This document shows, one piece after another, positions 1-64,000 of a DNA stretch of 64,000 nucleotides (its first letter is position 1; every line of letters begins with the position of its first letter). This DNA is from Marasmius tenuissimus. Taxonomy: Eukaryota; Basidiomycota; Agaricomycetes; Agaricales; Marasmiaceae. The stretch spans positions 310,001 through 374,000 of the forward strand of contig JAQOTA010000046.1 of assembly GCA_029532415.1 (NCBI GenBank), written 5' to 3'. The notes under the pieces were generated by a model, which ran no database searches, had not been told where the DNA came from, and was given only the letters and a program-made list of their open reading frames with translations. The translations under genes and the position numbers were made by a program.

Positions 1-1568
1 AGTCTGATTGGAACGTGAATGCTACGAGGGAAAATAAGTAGACGAGTGAGCAAACAGAAGAAACCACATACAGGAATGGACTTGTTGGATACCTCGTTCG
101 TTCGTGCGCGTGAGATTGGGTCCTTGCCGCTGTGTACTGTAGCCAGCAGTGAGCAAAATTGAGTATCAACCCTGTATATAGTAGAAACGGGCTTAGCGTA
201 CCTTTTCTTTGAGTGGAAATCGGATAGTCGAGAGTGTTGGAAGCGAAGAACGAAATCGGCCGAAGGCTCGATGGGTTGGAAGTGGGTAGGCATGGTTTGG
301 TGGACCTTACTGGTTAACGAAGAGGGCTTGAGGTCATTGGTACTTACGACGAGATCAGAAGCAAACAATGGGTGCACGGACTTGCGATATGCACCAAAAA
401 TGACATGATAGCCTCCCTCGACCATCTCTAGTGCCAATAGCCCCCCTGTCCAACTGTGCGCGTAGCGATTGAGGTTGTTGAGGCGCCAATGTACCTGAAA
501 GATGAATTACTCACATATAAGGGAGAAGCGAGGTAGGAGAGATGAAAGGAAAGCGTCGTCGACACAGCATACGGGGGCCAGTCGGGTGCTGAGTTGATGA
601 CGCGGCGAGAATGTCGTGGCATGAGGGAAACCCAGTTATAGGGGGCGCTGAGTCAGTTCGCAGCCCAACTCGTACCCCAAAGTCTCGGCCCCCCAAAGTC
701 TTGACATATTTCGACTTCTTGAGGCTCAATGGTCCTGTTGAACTAGTGCCTATTGATTCAACATCTTTGTTGTTTCTGCGAGTAAGCAGGCCTGGAGAAA
801 CTCACTTTCTGATAATACACCTAGTTAAGAAATTGTCGAGAGAAGGAATTATGTTGGCTTAGCAAACGACTTGAGGAATCATACGAATATGGATTCGGGA
901 ACAGTGATTGAATGTGCAAATATTGTATCGCCTTGTCGTGCATAGTCGTGCTGTGTCAAGCCCGAAATGACATTGATAGAAGGAGAGATTATCGAAGGCA
1001 AGGTGATTCATTCGAAAGAAAGACCATTCATATGACGAGTTCAAGTGGGACCAGACTAGATCTTACATACTCGCTTCGATGAGACCCGATGACGCTTGAC
1101 GGGCCCAGACGGACTTTTTCCTGGGCTTGAGTCTTGAATGGAGTATTCAAGTCCCACCTGCAATGGGTCGGACCTGGAGTATGTATATCCATAGGTCCAG
1201 GGACTCACGCCGGGCGAGAACCGTCGCGACTGGCCTCAGCCATGCTTGCCCTCGAATATATACTCTGACAGCTGACTTCATAATCGTCGTAAATAGAGAT
1301 AAATTTGTACCGGACATATACCACTCTTGGAAGAAAAATTAGGGCTTTCAGCTGAAATGATTCTAATGGTTGTCGGTGTGGAGGAAGGATGACAGCGAGC
1401 TCATTGTTGCTCACAGTGCTCGGGTATCGTGGGAACTTTGACCCAAACCAGTGTTGTATGACAGTATAGGTCCATCTTCGCCGTGGGTTAGTCATAATAT
1501 CCAACACATTGAGAATCATACGAATTCTCTTGAAGTGGACACATCACGTACTTGGCTTCTAGTTCATT
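1..1568. other. No recognisable gene
   Basis: I see no convincing coding region, RNA gene or repeat in this stretch. Open frames on both strands are short, overlap each other and contain no motif I recognise. The sequence has a mixed composition typical of intergenic or long-decayed fungal DNA. Confidence 0.5.
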
Positions 1569-1664
1569 GGGTATACCCAGTCTCATGTCGATGGGGTATA
1601 CCTATACTGTACCAAGTTGATTGGGTATACTCGAGCCATTTCAATGGCATCTTGGGGTATACCC
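1569..1664. repeat. Cluster of four GGGTATACCC palindromes
   Basis: The 10-base palindrome GGGTATACCC occurs at 1569-1578 and 1655-1664, and one-or-two-base variants occur at 1594-1603 and 1623-1632. All four lie within 96 bp. The stretch between them is not otherwise repetitive, so this is a cluster of a palindromic word and not a simple tandem repeat. It could be a set of operator-like protein-binding sites or remains of a repeat. No gene is recognised next to it. Confidence 0.5.
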
Positions 1665-2015
1665 GCCAACTCAAGGGGGATCTACTCCCGCGTCTTCTGT
1701 CTTAATCTTGCGTGAAAGGAGTGTTGCAATCATCCTTAAAAGACATGTCGCCAGCAAAGGATTGATTGTCGCCCTTAATCCTTTGTCCAACGTCGTGAAG
1801 GCCGAAATTCGGATTTTTCTCGACTTTTACGATCTGATTGGTGATCCAGTCCCCGATAAGTTGTGAGGCACCCACGAAGCTCCATTTTGTGCCATCAAAC
1901 TGTCTGCGACTGGTGCATCTGGGATATGGATCATGGCGAGTCCGACTTCAGTGTGGAGTTCACCTTGGGACAATCCTGAGGCTTGTATGCGCGCCCGGTG
2001 CCGCGAGTGGTCAAA

Positions 2016-2383
2016 ATTTCCCGACTTTTACTAGATAGTATCGATGTACGCTTAGTAGCCACCCACAACGCTTGCTAGTCTTCCAAGTGCCGTTTACTCC
2101 GAAAAGAATGCCTCATGAATTTCTTTGGTCTACAGCCGGGCGAAAGAGTGTCGGGGTAAAAGTCGGGAAACCCAACATGCATTGCCACATGCTTGATGTA
2201 CAACAGTACTCGATGGACAAAAGTTGGACGAAATTTGTATCCATACTTTTATTTCACCAATACCAGTGTAAACTTGATTGGGTTGCTTTATTCCCAATTC
2301 TAGAATGTGCATTTGGTGTAAGTTTCGGCTTGTCCAAGTGATATAAGTATAACAAAGTACCGAGATAGTAAAAGTCGGGAAAT
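2016..2383. repeat. Inverted-repeat element, possible MITE
   Basis: An 18-bp sequence beginning ATTTCCCGACTTTTACTA at 2016-2033 returns as an exact inverted copy at 2366-2383. A third, shorter copy in the right-hand orientation (core TAAAAGTCGGGAAA) lies inside at 2157-2170. The 368-bp span could be a small non-autonomous inverted-repeat transposon. I see no clear target-site duplication, so the outer boundaries are uncertain. Confidence 0.4.
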
Positions 2384-2549
2384 GGAAAACAGCTGGTGCA
2401 GCATATGCGAATCATTTGAGCTTTTCGATATCGCCATGATTCTGGATCAGGCTCTTCTAATCAATTGGCTATAGCTCATAGCGTATAACTTGTCTCTCAT
2501 GTATAGACCTCACGAGTTCTGTACGTTCTCACTGATCAGAGTTAATACG

Positions 2550-3529
2550 ACCATAGCTTGATCACAAAATCAGGTCTCACCACTGTGATGCTGCGTTCAA
2601 TCCCAGAGAACCCGATTATCAACGATTTGACGTTCGGGAGTGTGAATCGTCTGCCTATGGTCTCGATGCTGAATACAGAGATATGGGAGAGCTCCAGTGT
2701 GGTCAGGGTTTCGGCGTTCGAAAGGAGGAGACGTCGGATTACGGTGTAGGAGGGGGAGTTATGCGATAGGATGTTGAGTAGACGGAAGGTGTGTAGGCTG
2801 GAAAGGGTGAGCAGGGACCATGAGTGGGTGATATGGTGATATCTCTCAGGGCCGGGAAGGGTGCTTTCGATGTAGTTGTACTCTCGGAGTCGTCGGTCAT
2901 GATGAGAGGGGAGATTCCGTCGGTACGCCAGAGGGAAAGAGCGTGTGGAGGAGCGAAGGCTTCGATTGTGTTGGCGGGTTGTAGGACATGTGGAAGAACT
3001 CGAGGGTTAGGAAAGCATTCTCGTCACGCTTGATACACCCCTCTATGAGGTTGGTAAGGATCTCCATGTCGAGCCAGAGGGAGCATTTGATTGTTAGCTC
3101 GCGACAGAGGGGAAGGGTAATGCGAAGAAGATGTGTTATGTATTTTGACAGCAAATCGTTATCTAAGAGGGGTGTTGTTGAGCCCTCATCCAGTTCCGAG
3201 TCCCCGACACGACGAAGCAGGTCAATCGTGAGGGAGAGCGGTTTATATTGGGAGTATTCGAAGGCGAGGGTCACCTTTCGGTCGAAATTGGCGAAATTAT
3301 CATTTACTACGTGAGTCTTTAGGCCCGAAAGATCGATAAGGATCCAGATCCACAAAGAAGACTCGTTGTGCGGGCACTTGTAGAGTGTCCGACAGATAAG
3401 GGTGAGTGGTACGAGTGACAAGGAGCTCTTCGTGCAAGAGAGAAGGTGAATGAGGATCTCGGAAGGGAGTCGCTGGAAAGGGGCAAGTTGTGCATGAGTA
3501 CTTTTCGCTCGAAGGGGAATGATAGACAT
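2550..3529 (-). pseudogene. F-box / leucine-rich-repeat protein, frameshifted
   Basis: The open part runs from 3529 down to 2897 (210 codons). Its N-terminus, around residues 16-60, has an F-box-like pattern (QRLPSEILIHLLSC followed by LVPLTLICRTLYKCP and a W-x-W motif). F-box proteins usually recruit substrates to SCF ubiquitin ligases, and fungal members commonly pair the box with leucine-rich repeats. Downstream, between about 2897 and 2560, leucine-rich sequence continues in another frame (for example LTTLELSHISVFSIETIG and LPNVKSLIIGF). The reading frame is therefore broken by at least one frameshift near 2890-2960. I found no fungal intron that repairs it. A sequencing error cannot be excluded. 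Related in kind to the intact F-box gene at 24528-26132. Confidence 0.6.
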
Positions 3530-6038
3530 GGTTCCGCTGCCCTGTGAACGCTTTTCTCAGATAAACGATTTTTGGCTTGAATCAGGAGATATAGACTGAC
3601 CTCGTAGGGGGCTTTGAACAAGAAATTATGAAGAAAACCCCGATGAGAGTCGAATTCAGAATCAGGATGGTGCTTGAGATGTTTGAGAATGGGAGGGAAG
3701 GAGGCGCTTGAATTCAATCGCTTGGGTTGTACAAGTAGGTCGGGAGCTTCGTACCATAAGCAGCGCCGGGCCATTTATATATTTTCAAAGCCTAGCGTCA
3801 GAGGCCAGTAGGTGTCACGATGATTCGAACATTTGTCAAGACGACAACCAGATTCCGTTCGGTATTTAATTCCTCGAGTACAGTTCCCCGGACAGACACT
3901 GCGGGCAAAGGTAGGTCTCGTGCCAGAAATAAAAGTAATACTCGGTTTACCTTCGTGTACCCACAGGTTCAGAGCTGTATCGCCGGCAGACTTTGAATCA
4001 CGAATATGATATCCTCTACTCAAAATTCGTGACATTCCTTATAAGTGTGCACCTGGATTTCTTTGAGCAGAAAACTGGTGGCTGGTTGTCGCTCCATGCG
4101 TAAAATAAATCCAAGTATGAGGGATTGCATCCATGTAAGGAAAGCCACACATCCTGAATTTACGACATCGTGAATAACCACAATTGAAATGTCCGTTAAT
4201 GTACCTCAGTTGGACCTTGAGGCCGCGACGAGACGCAAGCCTCGGGGCAAAACAGGGTAAATTGAGTATTACTCATTTTTCCGGCACAAGACCTCATTTT
4301 GCCCGCAGAGGAATATATCTCCTACCTTGAGCAAGGCATAAGTGTCTAAGTGTTTAGGAATGCACTAGACGAGAATGGTAAATGATTTACGTGTTTTTCA
4401 GGATCTTCTTGTCGATAGGGACCGCTCACCTAACATTCTTCAAATCTTCTAGATTTGAGGTAACTGTGGGGCGACCGCGGAAGACAAGAGAGGCGCGAGA
4501 ATGATTCGAAACATGAAACATGATAAATTTGGCTGACTACGCTACAACTGTAACTCAGGTAACCTACCCTGAAGCGAACTACCTCGCCAGCTCGTCTCGA
4601 TGGATTCGAGTTTCCCGTTTCAAGCTTGGCATTGATGATTGTACGTGCTCGAACCATTAGGCCTCAGGGCCGTGAACGACCATAAGTAAGCGAGCCATAC
4701 TGATTCACTGCACACAAAAGACGTGTCAAAAGACGTTCGGACGTGTTCAGGTTGCGGCTGAAGGAATGAGGAGGAACGGAAGTCGCGAGAAACTGAATAA
4801 AAGTGGAGCTCAAGTGATCGTACAGATATTCAAGAAAAGCAGAGTAGGAAGTGATCGAAAGTAGGTCATGAACGTACCGAAATGAGAATGTCACAGATAC
4901 AACCTTTATAATATTTCGCTAAACTTGACCGTTAACAAGCTTGTTTAATTTCTCTCAATTCCCGGCGGTGTTATGGATTAAATGTCTGGACTTCCTTTCC
5001 TTTTTGTACCAGTCGAATCACGCTGGAAACGATCAGCTATCTCGCCGATTCGAAGTGTGCAGCTGTGTTTTCCGGAATAAAAGGCCTGTCAGTCTTCCGA
5101 GATAGGCTTCCGTGATAGCTCAGAGAACGAGATCAGGACGACGACCAAGGCAAGGAACACGAAGAACGCAACGAATCCGGCAGATTATGTACTCATTCAG
5201 ACCACTTGCGTTCCCGCGGGAACGGAACAGGTGGAGTAGAGATACGAGTGCACTGGTGTCACATTCATATACGTAGGACCAGAATCTGATAGTATGGGCG
5301 GTCAAACACATAATCACAAATGACGGGCCTCCTAATGGGCTGTACGATTCCTTGAGCTTTATAACGTGTACGAGACTTGGCCAATAACAACCTCAGCTCA
5401 GATTTTTTCTCGGCCGGTTTTCGGTTGATCACTGGGCCCCTCAGCTTCGGCTTTACCTCCCACCACACGGTTTGGGGACCCTAGGAAACTGGTGAGAGAT
5501 CTAACGATTTACTATTAGGATCCATGCATATCTCTATAGACCCACAATGCACTCACCCTAAGTTGACACGCACCTGCGCCTGCTTTCGGAGCATCCGTGA
5601 TAGTCTCTCCTTTCGAGATTCGAGTGATGGACCCCATACTGGACTATCCAAATTGGTATCAGTCTTCAATTCTATTATTCAATTGTCGAGTGCGACATCC
5701 TTTGGGCGGACATTGAGTGGTATTTGATACATACGAACACAGAACACGCTCTCGTAGGACAGTCCTCATACTTATCCATACGGCATAGACTCCCATGTCG
5801 TCTGGATTATACGGTTTGCCCAAAACGGCCATGGCCGAACATTACGTCGCGCGAGAGTCTATGGCCATGATCGACAGTCTTCCCACACCACAAAGCCCCT
5901 CCCTAGCAGTAGTATCTTGGCCATGGCTCAAAATTGGCTTCCACAACTTGTGGGGCGCAACGGCCAGAATCAAAGCCTACCCTCCTGGTGGTAGATGGGC
6001 TGGGTAATCGAGCGCGAGGAACGGGTACGCAACAAAGG
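3530..6038. other. No supported gene
   Basis: Several ORFs of 60-90 codons occur on both strands, but none shows a recognisable domain, a convincing splice structure or a repeat that I can support. The minus-strand frames near 3775-4035 and 4430-4894 could be decayed exons. I have no positive evidence for that. Confidence 0.4.
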
Positions 6039-6039
6039 C

Positions 6040-6378
6040 TCACTGATTATGTCTCGAGGGCTCATCATCTACGAGGGTCTGACAGACATGCGTGAGGACG
6101 AGGGGATCGTCATCGGGGTCGAAGGCATCGATTGAACGAAGATTGACTGGAACGAAGTACGAAACACGAACGTTGGCATGTGACGGTATCTTCAACAAGG
6201 GAGTGTTCCGAGAAGGTAAGGACTTCGGAAACATAAATACGAGGGAACAATTCGTTGATTTCGATGTCGGTTTCACGAGGATGATCTTCGCATGGTTTGC
6301 GTTATAACCTGTGCCTGTCGCTGTTTCGACTACTCCAGCATCCCTTTCCAATGTAACGTACTGCCGGCAAGCACACAC
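6040..6378 (-). CDS. Hypothetical exon or gene fragment
   Basis: A 112-codon minus-strand ORF. Its C-terminal two thirds read like ordinary protein (stretches such as SLPSRNTPLLKIPSHANV and RSIDAFDPDDDPLVLTH), with balanced hydrophobic and charged residues. The N-terminus is less convincing, and the true start or an upstream splice site is not clear. I do not recognise the family. An opposite-strand frame covers part of the same bases and looks weaker. Confidence 0.25.
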   Translation of the reverse strand: MCACRQYVTLERDAGVVETATGTGYNANHAKIILVKPTSKSTNCSLVFMFPKSLPSRNTPLLKIPSHANVRVSYFVPVNLRSIDAFDPDDDPLVLTHVCQTLVDDEPSRHNQ

Positions 6379-6599
6379 ATTCAGAGAATTGCCCCTTGCG
6401 CCGAGACGAGTATCGAGACCTACTCAAAAAAAGGAATATGGGTCAGATCGTGTCTCAGAGCTACTCAGCGCTGCAATAAGGATCGCACCGTTCTTGATGA
6501 ACTTTCGAACGGATCTGCCATGGCTTCTGCAAGCGAAGCGGGTCGACCTGCGCAATGATACGTCCAGTCAGGTAGGCATCACAAAGAAAGTGATTCACC

Positions 6600-6900
6600 T
6601 TGCAACTGGACATCGCTGCGGCCAAACCAAAGGCGGTGTCTTTGCTGGTTTCTGTGAGGGGCTCCGGTGGTACATCCGGAGGTAAGTCTTGGCCATTTTT
6701 GTCGTGTTTTGTGCCTTGACAGATGAGAAAAAGTCAGCGACGGGGCTAATATGTGGCAGAGAGAGGCTTGCCTGTCAAGATCGGGTGACAATGTTTTTTA
6801 CCATCCAAAGAGATAGATTCTTCGGGCTCTGGTGGTGGACTAGGAGCAGGTAGCTTGCATTTGGACATTATTGCGGCCATACCAAAAGCGGTGTCTTTGC
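6600..6900. repeat. Pair of 46-bp direct repeats
   Basis: Sequence 6600-6645 recurs at 6855-6900 with a handful of substitutions. Both begin TTGCA, contain a GCGGCCA core and end GCGGTGTCTTTGC. The spacing is 255 bp. The intervening sequence contains no recognised gene. This is probably the remains of a segmental duplication. Confidence 0.55.
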
Positions 6901-7339
6901 CTCACCGTCATCAAGGACAATCACAACAACAAGCAAACGCGAGCATCTATGCTTTTGGCAAGCACGCACCTGATGAAACTCAACAGATGCTGAGGGGAGA
7001 ATTCAGTAGGGGGAGCTGGGAGCGTGAAGGTCATCGTGGTGGTGGTGATGGTGCAGAGTGTGATGCTATCGCTGTCAGCATCGTATTCTCGGACGACTCA
7101 GGGTCACTGACGCCGCCAAGATTCTCAGGCCTGCAACTTCAAAGCGCTTTAGCCGCTGACCAGGGCCAGTAGGTGGCAAAAACGACTCTCCCGCCGACAG
7201 CATCACGATGCTTCTCTCTCATCGTTTCCCCAATCTCTCTTTTACTCTCTCTCTTATCCTGCTATCTTGTTTAGTAGACTTCTACTTCTGTATATCGATC
7301 GAGTATCCTCCAAATGCAAACATTAGAGAAAGATAAGGT

Positions 7340-7535
7340 CTGAAAAGGGCTCGGAACTCTGTGTGCCGCGAGCTCTTTCTTGCATCTGGCTCCGTCCCGG
7401 GGTCGAAGGTGTGTACAGCTGCCTGTACACAAGAGAGTGTGCCCTAGAACCGGCAATCAGCGCGCGAACATGCTGTGTAATACGCGCCTCCCTTGGGCTC
7501 CGAGGATGACCCACACCTTGTGCAGCCGTGGGACT
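7340..7535. repeat. Copy of a LINE-associated 3' tail
   Basis: This stretch resembles 31235-31375, which lies directly downstream of a LINE reverse-transcriptase C-terminus. Shared blocks, in the same order, include GTGTGCCG.GAGCTC, CCGTCCCGGGGTCGAAGG, an AGCTGC block, CCGG and TGTGTAATACRC.CTCC. The simplest reading is a severely 5'-truncated LINE copy, or a SINE sharing the same 3' end. No LINE coding sequence is visible here. Confidence 0.55.
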
Positions 7536-7700
7536 CTTCATTTTTCGTCGCTACTTAAGCAGTCACGGGAGCCTCTCTTCACTCTTTCCCGTGCTACATC
7601 AACCGAGCTCGACCTCAAATCAAGGGAAACGGTGAGTTTTTTTGGCCAAGTGCTAGCGATGGGGAACGATTTCTGACTTTATTCTTGTCTCGAGTTCTAG

Positions 7701-8024
7701 ATGGAGCCCAAACAAGAGAACGAACACACGCCTACCGACAGCGAAAGTGCGGCAGTCGCGACAACCGACGACGTACCCACTTCCCTTGAAGAACCGCAAG
7801 TCGTCCTCGGGGCGATACTACTAGATATCCTCGCGGACTCGAACCGCGATTCGGTCGAGAAGGGTCTGCAGGAGGCGATCCCAGGCCTCAAGGAAGAGTT
7901 GGTGAAGAAGTGCCAGGAGCTGATAAGAGAAGTCCGACAACACGAGGAGCTGTTACGTTTCAGTTTGCGTCAGCTCGAGGAGCTCGCTGAACTGGCAGCT
8001 CACCTACTGGCCCATCTTCTTTAA
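7701..8024 (+). CDS. Small acidic coiled-coil protein, unknown
   Basis: A 107-codon ORF starting with ATG. Its N-terminus is acidic and Ser/Thr-rich (about residues 1-30). A helical, Leu/Glu/Lys-rich C-terminal half follows (about 45-107), with heptad-like spacing in ELVKKCQELIREVRQHEELL and a Leu/Ala-rich end. It lies about 580 bp upstream of a copia gag/protease relic on the same strand, so it might be a remnant of that element's gag. It shows no zinc knuckle or recognised gag motif. A small host gene is also possible. The first ATG after an upstream AG-rich tract was taken as the start. Confidence 0.4.
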   Translation: MEPKQENEHTPTDSESAAVATTDDVPTSLEEPQVVLGAILLDILADSNRDSVEKGLQEAIPGLKEELVKKCQELIREVRQHEELLRFSLRQLEELAELAAHLLAHLL

Positions 8025-8599
8025 CATAATCGTCGACCATGACCCGAATGAAAAACCGTTTTGTTGCACCTATTACATGCCTACCGTCAACTCAAAGTCA
8101 CTCACTACGAAAGTACTCCAGGTTGAGTCTTACCAACGTCCGCCTGATTTTCACAGTCAGCCTATATCTGGTTGAATCGGCTCATTTTGCTGGCACGATT
8201 AGGATGAATTTAAAGCTACCGAATTCGACTGTTATTGACAATACTGTTAGTATCCCGCCGCGCGTCCCTCTTAGCCTCTTGTTCTTGTATGTTGAAACAG
8301 ACTCATCCTACTCCCGCTATGACTACTTAGCTGGCCCCCAAATGAAACAATGCGTCGACCGGTTCCCTGTGTCCGCATTCAACGTCATCCACGTCGTCCA
8401 CAAGTCTGCAACTGGGTCGACCCCATGCGATACCCCGATAACTCTCAACCCAAATACTACTTCGCAGCCGTTTTTCAGATTGAATTGGATGGATCTCAGC
8501 TGGACAACAAGCTCATGGTGCGTGTTTTTCCAGCAGTTATGCTCCATTATTTCCAGCACCTGACGACCCTTTAGTGCGGGTCAGACCATCCGTCGTGTT

Positions 8600-9204
8600 A
8601 AGACCGCTGCGAACGCGATGACCCAGACGGTGAACAGGCCTCGTCACAATGCTCATAATGGCGCTTCACACAATTCTCCTCGACATCGAACACCCGCTCA
8701 GCCTCGAAACCGAACAAGCCAAACCATTCAGAATGTCCACAGAAGCATCAGAACAACTCTCCAACAGGATCTTCACATCCCCAAGCTCCATCTTCGCCCT
8801 GTACTCCTACTGTTAACGATAATGCTGCGACTGTATCAGATATTCCGCTTTTTAACAACGAAAAATCTTTTGACGGTTATTGGGCTGCGTCACCAGATAC
8901 ACCCCCGGGATGGCTGACTACTCTTATTGCACAAGGACCTGTTGCGCTCTCAGCTTTATTGCGGGAGTACCAAGGGATGCTCGGCTCTGGAAGTTCGAAA
9001 CATCTGTTCAACGATAGACGTCTCTTCTGGAATTTCGATGCCAATGCTGTTCTGTCAATGGGCACCGCTAACTGTGGTAGTCTTCAGACGCATGGTAAAG
9101 GGATGAAGATGCGAGTGCAGGATCTTTGCTCTCTGAAAGAGAGTTTTATGGTCATTCTAAATGATGCTCACTATGCACCAGACTGTCTAGTGAGCTTGTC
9201 CTAG
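8600..9204 (+). pseudogene. Ty1/copia-type protease region, relic
   Basis: From about 8810 one frame runs open into residues resembling the copia pol aspartic-protease segment. The pattern is a GSGSSKHLFNDRRLF stretch (the normal active site is D-S/T-G), a TAN..GSLQTHGKG-like block, and a terminal NDAHYAPDCLVSLS matching the usual 'L..V.Y.P.L..NLLS' end. The catalytic Asp is replaced by Gly (LGSGS instead of LDSGS). An upstream Ser/Pro/Asn-rich gag-like tail at 8640-8810 is in shifted frames. The open frame stops at 9204, before any integrase. It is a dead fragment. Confidence 0.6.
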
Positions 9205-10156
9205 ACTCGAGGCCATTCACCCGCCGCGCTCGTACCTCGCTGTCGCCGGAGGGACTGGTAACAAATCCGGGCCGTTTGGCGTAGTGAGGTTATAGTCACA
9301 TGATTGTTGACACTTCGACGAATTCCTTCCCTCTGACCACCACCATGATGTCTCCACCTTCCACCTATCCACCAGCCATGTACATAGAATGACTCGCCCT
9401 CGAAACACAAGCACCGCCATGTTGATATTCTAGTATTGAGGCACGAACCCCTAGAATGAGGTCTATGGATGTGAGTCGACGTAGCCCCTATATGACAGCC
9501 CTTCTCTTTCCGCTACGTCGACCATCCCCAACTTCAGCTTTCTTCTACAGCCTGACCCTCACTCTATGCTAACCTTTTTTTGCTTCGCCAGCTAGTTAAT
9601 TTTCGAAACTCTGCGTTATTTCACCCCGTCCTTGTTCTCGCCTTTCAATACCCTACCCGGCTACCCCTATCGTCATCACCTTCCTACCTTCCACTTCACA
9701 CCACCCTAATATCTACTCAACAAGCGCTACACTGTCCCTCAACTTTCCCTGTGTCTCAAACAGTTCGACTCCCACTGCGCCATTTCCACAAAACGAGTCC
9801 GGGAAGTCACCCCTATTTCCCCCTACCAACAGCACAATACCGACTACCACTTTTCCGAACCTCTCACTACTCCTCGACCGATTTATAATCCTTGTCTCCC
9901 AAGTTTCCTATGATGTTCGCCTCTGTATTGCCCCCACTCAACTCCCGCATAAGAATACCCCTGCGTCCTAATCACCGATGGACCCCGTCAACAGGCTCCG
10001 ACACCCGCATTTCGTCATTTCATCCCGCCAGAATTTCGTCCCAATCCTCCTGCCATCTAACAACAAACTAAACCGGTCGACCCTCGTTACTCATTGAGCA
10101 CAACTCCTACAAGAAATAACTTCGCGAAAAGATGAGTCTCACTAAATATCCTGCCT

Positions 10157-10337
10157 ACCGCACGACCACTCACCCCCTTCCAGCCAAACACCAAGCATAA
10201 CGCCCCTGCCAAAACTCACCTCCTTCAAGTGACAACTCATGCCAACGCGGCCGAAAGACAAGAAAAGATAAGTTCCAGTCCCACCATATATCATGCTCAC
10301 CGCACGACCACTCACCCTCTTCCAACCAGCTGATATT
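10157..10337. repeat. 34-bp direct repeat pair
   Basis: A motif around CCGCACGACCACTCACCC at about 10157-10190 is repeated at about 10294-10327 as CCGCACGACCACTCACCC with a few flanking changes; both are followed by a CTTCCA block. Spacing is about 137 bp. Confidence 0.5.
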
Positions 10338-10483
10338 TCGCAAGTTCATCCACCAACCGCCGATCGCCAATTCACCTCACTTCCCTGTCGCATGTTTGAA
10401 TGTATCCTACATCCTTCATACCCACAATACATTCAATCATCCATAATACGAGCTCGCTCATGAGCCTCTCAATCCAGCTCCCC

Positions 10484-10590
10484 CGAGGGCATTCAATTCA
10501 TTTCAATTCAAGCTCTTTGAGAGCACTCAACTCAATTCAATTCAAGCTCTTCATGAGCACTCATTTAAACTCGAGCCCCTTGTGGACACT
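10484..10590. repeat. Short imperfect tandem repeat
   Basis: A unit of about 43 bp built on TTCAATTCAAGCTCTT and a GAGCACTCA end is present roughly twice, with a degenerate third copy. It lies within the G-poor block. Confidence 0.45.
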
Positions 10591-10870
10591 CTACTCAGGC
10601 TCCTTTGCCTCCAGACCAAAAGTCCACCAAGTCATACATTCACGTCCCTCAGACCATAACTCAACCCAAAGTCCTACAAGACTGTTTGAATCGTCTATTA
10701 GCCTTCACTGCCCTCTCTTTGAGCCCAAATTCAGCTGTACCCACTCAACTTGACCGACCGCTCGAAATTACCCATAATCTGACGTCTGCACTACCAATGA
10801 CTCTTTCCCTACCGAATACTCCCCAGATAGTTTATCAACAGCCAACGTTTATCTAGACATGCACCTCAAT

Positions 10871-11229
10871 CAGCGGAACTAAACCTCAAGTGCGGTCTTC
10901 ACAATACCCGAATCGTCGCCTGGACGACTCCAAGTTAGATAGGAGCTTCCCTTCCCCCGACCGTTTTCATGGTTTATACAAATGTATACGAAGAGGCTCG
11001 AGAGAACCTTACTGATGGTCTATCCACATTGGCCGAAAAACAGCGTCCCGGGCCGATAGAGAATAGAGTCGTCGTCCGGTCTTCCTTAATTGTTTCCTAT
11101 TGACCTTAGTGAAACATATTCGACAAGCACTAGCCCAAAACCCACTCAAGCGCATTATTCCTCAATCCCTAGGAATCTATTTTGGCCCGTACTGTCCTAT
11201 TTCACTCAATTCGGATGGCTTGTGACCGG
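10871..11229. other. No recognisable gene
   Basis: Nothing supported here. It is ordinary-composition DNA between the G-poor block and the first TIR element. Confidence 0.4.
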
Positions 11230-12611
11230 TGACCCCCAGTAAAAATCGACAATATTCTCAGCCATTTTCAGCTACTGTCAGGCATGGATTAAGCGATGTC
11301 GCGCCAGAATAGTTGTGAATGTCTGTCAATGGCCAAAACCGCAATTCGCATACGTAACAGAACTACTTGAGACTATGCACTACTATTCTGTGTCGAGATA
11401 CTCAAGGCAGTTAGCTACCAGTAACTACTACCTGGTATTATGTGCCGACATGGCTAGACAACGCGGATACCCCCACATATTCCCGTCACTCTAGAATACT
11501 TGAGATTACGCATCCATACATTGTCACATATACAATGGAATTACTTTCTATCGTACTATACATCGATGCAGATACAATAAATAAAAGAAGTAGGCTACCC
11601 CAACAATGGTACGCCCGAGCTGGAGACCGGTCTTTGCTCAGCTGAATCTAACCCTTAACTTCCAATTGAAGACATCGCGACGCATTCTGGCTACAAAAAT
11701 GTTTGAGAGGCTGATCACAAACTGCGAGGGTAGGATACCGTATACGTACCAATGTCGATATCTTTTCTAGCGGGTGGACGTGTGTCGTGGCTTTCTGGGC
11801 GTTATCAAGACTAAGTTAGTATATCGAGCATCGAAAGACCAAAGAAGGGAAGCTTACCTGGAACCTGCCTGAGTAGTTTGTTGTGTGCCGGTTTGTCTGG
11901 TGGTGGTGTCGGAGAGAGTGACTCGCTGGCAAGTGGCTGTGTCCGGATCTCTTCCTTTTCGGTTGCGATTTCGGCATTTGCGTCATCAATAGATTGAGCT
12001 TTGAATTTCTCTAAGTCCACCGTCATGTTAGGCTCAGGAGCATGATGATCATATATTCGAGACCGTGTTCTGTTTGCGAGGTGGACCATTCACCCTACCA
12101 AGAATAAGAGCCTTCTGCACATAGTGACGGACGATTTCACGCCCAGTTAGGCCCTGGAGCACTCACCGGTGTTGAATTCTAGTGATAGGGGACATTTCAG
12201 CGACAATGACAACGACTTTCGATTCCTGGAGTGCTCTATGATATTGTTTGAACTCATTTCAGCTTGTTTTCTTCCCATGAGTGTAGCGCACTACAGCTTT
12301 GTGCCACCCAGTAACCTCAGTACACTCTGGTATGCCGCATATCACGCTATATGCCGTTGTTGGGCTTTCTTGCTGGCCAGTTCCCTGGAATCTACACCAG
12401 TATGCCGCTACTTGGTACGTAGCAGACATCGGTACTATAGGACCTGGCGACTCGAGTCGTTTTTGTATTGCCAATACAAACGGTGACGTTAATTGGGCCT
12501 CGCAATATGGGAGAATGGGCAGGAGTAGGCTAAATAACGAAATCTCGGAGATAACCTCGCTGGTAGTATCTGGTAATATGTGAGAATTTTGTCGGTTTTC
12601 ACTGGGGGTCA
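11230..12611. mobile_element. Non-autonomous TIR element, 1.38 kb
   Basis: The ends are about 31-bp imperfect terminal inverted repeats. The left end begins TGACCCCCAGT and continues AAAAATCGACAATATTCTCA; the right end (12581-12611) is its reverse complement with about four mismatches. No transposase is recognisable inside. The longest internal frame (minus, 11811-12089, 92 codons, Pro/Glu-rich) has no known motif. No convincing target-site duplication is visible, so family assignment is open. Confidence 0.6.
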
Positions 12612-12692
12612 GGGCCCAACCTTTCAGCCGGTACCGGCCAGGAACGGTTGAAACCGGCTATTTGTGATCTTACTGATGCACTTTGTAGTGTG

Positions 12693-13053
12693 ATGTTACA
12701 GCTACATAACAATGAAACCCTAGCATAATTCGCACGACCCCCACCTTCACTGATCTGTTTATAACCAAACAGAGACGCGTGGCCAACTCAATGGTAATCG
12801 CGTGGCGACTTCTGCGACGTATAATGAACTTACGACGTCCCAACGACATTCAACCACAACCATCGCGACCAAAAGGCTGCAAATCCATCCTAAAGCTATA
12901 GACCAACATTATCTCAGTACTCCTGACCGCGAGAGGCATGTATGGTGCGTAGGTACTTGTATTTTGGCCATGTGCGGTTGACTGGAACTAAACAGATCAA
13001 TGAAGGTGGGGGTCGTGCGAATTATGCTAGGGTTTCATTGTTAGCTGCAACAT
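12693..13053. mobile_element. MITE with about 60-bp terminal inverted repeats
   Basis: Left arm 12693-12761 and right arm 12989-13053 are inverted copies over about 60 bp. The core, ACAATGAAACCCTAGCATAA, continues through a GCACGACCCCCACCTTCA block to TGATCTGTTTA. The left arm carries a 3-base insertion near the end (AGCTACATAACA versus AGCTAACA). The loop is only about 230 bp and has no coding capacity. If the outermost bases are TGTT...AACA, a TGA flanks both sides, which would be a 3-bp duplication as in PIF/Harbinger-type elements. This is suggestive only. Confidence 0.75.
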
Positions 13054-13170
13054 GATTGTCAACTCGTTCTCCACTCGGAAATTGAATGGGGACCAGGGTA
13101 AACCTCACCAAAATCCAAGTGGACAACGACTTGACAATGACATGACAACCGTGTTGACATCACACTACTA

Positions 13171-14350
13171 TGGGGGTCCGCGATGGACAAAATTATTTTC
13201 TAATCTTGAGCGGTTATGGTTTCGTTTTCGACGGCGGCTGTATAATTTAGTTTTCGTTATGTCTCCATACTTTCGTTTTCGCTTACCCTGGTCAGTTTAT
13301 GTAACAGTGCCAGTGAGTCCGAGAATACCGACTTGCCGAGCCTGATGTCAACCGGCTGACAGCGGCAGCACGCCATTTGGCCTCTACTTGTGCATCGGCC
13401 GTAGGCGTGTTTGTCGAGCAGTCCCAGTCAGAAGCCCTCAAAAAGATCCCCGTGATCCTGAGATATAGCGGGACACTTGAGACCAGCTGCCCTATCTAGT
13501 ATGTACTTCCTTGATTTGCATGGCGTATGTGTACTGTAAGTCTGTAACTTGTAAGAGGCATTCATCCTGTTACCGTGTTGAAAGTCCCCAAAGGCACCTG
13601 AGCCTGTCTGCCGATTCTCCACAAATAACAATCTTGATCCCAGCCATACATATAGGGCAAAGAACAGACTACAGAGTCCAGACTGGACTGGCTTTGTAGC
13701 AACTTTATAGTAACAAGTTATTAGTGGCTCCTCATCTTCTCTTTCTACTTGGTGCCTAGCAGTAGCCCAAAGCTACGGCGTGTGCTATGAATTATAATGG
13801 CGTGTTACTGAAGCCTTGAAGCTCCGTTACGCTTCTCACCCCATCCAGACGTGCACAGTGGTTTTCAGGGCGTAGTAAATATGCCGCCGTTGAGACGCGC
13901 CTGGCCCGTAAAATCACTGAGTCTGTCTGACTTCTGACATTCGAAGTTATGGAGATCATCGGGAAACTTTATTTCCAGTTGTCAGTATTTACCAGAGTCG
14001 TATCCAGTGTAGCCGCCACTTGTACGATTGTGCGACGGGAACTTGAAAGGGCTCAACAAGCCGTGTGGACAATCGGAAATTTCCGGTGCCGGTGACTTTG
14101 CCGGATGCCTACTTAGTACTGCGGGGCTTGTGCAGGGCAGTCCCCGTTACAAGCGAGAACGAGAATGAAATATTAATTCAAAAACAAGCGACCTAAGGCC
14201 GAGAGCAGGTATTTTCCGCTCCGAAATCTAAATACAGGACACTGACAACGAAAATATCAGCATCTGCCGTACGAAAACGAAAAGCCCGACTACGAAAACC
14301 TGATTACGTCAATCTACCAAGTTGATGATTTTGTCCAGCATGGACCCCCA
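13171..14350. mobile_element. TA-flanked TIR element, 1.18 kb (Tc1/mariner-like, non-autonomous)
   Basis: The left end TGGGGGTCC, a 4-base spacer, then TGGACAAAAT (13171-13193) is mirrored at 14328-14350. Both ends are flanked by TA (13169-13170 and 14351-14352). TA duplication is the signature of the Tc1/mariner superfamily. Internal flanks on both sides are rich in GTTTTCG words in mirror orientation, so the inverted similarity extends further in degenerate form. No transposase motif was found inside, so this is a non-autonomous derivative or a decayed copy. Confidence 0.7.
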
Positions 14351-14352
14351 TA

Positions 14353-15080
14353 CACTACAAAGCGCGAGTTGACATCAAAAATCCCGCCGTGTTTTGATCT
14401 ATGTAACTACACATGTTGTTAGAATCTTCAGTCTGGCCCTCCCACCCGCTTCTGGGGGTAGGTCAGTTTTTTGACACACCTTCATCCAGCCAGGTTGCCG
14501 GCGACTGACCGTTGTACGCGAGCGCTCGGGCTGGGATCACAGCCACCGTCACCTTCTTGGATTCAGGAGGTGTTCCCGAGTGACTTAGACTTGGTCCTGG
14601 TCCATGTCGCGTTCCAGACGCGCCCTCACGGGAAAGCACACAGCCGCATCAGGCGCTTTTCACGTGGCCCCCTTCGGGGACCCAGGCGCAAGCCTTCTCC
14701 CATAGTGACCCAGCACTATCGTGCATGTTTGGATTGAACATTGTGATATATCTATACAGATTTCAAGGTGCTCTCAGACCAGAGAGTTTTCCCATTGCTG
14801 CGTGTACGGAATATCGGTAAGATATTCTCTTCTCCCTCATCGCAGCAGTCTATCTTATACCTAGGGTCGATTTTCTCTGAGCCGCCTTCGGGGGTTTCAA
14901 AAAAAATAATTTTCCGGCCCCCCACCGACCCCCTCCTACCCCCCCGGTCAGGGATTCAATCCCGTGTGCCCCCTTGGAGTACCTTCTCGATGAGGCTGTT
15001 ATTGCGAAGATTGCTGCAAGGCCGGGTGTCGGTAAGGATGTCAATGTCTTCCACCATGTCATCCCATGGGGCCTTAATCA
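14353..15080. other. No supported gene
   Basis: GC-rich runs and short frames occur on both strands. Possible coding leading into the bromodomain fragment downstream could not be followed in one frame. Confidence 0.35.
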
Positions 15081-15089
15081 CGACCGTTT

Positions 15090-15416
15090 ATGAGGCTACC
15101 ACAAGAGCGTGTATGTATTCTTCATATCGGGCTATCATCTCGCACTCACTCTTTGCACAGGCGTGGCCAACATATTATCAAGTTATTACAAGAAGGACGC
15201 CATCTCTATCTCTCAGATTGCACAGAAGTACATGAAAGGTTATCAAGACCTTCGGGATTTCACAGCAGACTGGCGCCGGCTTTTTCAAAATGCCCGTATG
15301 TTCAACGAGCCAGGCTCAGATATCTATCAGTATACGGACGAGTTACAAGAGGTTTACGAGGCTCAGCTGAAGGACAGTGCACACAGACACCGTGTCTCGG
15401 AGAGTGAAGAATTGTG
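15090..15416 (+). pseudogene. Bromodomain C-terminal half (SNF2-type), fragment
   Basis: The C-terminal part (about 15240-15416) reads YMKGYQDLRDFTADWRRLF, then QNARMFNEPGSDIYQYTDEL and a short basic/acidic tail to a TGA. This matches the second half of bromodomains, including the acetyl-lysine pocket Asn of 'NA..(Y/F)N'. Bromodomains bind acetylated histone tails, and this spacing is like that in SNF2/STH1 remodelers. Upstream, a plausible intron (GTATGT at about 15111 to CACAG at about 15160) joins to a WPTYYQVIT segment, but the next residues are in another frame. At least one frameshift is therefore present, and the rest of the protein is missing. It ends 10 bp from the converging DUF6589 fragment. 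Confidence 0.55.
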
Positions 15417-15426
15417 AAAGTATAGT

Positions 15427-16597
15427 CTACTCAAAAATATTATTGACCATTGTGACTACGGTTTCTATTAGTGTGTCATTGAGCTCGGGATCGTTATCGT
15501 CCACTGCAAGGTCTTCATCAGTAGCCATATACTCTGGCTCAATATCTGAACCCTCGTCTTCATCCTCGGATTCAACCTCCACGACTGCAGCCTCCTGGTA
15601 ACCCAAGTTCTCGTACTTTGATCCTTCCTTGAGCATCTCGCACTGGTTCAATAGAGTCGTTGGCAGGGCGATCCTGGACATATTCTTGAACTTTCTCTTC
15701 TCGGAGTGCATCTGCGATCCGCTGTATCTCTCGGGACATGTCCGGGATGGTGTGACGGGTGCTGTTGTATGGTGTCCGGAAGGTCCGCTCTACCGTTCTC
15801 ATAGCATCACGAAGGGAGTAGATGCAGATGGAAATCATAGAAAGCCATTCCCAACTCCGGTTCGCTCCCTTCGCATTGAAGACAGTCTTCACCCAACGAT
15901 TCTGCTGCTCTTGAAGCAAGTCGTTCTCCTTGAATCTATCCATTCGTCCGGTAAGGTTGACCGGCGAATTATGAAGAAAAAACACCCTTGTGGATGTAAA
16001 GGGCTCTCATCGGAAAGATGAGGGTCATATCAGCACGTACCTGAGTTCCTCCGGGTACTCCTGAAGATGTCCAAGAGTCTCAAAAATGGCATTAGCGTAC
16101 CGCGGCATTGTTTTTGGTGTTCTCATCATCGCCATCCAGATACGGAGGACAAGGACAATGCGCCCAATGTTGCCGGCCTTGATAGACGTCACCAACAGCC
16201 AATACATGAGCGCATCACGATTGTAGAGGATGTTGTTCATCAGAACAATGTCCTGGCCAGTCAGAACCTTTGATTGTTCGTAGTATGCAGCAGAGGTGAA
16301 GAGGCTATCGTGAGCCCGCTTTGTCACGATATTGAAGTCATCCAATGAAGCTTTCCTTGCCCATTCATTGAAGTCGTCATGCTGACAGTAGATCCGGAAC
16401 CCATCGAGGATGTGAGCAGCGAGGGACATCTGAATTAGTTCGTGAGATTGCTTCCATGGTGTCGCTTTCTTTGTCTGCCAGCCAGCGGTGATAGGCTTGC
16501 GTTTGAGTAGTTGGGTATGCTCCCACCACAAGGATCTAGGCCACTTTGAGTTGGGCTTCCCCCAGTGCTCATTGATGACTATACGGCACCCTGCCAT
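15427..16597 (-). pseudogene. DUF6589 domain protein, 5'-truncated and frameshifted
   Basis: I recognise the basidiomycete DUF6589 family (function unknown, often transposon-associated) from the ordered blocks RKPITAGW, LAAHILDGFRIYC, ILYNRDALMYW, TPKTMPRYANAIFETL, NLTGRMDRFKENDLLQEQQN, SWEWLSMISICIYSLRDAMR and PDMSREIQRIADAL. Exon A (16597 to 16041) is joined to the next exon (from 15986) by a 54-nt intron with a GTACGT donor and an AAG acceptor. The splice restores the family sequence (EELR|VFFLHNSPVNLTG). Near 15650 the frame shifts by one, after which an acidic tail (EVESEDEDEGSD) runs to a stop at 15427. The N-terminal half of the family is missing. At about 16575-16600 the sequence passes directly into the gag-like family copy upstream. 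Confidence 0.8.
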
Positions 16598-16599
16598 CT

Positions 16600-17925
16600 T
16601 GCGTTCTACGGAACATAGATTGGTCCCTTTGTTGATGGGTGGACCATCTTGAGATTACCGAGTCTGGCCCAGAGTGTTGGTCCGTGAGAGGAATCGTGAG
16701 AGGAATCGTGAGAGGAATCGTGTTCGCTCTTCCTGTGTCCTCGGTTGGAGCAGGGTAGGCAACAAGGGGACCGGGAACTACCCTTGCTGCCCCCTTGAAA
16801 AGGACACGTACGGTCGTTGTTGTATCTGAGGCGCGAACGGTCATTAGAGCGGTCATCATCATTATACCTCCTGCGTTTCGCCTCTCATCCAATCCGATCT
16901 CTCTTCTCAGCTTCCTCCTTCAAGTCCTCCAGCTTCACATGATCCTTCACCCTGATGTAGCTCATCTCGTCGAAGGTCCACGAGTACTGAAACCGTTCCT
17001 TCCTAATGCGATACTCTTCTGGCTTCCACCAGTGGTACGTCTCTTCGGGTTCGGGAAACGATTCAAACGCCTCGGTGTGTCTCTGAGCCCACTTAGCGTG
17101 AAATGCACGTTCGTTCCGTCCTTCTCTCTTGATCTCGAAGCCCCACCAGTTGTCCAGAGCCTTCGTTGCTTGCGAGTAGGTGAGTCCTTTAAGCCCTCCT
17201 TCAACGAAGTTCAGCTTCTTCTTCAACTCCTCCAGGTGCATGACCTTGTAGGTACCGCGCGTCGTGGAATGTTTTTCAGCTTCGATGGTATGCTGATATG
17301 CATGGGTGTACTCGAGGTTCCTCGGCGTGAAGAACGCGAGGGGTATGGGAAGGTTGTGGGCATAGTCGAAAAGGATATCCGGGTAAGCGGGAACCGTGAG
17401 TTTGACCTCCTCTCGTCTTCTCTCCACGACTTTCGGTATCGGGATCTCGTCTGTATTGTTCTTGGTGCCAGATGCGTTGTCGTGAGTAGGAGAGGTGGCG
17501 TTACCGCCAGTTGATCCAGGGCCTTCCTTCCTCCATCCCTTGTCTATCTCTGCTATCTTGTCTGGTGTAATCCACTTTTTAACCGTCTCGAAGTACGACG
17601 TCAAGTTCAGCTTCTCTTCCTCCTCCTCCGTGTAAGACCATAGCGAAGTTTGAGGTGAAGCTGGGCGACAATTCTCGGCGTCCGAATCTGCTATACTGTC
17701 CCCATCCTGCTCCTTCTTTTCGTTGTTTCTCTTCCAAATGGCTAGGTTCCGCTTGATTTTCTGCATAAGACCGGCTGTCTTCATGAATTCGACCATTTCC
17801 GTGGGTGTATGCGTCTTTCATTGACGTTAGTCGTTTGAGAGGGAATTTGCCTTCACCAAGCCGAGTCTGAGTCGGAGTCTGTCTGCGGTGAACTGAGTAG
17901 GTGGTGCGTATCGTCTTGAGTCATG
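16600..17925 (-). pseudogene. Gag-like zinc-finger family, copy 1
   Basis: The main ORF (17796 to 16885, 303 codons) has a basic N-terminus (KIKRNLAIWKRNNEKK), a conserved FETVKKWITPDKIAEI block, a middle segment with HLEELKKKLNF and ALDNWWGFE, and a Glu/Arg-rich helical C-terminus. The same blocks occur at 23.3-24.2 kb and 26.5-27.4 kb, so this is a dispersed repeat family. The 5' flank is also conserved; a likely original start is the ATG at about 17922, but stops separate it from the ORF. Downstream, the family's Cys/His finger is replaced by diverged sequence that joins DUF6589 at about 16600. I infer a gag or ORF1-like protein of a retroelement. The exact family is not recognised. Confidence 0.6.
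16684..16722. repeat. 12-bp tandem repeat, about 3 copies
   Basis: The unit GTGAGAGGAATC is repeated three times plus a partial copy. On the minus strand it would encode an IPLT repeat. It lies in the decayed 3' part of the gag-like copy 1. Confidence 0.85.
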
Positions 17926-18200
17926 ACCGTATGGAAGACGCGAGAAACGCGAGAAAAAGGACTAGGATCTCGAAGGAAAGCGAGGATATGAGCGCGAGAG
18001 GAGAAAGAGTTTAGGCGCCCAAACGGCGAGCGCTTATCTCGGACCTCCGTAGCCGAAGGAAGGGCTGGCCTGTAGCGCGGGCGGAATGAATGTCCAGGCC
18101 GAAAACCGGCTTACTCATGTTCCTGCAGACTATTCACATGACCACCGCGGTTGATTCTCTTCCCACCACTATCATTTCCCATCACCATCGACCAACGACC
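17926..18200. other. Divergent intergenic/promoter region
   Basis: This lies between the 5' end of gag-like copy 1 (minus) and the JmjC-like gene (plus). Its left part (to about 18050) is similar to 24170-24290, upstream of gag-like copy 2: both have a run of CGAGAAA-type words followed by GCGCGAGAGGAGA and a GGCGCC block. It therefore belongs to the repeat family. I identify no clear TATA box. Confidence 0.4.
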
Positions 18201-21033
18201 ATGGCGCCCAGAAAGCTTCATGGTTTGTGTTACCTATCTATTTTGGATTATCTTGATACTAACCATGAACACTCTCGCAGAGCATCAGGGTGCGAGTTCT
18301 ATGGTAACAAAGAACCATGAATATCAATATCTCAAAACCGAACGTTTCGTTGATGAGGATAGAGACAAATGCCACGCTGTCGGTGACATATGTGAGGATA
18401 GAGACACCATTTGGGTGTATCAAGGACACTTTGACACCACATCGCGTTGGATATCTTACAGCCACAAATCTCTGGAAATCAGTGCCATACCCTGCCCGTT
18501 CGAGGGCCTAAACAAGACATTCTGTCTCATTCGAGACCGGAGGAACAACAAACTTCGTTGGTCGAGGAAATCGTCGATTAGATACGGCAGGAAATCATCA
18601 GGAAGCAAAAGGTAGTTTTTTTCGGTCATGCTCGTATTTTATCAGTGCCACTTATGTTTCTCTGACGATTCTTAGGGTTGAGGAAGAAGATGAGCAGCAA
18701 GGTGACGATGAAGACGAGGGAGAAGAGCAACTGTCTTCAGTCCGGTGTTTGAGTACGTTATACACACGAGCCCTTTTGTTCTGGGACCCAATGAAACTTA
18801 CGCGAGATCAACCAATGTAGCAAGGAACAGCGTGAAGGAAGAGGAGCCACCAATACAGGAAGATTTCTCAGTCCGGCATTCAAGTGCGTTTGTCGTAACA
18901 CAATGAACTTACGCGAGTTCAACTGTTGCAGCAAGGAATAGCGTGAAGGGAAAGGAACCCCAGATGCAGGAAGATCGTCGAGTCCGGCGTTCGAGTACGT
19001 TATACACTTGAGCCCTTTTGTTCTTGGACTCAATCAACTCACGCGAGATCAACCAATATAGCAAGGAACAGCGTGAAGGAAGAGGAGCCACAAATACAAG
19101 AAGATCTCCCAGTCCGGCATTCAAGTGCGAGATACGGTTTTTTCGTCGTAACACAATGAACTTACGCGAGTTCAACTGTTGCAGCAAGGAATAGCGTGAA
19201 GGGAAAGGAACCCCAGATGCAGGAAGATCGTCGAGTCCGGCGTTCGAGTACGTTATACACTTGAGCCCTTTTGTTCTTGGACTCAATCAACTCACGCGAG
19301 ATCAACCAATATAGCAAGGAACAGCGTGAAGGAAGAGGAGCCACAAATACAAGAAGATCTCCCAGTCTGGCATTCAAGTGCGAGATACGGTTTTTTCGTC
19401 GTAACACAATGAACTTACGCGAGTTCAACTGTTGCAGCAAGGAATAGCGTGAAGGGAAAGGAACCCCAGATGCAGGAAGATCGTCCAATGCAGCGTTCGA
19501 GTGCGTGATACAGGAGTCCTTTCGTCTATGACCCAATGAACTTACACGGAGTCGTAGCAAGGAAAAACGTGGATCGCAAGGAAAAGGTGAGGGAGGGCTT
19601 GAGGGGAAGCAGTCCACATGATCGTGGGTAGGTGCTATACATACCCATACAATATAATTTTCTTGACCTAACCCCTGCGAACAATTCCCTTGTTCAAATA
19701 GCAATGCCTATCGAGCCTCAACATCGCAGTTGCAGAAGGGGATAGACGGGGATACCCTGGAAACGGGAGGTGAGAGATAACTCTTCCTGTCTATTTTCCG
19801 CCTGGAGCTCAGTCGGTCGATGTAGGATTCAACTTATGGGCGCAAGACCTCATCCAGGAGCTTCTGAGCGGGAACCCGCCAGAGATCCTTCTTGAGCGAG
19901 CCTTGAATGGCCTCAACATTCTTGAAAGTCTTCCGTACGATGTACCCTTCCACCGGCCCAGCGTTCGCGATGGAACTGTACCGAGGAATGTCAGCTTCGT
20001 GGATAACCCAAAGCGCAAGGGGGCTGTCTTTAGTAAGAAGCTCATAGTTTACGACTTGGTCGCGACTATACCTCAGTATAGCACCACCTCGAAACCTGCT
20101 CCCAAAAAACGGCGAGCCACCTCCAGCAAACACGAGCCCGTCTCCAAAAGACGCAAAGGCATATCCAGAGCGATCGTCTCCGAGTCGTCAGAAGAGGTTC
20201 AACTCCGGGAAGAACACCGACGTTCAGAAGAAGAAAGCATTTCGGCGTTCAACTCACTGACCGGTGAACCAGCGCCAGACATTAATGGTCTCGACATCAT
20301 CACTTCCCTCGTCTGTGAACAACACAACCCAAGCCCGACCGAGGCTCTGCTAGCAGCCCTGACAATCTACTTTACCGAGAAGGGCCTCGGTAGCATGAAA
20401 GTCAAGTTCAACCTTCAAGAGACTCCAAATGTCGGTTGGGACGAACAGTCAACGGTTCTCACCCCTTTCGGCCACGTGACGCTTCCTCACAATGACCCCT
20501 ACTCCGGGAGTGTTTACATATGGCATTTGTTTGGGAGGAAGATCTGGTTCCTTTGGCCACCGACAGAACACAATCTGACGAAATTCTACCAGCAGCACCT
20601 GACGCCGGCACACATCCATGTGAAGGACCTTGGCTATTGGGTGAATGAGCTGGAACAGCTAGAGGTTGTGTTGATGGAGGACGAGGAGAAAGCATTCGTT
20701 ATGCCACCGCATACCCTCCATGCTTGCATCTCCCTCACCACCTCTGCGCACGCGGGAGAGATTTTTTCCTCCTACTCGAGTATCCCGCCGCTCGAAACGT
20801 TCATCAAAATTACCAACCAGATCGAGTTCAAGTCATCACAGACTTCGGACGAGACTCGTGCGACGTTTGCGGAGGTTATGCATAGCTGGGACAAGAAGGA
20901 GAAGGGGATATGGACGTCATTGCTCATGAAGATGAAGAAGAAAACACAGAAGAGGAGGATACAGAGCTGGATGCAGGAAATGGATGACTGGTCCGCAAAA
21001 AATGCCCCGTTCTTCGACCGCAACAACAAGTAG
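18201..21033 (+). CDS. JmjC-like (cupin) protein with tandem mini-exons
   Basis: My model has 12 exons: 18201-18222, 18281-18611, 18676-18752, 18821-18883, 18932-18994, 19062-19124, 19185-19247, 19315-19377, 19438-19500, 19558-19627, 19702-19769, 19826-21033. All junctions are GT-AG and in frame, giving 717 residues. The first intron has a CTAAC branch-like site. Residues about 1-118 form an unrecognised domain. An acidic linker (EEEDEQQGDDEDEGEEQ) and seven copies of a 21-residue charged repeat follow. Next are a basic nuclear-localisation-like tract (about 405-427) and a JmjC/cupin core. The core has an H-x-D pair (PHNDPYSGS; H537, D539), GRKIWFLWPP and a distal His in MPPHTLHAC (about 614), the expected Fe(II)-binding triad. 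JmjC proteins are 2-oxoglutarate oxygenases, often histone demethylases; the substrate here is unknown. The last exon alone is certain. Joining it to the repeat exons rests on the 56-nt intron 19770-19825, so two adjacent genes remain possible. Confidence 0.7.
18821..19557 (+). repeat. Tandem exon-intron repeat array
   Basis: Six 63-nt units, each encoding 21 residues (TRNSVK..., EPQ, QED, VR.S), alternate with introns of 48-68 nt. Units alternate between two types, one with KEEEP..IQED...VRHS and one with KGKEPQMQEDRRVRRS. The introns alternate as well, one type starting GTACGTTATACAC and the other starting GTGCG and ending GTTGCAG. The true repeat is therefore a dimer of about 253 bp present three times: 18821-19061, 19062-19314, 19315-19557. 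Every mini-exon is phase 1 on both sides, so any number can be included or skipped without changing frame. Confidence 0.85.
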
Positions 21034-21288
21034 AGTACCCTAGTCTTGAATCGGTTGATTAGTTTGATGTCAATAGGACCAGTCTTAGTCAAGGATTGAC
21101 CACTGTAGTCACTAGACGTACGCCGACATCATCAGTGTGAATACCAGTCGGGAACGACAATGGTTAGCTTGATTACTCAAATGCAGGCTCGATCGATTGC
21201 TTATGTCAGGCCCGGATCAAACAAGATTCACCTACGCTGGTACCTTAGAGTACGGCGAGTATCTTCGAGCCGGGTTTAGCATAGATAT
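21034..21288. other. Spacer between JmjC gene and minus-strand fragment
   Basis: Downstream flank of the JmjC-like gene. No further feature is seen. Confidence 0.4.
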
Positions 21289-21546
21289 TCACGTTGGTTT
21301 TGGAGAGCTAACACCTTTCGCACCGGAAGGTCGTCCAGTCGTATCAAGCGCCAACGTTCCTGCAATGATGACTGGCGGTGGCCGAGTCCTGGTCTTCATC
21401 TCCTTCAAAACGACACCTTTGAGAAGGTTAGATAGAAAATTCACGTCTTGATCCACCCGGACAACGATATCATCGAATCCATCCCAGTGATCGGTAGGCT
21501 CCGATTCGTCCTCATTGTCCGAAGGAGGATCATCAACCAGTGCGAC
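21289..21546 (-). CDS. 3'-terminal exon of an unrecognised gene
   Basis: A minus-strand frame without ATG but with clearly protein-like content. It has an acidic stretch (DDPPSDNEDESEPTDHWDGF), then VVRVDQDVNFLSNLLKG, then KTRTRPPPVIIAGTLALD and a stop at 21289. It is preceded at 21549-21547 by a CTGACTCAG acceptor-like site, so it may be a last exon. Upstream exons could not be assigned because stops occur in all frames beyond it. Function is unknown. It may belong to the transposon-like debris around it. Confidence 0.35.
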   Translation of the reverse strand, partial: VALVDDPPSDNEDESEPTDHWDGFDDIVVRVDQDVNFLSNLLKGVVLKEMKTRTRPPPVIIAGTLALDTTGRPSGAKGVSSPKPT

Positions 21547-22868
21547 TGAGTCAGTGTTTTACTCCGAAACGGTGGAATTCTTAGCTCTTTATGGCATCGT
21601 GGGCTGGCCGCTGGACCTCTGGATAATACATCTCGTTCCCCCCCTTCTTTCCTTCGGTGCCCCCGCAAAACGGCGAACTTTTGGCAAAACTTCAGGCCGG
21701 AATCTGCTGTTTGCGTAGTCGCTGCCCTTTCTGAGCACTCTTGTGAAAGGTAAAAAATGATGAAACGGACACTAGGAAGAAGATGTGATGCGTGCGGGAG
21801 TTTCGCGTGGATGATGAACGTGAGAAGAAACGAAGTGAGTTGAGGAAACGTTGATGTCTGAGACGTATTGCGATCTAAACGAAAAGGCTCGAGTCTCCGG
21901 TGATCAGGGTTGCGCGAAATCTGTGTCTTCGCGACCTCACTTGAAAACACCTGTGAGTGTAAGAGTCGTCTAAACACGGAAAAGAGGATCTGGGAGAGCG
22001 TCCGGCGGGACGTATGCGTGTGTGTGTGTGTTTCTCAAGCTCCGCGCGAAACGGGAGCAGCCAGATTCCTCTCCCCGTCTCCTGCCTTCCCTGTAAACAA
22101 GGGCAAATTGGCAGAGAGTGGCGTGAATACTCTCAATCAGATCCAAGGGAACGCGGTTTCCGCTCTAGCCGTTCATGAAAAACTTCGTCCTGGTCTGGTA
22201 CTTGGAATATTGTCGATTTTTACTGGGCTTGATCCCTTTGGCTTCGGTGAGCGAAACCCGCTACAACGGCAGATTCCAGTCAAACCCTACTACTAGAAGG
22301 TTAACGACCCAGCTGATGGTCTCATCACACCTCTTTAGAGTCCAGGAGTTGCAAAGAGACTTCACCACCACTCCCTAGCATCTGGTCCATGTCGCACTCG
22401 TAATTCGAAGAGTGATTCGTCGGGTGGTAACGATTGGATACGATATCCAATGTATCAAGGATCTTGTGGTGCGGGAAAAGGGGAGACAAACGAGGTCACT
22501 CCAGGAGAATCAGGTGGTCGAGGTGAAATGATATCAAGAGGTTCGAGTATCTCTGTCTGCCCTACCGGTCTGGAGATGCCATCTTTGCACTTCCTGCGTG
22601 TGGGGCCGCGGCCATTTGCCAAACAGTCTCCGTACTTCACAATAGGGCGTTCGCCCTCGGCGACGCAACAAACAACCATCGAGTTCGTAAACATTCTGGA
22701 GTTACTACTGGCGGATGCCGCTCCGGACGGGAAGCAATAATCCATGTAGAATAGGTCTGGCCTTACTACATGGCTAGGAAAGGTGTGTGAGGAATTTTTC
22801 CGTGTCTCTCAAGCTGGCTTGAAGACCTTCAGGTGCAGTAGATACCTAATGACAGTCTGGCGAGCGCG
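21547..22868. other. No supported gene; one GT microsatellite
   Basis: Only short frames, and none with a recognisable domain. A (TG)n microsatellite lies at 22015-22031. Opposed 96-codon frames at about 22450-22745 mirror each other and neither shows a known motif. Confidence 0.4.
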
Positions 22869-23275
22869 TCATTGATTGAAATACTCCGCAATGGGTAATA
22901 GCGCATTCACTTTGGCAAAATCCTGACCCTTTAGGCCGCGGACATCAGAGCACGCCGCAAGGAAACGCATACCCATCGAAGCATCGTAAATGGACTCACA
23001 AGTTCAGCAGACTTCGACGCGGTGTCGAGTCGTGTGGGAAAAATGATCCTTGTCGATGAAAGAGTTCATGGCCGGAAAACTTCGTCCAATTGAACAGGTG
23101 ACAACACGCCCTTGGATGACGAACCGGCCCATTATGATAGACTCCATCTTCTCTTTGGTGAATGGATCGCTGAACCTGCTGTTATCCAACTCGGACCAGA
23201 CGTAATCTTCAAAGACAACACTGAAAGTACGCCTGATAATTCTGGATAGCGACAGTGTGTTCGAGTTGCGGCATA
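22869..23275 (-). pseudogene. Decayed coding fragment, unknown family
   Basis: From about 23275 to 23004 the minus strand reads protein-like sequence (EDYVWSELDNSRFSDPFTKE, MGRFVIQGRVVTCSIG, AMNSFIDKDHFSHTTR). After a stop and at least one frame change it resumes as IYDASMGMRFLAACSDVRGL and AKVNALLPIAEYFNQ, with a stop at 22869. The blocks read as the C-terminus of one protein broken by two small frameshifts. I do not recognise the family. It lies just downstream, on the same strand, of gag-like copy 2 and could be part of the same element. Confidence 0.4.
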
Positions 23276-23329
23276 CGTCCGAGCGGGAACCATGTCTGCC
23301 GTTGCTTGTTAGGTGAGGACATGCATTTA

Positions 23330-24170
23330 TAAGGTCGTCTTTGGATACGGAGACGTCGAAAGCGTCAGTTTTAGCGTCAGGAGATGACAGATGAGGATAG
23401 GCTGGCGTATGAGAGCTTTGCGGGTATAAAGAGGTTGGTGAAGAGGGGCTTCAAGTCGATGGGAGCCTTCACTTTCGTTCAGCGGAAGAAGGTTTTGTTT
23501 CGGCTGGGTATTCCCAGCAGAACTGTGCGAATGCGTGACGTGGTGAGCGGCGCTGCCGCAGAGGCTACAGGGGTGCTCGTTTGAGCAGCTATAACTACAT
23601 TTCTTGCCAGATGCGTTCCAGGGGATGGATACGAGTTTCTTTGTTGACGGGTGGACGATTTTGAGGTTCTTGAGTCTGACACAGAGTGCCGACCTCTCCA
23701 CGATCTCCGGTATCGGGATTCTCTCTGTACCATTGTTGATGCCGGGAAGATTCTAGTGAGCGGAAGGGGTGCCGTTACTGCCGGTTAAAGCAGACTTTTT
23801 CCTCCTCCATCCGTTCTCTATCTCTGCCATTCTATCTGGTGTCAACCACTCTTCGACCGTCTCAAAGTACGATTTCGAACTCAAACTCTCCTCTCCTCCG
23901 TATATATTCCCTCCGTATACATCCTTAGTGAGGTTTGGGGCGAAACTGCGTGACTTCTTCTCGTTATTCCGCTTCCAGGTGGCTGAGTTTACTTTCAGTC
24001 TTCGCAGAAGTCCAAAGGTCTCCATAGGCTCAACCATCTCGACTCTCGATCGGTGTATGCATACTTCGTTGTCGCGGTTCTTTGAGGGAATTCGCCTCGA
24101 CCACACCGAGTTTGACTCGGGGTCTGTTGGCTGTCAGTTGTGCAGGAGGCGGCGTACTATTCTGAGTCAT
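23330..24170 (-). pseudogene. Gag-like zinc-finger family, copy 2 (internal deletion)
   Basis: The 5' part (from the ATG at about 24170) shares with copy 1 an N-terminal segment, ATWKRNNEKK and FETVEEWLTPDRMAEIENGW. About 700 bp present in copy 1 (its 16690-17410) are missing here, because the sequence jumps from the region before YPDIL to the C-terminal end. The C-terminal part (23327-23701) keeps the Cys/His finger: GKKCSYSCSNEHPCSLCGSA followed by HH. A later block in a shifted frame (IDLKPLF, AKLSYASLSS) matches copy 3. Two frameshifts, one deletion and a 7-base insertion near 24040 show that it is dead. Confidence 0.6.
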
Positions 24171-24527
24171 ATTCGTCTGTGAGATACGAGAAATGCGAGA
24201 AACAGGCACTCAAGTACTGAGGGAGGCGAGGAGATGAACGCGAGAGGAGAGAAGAGTTTGGGCGCCTGGATGACGAACGCGCTCACTCACCTTGATCTTA
24301 TCATACGATAAGATTCTCATACTTTGCATCTTATCTCGGAACCAGGAAAAGCCAGCACATCAGGTTGACGTAAAAAAAACGTTTCTTTCTCTGCCTTCAC
24401 CGACATCTCCTCTCCGACGCAAGCTCGCAAAAAAGGATGTCTTCGATTGGAGGTATAAGTTCACCGTTTCTGGCAGGCATTGATTCGCTGATAGCGCATT
24501 GCACTAGTACAACAACATGCACTGATT
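24171..24527. other. Upstream region of the F-box gene
   Basis: The left part is the repeat-family flank shared with 17926-18050. A perfect 8-bp inverted repeat (TCTTATC-A-T-A-C-GATAAGA, about 24296-24315) contains GATA words. An in-frame stop shortly upstream of 24528 supports the chosen start. Confidence 0.4.
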
Positions 24528-26132
24528 ATGAGGCTGCCAAACGAAACCCTGTCAGACATTTTGGCAAAGACGCGACCGCGGGGCATCTACTCCTCATCAG
24601 GATACATGGATCAATCGGACCTACTCAAGCTTGGCTATGTCTGCCGAGAATGGCTCAATATTACGAGGAACACTCCCGGTTGTTGGGGGATAATCGAAGT
24701 GGGGGAAGTGCGTAAGACCTGCGGCAGGGAGGCGCTTCAGAAGGTTATTACGGGTCTACGCACACATTTGAAGAATTCTAAAGCCGCCCAGCTGACAGTG
24801 AGAGTCAGGATACCATGGGAAAGAGTGGCATACAAACCGGAAAAATGCCCAGTTCTTTTGGAAATGGTGTTACAACATGCTTCGCGCTGGAGCTCCTTAT
24901 CCGTCGACCTTGCCCATCACGACAACATCTTCTCCACAGAGTTCTCATTCCTGCTTGATCATCTGGGAGAGATGTCTCGTCTTCGGTTCCTCTCTCTGGA
25001 CTGCCTAGGCAGGGGTGGAAAACCGTGGCTCACGGTCCTCGAAAATATCGTGACAGCTCTACCTGAAGAAGGAGTGCGACGCTTGCAGTTGGAGGGTTTG
25101 GAATTGGGGAGCCAGATGGAGCATGATGACTTACTTGTGGAAGACCTCGGCGTCGGTGTGCAGATATTTTCCAACCTCACCTTCTTTAGGGCACACGTCG
25201 CGCCAAGGGTGGCGATGAGAATTCTTCATCTATGCACAAGTCTCACCGACGCCGAATTCGAGTTCACTATCCCCCGAACAGAGTTTGTCAAGGCATGGTC
25301 CGTGGACCCAGTCGTACTTCCCCGTCTTGTCGGTCTTTGCCTGAAGGCGTACCCTTACCCCAGTGCTCATGAACGTCTTTCATTTCCTCACGATGTTTTC
25401 TCGGCCATCTTGGATCATGTCATCTGTCCCTCGTTGTCATCGTTGACCGTTGGATTGGAGCAGTGCTCTGTGATTCGGCCGATGGGATTGGACAGCGCAT
25501 TGGATGAAAGGACGTACATGGAGGTGTTGGCACGTCAAAGGATCTTTCAGTGGGAATGGGGGAGTTCGGATGACTCTCCGGAACAGGAGGATACTCACGT
25601 TGACCGAGACGGTAATCCTCTCGCGATGATGCCATTCTTTCCAACTTCCCTCGACAGATTCCTTTCACACTCGCCGTCGCTCAAAGAGCTTGACCTGCGC
25701 TTCATTCCTCTACACTACTCCCATTTGATTCAGATCTTGAAAACTTCCTCGAAGCTTGAGGACCTCAGGATAAGCGAGGCGGATATTTGCGATGAACTCG
25801 AGAAGGGTCTTGATGTGCCAGAGCCCCTGGCAGATACCGGGTTCATGGATTGGTTGACGCACGAAGAAAATTTACCAAACCTGCTTCATCTGGGCTTGAG
25901 GTTGGCCATTTATACTCCAAAATGTGGGTCTTTAGAGACGCTACTCGAGACTCTACAAAGGCAAGGTCTTACGTCGGCTACTATTGAGTCAAGGAGCAAG
26001 TGGAGTGGCAGTGAGGAGGCGTTCGACTTTGAGAGGCTGAAGAGTCTCCAAAAGAAGGGTCTCAGGTTGGCGGTATGGTATCTTGATTCGATCTTGCTTC
26101 GCCATGATGGCGTTCAGATGTGCGTATCTTAA
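24528..26132 (+). CDS. F-box / leucine-rich-repeat-like protein
   Basis: An uninterrupted 534-codon ORF. Residues 1-50 form an F-box: RLPNETLSDILAK, then LLKLGYVCREWLNITRNTPG and CWGII. The rest is leucine-rich with irregular LRR-like strands (LRFLSLDCLG, RRLQLEGLELG, LKELDLRFIPL, LEDLRISEADICD, LLHLGLRLAIY). In fungi this layout is typical of F-box proteins that dock substrates on SCF ubiquitin ligases; the substrate is unknown. The ATG at 24528 lies directly before the box, and an in-frame stop lies about 35 bp upstream. No intron is needed. Agaricomycetes have large, fast-evolving families of such genes. It is flanked on both sides by gag-like family copies and could itself be a duplicate carried within repeats, but it appears intact. 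Confidence 0.85.
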   Translation: MRLPNETLSDILAKTRPRGIYSSSGYMDQSDLLKLGYVCREWLNITRNTPGCWGIIEVGEVRKTCGREALQKVITGLRTHLKNSKAAQLTVRVRIPWERVAYKPEKCPVLLEMVLQHASRWSSLSVDLAHHDNIFSTEFSFLLDHLGEMSRLRFLSLDCLGRGGKPWLTVLENIVTALPEEGVRRLQLEGLELGSQMEHDDLLVEDLGVGVQIFSNLTFFRAHVAPRVAMRILHLCTSLTDAEFEFTIPRTEFVKAWSVDPVVLPRLVGLCLKAYPYPSAHERLSFPHDVFSAILDHVICPSLSSLTVGLEQCSVIRPMGLDSALDERTYMEVLARQRIFQWEWGSSDDSPEQEDTHVDRDGNPLAMMPFFPTSLDRFLSHSPSLKELDLRFIPLHYSHLIQILKTSSKLEDLRISEADICDELEKGLDVPEPLADTGFMDWLTHEENLPNLLHLGLRLAIYTPKCGSLETLLETLQRQGLTSATIESRSKWSGSEEAFDFERLKSLQKKGLRLAVWYLDSILLRHDGVQMCVS

Positions 26133-26544
26133 TCTTCCATTTAATCGTCGCAGCCTAAGAGCTGATCCTTGAGTGACAGGGCTGGAGGATGCCTCAAGTA
26201 TGAGAAGGATGGGAGAGCAAGGGTGCAGTAAGAGTATGGTTGAGACGTTCGAATCGTCCCTTGTAGTATTCCAATCTTTAGGGTGCCCAATATGCAAGAG
26301 AGATGTATCCAAAAAGCTAAAGCCATGTCCGGGACGACATGGTGGACTTGTGGCGGAAACTCTGACTTTAGATTTGGTAGTCCGATGTAACGTCGTGTGG
26401 AGGCCTGTACCGGTACAAAACAATGTGTATGACACTGTATTGCCGGACATCGAGAAGCTGATCTCCTCTTCAACTACGTCAACTAAGCGCATACAGCTTC
26501 ATTCGCATTGGATCTCTTCACCTGAGAAGGCCTAAGTACAGTTT
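26133..26544. other. No supported gene
   Basis: Downstream flank of the F-box gene. The 120-codon plus-strand frame and its minus-strand mirrors carry no recognised motif. Confidence 0.4.
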
Positions 26545-27410
26545 ATCAACAGCAAATAGCACCTGCTCCACTTCGAGAAAAAGTCGGTACCCGGTATCAT
26601 AGGTAACGTTCGGATTCTCGAAATGAAAAAGTTGATTAAACTTCGCGGACTTGTCACGGACGGTCTCGAGAGACTCACCTTCTTGGGTTGGTTCTCAGCG
26701 GACACAGCGGTGGACGACTGGCTGACTTTCGAGAAGCTTAGAGAGGCGAAGGCGGTTCAACCGCTAACGCTGAATGAGCTGAGAAGCATGTTCAAGCGTT
26801 CGAGGCTATCCCCGACAGAGAGGCGACCTATTTCGTCTGTAAGGTTGAAGAGCAGAGGTTGGAAGAGCGTTACGCGTTCACGATTGCGTCGGATTACAAG
26901 GACGACAAGAGGTTTGCCGACTTGAAGGAGCATCTAAAGGACGATCGAGAGGCAAAGAGGAGGCGGGGCACCAGCGACTACAGGGGACGTTCAGGCGGAC
27001 CGTCCGAGCCCTTTTTTCCCGGCAGCCGGTATAACGAACCTCGAGTCCCTTGCCGTCTCGTCTGCTGCACTCGAGGCCACCGCTCAAAGCGTCATGACTC
27101 ACTTCACTCCACTCCTTTATGGGTCAAACTTGACCGACTTTCGACGTTCAACCTCCATGATCATCGAGTTACCAGTAGAGACCGTCTCTCTATCCTTTCG
27201 CACCTCCCTATTCCGGCTATACACTGCCTGCAGCTGGCTTCCAAACATCTTCAGCTTCTCATCACTGATAACGAACCGACTATCTATCGCTTCGCTGCCT
27301 TTCATCATCGTTCATACCCTTTTACCACCATCATCGATGAAATTCCCACGGTCGACGACGACAAAAAATGGCAGCAAGTAGGCAACAGACGACGCGGCCG
27401 TAGGGACTAA
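26545..27410 (+). pseudogene. Gag-like zinc-finger family, copy 4 (opposite orientation)
   Basis: The first frame (to about 26780) reads FEKKSVPGIIGNVRILEMKK, then LERLTFLGWFSADTAVDDW, paralogous to the EAEKHSTTRGTYKVMHLEEL / ALDNWWGFE part of copy 1. A one-base shift near 26785 moves it into another frame (VQAFEAIPDREATYF, KVEEQRLEERYAF, DLKEHLKDDREAKRRR), matching copy 1's AFESFPEPEETYHWW ... DLKEEAEKRDR. It then continues open to a stop at 27410 with a basic tail. It has neither the N-terminal block nor the Cys/His finger. Inference: a gag-like ORF of a retroelement. Confidence 0.55.
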
Positions 27411-29769
27411 ATAACCCGAAAAAACCTATAAGGGACATGGACAGAGGAGAGCTAGCGGGAGACGTCGATGCTACAACAGAGAGAGGAGGAATCAGTTTTG
27501 CGAATACAAACGCTATGTGGCGTACTCCCTGACGCTTTTCCTGCTCACAGCGCTACCCAAGCTCACCAGACTATCAGTGCTGAGCAGCAAGCAATGCAGT
27601 CTGTACAGAGGCCAGCAGAGTGACGCTCGTACTCGACCCCCATACATCACATCCCCCAAACAACTCAGACAGACCTATTCTCGGCCCTCGCGAGGAGTGG
27701 AAGGCCGATGTGACGCTTACAGCGGTTTCAAATGGACTCGGATGCCAGTAAATCCTGGCCCAGTACCAGAGCCACTGCACAATAAGCTAGACGACACCCA
27801 CACCCCGCTCAAAGGCCAGATATCGAACACTGCAGTCGATCTCCCTTTACTCTGAACACCACCTACCACATACTTTGAGCACCGCATGTTGAGTCGCCTG
27901 GTACCTATGACAACGAAGACGCTTGATGTTTTTACCCAATAACTGCAAAGGCGGCGGTGTCGAAGAGATGATCAGCTTAGGGGTGAATAGAAAATGGGAC
28001 GGACCTGGTCGACGATCTGACTTGGTGTTGAAAGAATTCCTAGAAAGGAATAATGAAATCAGTACTGGTCACGTACTAATAATCAGAAAAGGGAAAGGCC
28101 AGGTACGAGAACCTGAGAAGTGAACAACGCGTGCTCGACGCGTGTGTGCGCGTCCGATGGCGATGTAATGAGAAGGAAAGTGAGGAATGAATGGTAGACT
28201 TAGCTCGTAGAGTCTATCCACGCTTATCCTGATGCTCGGATGGGGCTCGATGAGGCACGATGGGCTCAGATGGCTCAAACTCAGAGGGAGAGAGGGCTCG
28301 AGATGGAGGGGGGAGAAAGAGATGTATATCGACAGGACCTGACAGGCCTTATGGAATACAGGAGGTCCGTGCGCAGAGAGACCAACGCGATACAAACAAA
28401 CGAAAAGGGAAACGAATTGTACAGTTTTAGGCAGGTATGATGTCATGTGTACGAAAGAGACCTTGCAAGCGCAACGGTTTGGTCCCCTCCTCGTATCCTC
28501 AACCTCTTCAGGCTCCCTAATGAACATGGTGCTATTTCGAGGCTGACCAGGCCTCATAGCGCAGACTGGGTGGACAAGTCCCAGCAAGCGGCACTCAATG
28601 TCAATCAGGAACCATCGGAAGTGTCAGAGCCAAGGAGTAGGCCGTAAGGTATGAAGGAAAAGAACTGAGAGGGAGAGAAACGTGGAGGGATCAAAAGTAA
28701 AGAAACATAAGTGAAATGATTTTTAGTTTTGAAATAGAGACTAAAGAGAAACATAAAAGAAAGACTCATCGGGATATGATTCCCCGAGTGGTCTTGTCGA
28801 CCCTTCGACAGCGGATACGAAATAGCCTGCTCCAACGTGAAACGAGTACCGGCTCTCGATCGTCGGGTTACTAAACACTACCTCAGTAAAACCGATCCAA
28901 TGCGGTCAGACAGCGCTCCCGTTCCAAAGGCTGACCTTTCAAGCCTCTCGCCGACCCAGAAGGCATAAATTTTGAAGAACTCTTACCTCGGATATGAAAC
29001 TGTGCGCTGATTCTACAACTATGTGTCTCAAACTTGTCTTCGATTTCCAAATCCACGGATCTCTTACGGAGCCGGAGGAGGGAGATGTCCAGACATTTCT
29101 CCGGAAACTGTTCTTCACTGCTCACTTTCAGAAACGTGCCAGTAACGGAAAGAGCGTTAGCGCTGCGACATTCGGCATAGAAAAGATGGTTGGATCATTA
29201 CCTTGTACAGCAGCGCGATGGTTATACCAGGCTCGCTGCTCGTGTCGACCTCCACCTGACGTTTAGGTGAGACATAGTAGTCGACATTACCAGGCCAGCC
29301 CTCGCCTCTCTGGAAGATGTCCAAAAGCCTTACCTCCGCCGAGTGCTCGGTGTCCACTCACGCTCAGAAACACCATTCCTATATACCGAGACTGGCATCC
29401 TTCCCATACACGCTAGACGGTCGATTCTTGCTCTGAGGTATTACAAATACCTATTCTCCCTCCCAAGACCCGTCACCCGACTAGTTCATGCAACATCACG
29501 AGAAACACAGTCCCTGTGGTTGAAATAATCTTTATGCATGAACAGCACAAAAAACCACCCTACAACAGGAGAGCAAGATATGATGAAAGCGTGCAGATAG
29601 GAAGGGGCTACAGGGCTCGATCCGTGTGCTTACGACCATACCGTGAGTTGTTGCCCGTAAAACGGCTTCTTCGTACTGGTGTCGTTCTGCACACGCTGTT
29701 GTACATTCAGTAAGCACGTAGTAGTACATATACAACAGGTTCCAGTATCCTGCGGGGTCCAAACATGGG
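27411..29769. other. No supported gene
   Basis: About 2.3 kb with only short frames. A plus-strand stretch near 27440-27530 (RDMDRGELAGDVDATTERGG) reads like protein and could be the tail of the element carrying gag-like copy 4. A purine-rich tract occurs at about 28645-28770. I can support nothing else. Confidence 0.4.
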
Positions 29770-30175
29770 ATGTATCTCCTAATAATAATAATGACGGAAC
29801 AAAGATTGTCCATCCATGATCCGACGAGTAGAAAACCCATTTGTGTTTACTGGAATATTGATGGTAGCAAGTGCAGAGAAGGATGCTCTTTCGAGCACCT
29901 CTGCACCTTCTGCGGTCGTGCCGACCATCACGCCTTGTCTTGGACCTTAGAAAAAAACCCGCAGGTGATGCCAAATCAACCTCCGAGCGAAAATGCACCT
30001 TTCGACCTCGAAAAGCTCTTCCGCACCATTGCTTGTCCACCCAAACTCTCGTATGCCGACTTGTCTTCCTATGTCCAGAAACTTCAGGACTTGAATTGGA
30101 ACGCTTCACGTCTGAGACGTACCATTGGAATGCGGCGTTCCAATGACGTTGGTATGATTATTTTGGTATACTACT
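29770..30175 (+). pseudogene. Gag-like zinc-finger family, copy 3 (finger end)
   Basis: Reads a Cys/His cluster with spacing C-x3-C-x3-H-x-C-x2-C-x4-HH: KPICVYWNIDGSKCREGCSF then EHLCTFCGRADHHA. It is followed by APFDLEKLF and PPKLSYADLSSYVQKLQDLN. The finger and the following block are paralogous to copy 2 (GKKCSYSCSNEHPCSLCG, AKLSYASLSS). The upstream gag-like body is absent. From about 30080 the frame runs into an inverted repeat also present at 35.8 kb, so its last 35 residues are not original. Confidence 0.55.
30080..30170 (+). repeat. Left outer arm of inverted repeat (pairs with 35765-35858)
   Basis: Starts CTTCAGGACTTGAATTGGAA and contains the palindrome ACGTCTGAGACGT and the hairpin CATTGGAATGC/GCGTTCCAATG. 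It is the reverse complement of 35765-35858 with scattered mismatches. Confidence 0.75.
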
Positions 30176-30734
30176 GCCAGGTAATGAGCACCCAATACCT
30201 GTAAGTAATGCTCCATTACACAGCATTATAAGTTCAAGGGGTTCCAACGGCCACTTCGTTCCAGCTTGTACCAAAACTTCTCTGACCCAACGTTTTCGGC
30301 CTTAACCTATACCCGCGTTCCAACGGCGATCCGGCGCCCTATAGTGAACTAACTTCTGGCCTAACAAGAGACTTGTCTCCGGCCATTTCAATGACGATGA
30401 ACGAGGTGGTGAAAGGTTGTGGTGATTATGGGTGGTGTTTTAACGTGCATGAATCATGAGAAACCGCTGAATGAACCATAGGCTAATCAATGTTCAATAG
30501 TGAGTTGCGTTCAATAGACTCACCACAACCGTTAGCTCACCATTAGGAACTCTCATGTGGTTATTCTTATCATATAGCTCGGCGCGACCTTATCGTTGCT
30601 TTTCTCGAACATCTGCTCTTCCTCTTCTTGCTTTCTTGACGTCAACAGGTCCCTGGAGTAGAGAGAAGTGAGGGGGAACACGCTTGGTTGGGTGGCACCA
30701 AGTTGCTGGTCGTGGTTGTCGGTCAAGAGGGGTG
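30171..30734. other. GTTCCAACG-rich spacer
   Basis: Non-coding. The word GTTCCAACG (or TTCCA) recurs at about 30241, 30261 and 30309. It lies between the outer and inner arms of the nested inverted repeats. No gene is seen. Confidence 0.4.
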
Positions 30735-30835
30735 CAGTGTGGCGCAACCTGGAATGGCACCTTAGGCACGGCTTGTTACGTCCGAGGTGGGCCTTTGAGG
30801 GGGGGTTCTTTGTACGTGAGAAACCCCTACAGAAC
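30735..30835 (+). repeat. Left inner arm of inverted repeat (pairs with 34490-34600)
   Basis: Contains CACCTTAGGCACGGCTTGTT and a GGCCTTTGAGGG block followed by GTTCTTTGTACGTGAGAAAC. It is the reverse complement of 34510-34600 at high identity. The homology is interrupted at about 30833 by the LINE fragment and resumes at 31384 (CCATCAGGT.TACCTC). Confidence 0.8.
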
Positions 30836-30836
30836 A

Positions 30837-31383
30837 AAAGTGCCGTATGAAGAAAGAATATGTCGATTATGCCGTCAGGGAGTAGAAACACCAGAGCATG
30901 CACTCCTAAAGTGTAAGGATAACTCAATCATAGTATTGCGAAAAGCATTCCTACTGGCATTCAGTAGTATACATCCAACAGCAGTCCATGAGTTCACAAT
31001 GAAGCGAAACCTAACAGCAATTCTAGCTGCCATTATGTCCTGGAAACCTGCGTACTCACTTACGGCAAAATATATTTATGAAGTTCTGCAAATCTTCAAC
31101 CGATCACCGCTACATATTCCCCCGGCGTATCAGCGGACAAACCAATCTCGTAGCTAGAGTATGTTAGAGGATGGGCTAGAAAGTAGGTGTAGGCAGGTCA
31201 AAAGGCGGACCCTCACGGTTTGGATCTACCGCGGACTGCGTGTGCCGTGAGCTCGTCCAGACAGTGTGGGAACCGTCCCGGGGTCGAAGGCGTAGTTAGC
31301 TGCGTGTATGCTAGGATAAGCCCCGGACCCGGTGTTCAGTACGTGGACCATGCCGTGTAATACACTCCTCCTCCTCCTCCTCC
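30837..31383 (+). mobile_element. 5'-truncated LINE 3' end, with (CTC)n tail
   Basis: The coding part (30840-31157) is the C-terminus of a LINE reverse-transcriptase protein. It has a CCHC finger, ICRLCRQGVETPEHALLKC (C-x2-C-x8-H-x4-C), typical of fungal Tad1-like elements, then about 80 residues to a stop. An untranslated tail of about 200 bp follows, ending in (CTC)5-6 at about 31363-31383. RT and endonuclease are absent, as expected for target-primed insertion that ended early. Comparison with the arm at 34490-34600, where the flanks are contiguous, fixes the insertion limits. Confidence 0.7.
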
Positions 31384-31419
31384 ATCAGGTGTACCTCTAA
31401 ATTGAGCTACCCGCCAGGC

Positions 31420-32238
31420 ACACAACCACCAGCTGCTCCAGGCTGCTTCCTGCTCGTTGTCGTTGGCGATTGTTTCTGCCATCCCTTCTGCCCTATCAGC
31501 CCATGTTTATTCATATCCTCTGTGAAGCTCTTGCGTTATATTCTATCACTTCCTGCCGTACTAGGTCCAAATTCAATACCTAATCCGACCTCATGACCTC
31601 AAAATTGAGCTGCTTCGACCAGGTCCTTTCAGGCTACTCAAAAGTCAGGGGTAGATATACATACATCCAAAGGGTGAAGGAGGGTCGGGTAATGATGGAC
31701 CAAGCTGTCTTTAGGTCGAGATTTCGGTGTATTTGCCTTGTATATGATGCGGTGCTCAATCATGGTTTCGTACGTCGTGCTCATCTGCTCAGCTTGCAGG
31801 AAAATATTTGGATATGTTGAAATGGTATTCCAGAATGTAGAATGTCCCTTCACGAACCCACTTAACCAACATCATCGAGCTCTGTCGACGCGTTCTTCGC
31901 GACATTTCTGGAACTTACTTACCCGCGCCGCTCACACGGCCAGCTCATCAATGAGCATTGAATGTTGCCTCAAGTGTCTCTTTCCCCAAGACCGTGATCA
32001 TGGTGGTCAAACAAAACCGTTTCCGAGGCATATCTTCGGTCTAAATGCAATTTTTTGAGGTGTATTTGACACTTGCTACCGTGAGGTAGTCGCGGACGTT
32101 TTCATCGGCTAACTTCCTTTCTCCATTTTGCAGATCGGATGAACTCTTGTAGCGCGGTCTCTATCTTGGTATGCTTGTATTTTCTCTGTCTTATCGTGCC
32201 CTTACTCACCTTAACTTGTCGGATACCTCCGCCCTACA
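31420..32238. other. No supported gene
   Basis: Only short frames. No domain or repeat is recognised. Confidence 0.4.
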
Positions 32239-32649
32239 CTAGTGGCGATCCAGGCAATTACTCCGCCGCCTTTTTATATTGTTCACCCCGACTCGTCGTT
32301 CACGTCTCCTCCGTAGACTTTCAGTGCAGTGCGCAATGGATACGAGCTCCCAGTGATTCGAGCCATGCTTGGAGATGAATTCAAAAGTCTTTTGAAATCG
32401 AGATTGAGTGTTCAAGCCCAAGTGTTGCGAGTTTGAAGGGGGAGGGGGTCGGACTCCGGGAGTGCGGTCGCCGGCGGTAGTACAAAATACGTCGTGAAAT
32501 CTGTGGACTGAAAACCATTGTATGAACTGGCATGTAACGCAGTCATTCCGTACCAAATAGCTGTCGATGTCGATGATTTTGTAACGTCCTGAGCCCGTGT
32601 CATCCTCGGATATGATATGTTTTGGGTGATCCGGCAATTCGGGATTCAT
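32239..32649 (-). pseudogene. Possible ankyrin-repeat remnant
   Basis: Minus-strand frames here are broken. One frame at about 32490-32560 contains YGMTALHASSYNGF, a good match to an ankyrin-repeat start (G-x-T-A-L-H-x-A/S-S-x-x-G). An overlapping frame is open over 137 codons but looks less protein-like. Only one repeat is visible. This could be a decayed ankyrin gene, or a tail of the membrane-protein remnant upstream on the same strand. Confidence 0.35.
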
Positions 32650-32712
32650 CTAGCCGGAGGTTTGACAAAAACATACAATAGGCATAGCGCTTCAGCCACT
32701 GCAGATATACCT

Positions 32713-33879
32713 CTACAATTCGTTGCGAATACTTCTTGTTCTGACTGAATAAAATGAGTGCATTTCTTCAGATAAGTACAGTACTAAAATTGCTACAGCA
32801 ACAATGATCATTTGTACGCCGTGGTCCATTAACACGTCTGACCATGGTCTCCGATTGAGTGTGCGTTCCAACCGCTTCAAGAAATCCCATATAATTACAG
32901 TGAGGAGGTTTCCATGTACAAATATCATTCCAGATCTTTTTTCGGTCGATTTTGAAGATGTGCTGAACAGAAAAAATAAAGCAAATGACGGAGAGCGCCA
33001 AATCCACCCAGAGACCAGGTTTCTGGGCAGTCTGTAGTCAATGACATCCGATTGGGAACAACGAGTTTTAAGAGAGGCTTATTGATATCTTCTGGCTGCA
33101 TCCCAAAGCCAAAAAAGCTAGATACATGGCTGAATATCGCTGAAATGTGACGGCCGAGGCGAGATCGCCAAAAAATTGGTCAATGCTTAGATATCGATCC
33201 CAAATATCACGCTCGGGGTATCGGAAATGATGTCTGCACGTATGAGATCGGGGTGTTAGACCCACTTATTGAGGGGATCACGAAAGGAGCAGGGACTCAT
33301 AGAAATGAGATTGACACAACTGATAAGATACAGCAGATTGGGGAATACTCGACAAAAGGATTTTGTATGATAGCACGGTGGGTCCACGTCTACTCATCTA
33401 TAATGTGTGATACAACGGCAGGCGGAAGGGAAATATGCTGGCGGCATAAAAATTCTGATTAAGTGCGAGGTCGACAGATAGATTAAAAGCCCACTAAACT
33501 TGCAGATGCTTAGCAGATGACATTGATGATTGTATATCCCCCGCAAGCTTCCCAATACCATTGCGCAGACGCTATAGAAGGCTAGAATTGTTATAAATAA
33601 TAAAACCATGATCAGGCTACGGAGTTTATGGCTGAGGAGGACGGCGAACGTACCGGTGGCTATGAAGAGGGAGGTGAGCGCGATCGTAGTGAAGGTGGGC
33701 GGTAAACTTACTGAGTACGTTGATAGCAGCCTTAAGTAACAATTATAGGTTTGAGAGGGATAACTAACGAGGGAAAAGTCGCTACAAGGGCGGAGACTAC
33801 GTTGAGTGAGTATTCGAGAGCATCCAGTCAATGGAGGTTGATTTCCGGGGTACCGTGTGCCAGTGTAATCATCGAACAT
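32713..33879 (-). pseudogene. Multi-pass membrane protein remnant
   Basis: Several consecutive minus-strand frames contain hydrophobic segments suited to membrane helices: TTIALTSLFIATGTFAVLL and SLIMVLLFITILAFYSVCAM (about 33640-33540), MYLAFLALG, DLALSVICFIFSV and QMIIVAVAILVLYL near 32760-32810. The frames change between segments. Some changes could be introns, but I could not build one continuous model. The likely end is the stop at 32713. The family is not recognised. Confidence 0.35.
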
Positions 33880-34489
33880 AGAATCTCTGGTTTCGGAGGT
33901 GAATGTAAATGAATACGCAGAGTGCGTTTTCTGAAACCGCGTCTATGGTCTTGAGGTTGCTGAGGTGGGCAGTGCGCCGAGGCCGGCAGGATTAGCGTCC
34001 TCATCAGGAACAGCCTGTGAGACCTCGGTCGAGGGTGTTCCCGTCTTCAATTGACAGCTTGTTTAGCCGATATTTAGTGGAGCAAGACGTGTCACTAGGA
34101 GATGAGAAAATATGAGTTTTGAGCCCCAGGACAATGAGCACATGAGACGCACCTCAAACAATCTGCTGCCACTTTATCCTCCTTCCAAGCAGTCTCTTAT
34201 CGCCACCTTGGTTGTCCATCAAATTATGCCAGCATCCGAAAGATTTTTCACGGACCTCGAAATCACTGTACGACTGATTCTGAGGTTTTGAGGGTGTATT
34301 GAGGTCATTGCAGAGGGTCAAAACGAATGGATATGCGAGTCGAGATCGATTGAAAATCAATGAATGTTTATTCTGAATGTTGAGTTACATGGCGGAGGAT
34401 AAGGATTGCGATATCGATTGCGACGACGAGGTGGGATGAGGTGGTGGTGACCGGAAGAAGGGTGACAGGCGCCTGGGACCTCATTTCGG
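33880..34489. other. No supported gene
   Basis: A 68-codon minus-strand frame (34154-34360) could be an upstream exon of the membrane-protein remnant. The evidence is weak. Confidence 0.3.
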
Positions 34490-34600
34490 AGGTGGACCTG
34501 ATGGAGGGGTTTCTCACGTACAAAGAACCCCCCCTCAAAGGCCTACCTCACCCTGTGACAAGTCGTGCCTAAAGTGGGAATGGCGCCCACTATCTCTGAG
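34490..34600 (-). repeat. Right inner arm of inverted repeat
   Basis: Inverted copy of 30735-30835 plus 31384-31410. Here the sequence runs straight through from GAGAAACCCC into TCCATCAGGTCCACCTC, so it preserves the empty site for the LINE insertion. Confidence 0.8.
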
Positions 34601-34803
34601 TCAGACTGGTCTGAGCGTCACTTTGCCATTGTCCTTGGCTAAGTCAGGAGAACCGGGACCAGGGTTGTTAACGCGACATTGATCAAGTGGTGTTGTGGCA
34701 TTCAGCCCTGCAGTGGGTAGGCTCTTCCTCTCACTATCACCGCACGACTCCTCCGACCCTCAAGTCTGGTATCAACAAGCTCTGGAGCCCGAGGTCAGGA
34801 CTA

Positions 34804-35255
34804 TGTCGGAAAAAATATTTCGGCCCTTAGCGCCTCTTATGGCACCATAAGAGGCAATAATGATGATCCCTCTTACGGAAAAAACGGACTTATGGGCCCT
34901 TTTTGGTCATTATGGACGGTCTTATTGTACCTTACGGCACACTATAAGGACTTGTAATTCGGGATGAAACTCTTATAAGAGACAAAAATCCGCAGGATCC
35001 CTCACAGCTCACATATTGTGGGCTGCAATATGTAAGTAAGTTGTCACATATATTCATCATACCAACTCCCAGTCTGTAAGATAAAACCTGAGCTCAGGAC
35101 GCTCAAAATGAGAGATCATGGTCAAAATGGGGCTCCACGCTTATAACGAAAAATGACACTTACGTCGCCTTACCAGCATCTTATTCACCCTTACGCTATT
35201 TATAAGGTCTCATAATTGCCATCAATCTCATAAGCGGAAATCATTTTTTCCGACA
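34804..35255. mobile_element. TA-flanked MITE, 452 bp
   Basis: The left end TGTCGGAAAAAATATTTCGG is mirrored at the right (35226-35255). TA flanks both ends (34802-34803 and 35256-35257), indicating Tc1/mariner-type insertion. The interior is non-coding and full of small stem-forming words (CTTATGG/CCATAAG, CTTATAAG). It lies between the inner and outer right arms of the large inverted repeat. Confidence 0.8.
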
Positions 35256-35257
35256 TA

Positions 35258-35764
35258 CTCAGTAGTATATGACCAGAAAGATCGTTCTAACTACCGCTTA
35301 CAGGCCGCGAGTCACCAACGATTGCTTTTACTGAGTGGCATCGGTGTGGTATGATGTTCACCACGAGTACTGTCACTTGGGAACTTGCACGGGCGAGCCA
35401 TGAGTTTAATGCATTGGTGGGCTTCACCTGCAAGTCTCCCCGAAGCCGGTGTTGTTAATGGACGGTATGTAATTGGCGCGACAGTGCTGGTGTTGGAACG
35501 CAGTGCCTTGTTCGAGATTTCCGTTGGAATGACTATAGTATTTACATTGGAACAAGGTAAGTTCGGTAGTGATGGAACTGATGAGACAGACGCCGTTGGC
35601 ATGGCCGAAATGAGTACATTGGAACAGATTTCTTGGAATGTCTCGGAACAATTGCGTTGAAATGCTTTGGATCAAGGGAGTGTTGGAACGGACTGGATTG
35701 AAGTGCCATCGGAAGGGCATTATGTATAATGTATTATAGCACTATCCACGGACACCACGTACCT
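35258..35764. repeat. Degenerate TTGGAAC-rich repeats
   Basis: The word TTGGAAC or TTGGAAT recurs at irregular spacing of about 15-60 bp (for example near 35492, 35523, 35547, 35619, 35632 and 35683). It mirrors the GTTCCAACG words at 30.2-30.35 kb. ORFs on both strands here are products of the repeats. Confidence 0.5.
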
Positions 35765-35858
35765 TTTGGTACTGAAATGATCAAATCAACGCCATTAGAA
35801 CACGGCGTTCCAATGGTACGTCTCAGACGTAGAAACATTCCAATTCAAGTCCTGAAAT
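35765..35858 (-). repeat. Right outer arm of inverted repeat
   Basis: Reverse complement of 30080-30170, including the ACGTCTGAGACGT palindrome. Confidence 0.75.
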
Positions 35859-36348
35859 GTTTGATAGTACAGTATGGGATTCATTACTCGAATCTCAAAA
35901 GGAGAGACGTCGAAGTACGCAAAGTTGGAGCACGCGTGAGAGTCTCCTTTGGCATTTCCTGGGGTTTATTCAAATATCTCTTAACCGTGGCCAACGACAA
36001 AGACGAATGGCATCAGTGTTTCGGGGTACTAACATACATGAGCAGCTATCGATAGGCAAAAAAGAAGATAACCAATTTCGCGTGGTAACCACGTACTGGA
36101 CTTCGACAGATTGGGGGCCACGAATCTAACACGGGAGTTTCTGGTAGCCCCATCGTGTATAGATAGATCGGTACATGAACAAAGTATTACGTTCTATGCC
36201 TTAGTGGAGCATGCTCAACTCGCATCATACTTGCTCCAGCCCACCAAACCTCGATGTCTGAGGCGTCCAGTTCTACCGGTTGTAATCCCCCCGCCATCTA
36301 CCCGTTGAAAAGCGCCATTCAGGAACGCTAAAAAGACTCCCAAGCCGC
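35859..36348. other. No supported gene
   Basis: Left flank of the large LTR element. A plus-strand frame running from an ATG at about 36255 (MSEASSSTGCNPPAIYPLKS) to the LTR border reads like protein and may be a host or transposon exon cut by the element. The evidence is thin. Confidence 0.3.
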
Positions 36349-38340
36349 TGTAGCGCCTGCTGTTAAAAAGCAGCTTCGGAGCCTTGTTTTTGTGCGATTT
36401 TAGCATAAAACAGATAAGAAATGACTAGATAATACGAGTACTAGAGCGAGTCCCGAGCGGCTAGTAAAAGGCTCAGATCCTAGCGTAAGGAGAGAATAGC
36501 GCCTCGGAGGTGCCTCTCCTTATCTCTGAAAACTGTAGGAGTCGTATAACTGAAGAAAGTTTCACTTCAGAGGCACGACTAGAACCTGTAGTCATATCAA
36601 GGGAATATCTCCAGTGGCTCGGAGGCATCTTACTAAGGATTAAAATAATCAGACTTGACGAAGACCCGTACTAGTAGAGCTAGACAGAGGAAGTCACCGC
36701 GGAAGCATGGATGGTCGGAAAGCGAGACTAAGTCAAGCCTCAGAAGTTTGGTATCAGGTCAAGGCCTCACTTCGGAGTGCATGATTGATTCAAGTATACT
36801 AAGTATACTACGGGTTACGCTAGTCATCCATATTGGCTAGAGCTACCTCGTCCCAACCGAAGTAATTATCTACGTCGGAGTCTTCAGGATAATAAGAATC
36901 AATGAAGGTTTCATGGTCCAGATAATCGGTATAGAATGGATCGCATAAGATAGGATTATAGAAAGAGAAGGATTGAGAAAGCCAATGACCCATGATGGGG
37001 GAGTACTTGAAGAACGAGAGCTTGGTATAATCAAGCTTCGGAGGTGCTGGGCACTCAGCACAACTGACGACGGCGTCGATCCAAGCGTTGACGGCTCCAG
37101 GAGTACGAGCGGTTTTGAAGTCGAGGAAACCAACTCGAGCAATGGACTCGGCGACCATATCGATGACAGACCTGGCGTCGTGAGGAATAAAGTGGTCGAA
37201 GGTATCCTCGCAGAGATAGATTTCGTCCTGGATCATGTCGTAACGAATATGGATGGCAGGACGTCAGAACTATCCAAGATACAGAAGGGACATCGACCTG
37301 GCTATGGACGGCTGGGTAACTAAACGAATTTGCTTCAGATGAAGGGAGTATACGCTTCGGAGGCAGGCAGAACAAGATGACCTATGACGATTGAAGAGTC
37401 TAGAACCGGAGAATCAATGCCGCGGAGGCAGATAGGCAGAACGGAACTATCGATAGGAGAGACCCGGAAGAAAAGAATGTTAGAGAATGTTCGAGGCTGA
37501 TGTTACTTCCGAGGCAAATTGTTGGTTTTGACTTTGGGGTTCAAAAGCGTAGATTAAACATAAAACTCTCCAAGTATATTCCAAAGTAGGTAGTTTAGGC
37601 CTCTGAGGCATGGTTTATTCGATATTTGTACGATTCGGTAGAATTAGAGCATCCTAGAGTATATAAGCAGTGGGGTTTTCATCAAGAATCCCCAAGCAAT
37701 CCGTACGATTAGTATTCAGAGGATACGAAGCTATTCCACTTGTTGGGTAGTTGACTCGGGAGCGCTTCTGGAGAGACATTAGAACGGAATAGAACTTTGT
37801 TTGTCCGAACCTAGAAAATCCATTGAACACTTGCTTGACCTTGACTTTACATTCTTTGTCTGCGACGCCGACTTGACTGGCTGAGCTATTGTTGAACTTC
37901 CGAAGCTAATTGGGCCGAGGATATTGTTCGCCGTTGACAGTTGGTCTTCGGTTATTGACAGACTTGATTGGAGTCTTATTGCCATTGTTTGATTTGATTG
38001 TCTTGTTGCCCCTCGCTGTTCGAGTGGTTCTGAAGCTAGTTGAAGCCTAAGAACGCACCTCCGAAGCACCAAACAAACTCTACACTCCCCGAAACAACCT
38101 ATAAACCTCTCTTCCGAACCCCACTTTTGACCTCCGAACTGGTTTCAGAGGCGAAGCTACCTTAGTTGGATAGTTTCTTGAGTCAGATTTCCTTCAGCCT
38201 ACTATTGCAGTCTGGCTAAGAGCGGAACCTACGATCAACGCCAATCCCCGATTCCCGCACCCTTCAGCTACACTCTTGAGTGTTGGGAGGATTTGACCTA
38301 CGAGTTAGATTTTATTATACACCGCGAGTGGCGCTTTACA
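36349..38340 (+). repeat. Left LTR of element F
   Basis: 1,992 bp, TGTA...TACA ends. Largely the same as the right LTR, but it has a private block at about 37322-37600 and lacks about 360 bp found in the right LTR at about 53481-53840. It contains a minus-strand ORF. Confidence 0.9.
36820..37236 (-). CDS. LTR-encoded antisense ORF, left copy
   Basis: 138 codons ending in NYFGWDEVALANMDD and a stop at 36820. Contents include TFDHFIPHDARSVIDMVAES, ARVGFLDFKTARTPG, a SCAEC pair and a Tyr/Asp-rich C-terminus. The reading is protein-like and almost the same in both LTRs. In the right LTR the frame extends upstream to an acceptor-like TTTCCAG, so this may be a terminal exon. No known family recognised. 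The left copy lacks the upstream part because of the LTR deletion. Confidence 0.45.
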   Translation of the reverse strand: MIQDEIYLCEDTFDHFIPHDARSVIDMVAESIARVGFLDFKTARTPGAVNAWIDAVVSCAECPAPPKLDYTKLSFFKYSPIMGHWLSQSFSFYNPILCDPFYTDYLDHETFIDSYYPEDSDVDNYFGWDEVALANMDD

Positions 38341-38342
38341 TC

Positions 38343-38356
38343 TGGAGCCCGACCTT
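38343..38356 (+). other. Primer-binding-like site
   Basis: TGGAGCCCGACCTT starts two bases after the left LTR. The leading TGG would pair with a tRNA CCA end. I cannot assign the tRNA. Confidence 0.5.
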
Positions 38357-38530
38357 GAGGGAAGGATCTAGTTTAGAGTGTACTAGTGGTAGATAGTGAA
38401 GTCTGTTTAAGAATTATACAACTTTTGCTGTTTCGTCCAAGTTAGGAAGTCACCGTACATTCACACCGATTGAGCTTCACTTCCGAAGCTCAGTTACTCA
38501 AAAGAGATTGCTCCAGTTTTAAGGAACAAA

Positions 38531-38860
38531 ATTCCTAGAGACTCGGCGATCTCATCTGCAGCTGGTTCAGGGTCAGTCAACGACTACCTGCCTACCAGAA
38601 GAACGAGAAAGAAGATTCCGGTTATTCCGGGAGCTTTTGAAGAAGAAACACCTGTACAGGTGGAAACCACACCTCCGAAGATCCACGTTTCAGGATTTGG
38701 TTCTGAAGACTCAGAATTAAGCCCTCTCACGGACTCGTCTGAGGAAGTAGACAGACAAGTTATTTCGGGACGAAGAGTCACTGACGCAGGAACTACCTCC
38801 GGCAGGACTTTGGCATACCAGAATCGGACTTTACCTTTCAAACACCTCAGGAACGAGTAA
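38531..38860 (+). pseudogene. Element F gag, N-terminal part
   Basis: An open frame without a clear ATG. It is bas-ic then acidic (DYLPTRRTRKKIPVIPG, GSEDSELSPLTDSSEE) and stops at 38858-38860. Probably the disordered N-terminus of gag, separated from the capsid part by a stop and a frame change. Confidence 0.5.
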
Positions 38861-38894
38861 ACCCAAAGTAAACCTCGATCTTAACACCGCGATC

Positions 38895-41800
38895 TTGGGA
38901 CTTAGATTTCTCAATGTCATTAGAAAGAACGACGAGCTTCAGAAGATCATTCGGAAACGAAGTAAGAAGGACCCAGAGTTTCGCCTAGAACAAAAGAGAA
39001 AGGCAGCGCTTCGGGGCTTTCATCATCAGAAGTTTAAAGTTCGTGTACTACCACCAGAAGAGAAATCTGATTCCGAAGACACGATGACAGAACACATAAC
39101 GAGAGAAAGTTGGAGAGATCTGACTGATGCGCAGAAAGAACAGGTGGCGTCTGAAAAGGGGAAGGCGCATAAGTTCCCAGTGGCGTTTCAGGGCAATACG
39201 GAAGACGAATGGCTCTGTTGGTTCGACGATGTCGAAGCAGCCTTTGTTGCGAAAAAGATCACTATGGATGAAGCAAAGATATTTTGTGCTATTAGTAGCA
39301 TGAGTTACTCGCTTCGGAAGGAAGTAGAGACTCTTAAATCGAGCAGAGGACGCAGCTGGGAGGAATTCAAGAAAGAAATTGAAAGTGCATGGGCTATAGA
39401 CGCCAAGTACGGAAGCCATGAAGCTCTGAGGAGGGTCATTGATGAGTTCGCTACGACACCTGATACGTACTATCAATGGCAGGTAAACAGGCCGTTCAAG
39501 GATCGATCATCGGGTTCTACACAGGGCGTTAGAAGCCTTTACTCACAGTTCTGTAAAGTTCAGTAATTGTACGGACTTCTAGGCTGCTGGTAAGCAGGGC
39601 ATGGCGGGTATCTGGCGGGTGACGTATGAGAATCTCATCTTCCGCCTGATGCCATCCGGCCATGTCGTCGGGATATGCACCCTTCCAACAGTGTCAATGG
39701 CGCTCTCCTCCGCCACTTCAACTTTTGTCGTGCATGCATATATGTCAAAAACATACATTCCTTGCCGTCCCACTCAGGTTCATAAACAATGTTGTGATTG
39801 AGGTCATTGTAGTGATTGCGAGAAATTAGGAAATTTGTGGGTACCGTATATGTACGTTCGCAGCCTAGCAGTTGTGTTTGGTACCGGTCTGTCCAGCTCA
39901 CCGCAGATATATAGATGTCAGACTCCTGATTCCTGACTACCTTATAAGCGGTACAATGTAGTGATATATAAGATAACATAAGCTGAACATACTTAGTACC
40001 TCAGAGCGACAATCCGCCCGCCGCTGCCTGTCTTTTGCTATTGTACAAATCTTTATCGAGCTGGATGACGGCGGGCGCCGGCAGCTTGCTCGTTGAACAT
40101 TAATGCTCCAAGCCCACGCCTCGTGAAAGAAGGTAATCCTATTACATTGGTGAGGTCAGTCCCCGCATATCCATGGCTGCAGGTTGCTCTTCATTACCAT
40201 GTCTTTTTCTCGTCTTGACCCCCCGCACCCCGAACCGCGCTTGTGACCAAAGAATATGCTTTTGTTCAAGTCGTTGGCCCAGTTTAACTGTTGCGGAAGC
40301 GGCGCACAACACCAGCCTTCATGCATCGGTCGTGAACCAGAAGAGATATCTGATAGAGGGGCCGATACTCGTGTAGGAGCTACTACTAGACGTATTCAAT
40401 CACTGATCAGCAATATATCCAGAAAACTCATCACACCACCTTCCAATTCGTTGTGTTTCTCCCTCGCTTCTGTCTTCTTCAATCTGGCGTGTTCATGGCC
40501 AGGCTTCTCGTATCTAGCGCTGTCGGCAGGCCAGTCAACATCCGAGACTAACAACGCTGAGAGTGTTTGAGCATAGCTCGGTATTCGTTCCATAGTATCT
40601 GAATCGTGTCGGGAGGCACTCTAGAGACCTAGCGCATCGGTATTGGTGCATCGGAGATATGGGGCATGGTTTACAAAGGATGGAAGAGAGAGCAAAGAGG
40701 AGATTGGGTCGATAGAAAGTTCGAATGTGTCATGCAACGGTGACTGAGAGCAGCACCGTAGGTAGCATCTGTTTTTTGGCCCATCACTAAATATTTTCGT
40801 TATTTGTATTGTCTATATTCATTCACAAGTCAAACAAAACAATGTTAGATGAGAAAGAAACTGTGAGTCAGGCGATATGGGACACACCTTTGACTATTGA
40901 CTCTTGAGGGTACCAACGAGACTTTCCTCGACTCTTCCTCCTTCCTGACAACCTTTGCCAGATTTAATTGGGGAACATTGATCAATGAGCCCTTATCTAT
41001 TGAAATATGAGTTTCTGGGGTGAGAGAGCGAGGATGGTTTCCAAGGTGCTGGAAGTAAAGGTGAAAGAGGTCTAAAGTCGTATGGCGCGCGCGGGACAAT
41101 AGCTTCCACGGTACACTCAGGTTCGTCATCTCAAACCCTTTTGATATATTTTCAACACCTTCTCGTACTCGCACCCCCAGAGAAATACATATCACCATTA
41201 GACTACCCCTTCTCATTCAGTATGTGTTTTTTCCTGATTTTTTTGACGTCGCACAAGCGTAGAACACACGGAACAGATTCAGTGTTCATCATATTACATT
41301 CAGTGTTTGTCATCTTATACTCAGCGTTCATCATGGCCGCATTGATACTGTGACTCATACCGATATTGACATTCCACTGCATCAATCTACGAGGTACAGG
41401 GCAGCTATGGCCTGGAACTGTTTTATATATTCGTCTCCTTCAAGTACCGCTGATTATCCCTTCTGTAGTCTACGAACTCGTCGAGGAGTCTTCTTCCACA
41501 ATCGGAACGTCTGCGACACGACCTCAAGCCCGGCAAAAGTACCCCAAATCCGGTCGTTGGAGAAAAGCTTGTCTTGCAGCACTGAAAGCCTTGAAGTCGG
41601 GCCTTCGTAAACACAACCTCCAGTCAGGTATGCTAGTCTGCAAGTTCAGGTTGAGGGGTACGAAAGGTATATCCGAGTGGATGTAGCCAAGATCGGATGA
41701 ATGTGCTGTCGGTTTGAGCTGAAGCAGAGCTTTCGGAGCCTCCTGAGTTTTTTTGCGATTTCGGCGCAACAAGTGTTTGCGAGCTAGATGTGTTTGGAGT

Positions 41801-43385
41801 ATGGTTGAACGGCATTGAGCGACATAGGATGTGGTTGATGAACGCACCGTAGTCATCCTGTGATCCCCGAGAACCCTAGCTCCTCAAAGCTCCAGTGGCC
41901 TCTTTTTAACTTCTGCCACACATCGTTGTGAATGGTTCAGACTTCTGCACTTGGGATTGCCATTGCCTCGGGGCTCACATCCTCTTCTGGATATTATATC
42001 ATGACCTGAGATGATGTGTTAGCGGAAAAGAGTGACATGTGATGAGAGATGGTCGGTAGTGGTCCATATCCTCCGTCATAAGAGATTATAACATGACCAT
42101 AGGCACAAGAGTGGCGATGGACAACCAGAATACTGAAATGGAATGGATAACCCAGGAAGGGAGGAGAAAAAAATGGACGACTCACCTTATACCAGGTGGC
42201 TCCAGGTGGTAATCGCATAATCTATAGGTCTCGGGAAAGATTGTGTACCAGACTGTAGCGCTGCACTGGTTGCAAGTACTAGAGCGGTGGTTAGAACAGA
42301 CTCCAGATCGTGAAGGCAAGGATGCAACCGAAAGTTGTACCACGTGGGCGAACGACATCACGAAATAGGTTATCGCCGGTCTGTCGATGCCATGAAACGT
42401 GCGTGTGGGTTACCACTGCTTGGTCTTTTTTCGACATATGTCGCCGGTGCTCGACATACGTATCTAAGTATGAGGCGGAAGGTGGTTGGAAGGGATCCCG
42501 ACGGCGAGAGCGCTCAGAGATTAGTGCATCGCGCTCAATCAATATTATTACTACGTCACCGCCTGATACCCGCCCGTCTTGCCTACCACTAGTACCAGCC
42601 TCCAGCCTAGAAGTCTGCACAATTAGTGAACTTTACAGAACTGCGAGCAATTGCCTCTAACGCCCTGTGTAAAGCCCGATTATCGATCCTTAAACGGCCT
42701 GTCTACCTGTCATCATTAGTGCGTATCAGGTGCGCTACGATGTCCCTACAAGTGTCAGAGTCTAGATTCAATGCCTTTGTTCGGAGGTTCCGAATGGAAG
42801 CAGCGAAACTTCAGAAGCCTCCGGCGTTGCTGTCCAACAAGACGCTAGTCTAAGATATGTTTCTGAAAGCGTTTGATTATATGGCGATGAAAGCCATTGT
42901 GGATGGATTGCAGATTAGAGCCCAAATGAAAGCTCAGACAGGGGTAGGCAATGCGGAAGAAAGCGACAGACGGAAGCAGGACCCTTACACCCTGGAGGAA
43001 GTGATTGATTGGTCAGGCGGAGATGATCATGAAGTCTGGGAGCGGATATACCTACATGCAGACCTCCTCGGAATCAAAGATGAAGAGGGACGCTGCGGAG
43101 GTACCTGTCCCAAGAGAAGTTCGGCAGGGTACACTTAGAACACCGGGAAAGTCTGAACCGGCGACGAAGACGGAATTGGACGATGATACCATGAAGGTGC
43201 TAGCGAAAGTGGATACCTACGATACCAAGCTGAAAACCTTCCAGTCGGACATGGAACAGTTCCAGACTAGGGTGATTGAGAATCTGCAGAAATCCGAGAA
43301 GACGCTGGATAATAATTTGGTGGAACTGCGGAAGCTGATTTCGGCGACGAGAGAAACGCCAAAGGCATCCTATTCTAGTGGGTAG
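38895..43385 (+). pseudogene. Element F gag capsid region, split by a transposon
   Basis: 38895-39456 encodes a retrotransposon gag capsid-like region (FQGNTEDEWLCWFDDVEAAF, SWEEFKKEIESAWAID). After removing the insertion 39457-42732 and one 8-bp duplicate, reading continues in frame at 42741 (RFNAFVRRFRMEAAKLQKPP). A TAA at about 42851 interrupts it; further sequence (FDYMAMKAIVDGL, DPYTLEEVIDW) and a coiled region follow in a shifted frame to 43385. Gag forms the particle that packages element RNA. Confidence 0.7.
39457..42732. mobile_element. 3.28-kb TIR element inside gag, 8-bp target duplication
   Basis: Both flanks carry CGCTACGA (39449-39456 and 42733-42740). The ends, CACCTGATACGYACTA, are inverted repeats, and similarity continues inward for well over 100 bp (including CAGGCCGTTYAAGGATCGAT and CAGTTCTGTAAAGTTCA). 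Excision in silico restores the gag frame exactly. An 8-bp duplication fits hAT or P-like elements, while the long TIRs are more like Mutator-like elements. No transposase is recognisable among the short internal ORFs, so it is probably non-autonomous. Confidence 0.85.
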
Positions 43386-43394
43386 AAACCACCT

Positions 43395-43856
43395 ATGAAG
43401 ACGGGAACCGCAATGCTGGGGAAAGCAGCTCAGGATATGTCAACAGGAACTACTTGTTTCATGTGTGGCAAAACCGGGCATATGGCGCCAGAATGTGATT
43501 ACCAGGAGGAATGTATTAAGAAAGGATGGATACGGAAGGGTGATGGAGGAAAGTACGTCTTATACGATGGCTCCCCGGTACCTTTCGTAAGATTCGGCGA
43601 GAACAAGCAGAGATGGGAAATCATCAAGGAGAAAGCTGAGGCTAACCACTGGCCTAACACCAGTGGAGGGGAAGACCCTACGGCGGTATTGTTCGCGACT
43701 GAGCAAGAACCAGGCCGGGAGAGCTTCATGCAGAAGACAGCCCCTGAAATAGCGGATCACTCGTTGATTAAGGAAATGGCTGGCAGACTTGGATCGATGG
43801 AGGATGTGATGGAGTCCTACCTTAATATGGAGTCGAAGGACGAGTCAAAAAACTAG
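43395..43856 (+). pseudogene. Element F gag C-terminus with CCHC zinc knuckle
   Basis: 154 codons including CFMCGKTGHMAPEC (C-x2-C-x4-H-x4-C), the nucleic-acid-binding knuckle of gag. Separated by an in-frame TAG (43383-43385) from the capsid region. An acidic tail ends at 43854-43856. Confidence 0.8.
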
Positions 43857-43867
43857 AACGACCAAGG

Positions 43868-45158
43868 ATGGAGCGCAGAAGCTCACCTCGGAAGAGTTCT
43901 GTGACTCCGGAGGTTCCACAGGTAGTAATACCACCAGCCCCACGAGCTATTAGAGAGTGGAAGCGGGAGCAAGAAAATAAAGAAAAACCACAAAAACAAG
44001 TTAGAATTTCTGAGCCTGAGGTTTCTGTTTCTGTTCGACCTAATACACCGCCTCCGAAGCGTATGGAGATTAGAGCGGTTGTACCAACAATTGATACCCA
44101 TGCATCTTCAGATGAGGGAGAGGAACCCTCCGAGGAATCTGTAAGTGTAAACCCCGTAGGAGGAAAGACTGGGCGAGATAAGGACCCGACCCCAGTGACT
44201 ACGCCACCTCCTTCGGCGAAACGCCCTTTTGACGATGTACCAGCGGTAACCAGACCGGCTATACCCAGAGATCACGTCGTCTCTATTAGCGATGTTACGG
44301 GAAATGTTCGTCATGTCACCCCGAACACGAATACCCTAAGACTTTCGAAGGGACCACACAGGCCGCAAGGTCCAGGCGCCTCGGAAGCACCCAAAAGGAC
44401 ACTTATTAAGTCCACAGATGTGGAGGAAGATATTGTGGAGAGGATGATGAAGCAAGAGCTTTCTGTGACGCAGGAGGAGTTGCTAGCCATTTCTCCAGGA
44501 GTTAAGAAGATCTTCCAACGCAAAGCTCGAAACCGAGCTATTCAACGTACTTCGGTGGAGTCTTTTATTCGGGAGATTGCCTCCGAGGACGTTGCGAAAG
44601 TTGAGAAAGTGATTGGCACGGAAGCGTCGTACGTTGTTCAAGTATCTGACATGGACCTGGATGAACAGTTCGAAGTTCTGAAGGTTGCAGTTGGAGATTT
44701 GCCCGCCGGGGCGGTGGTTCAGAAGGACATTACCGAAGTGTTTCGACAAGATATAGAGTCGAGCGACCGCAGCAAGATCATTATTGTTGCGAGCACCTCG
44801 GATGCACTGAGGTCGGTATATCCTAAAATCAACCAATCGGATGAGGTGGAAAGCATCTTGGATAGCGGGTCGCAGATCATTGCCATGGATATTGATGGTC
44901 GCTGTTGGGCTCGGTGTACATTGGGACCCAGATACAGTTATTCATATGCAGGGTGCAAATGGACAGTTGAAGAAGACGAGAGGACTGGCTCGTAATGTGC
45001 CTTTCCGCTTCGGCGACTTGACATTCTACTTGCAACTGCACATCTTAGATAGCGCACCGTACAAAGTGCTACTAGGGCGGCCATTTGATGTATTAACAGA
45101 ATCACAGAATTCACAACTATGCCGACGGGTATCAGGAATTGACCATCGGATGCCCTAA
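43868..45158 (+). pseudogene. Element F aspartic protease with long N-terminal extension
   Basis: A long Pro/Glu/Ser-rich region (about 190 residues) precedes a helical segment and the retropepsin core. The active site is ILDSGSQIIAMD (D-S-G). The frame shifts by one just after it, at about 44900. In the second frame the rest of the fold reads VHWDPDTVIHMQGANG, LARNVPFRFGDLTFYLQL and APYKVLLGRPFDVL, the last matching the usual 'ILLGRPF' flap/end motif. Another shift near 45130 leads into a short C-terminal tail (YPRGQGKEIVPRK). The protease would cleave gag-pol. Confidence 0.75.
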
Positions 45159-45975
45159 CTCAGGACAGAGGTCAACATTCGGAACTTATCCGAGGGGACA
45201 GGGTAAGGAAATCGTGCCTCGGAAGATCGAGCACACCCTGAAAGATATGGGACGACCCTCGGAGGAACAGCAGTCTGCTGAAGAAACGGAAAGTGATAAG
45301 GAACAGCCTCAAGATAATAACTACTCTTCGGAGGAGGCTGGAAATTTTCACGATACCTTGATGAACTGATCCCAGATCAGGGAGAGGTGGCGGTAGTACT
45401 CGAAGCGGATGAAGCTGGGCAAGTCCATATAACGAAAGTCAAGATTCCAGATCAGAGAAAATTTGATGATAGAGAGCTTGCGGAAGCATTTATGCTGGCC
45501 TTCGAGCCAGAGGAAGCTGAAGCGGCAGAAATGCTCGATGCGTACGTCAACCAAACCATCGAGGATGGAAAGTGTGTATATAGTACTTGGCGTGAGAGTC
45601 TGGATCGGGAAACTCCGAAGATCTACAAACGGTGAAGTCAGTGTTTGGGAAATACAAACCGGTTGCCCTGAAGGTGAAACCTGTCAAAGCTCCGCTGCCG
45701 GGAGAGTTCAGAGTGGAAAGGAATATTGAAGGGGATCCATTGGCGGACCTACCTGAACTGCCTGTTCACCCTCCTGAATTTCAACCGACAGGTCGATGCA
45801 CTATCTTATGATGGTGCATGAGTCTGCGTTTGCCTGGAGTTTGGAGGAAGGAGGATCGTTCAGAACTGACTTCTTCCCACCGGTTAAGTTTCCCGTTCTA
45901 CCGCACACACCTTGGGTAGAAAGAAACATACAAATCCCCCCGGGGAATTTCGAACAAGTATGTGGCATTATTAAG
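45139..45975 (+). pseudogene. Element F pol linker and RT N-terminus (RT core deleted)
   Basis: Frames in this stretch encode an acidic linker (about 45387-45635) and then FFPPVKFPVLPHTPWVERNI followed by QIPPGNFEQVCGIIK, the segment that normally leads into reverse transcriptase. At about 45975-45985 it jumps directly to RNase H sequence. The palm motifs, including Y/F-x-D-D, are missing. Several stops and frameshifts are also present. Confidence 0.65.
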
Positions 45976-47835
45976 GATCATTCTATATCAAGTGGACCCA
46001 GACAACCCGAAGAAGAAGCATTACGACTGGTTCGGATCTACACCTCTCAATGAACGAGAGGCCAGGTTTTCACAGCCTAAGAGAGAACTATTCGGTTTGA
46101 AAATCGCCTTACAGGCCACTTTCTACCAGACATATGGATGTCGACCGTTAATAGTTGAAACGGATGCCAGCTATATTAAAGGAATGCTGGATAATCTGAG
46201 CTGTGGACCTAATGCTACTATTAATAGATGGATTGAAGACATTCGGAAGTACAAATTCGAGTTGGTACATGTCAAAGGAGCTACACACGGACCGGATGGA
46301 TTATCTCGACCACCGCCCGGAGGCATAGAAACGCCTCGAGGAAAGGAGGAAGAAGATGCGGCTTGGGATGAAGACGACGGAGAACCTATTCCATTTACTT
46401 TGGGGGAGGGAGAATCCTCGTTTCCCTATGACTTCGACGAGTATAAGCATACTATCGATGCTCGAGGAGGGTATTCGTTCAAGCTGGCTACTTCGGAAGA
46501 GGATTTTCAAGACGAGTTGCAAGCTGCGGAAGAAGATGCGCGAGTTTGGACTTGTCAGGTCCAGGATCATATGCGACAGTTTTGCTCGGAGGTGATGGAA
46601 TGCTTCGGTAATTACTGGGTAGTCCCTCCGCAGCCAACGCAAGATTGGATCGATGAAAATCCGTACTCGGAGGATCATAGATCTGAATACGCAAAGAACC
46701 AAGATTATGAACTTCTGAAGATTAGGAAGTACTTAGAACACCCGCTTTCGAATTCGCTGCACATGCCCAAGTCGGCTAAGCAGAAATTCATTGCGAAGTG
46801 TAGTCGTTATGCTTTGTACGACGACAGGATGTATAAGCTGAATCTGGATGGCACTGGTCAGCATAAGCTGATAGTGAGCAAAGAGAAAAGGGTGTGGATG
46901 ATGTCGGCAGCTCACGATAAATGTGGGCATAAGGGTTTATATGCGACAATGGACCTCATAGACAAGAGGTTCTGGTGGCCTGACATCGAGGGAGATGTAG
47001 ATTGGTTTATCAAGTCGTGCAAAACCTGCCAGGAACGCACCATGACACTTCAGAAACTGCCTCCGACCTTGACTTATACACCGTCGTTATTCCAAAAGAT
47101 CCATATTGATGTTATGAAGATGACGCCTGCTGGCAACGGGTGTCAAAATATTATACACGGAAGATGCGCACTTAGTAGTTGGCCCGAAGCACGAGCGGTA
47201 AAAAGAGAATCAGCCCGGAGCATTGGGGAATGGCTATTTGAAGATTTCATTTGTCGCTGGGGATGTCCCGAAGAGATAGTGTCGGACAATGCCCCTCAGA
47301 TGACGAATGTTCTGAAGTGTGTAGAAGAGAAGTATGGTATACGAGGGATCAAAATCTCGCCGTACAACTCACCTGCGAATGGAAAGATTGAGAGAGAGCA
47401 CATCTAATGATAAGAGAAGCGTTAGTACGGGCTACTAACGATGATCTGAAGAAGTGGTGGTGGTTTTTGAAGCCAGTCCTGTGGGCCGACAGAGTAACGG
47501 CTCGTCGAGGCCTCGGATGCTCGCCCTACTTCTTAGTAACTGGTGCGGAACCGATACTACCGTTGGATATAGTTGAATCTACTTGGTTGGTAAGGACACC
47601 CGAACGCATTCTCACTTATGGGGAGCTACTAGGCTTTCGAGCCGTGGCTTTGGCTAAACACCGAACCCATGTAGAGGAGATGATTACCAGGGTGGACGCC
47701 AACAAGAGACAGGCACTTCGGCAGTTCGAGAAGCAGCACCAAAATAGATTAAGGAATTATAATTTCGCTCCTGGAACTTTAGTACAGGTGCGGAACTCAC
47801 CTATAGAAATGAGTAATCTGATAAACGTACCAAGA
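45976..47835 (+). pseudogene. Element F RNase H and integrase
   Basis: RNase H: YQVDPDNPKKKHYDWFGSTP, RELFGLKIALQATFY, VETDASYIKGML and HVKGATHGPDGLSR. Integrase: zinc-binding H-x3-H...C-x2-C (HDKCGHKG ... CKTC), catalytic D in HIDVMKM, D in VSDNAPQ and E in NSPANGKIERE. The frame is open to 47405, where stops follow EHI. It then resumes in the next frame (REALVRATNDDLKKWW, TARRGLGCSPYFLVTG, LPLDIVE) to about 47800, ending NFAPGTLVQVRNSPIE. The normal integrase C-terminus is missing because the sequence switches to the antisense gene region. Confidence 0.8.
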
Positions 47836-48019
47836 AAGTAGCCAAGTCGGTAGCGATCATGGGTCTGAACTTGGATTTGGTGGAGATGGCGTCCTTAACA
47901 TCGTTCATCTTCTCTCGCAGAGTAGCAGCATAAGTGTCAGGATCGAATAGCATGAAAGCGCCTTCGGAAGCAGCAGTGCCGCCACCGATGGTACGACGTC
48001 CAGGAGGTTTGGCAGACAT
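47831..48019 (-). CDS. Antisense gene 2, first exon only
   Basis: An ATG at 48019 opens 63 codons (MSAKPPGRRTIGGGTAASEG, then MLFDPDTYAATLREKMNDVK, ending ATDLATFL), followed directly by a GTACGT donor at 47830. A TATAAAAG box lies at 48133-48126, about 110 bp upstream of the ATG. Beyond the donor the minus strand becomes the complement of integrase, so the remaining exons have been lost at a deletion junction near 47800. Function is unknown. Confidence 0.5.
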
Positions 48020-48125
48020 GTGGCAAAAGGATGGGAGATGAGATTGGGAAGGGCGAACTTCGCAAGGAATGATGGGCAAGAGAATGACTGTGTGTCGATG
48101 AGGAGACAAGGCGAAAATAGACGGT

Positions 48126-48133
48126 CTTTTATA
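48126..48133 (-). promoter_or_regulatory. TATA box of antisense gene 2
   Basis: TATAAAAG on the minus strand, about 107 bp upstream of the ATG at 48019, with a pyrimidine-rich stretch between. Confidence 0.5.
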
Positions 48134-48235
48134 CCTTGGAAGCACATGGAGGTCGGGATTTTGGGGATCTGAGGTCCCTCCGAAGTGAAGAAAAAAAATA
48201 AATTTTGCGAGTCCGGAACAATGGGTAAACTGCCT

Positions 48236-48275
48236 ATCAACGGGGACGTTGATTTTCTTTTGCTTTGGGGGAGAG
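48236..48275 (+). other. Second polypurine-tract-like site
   Basis: CGGGGACGTT...TTTGCTTTGGGGGAGA here closely matches the segment just before the right LTR (52552-52582), but no LTR follows. It may mark an old junction where a related element ended. Confidence 0.4.
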
Positions 48276-48814
48276 GGACTAAAATTTTGTGATTTCGACG
48301 AATAAGCGCCCTCGGAGTCAAAACAATTTGACTTCGAGAATTTGAACGAATTTGACGGTTCGGAGGTGCCTGAATAGAGTGGCTCTGAACCACAAGGATA
48401 ATAAAACCGAGCTTCGGAAGCTCTAGCCATCGGCCGAGCGAAGTTCTGAAGACAGAAGTGACGGTGGGGAGCTGAAAAGAAAACAGCTCGTACGCCTCTG
48501 CTTGATAGATTTTCAAGTTTCGGAAGCGTTACAATGGACTTAAAAGTCTGAAAGGCTTTTGAGGCTCAAAACTTAGAGTCACACCAGAAGTGAAAGACAA
48601 GATAAGAAAATTTTATAAGTCTCATAGGGACGAAGGACTAGTAATTGTACAGAGATTTAGAGTCCAAGGGACTATGAACTACACAAGATATAGAGTACTT
48701 AAGAAAGTACTGAAAGGAGTTGATAATACAGAATTTAAAAGTCCGGGGGACTATAAGGCTACACAAGAAATAAGGTACAAGGGTACCCGGATAGATCTGA
48801 AGACAAACGTAATA

Positions 48815-51800
48815 TTAATCCAGAGAAGACAAAAGGCCACCCTTCTAAGATAAAAACTTGGTCAAAGTGGTGAATAGGATAAGAAAGAGGGACTTACACG
48901 AGAAGGACCAGCAGCGGGAGCTGGGGTCCCGGTGGGAAACTCGGAGGTAGATGGAATCATCAGGACGTCGCCCCGAGCCTGGTTCCGAAGATAAGGGGTA
49001 CCATCTGTGTGACGACCGAATTGAAGAGGTTCGGGAAGCTCAGAAAAGTCCCATCCGAAGACTGAGCATAGCTGGATGATGGTCGGCATGCTGAGCTGAA
49101 AATCGGGGTCGTTGCGGGAGAGATGGCGGAGGATGTCTCGAGGGTCGCGGCAGCACTCCCGAAGCTTCGCAACCAGAGCCGCATCACGATCGGCGAGCCG
49201 CTGGATCTCGGTGTCCAAGTCGTTCCGAGCGTTGATAAGCTTCTCGACGGTACGCCGACCGTTGGCGATTTCCTCGAATTGACGGCTCAGTCCTGAAAGA
49301 AAGAATCAGAAATGTAGGAAATAAAGATAGGAAGAGGAGGGCACGTACCAGCTTCGCTGCTTTCCCCCCAGTCTGCGCAGAGCTCCTTCATCTTGTCGAA
49401 CTCCTCTGACGGACAGCTCATCACGCATGAAAGTTTCTTCTGCACGCAGAAGAGGCACTTCCGAGAGTTGGAAAGTTTCGAAGGGCCGTCGGCAGGGAAA
49501 GGGACGCATGTCTCTGGGTGAAGCACGCAGCTGAAACATACCAGCTTTGAACGACCCAGAGCAGGCTAAAAGAGGGAAAGTTAGGATCACGAAATATAAG
49601 CAATGAGGCGGGAGCACTCACTGCACGCATCGGAGCCGTAGCGTTGACGAAGTGGTTGACATGGAGGTCAAGCTGACCTGGAACCGAGAGGTAGCCACGG
49701 AGGTCTAAGAACCAAAGTCAGAAAACAAAACAAAAGGGAAGGGACAGCGGGGAAACTTACCTCGGATAACACCGTCAGGGACACCAGTTTGACCTTTTAA
49801 CAAAAAGTACCCGTTGACCGGGTCCCAGAACTCAGACTTCTCCTCGTCGGCATTGTTGGTACCGGGAAGTGAAGTCCAGAGCGGGGCAGGCTATGAAGCA
49901 GGTCAGAACTAGGAAAAGAAACAGAATAAACGGAAGGGAGACTCACCGACTTGTTAGGAGTACCCAGAACGGAGTCCACGTCACGGATTTCCATGTCTTC
50001 GTAAGAGTTCAAGTCAGGAGGAGGTGTTCCGTAATGAGGGCGCTCATAAAAACGTGCGCGGGAACGAGAGCCTGAGTGCTTGTGCCGGGGTTCCTTCGCC
50101 TTGCCGGAGGTCTTCGCCTTCTTAGCAGGGGGAGAGTCGGATCCACTAGACTCCTCATCCTCGGAGGCGGGAGCTTCCGCAGCGGACGGAGAGAGAGATC
50201 GAGAACGGTGGCCCGAGGCAGACATCAAGCGAGCTCGAGTAGAAGGCTGAGGCTCCGGGGTAGAGTCGCGCTTCCGCTTTGAGGTTAATGGACCGGATGA
50301 GGGACGCATCTGATGAAAGAAGAATGAGAGAAAGAAATGACCAAGCCAAGAAAAGAAAACCGACGGTAGGAATGACAGCCGTTGAGCTACCTAGACGCCT
50401 CGGAGCGTTCACCGTCCGACCGATTCGGGTCTGTAAGGGATAACTCAAAATAAGGATCTTAAAAGAAAGAAAGGAAAAGATGAGAACGGACCTTGATCAC
50501 CGCCGCGGAAGGGGGAATTGGAGGTGGGGTTTCAGAGCGGGGACGTGGTACTCGGGGGTTCCCCAAGTTCTTCAGGGAAGACAGAGCCTCCCGACGCTCC
50601 TTAACCTCACGACTGGACATGGAGTGTTCTTCGATGTCTTTGTCGTCCTCATCACCCTCGTCGTCCTCGTTGTCTGTGACCACGTTATTCTAAAAAGGGG
50701 GATAAGTCAGTTAGGAAATGAAATTATCAGGAAGGAATACCCACCTGAACAGTGGCTTCAGAGTCAGCCGCGAGTTGAGCCGTCTGGTGACTACCAGCAG
50801 CTCGAGTGCTAACCACGTTGCGGAAGGTCTGAAGAATAGGAAAATAAGAATTGAGAATAAAAGAAATAAGATGAAGGATGGACTTGCCGATGCGAAACCA
50901 GAATTAGTGCGCAGTGCGGAATCATCGTCGACGTTCATATCATCGTCTTGATAGTCCGAACGAGAGATGAGAGGGCGACTTGGGAACACAGGAGCCGCCT
51001 CTCCCTCCTCGTCAGAATCACCATCCGAAGAGGAAGATGCGGATTGGCGCTGTCAACGAAGAGTTAGTAACAAACTTGGAACCAAAGACAAGAACCTTGA
51101 AACTCACCCTAGATCGAGGACCCCAGTGTTGATGATTCGGAGACACGGGATGACGGATGCGAGGTCGACGGTGAGTAGGAGGAAAGATTGGAGTCGGCAT
51201 AATGTCTCCGAGTTGCTGAGAAAGAACGAACCTGTTGATCGCCTCAGCAGGAGCGGGAGGAGGTTCGAAGTCGTCGTCCGAGGAGGAAGCAGCCTGAGGA
51301 TCTTCAGGTGGATCGGGGACAACGTAGGACGATTCTCGAGACTGGAGATCGTGAGCGGAGACATGATCCTCCGAAACGCTGACAGCATCGGAGGAACCAT
51401 CGTCAGCGTTGCCGCCCTCAACGACCCTGGAGGGGCCAGCCTGAACAGTATTGTCGTCGTCGTCGTCACTAGCGTCGATATCGATGGTGCCGAGGTTCTG
51501 AGAGGGAGCCGGCGGTGTTGATGGCTTCAGAGACAAGAAATGGCGGTCCATGGCGGAGTCCGGAAGTTCGGAGAGGTCAAATGGCTGCATGAGAAACAGT
51601 CAGCTGAAGAAGGGACGGCTAGGGGCGAATAACTTACTGAGCAGCCCTTCCGACGCAGCTTGCCGCGCTGAGCTGGAGATTGTGGCCACCAACCTCTAAC
51701 CATCTTTTTGAAGGGTTCGGAGGCGTTGACATGGGAATGGCAAGCATCGACGAGCGTGAGGATGAAGGAACCGGCAAAGGTGTCCTCCATCCCTCCGCTG

Positions 51801-52068
51801 TCAGATCGAAGCTGAGAGAGTTGGACCTGAAAGGAGACTGTGTCAGAAGAGGAGAAAATAGGAGAAAGAGGGAGCGGAGACTTACCAAGTTCCTCTTATG
51901 CTTCTTGAGTAGATCGGTCAGCTCCTTCCGGGAGTTGCTCTGATGGATAGCGGCGCCGAGCTGGCGGAAAGTGAGCAAGATGTCGTACAGAGGGGAGATG
52001 AAAGGACGGAAGCCAGAAGGGATATCGTAGTTTTGGAGGGCGAGAGTAACGAGGCTCGGAGGGGCCAT
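48815..52068 (-). CDS. Antisense gene 1 in element F, 13 exons, unknown function
   Basis: Exons on the minus strand: 52068-51886, 51826-51638, 51584-51108, 51049-50888, 50828-50745, 50689-50492, 50430-50391, 50309-49947, 49890-49761, 49704-49622, 49565-49349, 49292-48898, 48844-48815. Nearly all introns are GT-AG and 44-81 nt; the one after exon 4 is GC-AG (GCAAGT). All joins keep frame except exon 7 to 8, where the best donor is off by one, so a weaker donor or a frameshift is involved. The product is about 850 residues: a helical N-terminus, acidic Ser-rich linkers, a basic nuclear-localisation-like part (PLTSKRKRDS, PAKKAKTSGKAKEPRHKH), a Cys-rich cluster (VCFSCVLHPETC ... RKCLFCVQKKLSCVMSC) resembling a fungal zinc cluster, and a coiled coil before the C-terminus. 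It is not a retroviral protein. I infer a nucleic-acid-binding nuclear protein. It starts 57 bp after a TATA box. Confidence 0.7.
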
Positions 52069-52124
52069 GAGGGGGGTCTGCGGAAGTGGGGGAAATATGG
52101 GGACTTGGCGAGAAAAACGCTGGT

Positions 52125-52132
52125 CTTATATA
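52125..52132 (-). promoter_or_regulatory. TATA box of antisense gene 1
   Basis: TATATAAG on the minus strand, 57 bp upstream of the ATG at 52068, with a pyrimidine-rich leader between. Confidence 0.6.
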
Positions 52133-52565
52133 GCCTCAGAAGCACCCCCTCGGCAAAGTTCGAAACTGAACCACAACCGCCACATTCGGCAATTTGCGTG
52201 ACCTACGGGAAGAACCGACGGGAACCTCCGCAGTCTGACTCGCCTATGACCTCAGAGGCTGACTGATGGACTTAGAAATATTCGTGACTTGGAAGTTGAA
52301 CCATTCAAAGTCACTAGGTGGATTGGAAGTTCACTCGATTTGGAAATAGAACATTGGGGAAGGTTCTAGGACCCGGGTAGGATCAGATCGGCCTAGCAAC
52401 GAGTGATCGGCTGTGCTCCGACCAGCGGAAATTAATTGGGAAACCTACCTCTGAAGAACAGAGGGTCGGAAGTCGTCTGATGGCGTGGGAAAACGTCAAT
52501 GAAGAAGGATGGATGCGCGCTAGAGCCCCTCCGCTTTACAAACAGTAGACCGGGGACGGTCTGGA
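52133..52565. other. Upstream region of antisense gene 1 / 3' untranslated part of element F
   Basis: Non-coding between the antisense promoter and the purine tract. Rich in CTCCGA and TTCGGAAG-type words that recur throughout element F. Confidence 0.4.
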
Positions 52566-52582
52566 TTTTGCTTTGGGGGAGA
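52566..52582 (+). other. Polypurine tract of element F
   Basis: TTTGCTTTGGGGGAGA directly precedes the right LTR (TGTAGCG). This is the position where plus-strand DNA synthesis is primed. Confidence 0.7.
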
Positions 52583-54689
52583 TGTAGCGCCTGCTATTGA
52601 AAAGCAGATTTGGAGCCTTGTTTTTGTGCGATTTTAGCATAAAACAGATAATAAATGACTAGGTAATACGAGTACTAGAGCGAGTCCCGAGCGGCTAGGA
52701 AAAGGCTCAGATCCTAGTGTAAGGAGAGAATAGCGCCTCGGAGGTGCCTCTCCTTATCTCTGAAAACTGTAGGGGTCGTATAGCTGAAGAAGTATCACTT
52801 CGGAGGCACGACTAGGACCTGTAGTCATATCAAGGGAATATCTCCAGTGGCTCGGAGGCATCGTACTAAGAATTAGACTAATATAATCAGACTTGACGAA
52901 GACCCATACTAGTAGAGCTAGACAGAGGAAGTCACCACGGAAGCATGGATGGTCGGAAAGCAAGACTAAGTCAAGCCTCAGAAGTTTGGTATCAGGTCAA
53001 GGCCTCACTTCGGAGTGCATGATTGATTCAAGTATACTAAGTATACTACGGGTTACGCTAATCATCCATATTGGCTAGAGCTACCTTGTCCCAACCGAAG
53101 TAATTATCTACGTCGGAGTCTTCAGGATAATAAGAATCAATGAAGGTTTCATGGTCCAGATAATCGGTATAGAATGGATCGCATAAGATAGGATTATAGA
53201 AAGAGAAGGATTGAGAAAGCCAATGACCCATGATGGGGGAGTACTTGAAGAACGAGAGCTTGGTATAATCAAGCTTCGGAGGTGCTGGGCACTCAGCACA
53301 ACTGACGACGGCGTCGATCCAAGCGTTGACGGCTCCAGGAGTACGAGCGGTTTTGAAGTCGAGGAAACCAACTCGAGCAATGGACTCGGCGACCATGTCG
53401 ATGACAGACCTGGCGTCGTGAGGAATGAAGTGGTCGAAGGTGTCCCCGCAGATAAATTTCGTCCTGGATCATGTCGTAACGAATCACGTAGCCCCCATAG
53501 ATGGATCTGTGGCGACTGAGGAAGAACTGCTGGAAACTAGGAAATTAGCGCTTCGGAGGCGTGGATCAGAACCAGGCACTGGGCGCTAAACAATGATCGA
53601 GAAGTGATCGGAGGTGTTGCACCTTCGACATACCTCCCTTGTACTTGTACATTGAGACATTGACAGTACTAAGGGTATAAGTTGGCACTTGCAGCAAACG
53701 CAGAGCTCAACTGTACTAGAGGGCAAGGGACTAGGAAAGAAAGGAATGGCGCACCGAAGAATTGAGTAGGAGTTCTGGCTGAACAGTTGAACTATTACCC
53801 GATATCCAAGGTACCAAGATTGGATATAGTGGGGCGTCCATATGGATGGCAGGACGACAGAACTATCCAAGCTACAGAAGGAACATCAACCTGGCTATGA
53901 ACGGCTGGGTAGCTCAACGAGTATAGATTCCAAAACAGGTAGTTTATGCCTCCGAGGCATGGTTTATTCGATATTTGTACGATTCGGTAGAATTAGAGCA
54001 TCCTAGAGTATATAAGCAGTGGGGTTTTCATCAAGAATCCCCAAGCAATCCGTACGATTAGTATTCAGAGGATACGAAGCTATTCCACTTGTTGGGTAGT
54101 TGACTCGGGAGCGCTTCTGGAGAGACATTAGAACGGAATAGAACTTTGTTTGTCCGAACCTAGAAAATCCATTGAACACTTGCTTGACCTTGACTTTACA
54201 TTCTTTGTCTGCGACGCCGACTTGACTGGCTGAGCTATTGTTGAACTTCCGAAGCTAATTGGGCCGAGGATATTGTTCGCCGTTGACAGTTGGTCTTCGG
54301 TTATTGACAGACTTGATTGGAGTCTTATTGCCATTGTTTGATTTGATTGTCTTGTTGCCCCTCGCTGTTCGAGTGGTTCTGAAGCTAGTTGAAGCCTAAG
54401 AACGCACCTCCGAAGCACCAAACAAACTCTACACTCCCCGAAACAACCTATAAACCTCTCTTCCGAACCCCACTTTTGACCTCCGAACTGGTTTCAGAGG
54501 CGAAGCTACCTTAGTTGGATAGTTTCTTGAGTCAGATTTCCTTCAGCCTACTATTGCAGTCTGGCTAAGAGCGGAACCTACGATCAACGCCAATCCCCGA
54601 TTCCCGCACCCTTCAGCTACACTCTTGAGTGTTGGGAGGATTTGACCTACGAGTTAGATTTTATTATACACCGCGAGTGGCGCTTTACA
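52583..54689 (+). repeat. Right LTR of element F
   Basis: 2,107 bp, TGTA...TACA. Highly similar to the left LTR over most of its length but with a 360-bp block (53481-53840) absent from the left copy. Directly followed by gypsy RT coding sequence. Confidence 0.9.
53058..53508 (-). CDS. LTR-encoded antisense ORF, right copy
   Basis: Same protein-like sequence as 36820-37236 (one D/E to K difference near the end: FGWDKVALANMDD). Upstream it extends through IYGGYVIRYDMIQDEIYL to a TTTCCAG acceptor-like site, so the full exon may be about 170 residues. A small deletion near 53450 breaks the frame in this copy (CTGCGGGGACAC instead of CTCTGCGAGGATAC), so neither LTR copy is complete. A GTATGT donor about 117 nt upstream of the acceptor could supply an earlier in-frame exon. 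Confidence 0.4.
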
Positions 54690-56150
54690 CCGGTTTGTAA
54701 AGAAGAAGGATGGAAAACTCAGATTTGTACAGGACTATCGAAAACTCAACGAGTATATCATCAAAAATCGCTACCCACTCCCTGGTCACAGACATTGTCA
54801 ATCGACTCCAAGGTGCAAAGTATTTCACAAAATTCGATGTACAATGGGGATACAACAATGTACAGATTAAGGAAGGAGACAAATGGAAGGCCGCCTTTGC
54901 AACCAACAGGGGACTTTTCGAACTGAGAGTGATGTTCTTCGGACTCACTAACTCACCTGCTACGTTCCAATCTCTCATGAACTCTATATTTGCTGATCTT
55001 ATCGCCCTAGGAAAGGTTGCCTTATACCTGGATGACATTCTCATCTTCACCAGCACACAGGAGGGGCACCAGATCCCAGTTAAGGAGGTCCTGTCACAAC
55101 TCCAGAAACATGACCTTTATCTACGACCAGAGAAATGCCAATTCAAACAACAAGAAATCGAGTACCTGGGACTTCTGATCAGCGAGGGACTGTCAAGAAC
55201 GAGGCCAGTGACTAGGAAAACCCCTCAGGCCACCAACAGAGTCAAGAGTGTGAAGGATAGAAGATAGATTTGAGTAGGGCAAATGTAAGATAGTACATGC
55301 TGGATACAAGCACTATAAGACAAAGTTGTCAGACTGGGGAACTATCTAGAAGTGTCCATGATTATATATGACAGAGCCAAGCTGTGGAGATATCATGGAA
55401 ACGAAGGTAAAAGAGGAAAACTGAAAGAACAAGTGATAAGGATCAAGGGATACATGTGAAAACATTGTCATGATGAAAACCATATGGTATGCTGGGAAAA
55501 TATCTAGAAACAATGTGGAACACCAGGTAGTACCAGGTAATGATATGGAGGCCAGAATGCAATGGTGAGAACATGTAACTATGGGAAATAAAGAGAAAAA
55601 CATGAGGAAAAAGTATCCGGGGACCAAGGGAAGGGAAAACAGTGGGTGGATTTGTAACAGGGATGAGTATGTATGGACCCAGCTAAAGTTAAAGCCATAC
55701 GGGAATGGGCAACTCCTTGAAACTTGTGCGATGTCCAGGGCTTTTTGGGGTTTGCCAACTTCTATCGATGCTTCACTAGGGATTTTGCAAAATCAGCACA
55801 GCCATTAAATGACCTCACACGGAAACATGTCCCCTTTGACTGGGGAACTCAGCAGCAAGCAGCCTTCGACGAACTCCGAACAGCCTTCACCACTGCTCCA
55901 ATCCTAACACTTTGGGACCCAGATTGACTGACACACATTGAAGTCGATGCCTCTGGATTTGCTACATGAGGAGTACTGTCCCAGAAATTAGAAGATGGCT
56001 TATGGCACCCAGTCGCATTCCGATCAGCATCCATGCAGCCAGCAGAGAGAAACTACGAAATATGGGACCGGGAGATGTTGGCAATCATTGATGCCTTGAA
56101 GGATTGGCGATACTTTCTGGAAGGACAACCTCAGCCATTTAAGATCTGTC
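54690..56150 (+). pseudogene. Ty3/gypsy RT-RNase H fragment (element E)
   Basis: Starts mid-gene right after the element F LTR ([19 protein letters not shown] in mixed frames). It continues with [40 protein letters not shown] and the RT catalytic YLDDIL motif, to YLGLLISEG. A 469-bp solo LTR interrupts it. It then resumes in frame with MDPAKVKAIREWATP, QGFLGFANFYRCF and FDELRTAFTTAPIL, and RNase H residues (EVDASGFAT, RNYEIWDREMLAIIDALKDW) to about 56150. In-frame TGA codons at 55664, 55718, 55925 and 55967 are each one C-to-T change from CGA (Arg). Confidence 0.85.
55191..55659 (+). mobile_element. Solo LTR inserted in gypsy RT
   Basis: 469 bp beginning TGTCAAGAAC and ending TTTGTAACA, so it has TGT...ACA ends. 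It is flanked by GGGAC (55186-55190) and GGGAT (55660-55664), a 5-bp target duplication with one C-to-T change. It contains no coding sequence. Removing it restores pol continuity. Confidence 0.7.
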
Positions 56151-56776
56151 ACGAATGGCCTCTGTGAAGAAACCTCTCAAGCCACCTGTTACGGTTCACC
56201 TCTATTCTCGTCAACAAGCGCCCATACAGACGCCTCTCCCTACCCAACTCACCTCTCCCTTACCACCCTTCCCACTCATTCAAAACATCTCTATAGACAA
56301 CTCCGCGGAGTAAGTGGAGCCATGCATCCAGACCACTGCTCCAGACCATGCCCAGCAGACATCTCCACATGCCACCCCGAGTCACAATATATGAACAGCC
56401 GCAACGACTCACACGACATTCGCAGCCACTCCCACGACAACTCAGTCCAACTACAAGCGACTCACACGCTCGCGACTCAGCACGACTCAGAGCGACTCTG
56501 GACCTAGACAGATTCCAGTATATAAGCCCAATGTACATACAACCTTTCCTTAGCTTAACAACTTGGTAATATACCAGTGAAAGCCCACCTTGACCCTTGA
56601 CCTTCGACACTTGACCTTCGACCCTCGACACCTGAACCCTTGAATCTCGACCTTCGAACCTTGCCCTCGCTTAAAGGAGTGACCTGAGAGGACACTAGTC
56701 GTGCCCTACCATATCACTTTGTTAAGCTCTCTTACTCTCACCTCACTCATACCAAAAACCACCCACCCTGGCCAAC
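56151..56776. repeat. LTR-like sequence with tandem repeat
   Basis: Begins near TGTTACGGTTCACC (56188) and has a TATATAAG box at about 56519, as LTRs often do. Between 56588 and 56666 a 13-15-nt unit (CTTGACCTTCGAC and variants) is repeated about five times. Probably the LTR or 3' region of one of the flanking gypsy elements. Boundaries are not certain. Confidence 0.45.
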
Positions 56777-57937
56777 TTATCCTTCGAGTATCACTGCAAC
56801 TTCGACCTGAACACCAACACCTACTCCGACGAACCATCCAGCATCAAAAACTACGACATCAAGGAGCGAATCCAAGAAGACCCCCGCTTCTTCCATCTCA
56901 AGTGGGTAGCCTCCCATAGACTCGTCTGGGTCGTCAACGACAACGAGTGCAGAGTACAAACAGTTGAGACTAGACCTAGGCTGCCACAATGTTTCTGTAT
57001 CTGGATAACCCTTCCACTTGATGAAATATTCCACTCCACGTGCATTCGGTGTTGGTTGTGCGTCTAGAATCGCCTCCACCTCATATTCACCATCTTCTGG
57101 TTCCACTTCCTCAAGAGCAGGATAATTGGGTCCATGAGCTTCTGTCTCTCGGTATGGTAGTAGAAGAGAAGCGTGAAATACTGGATGGATTCTGCTCCAT
57201 GTCTTGGGTAACTTGAGACGGTAAGTTACTGGACCAAGAACATCAACAATCTCAAAAGGGCCATGACGATGATTCGCCAACTTAGCTTTTGGTCTTGTTG
57301 ATTTGAGGTTTTTTCCATCCAATGTAACTTTATCACCAACTTTGAAGCTGATACCATTCTCCATATGGTCATGGTTATTCCTCTTCATCAACTCTGCTGC
57401 CATGTTCAGACTTGCTTTAACCTCTTCTCTTACTTCTTCTAGTTGTCTGAGACGTTCCTCCACTCTTGGGACATCTGTTCTTGGGTTGACTGAGGGGAAC
57501 ATCTTTGGAAGAAAGCCATAAAGAAGTTTGTATGGTGCTTGTCCTGTTGCAGAGTGAATGCGATTGTTGTGACAGAAGACTGCAAAAGGAAGTAACTTAA
57601 CCCAGTCATCTTGTCGATAGTCACAGAAAATCCGCAAATATTGCTCAAGCTCCTGATTATATTGTTCTGTTTCTCCATCAATTTGTGGGTGATAAGCTGT
57701 ACTGAGTCCCTGAACAATGCCAAGTTTCTTTGACAATGCTGTCATAACCTTCCCTGCAAACTGTGGACCTCGATCTGTAATCATCTTGTCCCACAATCCA
57801 TATCATGCCCACACATGGTCTACCAGAAGATCTGCTGTCCCATCACTGTCAATTGTCTTGTTACATGGTGTTGCAACCACTGTCTTGGTTGTCCAATCAA
57901 CCACCACATGAATGGAGTCTGAACCACCGCAAAGAGG
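56777..57937 (-). pseudogene. Ty3/gypsy chromovirus integrase with chromodomain (element D)
   Basis: Minus-strand reading from the left LTR of the copia element: DSIHVVVDWTTKTVVATPCN (first catalytic Asp), a TGA at 57805-57803, then MITDRGPQFAGKVM (second Asp), YHPQIDGETEQYN (Glu), a GPFEIVDVLGPVTYRLKLP segment, and a C-terminal chromodomain (YEVEAILDAQ, GVEYFIKWKGYPDTETLWQP). Chromodomains target chromoviruses to particular chromatin. The stop TGA corresponds to CGA (Arg) in relatives. The 5' part of pol is cut off by the copia LTR at 57938. Confidence 0.85.
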
Positions 57938-58196
57938 TGTTGAGGCAGAGGTCCTGCCCACGCAGTGGCAGCATGGGACAGACTAGCTCACCTGGAGATA
58001 GGCTTAAGAGGCAGCAACGAGAGTAGTAAAAGTACTGGTATTGCATGTAGATACAGAGCTACTTATATACTATACAGGTGTGGCTGTAGCTACTATATCA
58101 GGAGTGTCTAGGAATAGCATAGATCATAGTGAAACGATTGAAGCATAGATGCGGCCTGATACAACGGTCCATATATCCGGTAGTCCGGATTCAACA
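57938..58196 (-). repeat. Copia A 3' LTR
   Basis: 259 bp, TGTTGA...TCAACA perfect 6-bp ends. On the coding strand it is preceded by the purine tract GCGAGGGGGAG (58207-58197). Confidence 0.9.
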
Positions 58197-58237
58197 CTCC
58201 CCCTCGCTAAGTGCAGCACAAGTAGAGCACGAAGCGT

Positions 58238-60755
58238 CTATTCGGACGAATAAAATTCAAGTCCAAGATGTTCTCTAAAAGCGGAGAACTTGACATGACC
58301 CAAATTCTTGGTAAACATGTCCGCAGGATTGTAGGCACCATCAATAAAGAAAAGATCGACCTTACAGTCTGAAACACATTCGCGAATGTAGTGATAGCGA
58401 ATATCAATGTGTTTGGTGCGACGTTCTTGAACTGGGTTAGAGGCGATGAAAATCGAGCCTTGATTATCTCCACATATGGGTACGGGAGTCATATCAATCC
58501 CAAGTTCAGAGAGTAACTGTCGAATCCACACAGCCTGACGACTACAGTCGGATAGCGCCATGTATTCAGCTTCAGTGGATGAAAGCGCAACAGTCTTCTG
58601 GGCGCGTGATTGCCAACAGAAAATGCCACCTGCCAATTTGAAGAAGTAGCCCGTGATCGACCGACGCTTTACAGGATCTGCAGCCCAATTGGAATCAGTG
58701 AATGCTAATAAACCTCCGTCAGAGGCTCCATCATAGACTAATGCATAGTCTGGAGTTCCTGCAAGATAGCGGCAAATATGAAGCGCCTTCTTCAGGTGGT
58801 CCTCCGATGGATTAGCAGAGAATTGAGAAAGCTTTGTAACAGCGTAGGCAATATCTGGACGAGTGCCAAGCATGATATACAGAAGCGATCCAATCACTGT
58901 ATCGAGCGCGACGTTCGGGATCAACAGGACCTTCGTTGGGTTGTGGAATATAGCCGGCAGGAAGAGGAGTATCAGCTGCTTTTGCATTCTGCATGCCAAA
59001 TCGCTTCAAGACCTTCTTCAAATATTCAGTCTGGTCAAGAAGGATCTTATGGCCTTTGCGACGAATACGCATGCGCAAGAACTCTTTAACTTCTCCAGGA
59101 TCACGGCATTCCCAACGAGCCATAAACTCGGCTTTCTTCTTTTCGACAAAGGCTTTGTTGGGTCCAAGGAATAATGCATTGTCGACATAGATCAAAGCAA
59201 TACATTCTTCACCAGTCTCATGATCTTTACAGATAAAGAGACCTGCATCGGAAGTCAGGCGTTTGAAGCCCATTACTTCCATGGACGAGCTGAGGGCACG
59301 CCACCACTCAAGGGCAGCTTGCTCCAGTCCATACAATGCACGGCAAAGGCGATAGACTTTGCCTTCCTGACCCTTAACCTTGAAACCTTCAGGTTGATCC
59401 ATATAGATTTCTTCCTTAAGTTCGCCATAAAGGAAGGCGTTCTTCACATCCAATGCTTGAATGTGCCAGTTCTTGAGAGCTGCAAGTGCGAGCATCATCC
59501 GTACAGTTTCAAACCGTACAACTGGTGAGAAGATCTCATCAAAGTCAACACCTTCGACCTGAGAGAAACCCTTGGCAACAAGTCGAGCTTTCTTTCGACC
59601 GTCTGACTTAACGTCAAACACCCATCTGTTTTTGACAGCCTTGCGACCTTTAGGTAGGTCAACCAATTCGAAGACCTTGCGCTTGCGAAGAGCCTCTAGT
59701 TCATCGCGGCAAGCAGCCTTCCATTCTCTCTGCTGCTCAGCTGGCAGCTTCAGTATGTCACGGAGAGTCCACTCTCGAACGTTAGACATATCGGTGAGGT
59801 CATTGTGAATGGGAACTGCCCGATTTAACAGATAAATCACGAAACCTACTCCCCCTTCCTGGGATAATTGTTGCACTAAGCTATCGGGCTGACTCCCCCT
59901 GGAGTTACACATGGTAGACAGACTGGCACGATTAGTCCCAGGAACTTTTCTAGGTCTGCCTCTCCTACGAGTAGTAGGCGGATCCATGGGTTCTCTATCA
60001 CCCGTGGCATCTCTCCATGTAGAATTTCTCTCCATATCACGCACAATGCGCGAGGGATTATTTGGGTCTCGTTGTTCACCAAATACGTTATCAGGTTGCT
60101 TAGTACCCGTCCGTTTCCTGCCTGAACGCCTTGGCGGCGGAGACTGCTCTTTACCACCCACTGGTGTAGGTGGCCTGGGAGGCTGGAACGGAGGATCAGG
60201 ACCAGAGTGTTGACGTTCACCCTGAGGTACAGTACCATCTCCATCATCGTCATGAGGAGATTCCGATCGCTTTGGAAGGTTCTCGGGAGGATATAGATCG
60301 TCATCAGACGAATCATCATCACTATCCGAAGAGAAGTTGGGATTTTCACCCAATACCGGCGGTATTTCAGGGATTTCACCCACCGGGGTAAAGCCATGAG
60401 GTTTCTTATCAGAACACTTCGGGAACAAGTTTTCATCGAACAGAGCAGTAGCGCTTTTGAAGATAGTATTATTGGACATCTTCATGAAGACATATCCTTT
60501 CATGCCTTCCTGAAAACCAATGAAGGACATCAGTTCCGAACGCGGAGATAACTTGTTAACTCGACGCTTTTCCGGAATAAACGCATACGCTGCACATCCG
60601 AAGACTCGAAGATCCGAGACATCCGGTGCACTGCCATGCAACTTCTCATGCGGGGTCAACCAACGTAAACGCTGGGACAGCGTCCGATTGTGAAGTACAA
60701 CAGCGTGCAATATACAGAATTCCCACCAAGAAGGTGGAAGACAAGCATCAATCAA
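58238..60755 (-). pseudogene. Copia A pol: integrase end, RT, RNase H
   Basis: Frame 1 (60755-58812, 647 codons): integrase C-terminus (SWWEFCILHAVVLHNRTLSQ, FGCAAYAFIPEKRR), an acidic/Pro-rich linker, then RT (EWKAACRDELEAL, GRKAVKNRWVFDVK, ARLVAKGFSQVEGVDFDEIF, ALDVKNAFLYGELKEEIYMD). The catalytic motif is YVDN at residues 523-526, not YVDD, which should abolish polymerase activity. Near 58895 the frame shifts, and frame 2 (to 58238) carries IGSLLYIMLGTRPDIAYAV and RNase H (TDSNWAADP, SSTEAEYMAL, DNQGSI, VYNPADMFTKNLG-like). The ATG used is internal to integrase. Confidence 0.9.
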
Positions 60756-60933
60756 GATGTCGACAACACAGGTCCAGAACCGGTGTTAACGGTCTGCCCA
60801 TCACGACAGCGATCAAGCAGTCATGATGGTTATCGAGTGCAACAACCACAATAGCGCATCATCATAGGCAGCACTCAGTAAAGGTGCACATCCTAGAGAG
60901 CTTGCCATCGCAGGGCACATCGATAGGGCACCG
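60756..60933. other. Residual 5' internal region of copia A
   Basis: Non-coding, or in broken frames. It lies between the primer-binding site and the integrase fragment and marks the internal deletion that removed gag, protease and integrase core. Confidence 0.4.
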
Positions 60934-60945
60934 GGGCCCATAACC
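60934..60945 (-). other. Copia A primer-binding site (half-tRNA-iMet type)
   Basis: On the minus strand GGTTATGGGCCC directly follows the 5' LTR. It closely resembles the complement of the initiator-Met tRNA anticodon region (GGTTATGAGCCC), the half-tRNA primer used by copia-type elements. Confidence 0.55.
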
Positions 60946-61204
60946 TGTTGAGGCAGAGGTCCTGCCCACGCAGTGGCAGCATGGGACAGACTAGCTCACC
61001 TGGAGATAGGCTTAAGAGGCAGCAACGAGAGTAGTAAAAGTACTGGTATTGCATGTAGATACAGAGCTACTTATATACTATACAGGTGTGGCTGTAGCTA
61101 CTATATCAGGAGTGTCTAGGAATAGCATAGATCATAGTGAAATGATTGAAGCATAGATGCGGCCCGATACAACGGTTCATATATCCGGTAGTCCGGATTC
61201 AACA
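60946..61204 (-). repeat. Copia A 5' LTR
   Basis: 259 bp, TGTTGA...TCAACA. Differs from 57938-58196 by about three transitions. Confidence 0.9.
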
Positions 61205-61577
61205 ATCACACGCCCAGAAGACTGTAGCTCTTTCTTCCACTGAGGCTGAGTATATGGCACTGTCAGATTGCAGTCGTCAAGCTTCCTGGATAAGATCGCT
61301 ACTCTCTGAACTTGGAATCGACTTGGGTCCTATTCCAATCTGCGGAGATAATCAAGGCTCAATCTTCATTGCATCTAATCTGGTTCAAGAACGCCGAACC
61401 AAGCACATCGATATTCAATATCACGATATTCGATTGTGCGTTGAAGATGGCAAAGTCGAACTGTCCTCCATTGAAGGAGTCTATAATCCCGCAGACATGT
61501 TCACTAAGAATCTCGGTCATGAGAAGTTCTTACAGTTCAGAGATCACCTTGGACTTGAATTCTATTCGTCCACTTGA
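61205..61577 (+). pseudogene. Ty1/copia RNase H fragment (element B)
   Basis: Begins abruptly at the copia A LTR with SHAQKTVALSSTEAEYMALS, then SELGIDLGPIPICGDNQGSI, RRTKHIDIQYHDIR, GVYNPADMFTKNLGHEKF and a stop at about 61575. This is the C-terminal RNase H of copia pol. The rest of the element upstream is gone. Confidence 0.85.
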
Positions 61578-61608
61578 TTCGCTCAGATGTGCTTTTCAGC
61601 TGCACTTA

Positions 61609-61619
61609 GCGAGGGGGTG
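61609..61619 (+). other. Copia B polypurine tract
   Basis: GCGAGGGGGTG immediately before the LTR at 61620. The same tract precedes the LTRs of copies A and C. Confidence 0.6.
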
Positions 61620-61941
61620 TGTTGAATCTGTGGACTATAATTAGATCCTGGTATATTCGAAGTCCCGGTTCATACTTCCTGCCATTTGTATTATGCGGGA
61701 CAATGCATTCGCTATTGTTCTATTATTCATTGTTCACTATGCTCATATGTACAATCTCTATTGTTGTCCATATATGGTAACTCTATTGTATCTACATGTA
61801 TATAAGCTCGTAGTTCTCTACCTGAATCTACAGTGTGCTTGAGCTTCTACGTCTCGCCTCTACCTCTCTAAACTCCTCTCTGGTAAGTAGTAGTGTAGCC
61901 ATGTTGTAGTCCTCTGCGCTAGGCGTCATGCTGGCTCATCA
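61620..61941 (+). repeat. Copia B 3' LTR
   Basis: About 322 bp from TGTTGAATCTGTGG to GGCTCATCA, matched in inverse orientation by 63170-63490. It contains a TATATAAG box (about 61800) and abuts a gypsy RT fragment. Confidence 0.75.
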
Positions 61942-62505
61942 GTTGGTTGCAAAGGCAGCCTTCCATTCATCTCCTTCCTTAATCCATACATTGTTGTATC
62001 CCCATTGTACATCAAATTTTGTGGAATACTTTCGATCTTGGAGTCGATTGACAATATCTGTGACCAGGGGGAGTGGGTAGCAATTTTTGATAGTGTACTT
62101 GTTGAGTTTTCGATAGTCCTGTACGAATCTGAGTTTTCCATCCTTCTTCTTCACAAGGAAAACGGGTGATGCGAGGGGGATTTCGAGGGTTGAATGTAGC
62201 TTTTCCATTGGTTCTCCTCCATAAACTTGTCCAGTTCTTGTTGTTCGTTAAGTGACATGGGGTACACCTTGGTCTTCATAGTCTGTGGTGATCCTGGTGT
62301 GAGCTCAATAGCGTGATCCCATGATTTGTGAGCTGGAAGTTGTTCTGATTCCTGCTCCAAAAAGACTTTAGCATACTCTCGATATGATTCTGGTACTATC
62401 TCCTTGAATGATTGTTTTGGCTTCTCCTTGTTGGATTCTTCAGCAATCTGTTGGGAGTACGTGTACCCTGCTGCAACCCATACTTTATCGTAACAGTCCT
62501 ATAAG
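61942..62505 (-). pseudogene. Ty3/gypsy RT N-terminal fragment
   Basis: Minus-strand reading: KEIVPESYREYAKVFLEQES, HKSWDHAIELTPGSPQTMKT, VYPMSLNEQQELDKFMEEN, then (after a frame change near 62200) [37 protein letters not shown] and [20 protein letters not shown], ending AAFATN exactly at the copia B LTR. Closely related to element E (54.7 kb), which carries the following part of RT. Confidence 0.85.
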
Positions 62506-63169
62506 ATTCCTTTCTTGACTAAGGATCTGCTGTCATGAAGACGCCACTTTACGCCACTTTTCCCTGCACCATTGGCTCACATGATTATCACATGTTCTTT
62601 TCTCACAGTCACTTACTATACATCTTGCTTTCTCACGATTCCCTTTCTTAACCCACCATTGCACAGCTTTAACCCACATCGTGCAGCCATCCCATTATCT
62701 CATACCAACTCATTTCTTATTCATCCCTGACTCATATTTACTCATACACGACTCATAGGTAGCCACTCCGACTCCAGCTCTGACTGTAGGATAGGTATAT
62801 AAGCTAGCTAGTCTTCACCTGGTCCCTCATCTTGACCTCTTGTTGTTGGGACCAGGTGAGTAGTACAGTCTCCTTCGCTTTCCTCCTCTACAATAGATCT
62901 AACTTGTCATTGGGACCAGTTTCTGCCTTATCTCTGTCTGAGTTGAGCCTGCTGCTCCTCTCCAAGCTTGCTATTACTGCTCTTTGCCCTCGCTGTCTCT
63001 GATAGACGCTCAGCACTTTGTAACATCTGCGTGCTGCTCAGTTGGCCATGATATGATAAAGTGGCATTGCATCTTCAGGCTCGACCGGGGGTGTTTCGAT
63101 AACAGATGTGTGGATGGTTTCAAAGGGGTCGTCAATGGACTCGAGAATAGCGTCGCCAAGTGGTGGTTT
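62506..63169. other. LTR-like non-coding sequence
   Basis: Between two transposon fragments. CA/CT-rich, with a TATATAAGC box at about 62798 and repeated CACTTT/ACTCATA words. Resembles an LTR or leader of a gypsy element, but I cannot fix boundaries. Confidence 0.35.
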
Positions 63170-63490
63170 TGATGAGCCGGCATGACGCCTAGCGCAGAGG
63201 ACTACAACATGGCTACACTACTACTTACCAGAGAGGAGTTTAGAGAGTTAGAGGCGAGACGTAGAAGCTCAAGCACACTGTAGATTCAGGTAGAGAACTA
63301 CGAGCTTATATACATGAAGATACAATAGAGTTACCATATAGAGACGACAATAGAAATTGTACATATGAGCATAATGAACAATAGACAATGGGACAATGGA
63401 GAATGCATTGTCCCGCATAATACAATGACGGGAAGTATGAACCGGGACTTCGGATATACCGGGATCTAATTATAGTCCACGGATTCAACA
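63170..63490 (-). repeat. Copia C 3' LTR
   Basis: Inverted relative of the copia B LTR (61620-61941), with TGTTGAATCCGTGG on the minus strand and GCGAGGGGGTG before it. The two LTRs face away from their coding parts towards each other across the gypsy fragment. Confidence 0.75.
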
Positions 63491-63531
63491 CACCCCCTCG
63501 CTAAGTGCAGCTAAAAAGCGCTCTGAGCGAA

Positions 63532-64000
63532 TCAAGTGGACGAATAGAATTCAAGTCCAAGGTGATCTCTGAACTGTAAGAACTTCTCATGTCCGAGATT
63601 CTTCGTAAACATGTCTGCGGGATTATAGACTCCTTCGATGAAGAACAGCTCGACTTTGCCATCTTCAACACACGATCGAATATAATGATATCGAATATCG
63701 ATGTGCTTGGTTCGGCGTTCTTGAACCGGATTAGATGCAATGAAGATAGAGCCTTGATTGTCTCCGCAGATTGGAATAGGACCTAAGTCGATTCCAAGTT
63801 CAGAGAGTAGCGATCTTATCCAGGAAGCTTGACGACTGCAATCCGACAGTGCCATATACTCAGCTTCAGTGGAAGAAAGAGCTACAGTCTTCTGGGCGTG
63901 TGATTGCCACGAGAAGATTCTGCCTGCTAACTTGAAGAAGTAACCAGTAATTGAACGGCGTTTGATAGGATCGGCAGCCCAATCCGAGTCTGTAAACGCA
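63532..64000 (-). pseudogene. Ty1/copia RNase H (element C), runs off the window
   Basis: Minus-strand RNase H: DSDWAADPIKRRSITGYF near the window edge, SHAQKTVALSSTEAEYMALS, SELGIDLGPIPICGDNQGSI, GVYNPADMFTKNLGHEKF and a stop at 63532. No stop is seen between the window edge and 63532, so the pol of this copy could be intact outside the window. Confidence 0.85.

Follow-up and report, generated by a model that had tools for sequence, protein, structure and literature searches.

A Marasmius family of Ty3-like LTR retrotransposons with spliced antisense genes

The 64,000-nucleotide stretch of DNA from the agaric Marasmius tenuissimus that we analyzed (hereafter the window; contig JAQOTA010000046.1, positions 310,001–374,000) contains element F (36349–54689; copy W), a damaged representative of a family of Ty3-like LTR retrotransposons found in Marasmius. 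We think it probable that this family carries three spliced antisense genes (gene C in the LTR, then gene A, then gene B), with antisense promoters belonging to A and B themselves, and that these genes supply accessory proteins of the element. An initial annotation had reported a spliced antisense gene of 13 exons and about 850 codons on a large LTR element; we rebuilt this gene (gene A) with 13 exons and 858 codons and found within the annotated range, 47831–52132, the 5′ stump of another antisense gene (gene B) as well. Sequence comparison shows that A, B and C recur as components of the element and that selection on their proteins has kept them.

Element F and its relatives

Element F is damaged in several regions (all coordinates are those of the window, and the element reads on the plus strand). 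Its left LTR (36349–38340) is shortened and contains an antisense remnant of gene C (36823–37263), its right LTR (52583–54689) contains a broken antisense gene C, and intact LTRs in other copies measure 2702–2709 bp. Relative to full LTRs of ~2.7 kb the two LTRs carry different internal deletions, and thus they are not a fresh pair. The gag region is interrupted by a 3.3-kb insertion (39457–42732) that has 130-bp inverted ends (86% identical), is absent from copies C32, C7 and C30c and is probably a DNA transposon. The gag-pol remains (42733–47813) match zinc-knuckle, RNase H and integrase profiles, with about 660, 70 and 950 bp gone from pol near 45620, 45800 and 45978 when compared with other copies, the 950-bp gap being the stretch that holds the YVDD motif of C30c. 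The integrase frame ends at 47404, and the conserved end of pol extends up to 47813. Immediately before the right LTR lies a purine-rich stretch (52567–52582), which from its position we take to be the polypurine tract; the same gggggaga precedes the LTR in other copies.

Better-preserved copies define the family. Copy C7 is 20,137 bp long; its two LTRs measure 2,705 bp each, and its target duplication is 4 bp (GCGG). An array on contig C5, described below, is flanked by a CCGT duplication; family elements begin with TGTA and end with TACA. In C30c, protease, RNase H and H2C2 integrase scored above the Pfam cut-offs, with the YVDD motif in between and a zinc knuckle just under the cut-off, and the same scan returned no reverse-transcriptase profile and no rve match above the cut-off. 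Judged by domain order, LTR ends and target duplications, the family is assigned to the Ty3-like LTR retrotransposons.

The four bases adjoining the LTR read NCGN at all 10 element ends that we read (36345–36348 and 54690–54693 for W, and ends of C7, C30c, C5, C30a and C32), which likely marks an integration-site preference. The two ends carry unlike 4-mers in W (CCGC and CCGG) and in C30c (GCGA and CCGT), as if these copies were recombinant. The idea that the family targets chromosome ends was dropped after no telomere repeat was found in the first 400 bases of contig C30, on which the window lies.

Structure and conservation of the antisense genes

Gene A occupies 48815–52068 on the minus strand, with its ATG at 52068 and its stop at 48815, and lies between integrase (conserved pol end at 47813) and the right LTR, as had been annotated. 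Its 13 exons (52068–51886, 51826–51638, 51584–51108, 51049–50888, 50828–50745, 50689–50492, 50430–50365, 50309–49947, 49890–49761, 49704–49622, 49565–49349, 49292–48898 and 48844–48815) are separated by 12 introns of 53–61 bp. The annotated TATA box is present (52125–52132, minus strand), at a measured distance from the ATG of 64 bp rather than the claimed 57 bp.

A genome search for gene A, of which we followed the best candidates, yielded W and 11 other copies long enough to analyze, and hence at least 12; neither the partial copy cut by the end of contig C20 nor the fragment at C35:790k is counted here. All 12 have the TATA box at –63 or –64. When the exon model of W was projected onto the other copies, 122 of 124 intron sites had GT..AG dinucleotides (introns 4 and 5 entered this count only for W and C24); the two departures were intron 4 of W (GC..AG) and intron 7 of the decayed copy C24. 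Only W and C24 possess exon 5, and each of the other 10 copies has a single GT..AG intron in its place. In all 12 distinct comparisons, exon lengths differed by multiples of three; for introns this held in 22 of 66, which is the chance rate (these comparisons left out C24, the duplicate C5b, exon 5 and introns 4–5). Splicing leaves an open frame in 10 of the 12 copies, including C5a and C5b, which are identical to each other; six premature stops interrupt C24 and one interrupts C7. Deposited annotation coincides exactly with the projected model in two copies (C30a and C30b), and the deposited model for W lacks 15 residues at the GC donor.

Substitution patterns point to constraint on the encoded protein. 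In all 45 pairs among 10 copies (the set excludes C24 and the duplicate C5b), dN/dS was 0.04–0.19, with dS ranging from 0.03 to 0.66 and introns that had diverged by amounts of that order. Pairing C24 with each of these copies (10 pairs) gave raised values (0.38–0.49), as expected for a decayed copy. Within the codon alignment, pooled over six copies, windows from codon 600 onward had dN/dS of 0.03–0.10, and the 50-codon window at 300–350, near the optional exon 5, had dN/dS of 0.59 and is, by this measure, relaxed. The deposited C24 protein shows many changes of Arg to Gln, Cys or His, as expected if repeats such as this one had undergone C-to-T mutation.

The initial annotation had itself proposed that a one-off insertion or a lack of selection would count against its reading, and on both copies and selection the gene fared well: the constraint just described holds throughout the 45 pairs, and gene A accompanies each of the 11 integrase copies found. 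The alternatives of a one-off insertion of a host gene or of chance open frames, to which we give almost no weight, are ruled out by the 12 copies that share exon structure, constraint and position, and by the agreement of independently deposited models.

These data also bear on the possibility that the antisense transcript itself silences the element, with the protein being irrelevant. Overlap of sense and antisense transcripts could yield double-stranded RNA, as the accessible text of PMC7264820 proposes for plant elements, but dN is well below dS and splice sites and frame are kept, indicating selection on the protein frame. We therefore regard RNA-level control as the sole explanation as improbable; it may act in addition to a protein role.

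Gene B is represented in W by a stump (47820–48019, minus strand) comprising the ATG at 48019, the first exon and the start of intron 1, with most of the gene missing; its TATA box (48126–48133, minus strand) lies 114 bp before the ATG, the same distance as in the four other copies read. In those copies (C32, C30c, C7 and C30a) intact gene B lies antisense between integrase and gene A and has six exons encoding 364 amino acids, with GT..AG at 20 of 20 splice pairs and an open frame in all four. Gene B exons were found at 10 or more places in the genome, including the W stump. Between C32 and C30a, dN was 0.013 and dS 0.131; changes among C32, C30c and C7 were too few to judge selection.

Gene C, also antisense, lies inside the LTR, and in intact LTRs it has two exons encoding 213 amino acids. 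Its frame is open in eight of the nine LTRs read (three of these being the identical LTRs of the C5 array) and is frameshifted in the right LTR of C32. In all six pairs compared, dN (0.012–0.023) was below dS (0.088–0.137). A TATA box for gene C, first supposed from one LTR, did not generalize, as a TATAA 55–61 bp before the ATG occurs in only two of the nine LTRs. Gene C is broken in both LTRs of W, the right one retaining an open 3′ part (53468–53061; stop at 53058). It is the least certain of the three antisense genes.

Linkage to the element and exchange of gene A between copies

In each of the integrase copies found (at least 11, only best candidates having been scored), gene A lies to the same side of integrase, and every one of these copies has an antisense ORF between pol and the 3′ LTR, the position of the aORF-3R class of plant elements. 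In C24 about 7.4 kb of extra sequence separates integrase from gene B, and the C20 copy is cut by the contig end. Gene A occurs apart from integrase in at least two places: the C5 array and the decayed fragment at C35:790k. The C5 array (C5:3500360–3517127) has the tandem order LTR–gene A–LTR–gene A–LTR, with no gag-pol and no gene B coding sequence; each unit runs from the LTR through ten bases of the primer-site region, the gene B promoter region and gene A to the next LTR, and the three LTRs are identical, making the array a gag-pol-less derivative with an open gene A. Gene B is likewise not in every copy, which limits the case for an element gene: W has only a stump, and the genome search found none in C30b or C5.

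All 12 gene A copies retain their introns (11 or 12 of them), as does the C35:790k fragment, and no intron-less copy was found among the best candidates of the genome search. A tblastn hint of a processed copy at C35:790k was rejected because the nucleotide alignment continues through the introns, which identifies the sequence as a decayed genomic fragment. These observations fit the initial annotation's claim that antisense introns survive retrotransposition, and they make that expectation concrete. The RNA that is reverse transcribed would be the sense strand, on which antisense splice sites would go unrecognized, and so the introns would persist; genes A and B would be transcribed from their own antisense promoters and their transcripts spliced by the host.

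No host paralogue of gene A outside the element was found among the best candidates. All places listed belong to element copies except the C35:790k fragment, which matches only gene A; the earlier suggestion of a domesticated host gene finds no support among these candidates. In most of the copies examined selection has kept the antisense genes functional, so they probably belong to the element's way of life and are not a stray host gene.

All relatives of the two genes among the matches listed belong to Marasmius. Shared-exact-word searches with residues 590–858 of gene A returned, among the matches listed, only Marasmius proteins: those of M. tenuissimus (including the AAF712 series) and three proteins of Marasmius sp. 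AFHP31 at 63–64%. The matches listed for gene B came from M. tenuissimus, Marasmius sp. AFHP31 and M. fiardii (36%), and those for neither gene included a Botrytis protein. By locus tag, the AFHP31 gene A relatives 021543 and 021544 adjoin gene B relative 021542, and gene A relative 019582 adjoins gene B relative 019583; three further gene B matches (021372, 021379 and 008150) have no adjoining gene A match. A profile search for gene A listed five M. tenuissimus proteins and missed the AFHP31 proteins that are in its own alignment, so it is no test of absence. A pattern search of IMG/VR gave 95 matches, none of them a relative.

Copies that are nearly identical elsewhere differ in gene A. Between C32, C7 and C30c, gag-pol differs by 0.000–0.001 over 2878 bp, the integrase frame shows no change over 762 bp, and the start of gene B differs by 0.000–0.004, while the two gene A parts compared differ by 0.011–0.097. 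Synonymous divergence behaves in the same manner: dS for these pairs is 0.10–0.21 in gene A versus 0.008–0.011 in gene B, and for W versus C32 it is 0.643 in gene A and 0.198 in integrase. The excess is not fully confined to gene A, as its promoter and parts of the right LTR differ by up to 0.030.

The differences fall in blocks. Up to alignment column 2800, gene A of C40 is 0–1% from C27 or C35; after that column it is 0–2% from C7, C5a or C32, and from column 3600 it is again 0–1% from C27 or C35. Breakpoints were detected in 6 of 6 gene A pairs, a result reached by 0 of 500 shuffles, with the pairs having been picked after the block pattern was seen. The LTRs tell a similar story in C7, where the two are 3.9% apart from each other and the left one is 0.6–0.9% from LTRs of C30c, C32 and C5 and 4.5% from that of C30a. 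Read from alignments, the blockwise differences, the mismatched LTRs of C7 and the unlike element ends bear the mark of recombination or conversion between copies, and misassembly of near-identical repeats could contribute to the block pattern. Point hypermutation is not favored as the source of divergence, because the differences come in blocks and CpG transitions are a minority (28 of 120 between C32 and C7). A four-gamete count of 142 was set aside as inflated by recurrent change.

Gene A haplotypes look older than the elements that carry them. An alternative to an element function is that A and B are cargo, of use to the host or to some selfish purpose unrelated to transposition, of which self/non-self recognition would be an example. 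Recognition loci have diverse, recombining haplotypes, as gene A does, and the C5 array keeps an open gene A in the absence of gag-pol; but the gene A protein is conserved and not diversified (the single 50-codon window at 0.59 notwithstanding), and gene A lies beside every integrase copy found. We consider the cargo explanation unlikely.

If the genes are instead accessory genes of the element, as we favor, a fuller picture can be offered tentatively and at long odds: a two-strand retroelement that encodes gag-pol opposite three spliced accessory genes, in which gene A is a recombining cassette of haplotypes older than their carriers, and in which excess nucleotide divergence at a fixed protein could persist because rare haplotypes escape homology-dependent silencing arising from sense/antisense overlap. 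Evasion of homology-based silencing as the reason for gene A diversity is speculation, and the low diversity of gene B, which is antisense too, argues against its simplest form. Shuffling of gene A haplotypes between copies, if it does take place, would mean that a single module of a retroelement has an evolutionary history separate from that of the remainder.

Protein features and known antisense genes

The features that the initial annotation had ascribed to the gene A protein were found in large part: nuclear-localization-like tracts and a Cys cluster are present, and where a coiled coil had been claimed we see a long helix. The tract SKRKR occurs in six of eight homologues, K-K/R-x-K-T in seven of eight, and C-x2-C-x6-C-x16-C-x2-C-x6-C-x3-C in six of eight, the two without the cluster being the decayed C24 protein and a model that lacks that stretch. 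An AlphaFold model was poor (mean pLDDT 37.9, pTM 0.22, with 682 of 843 residues below 50); it places helices at the N terminus, leaves most of the middle without regular structure and predicts a helix at 701–749. Because of this quality no fold search was made, and the fold of the Cys cluster is unproven.

Profile searches assigned none of the three proteins to a family. With Pfam at E values up to 0.1 there was no match for A (three proteins), B (two proteins) or C, including none to TRP28 (PF04195); the C-terminal piece of gene A, searched at E up to 10, gave only sub-threshold matches (best DivIC, E 0.042) and no Zn-cluster profile. NCBIfam gave one chance-level match, for gene B, and a sequence search of the PDB gave 0 matches for gene A, while no match for B or for the C-terminal piece of A improved on E 0.2. 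Zn2Cys6 regulators have the spacing C-x2-C-x6-C-x5..12-C-x2-C-x6..8-C, and the middle loop of gene A (x16) is longer than that range. Its Cys spacing followed by a long helix recalls these regulators, and as the Zn-cluster profile test failed we claim at most that the protein may work like them, not that it is a member.

Retroviral env sits between pol and the 3′ LTR, and the location of the antisense genes could accordingly suggest a protein of envelope or movement type that would let the element spread from cell to cell. The antisense orientation, the basic nuclear-type tracts and the lack of an env-like Pfam match make this very unlikely. From the features above and the plant analogues below, the most economical reading is a nuclear accessory regulator: the gene A product would bind nucleic acid in the nucleus and regulate transcription of the element, its nuclear import or its integration, A and B would both act as accessory proteins, and all three conserved element genes probably encode nuclear accessory proteins, a function that we infer.

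HTLV-1 HBZ is an antisense gene encoding a nuclear regulatory protein, with antisense coding linked to the 3′ LTR. It differs from the Marasmius genes in intron and gene number, and the likeness is one of organization, not sequence. Antisense retroviral genes such as HBZ are named in the accessible text of PMC11963269.

Antisense accessory genes are already known in LTR elements (Grande gene23, Retand and Boty brtn). According to the accessible text of PMC7264820, antisense ORFs lie between pol and the 3′ LTR in Grande, RIRE2, Retand, PvRetro13 and the fungal Boty; nuclear or regulatory roles are suggested there, and a look at antisense and spliced transcripts is called for. PMC11963269 reports antisense ORFs in nearly all Retand clusters; both papers call the function of such ORFs unknown, and the word 'intron' occurs 0 times in either. 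Maize Grande gene23, rice RIRE2 and Silene Retand (aORF-3R) resemble the Marasmius family in having an antisense ORF in a long region between pol and the 3′ LTR, and the Grande ORF is described as having its own promoter and a nuclear product (PMC7264820, PMC11963269). Unlike the plant aORF-3R, the Marasmius genes have no TRP28 match, gene A has 12 introns and gene B five, and there is a further antisense gene in the LTR.

Among fungi, Boty of Botrytis cinerea carries the antisense gene brtn (Zhao et al., 2011, as cited in the accessible text of PMC7264820 and PMC8365987), which according to the same portion of PMC8365987 is absent from the latest B05.10 genome annotation. Boty, like the present family, is an LTR element of a fungus, and its antisense gene likewise follows pol and precedes the 3′ LTR; its host, unlike Marasmius, is an ascomycete, and the comparison uses the description in the citing papers' accessible text and not the brtn sequence. 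The captured ORF3s of bdelloid rotifer LTR elements are separate transcription units expressed from spliced messages and resemble the present genes as extra ORFs; their types are env, DEDDy, GDSL, CC and TM, and the accessible text makes no mention of antisense orientation (PMC5408684). Group I introns with antisense homing endonuclease genes (PMC9548176) offer a mobile-element antisense gene with spliceosomal introns, but, unlike the Marasmius family, they are not LTR elements and are not copied through a sense RNA genome.

Our literature search, with most subscription papers beyond its reach, found no report of a fungal LTR element bearing an antisense gene with multiple introns. Within that scope, new here are the multiple introns, the presence of three genes, the location of one of them inside the LTR and the recombining gene A haplotypes that look older than their carriers. 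Antisense accessory genes have been noted in plants and in at least one fungus, and the Marasmius family helps in asking what they do: there are many copies to compare, selection on the proteins is clear, the introns identify the antisense strand as the coding one, and the C5 array is a deletion derivative that retains gene A but has no gag-pol.

Other repeats were seen in the window outside element F. A tandem array at 18739–19552 has a 253-bp unit (99% identity between two units), which is composed of two half-units that are ~70% alike. At 57938–63906, a 262-bp direct repeat (98%, 3 kb apart) lies beside long inverted repeats of 385, 256 and 96 bp (94–95%) situated between 61203 and 63906; together they form another rearranged repeat element.
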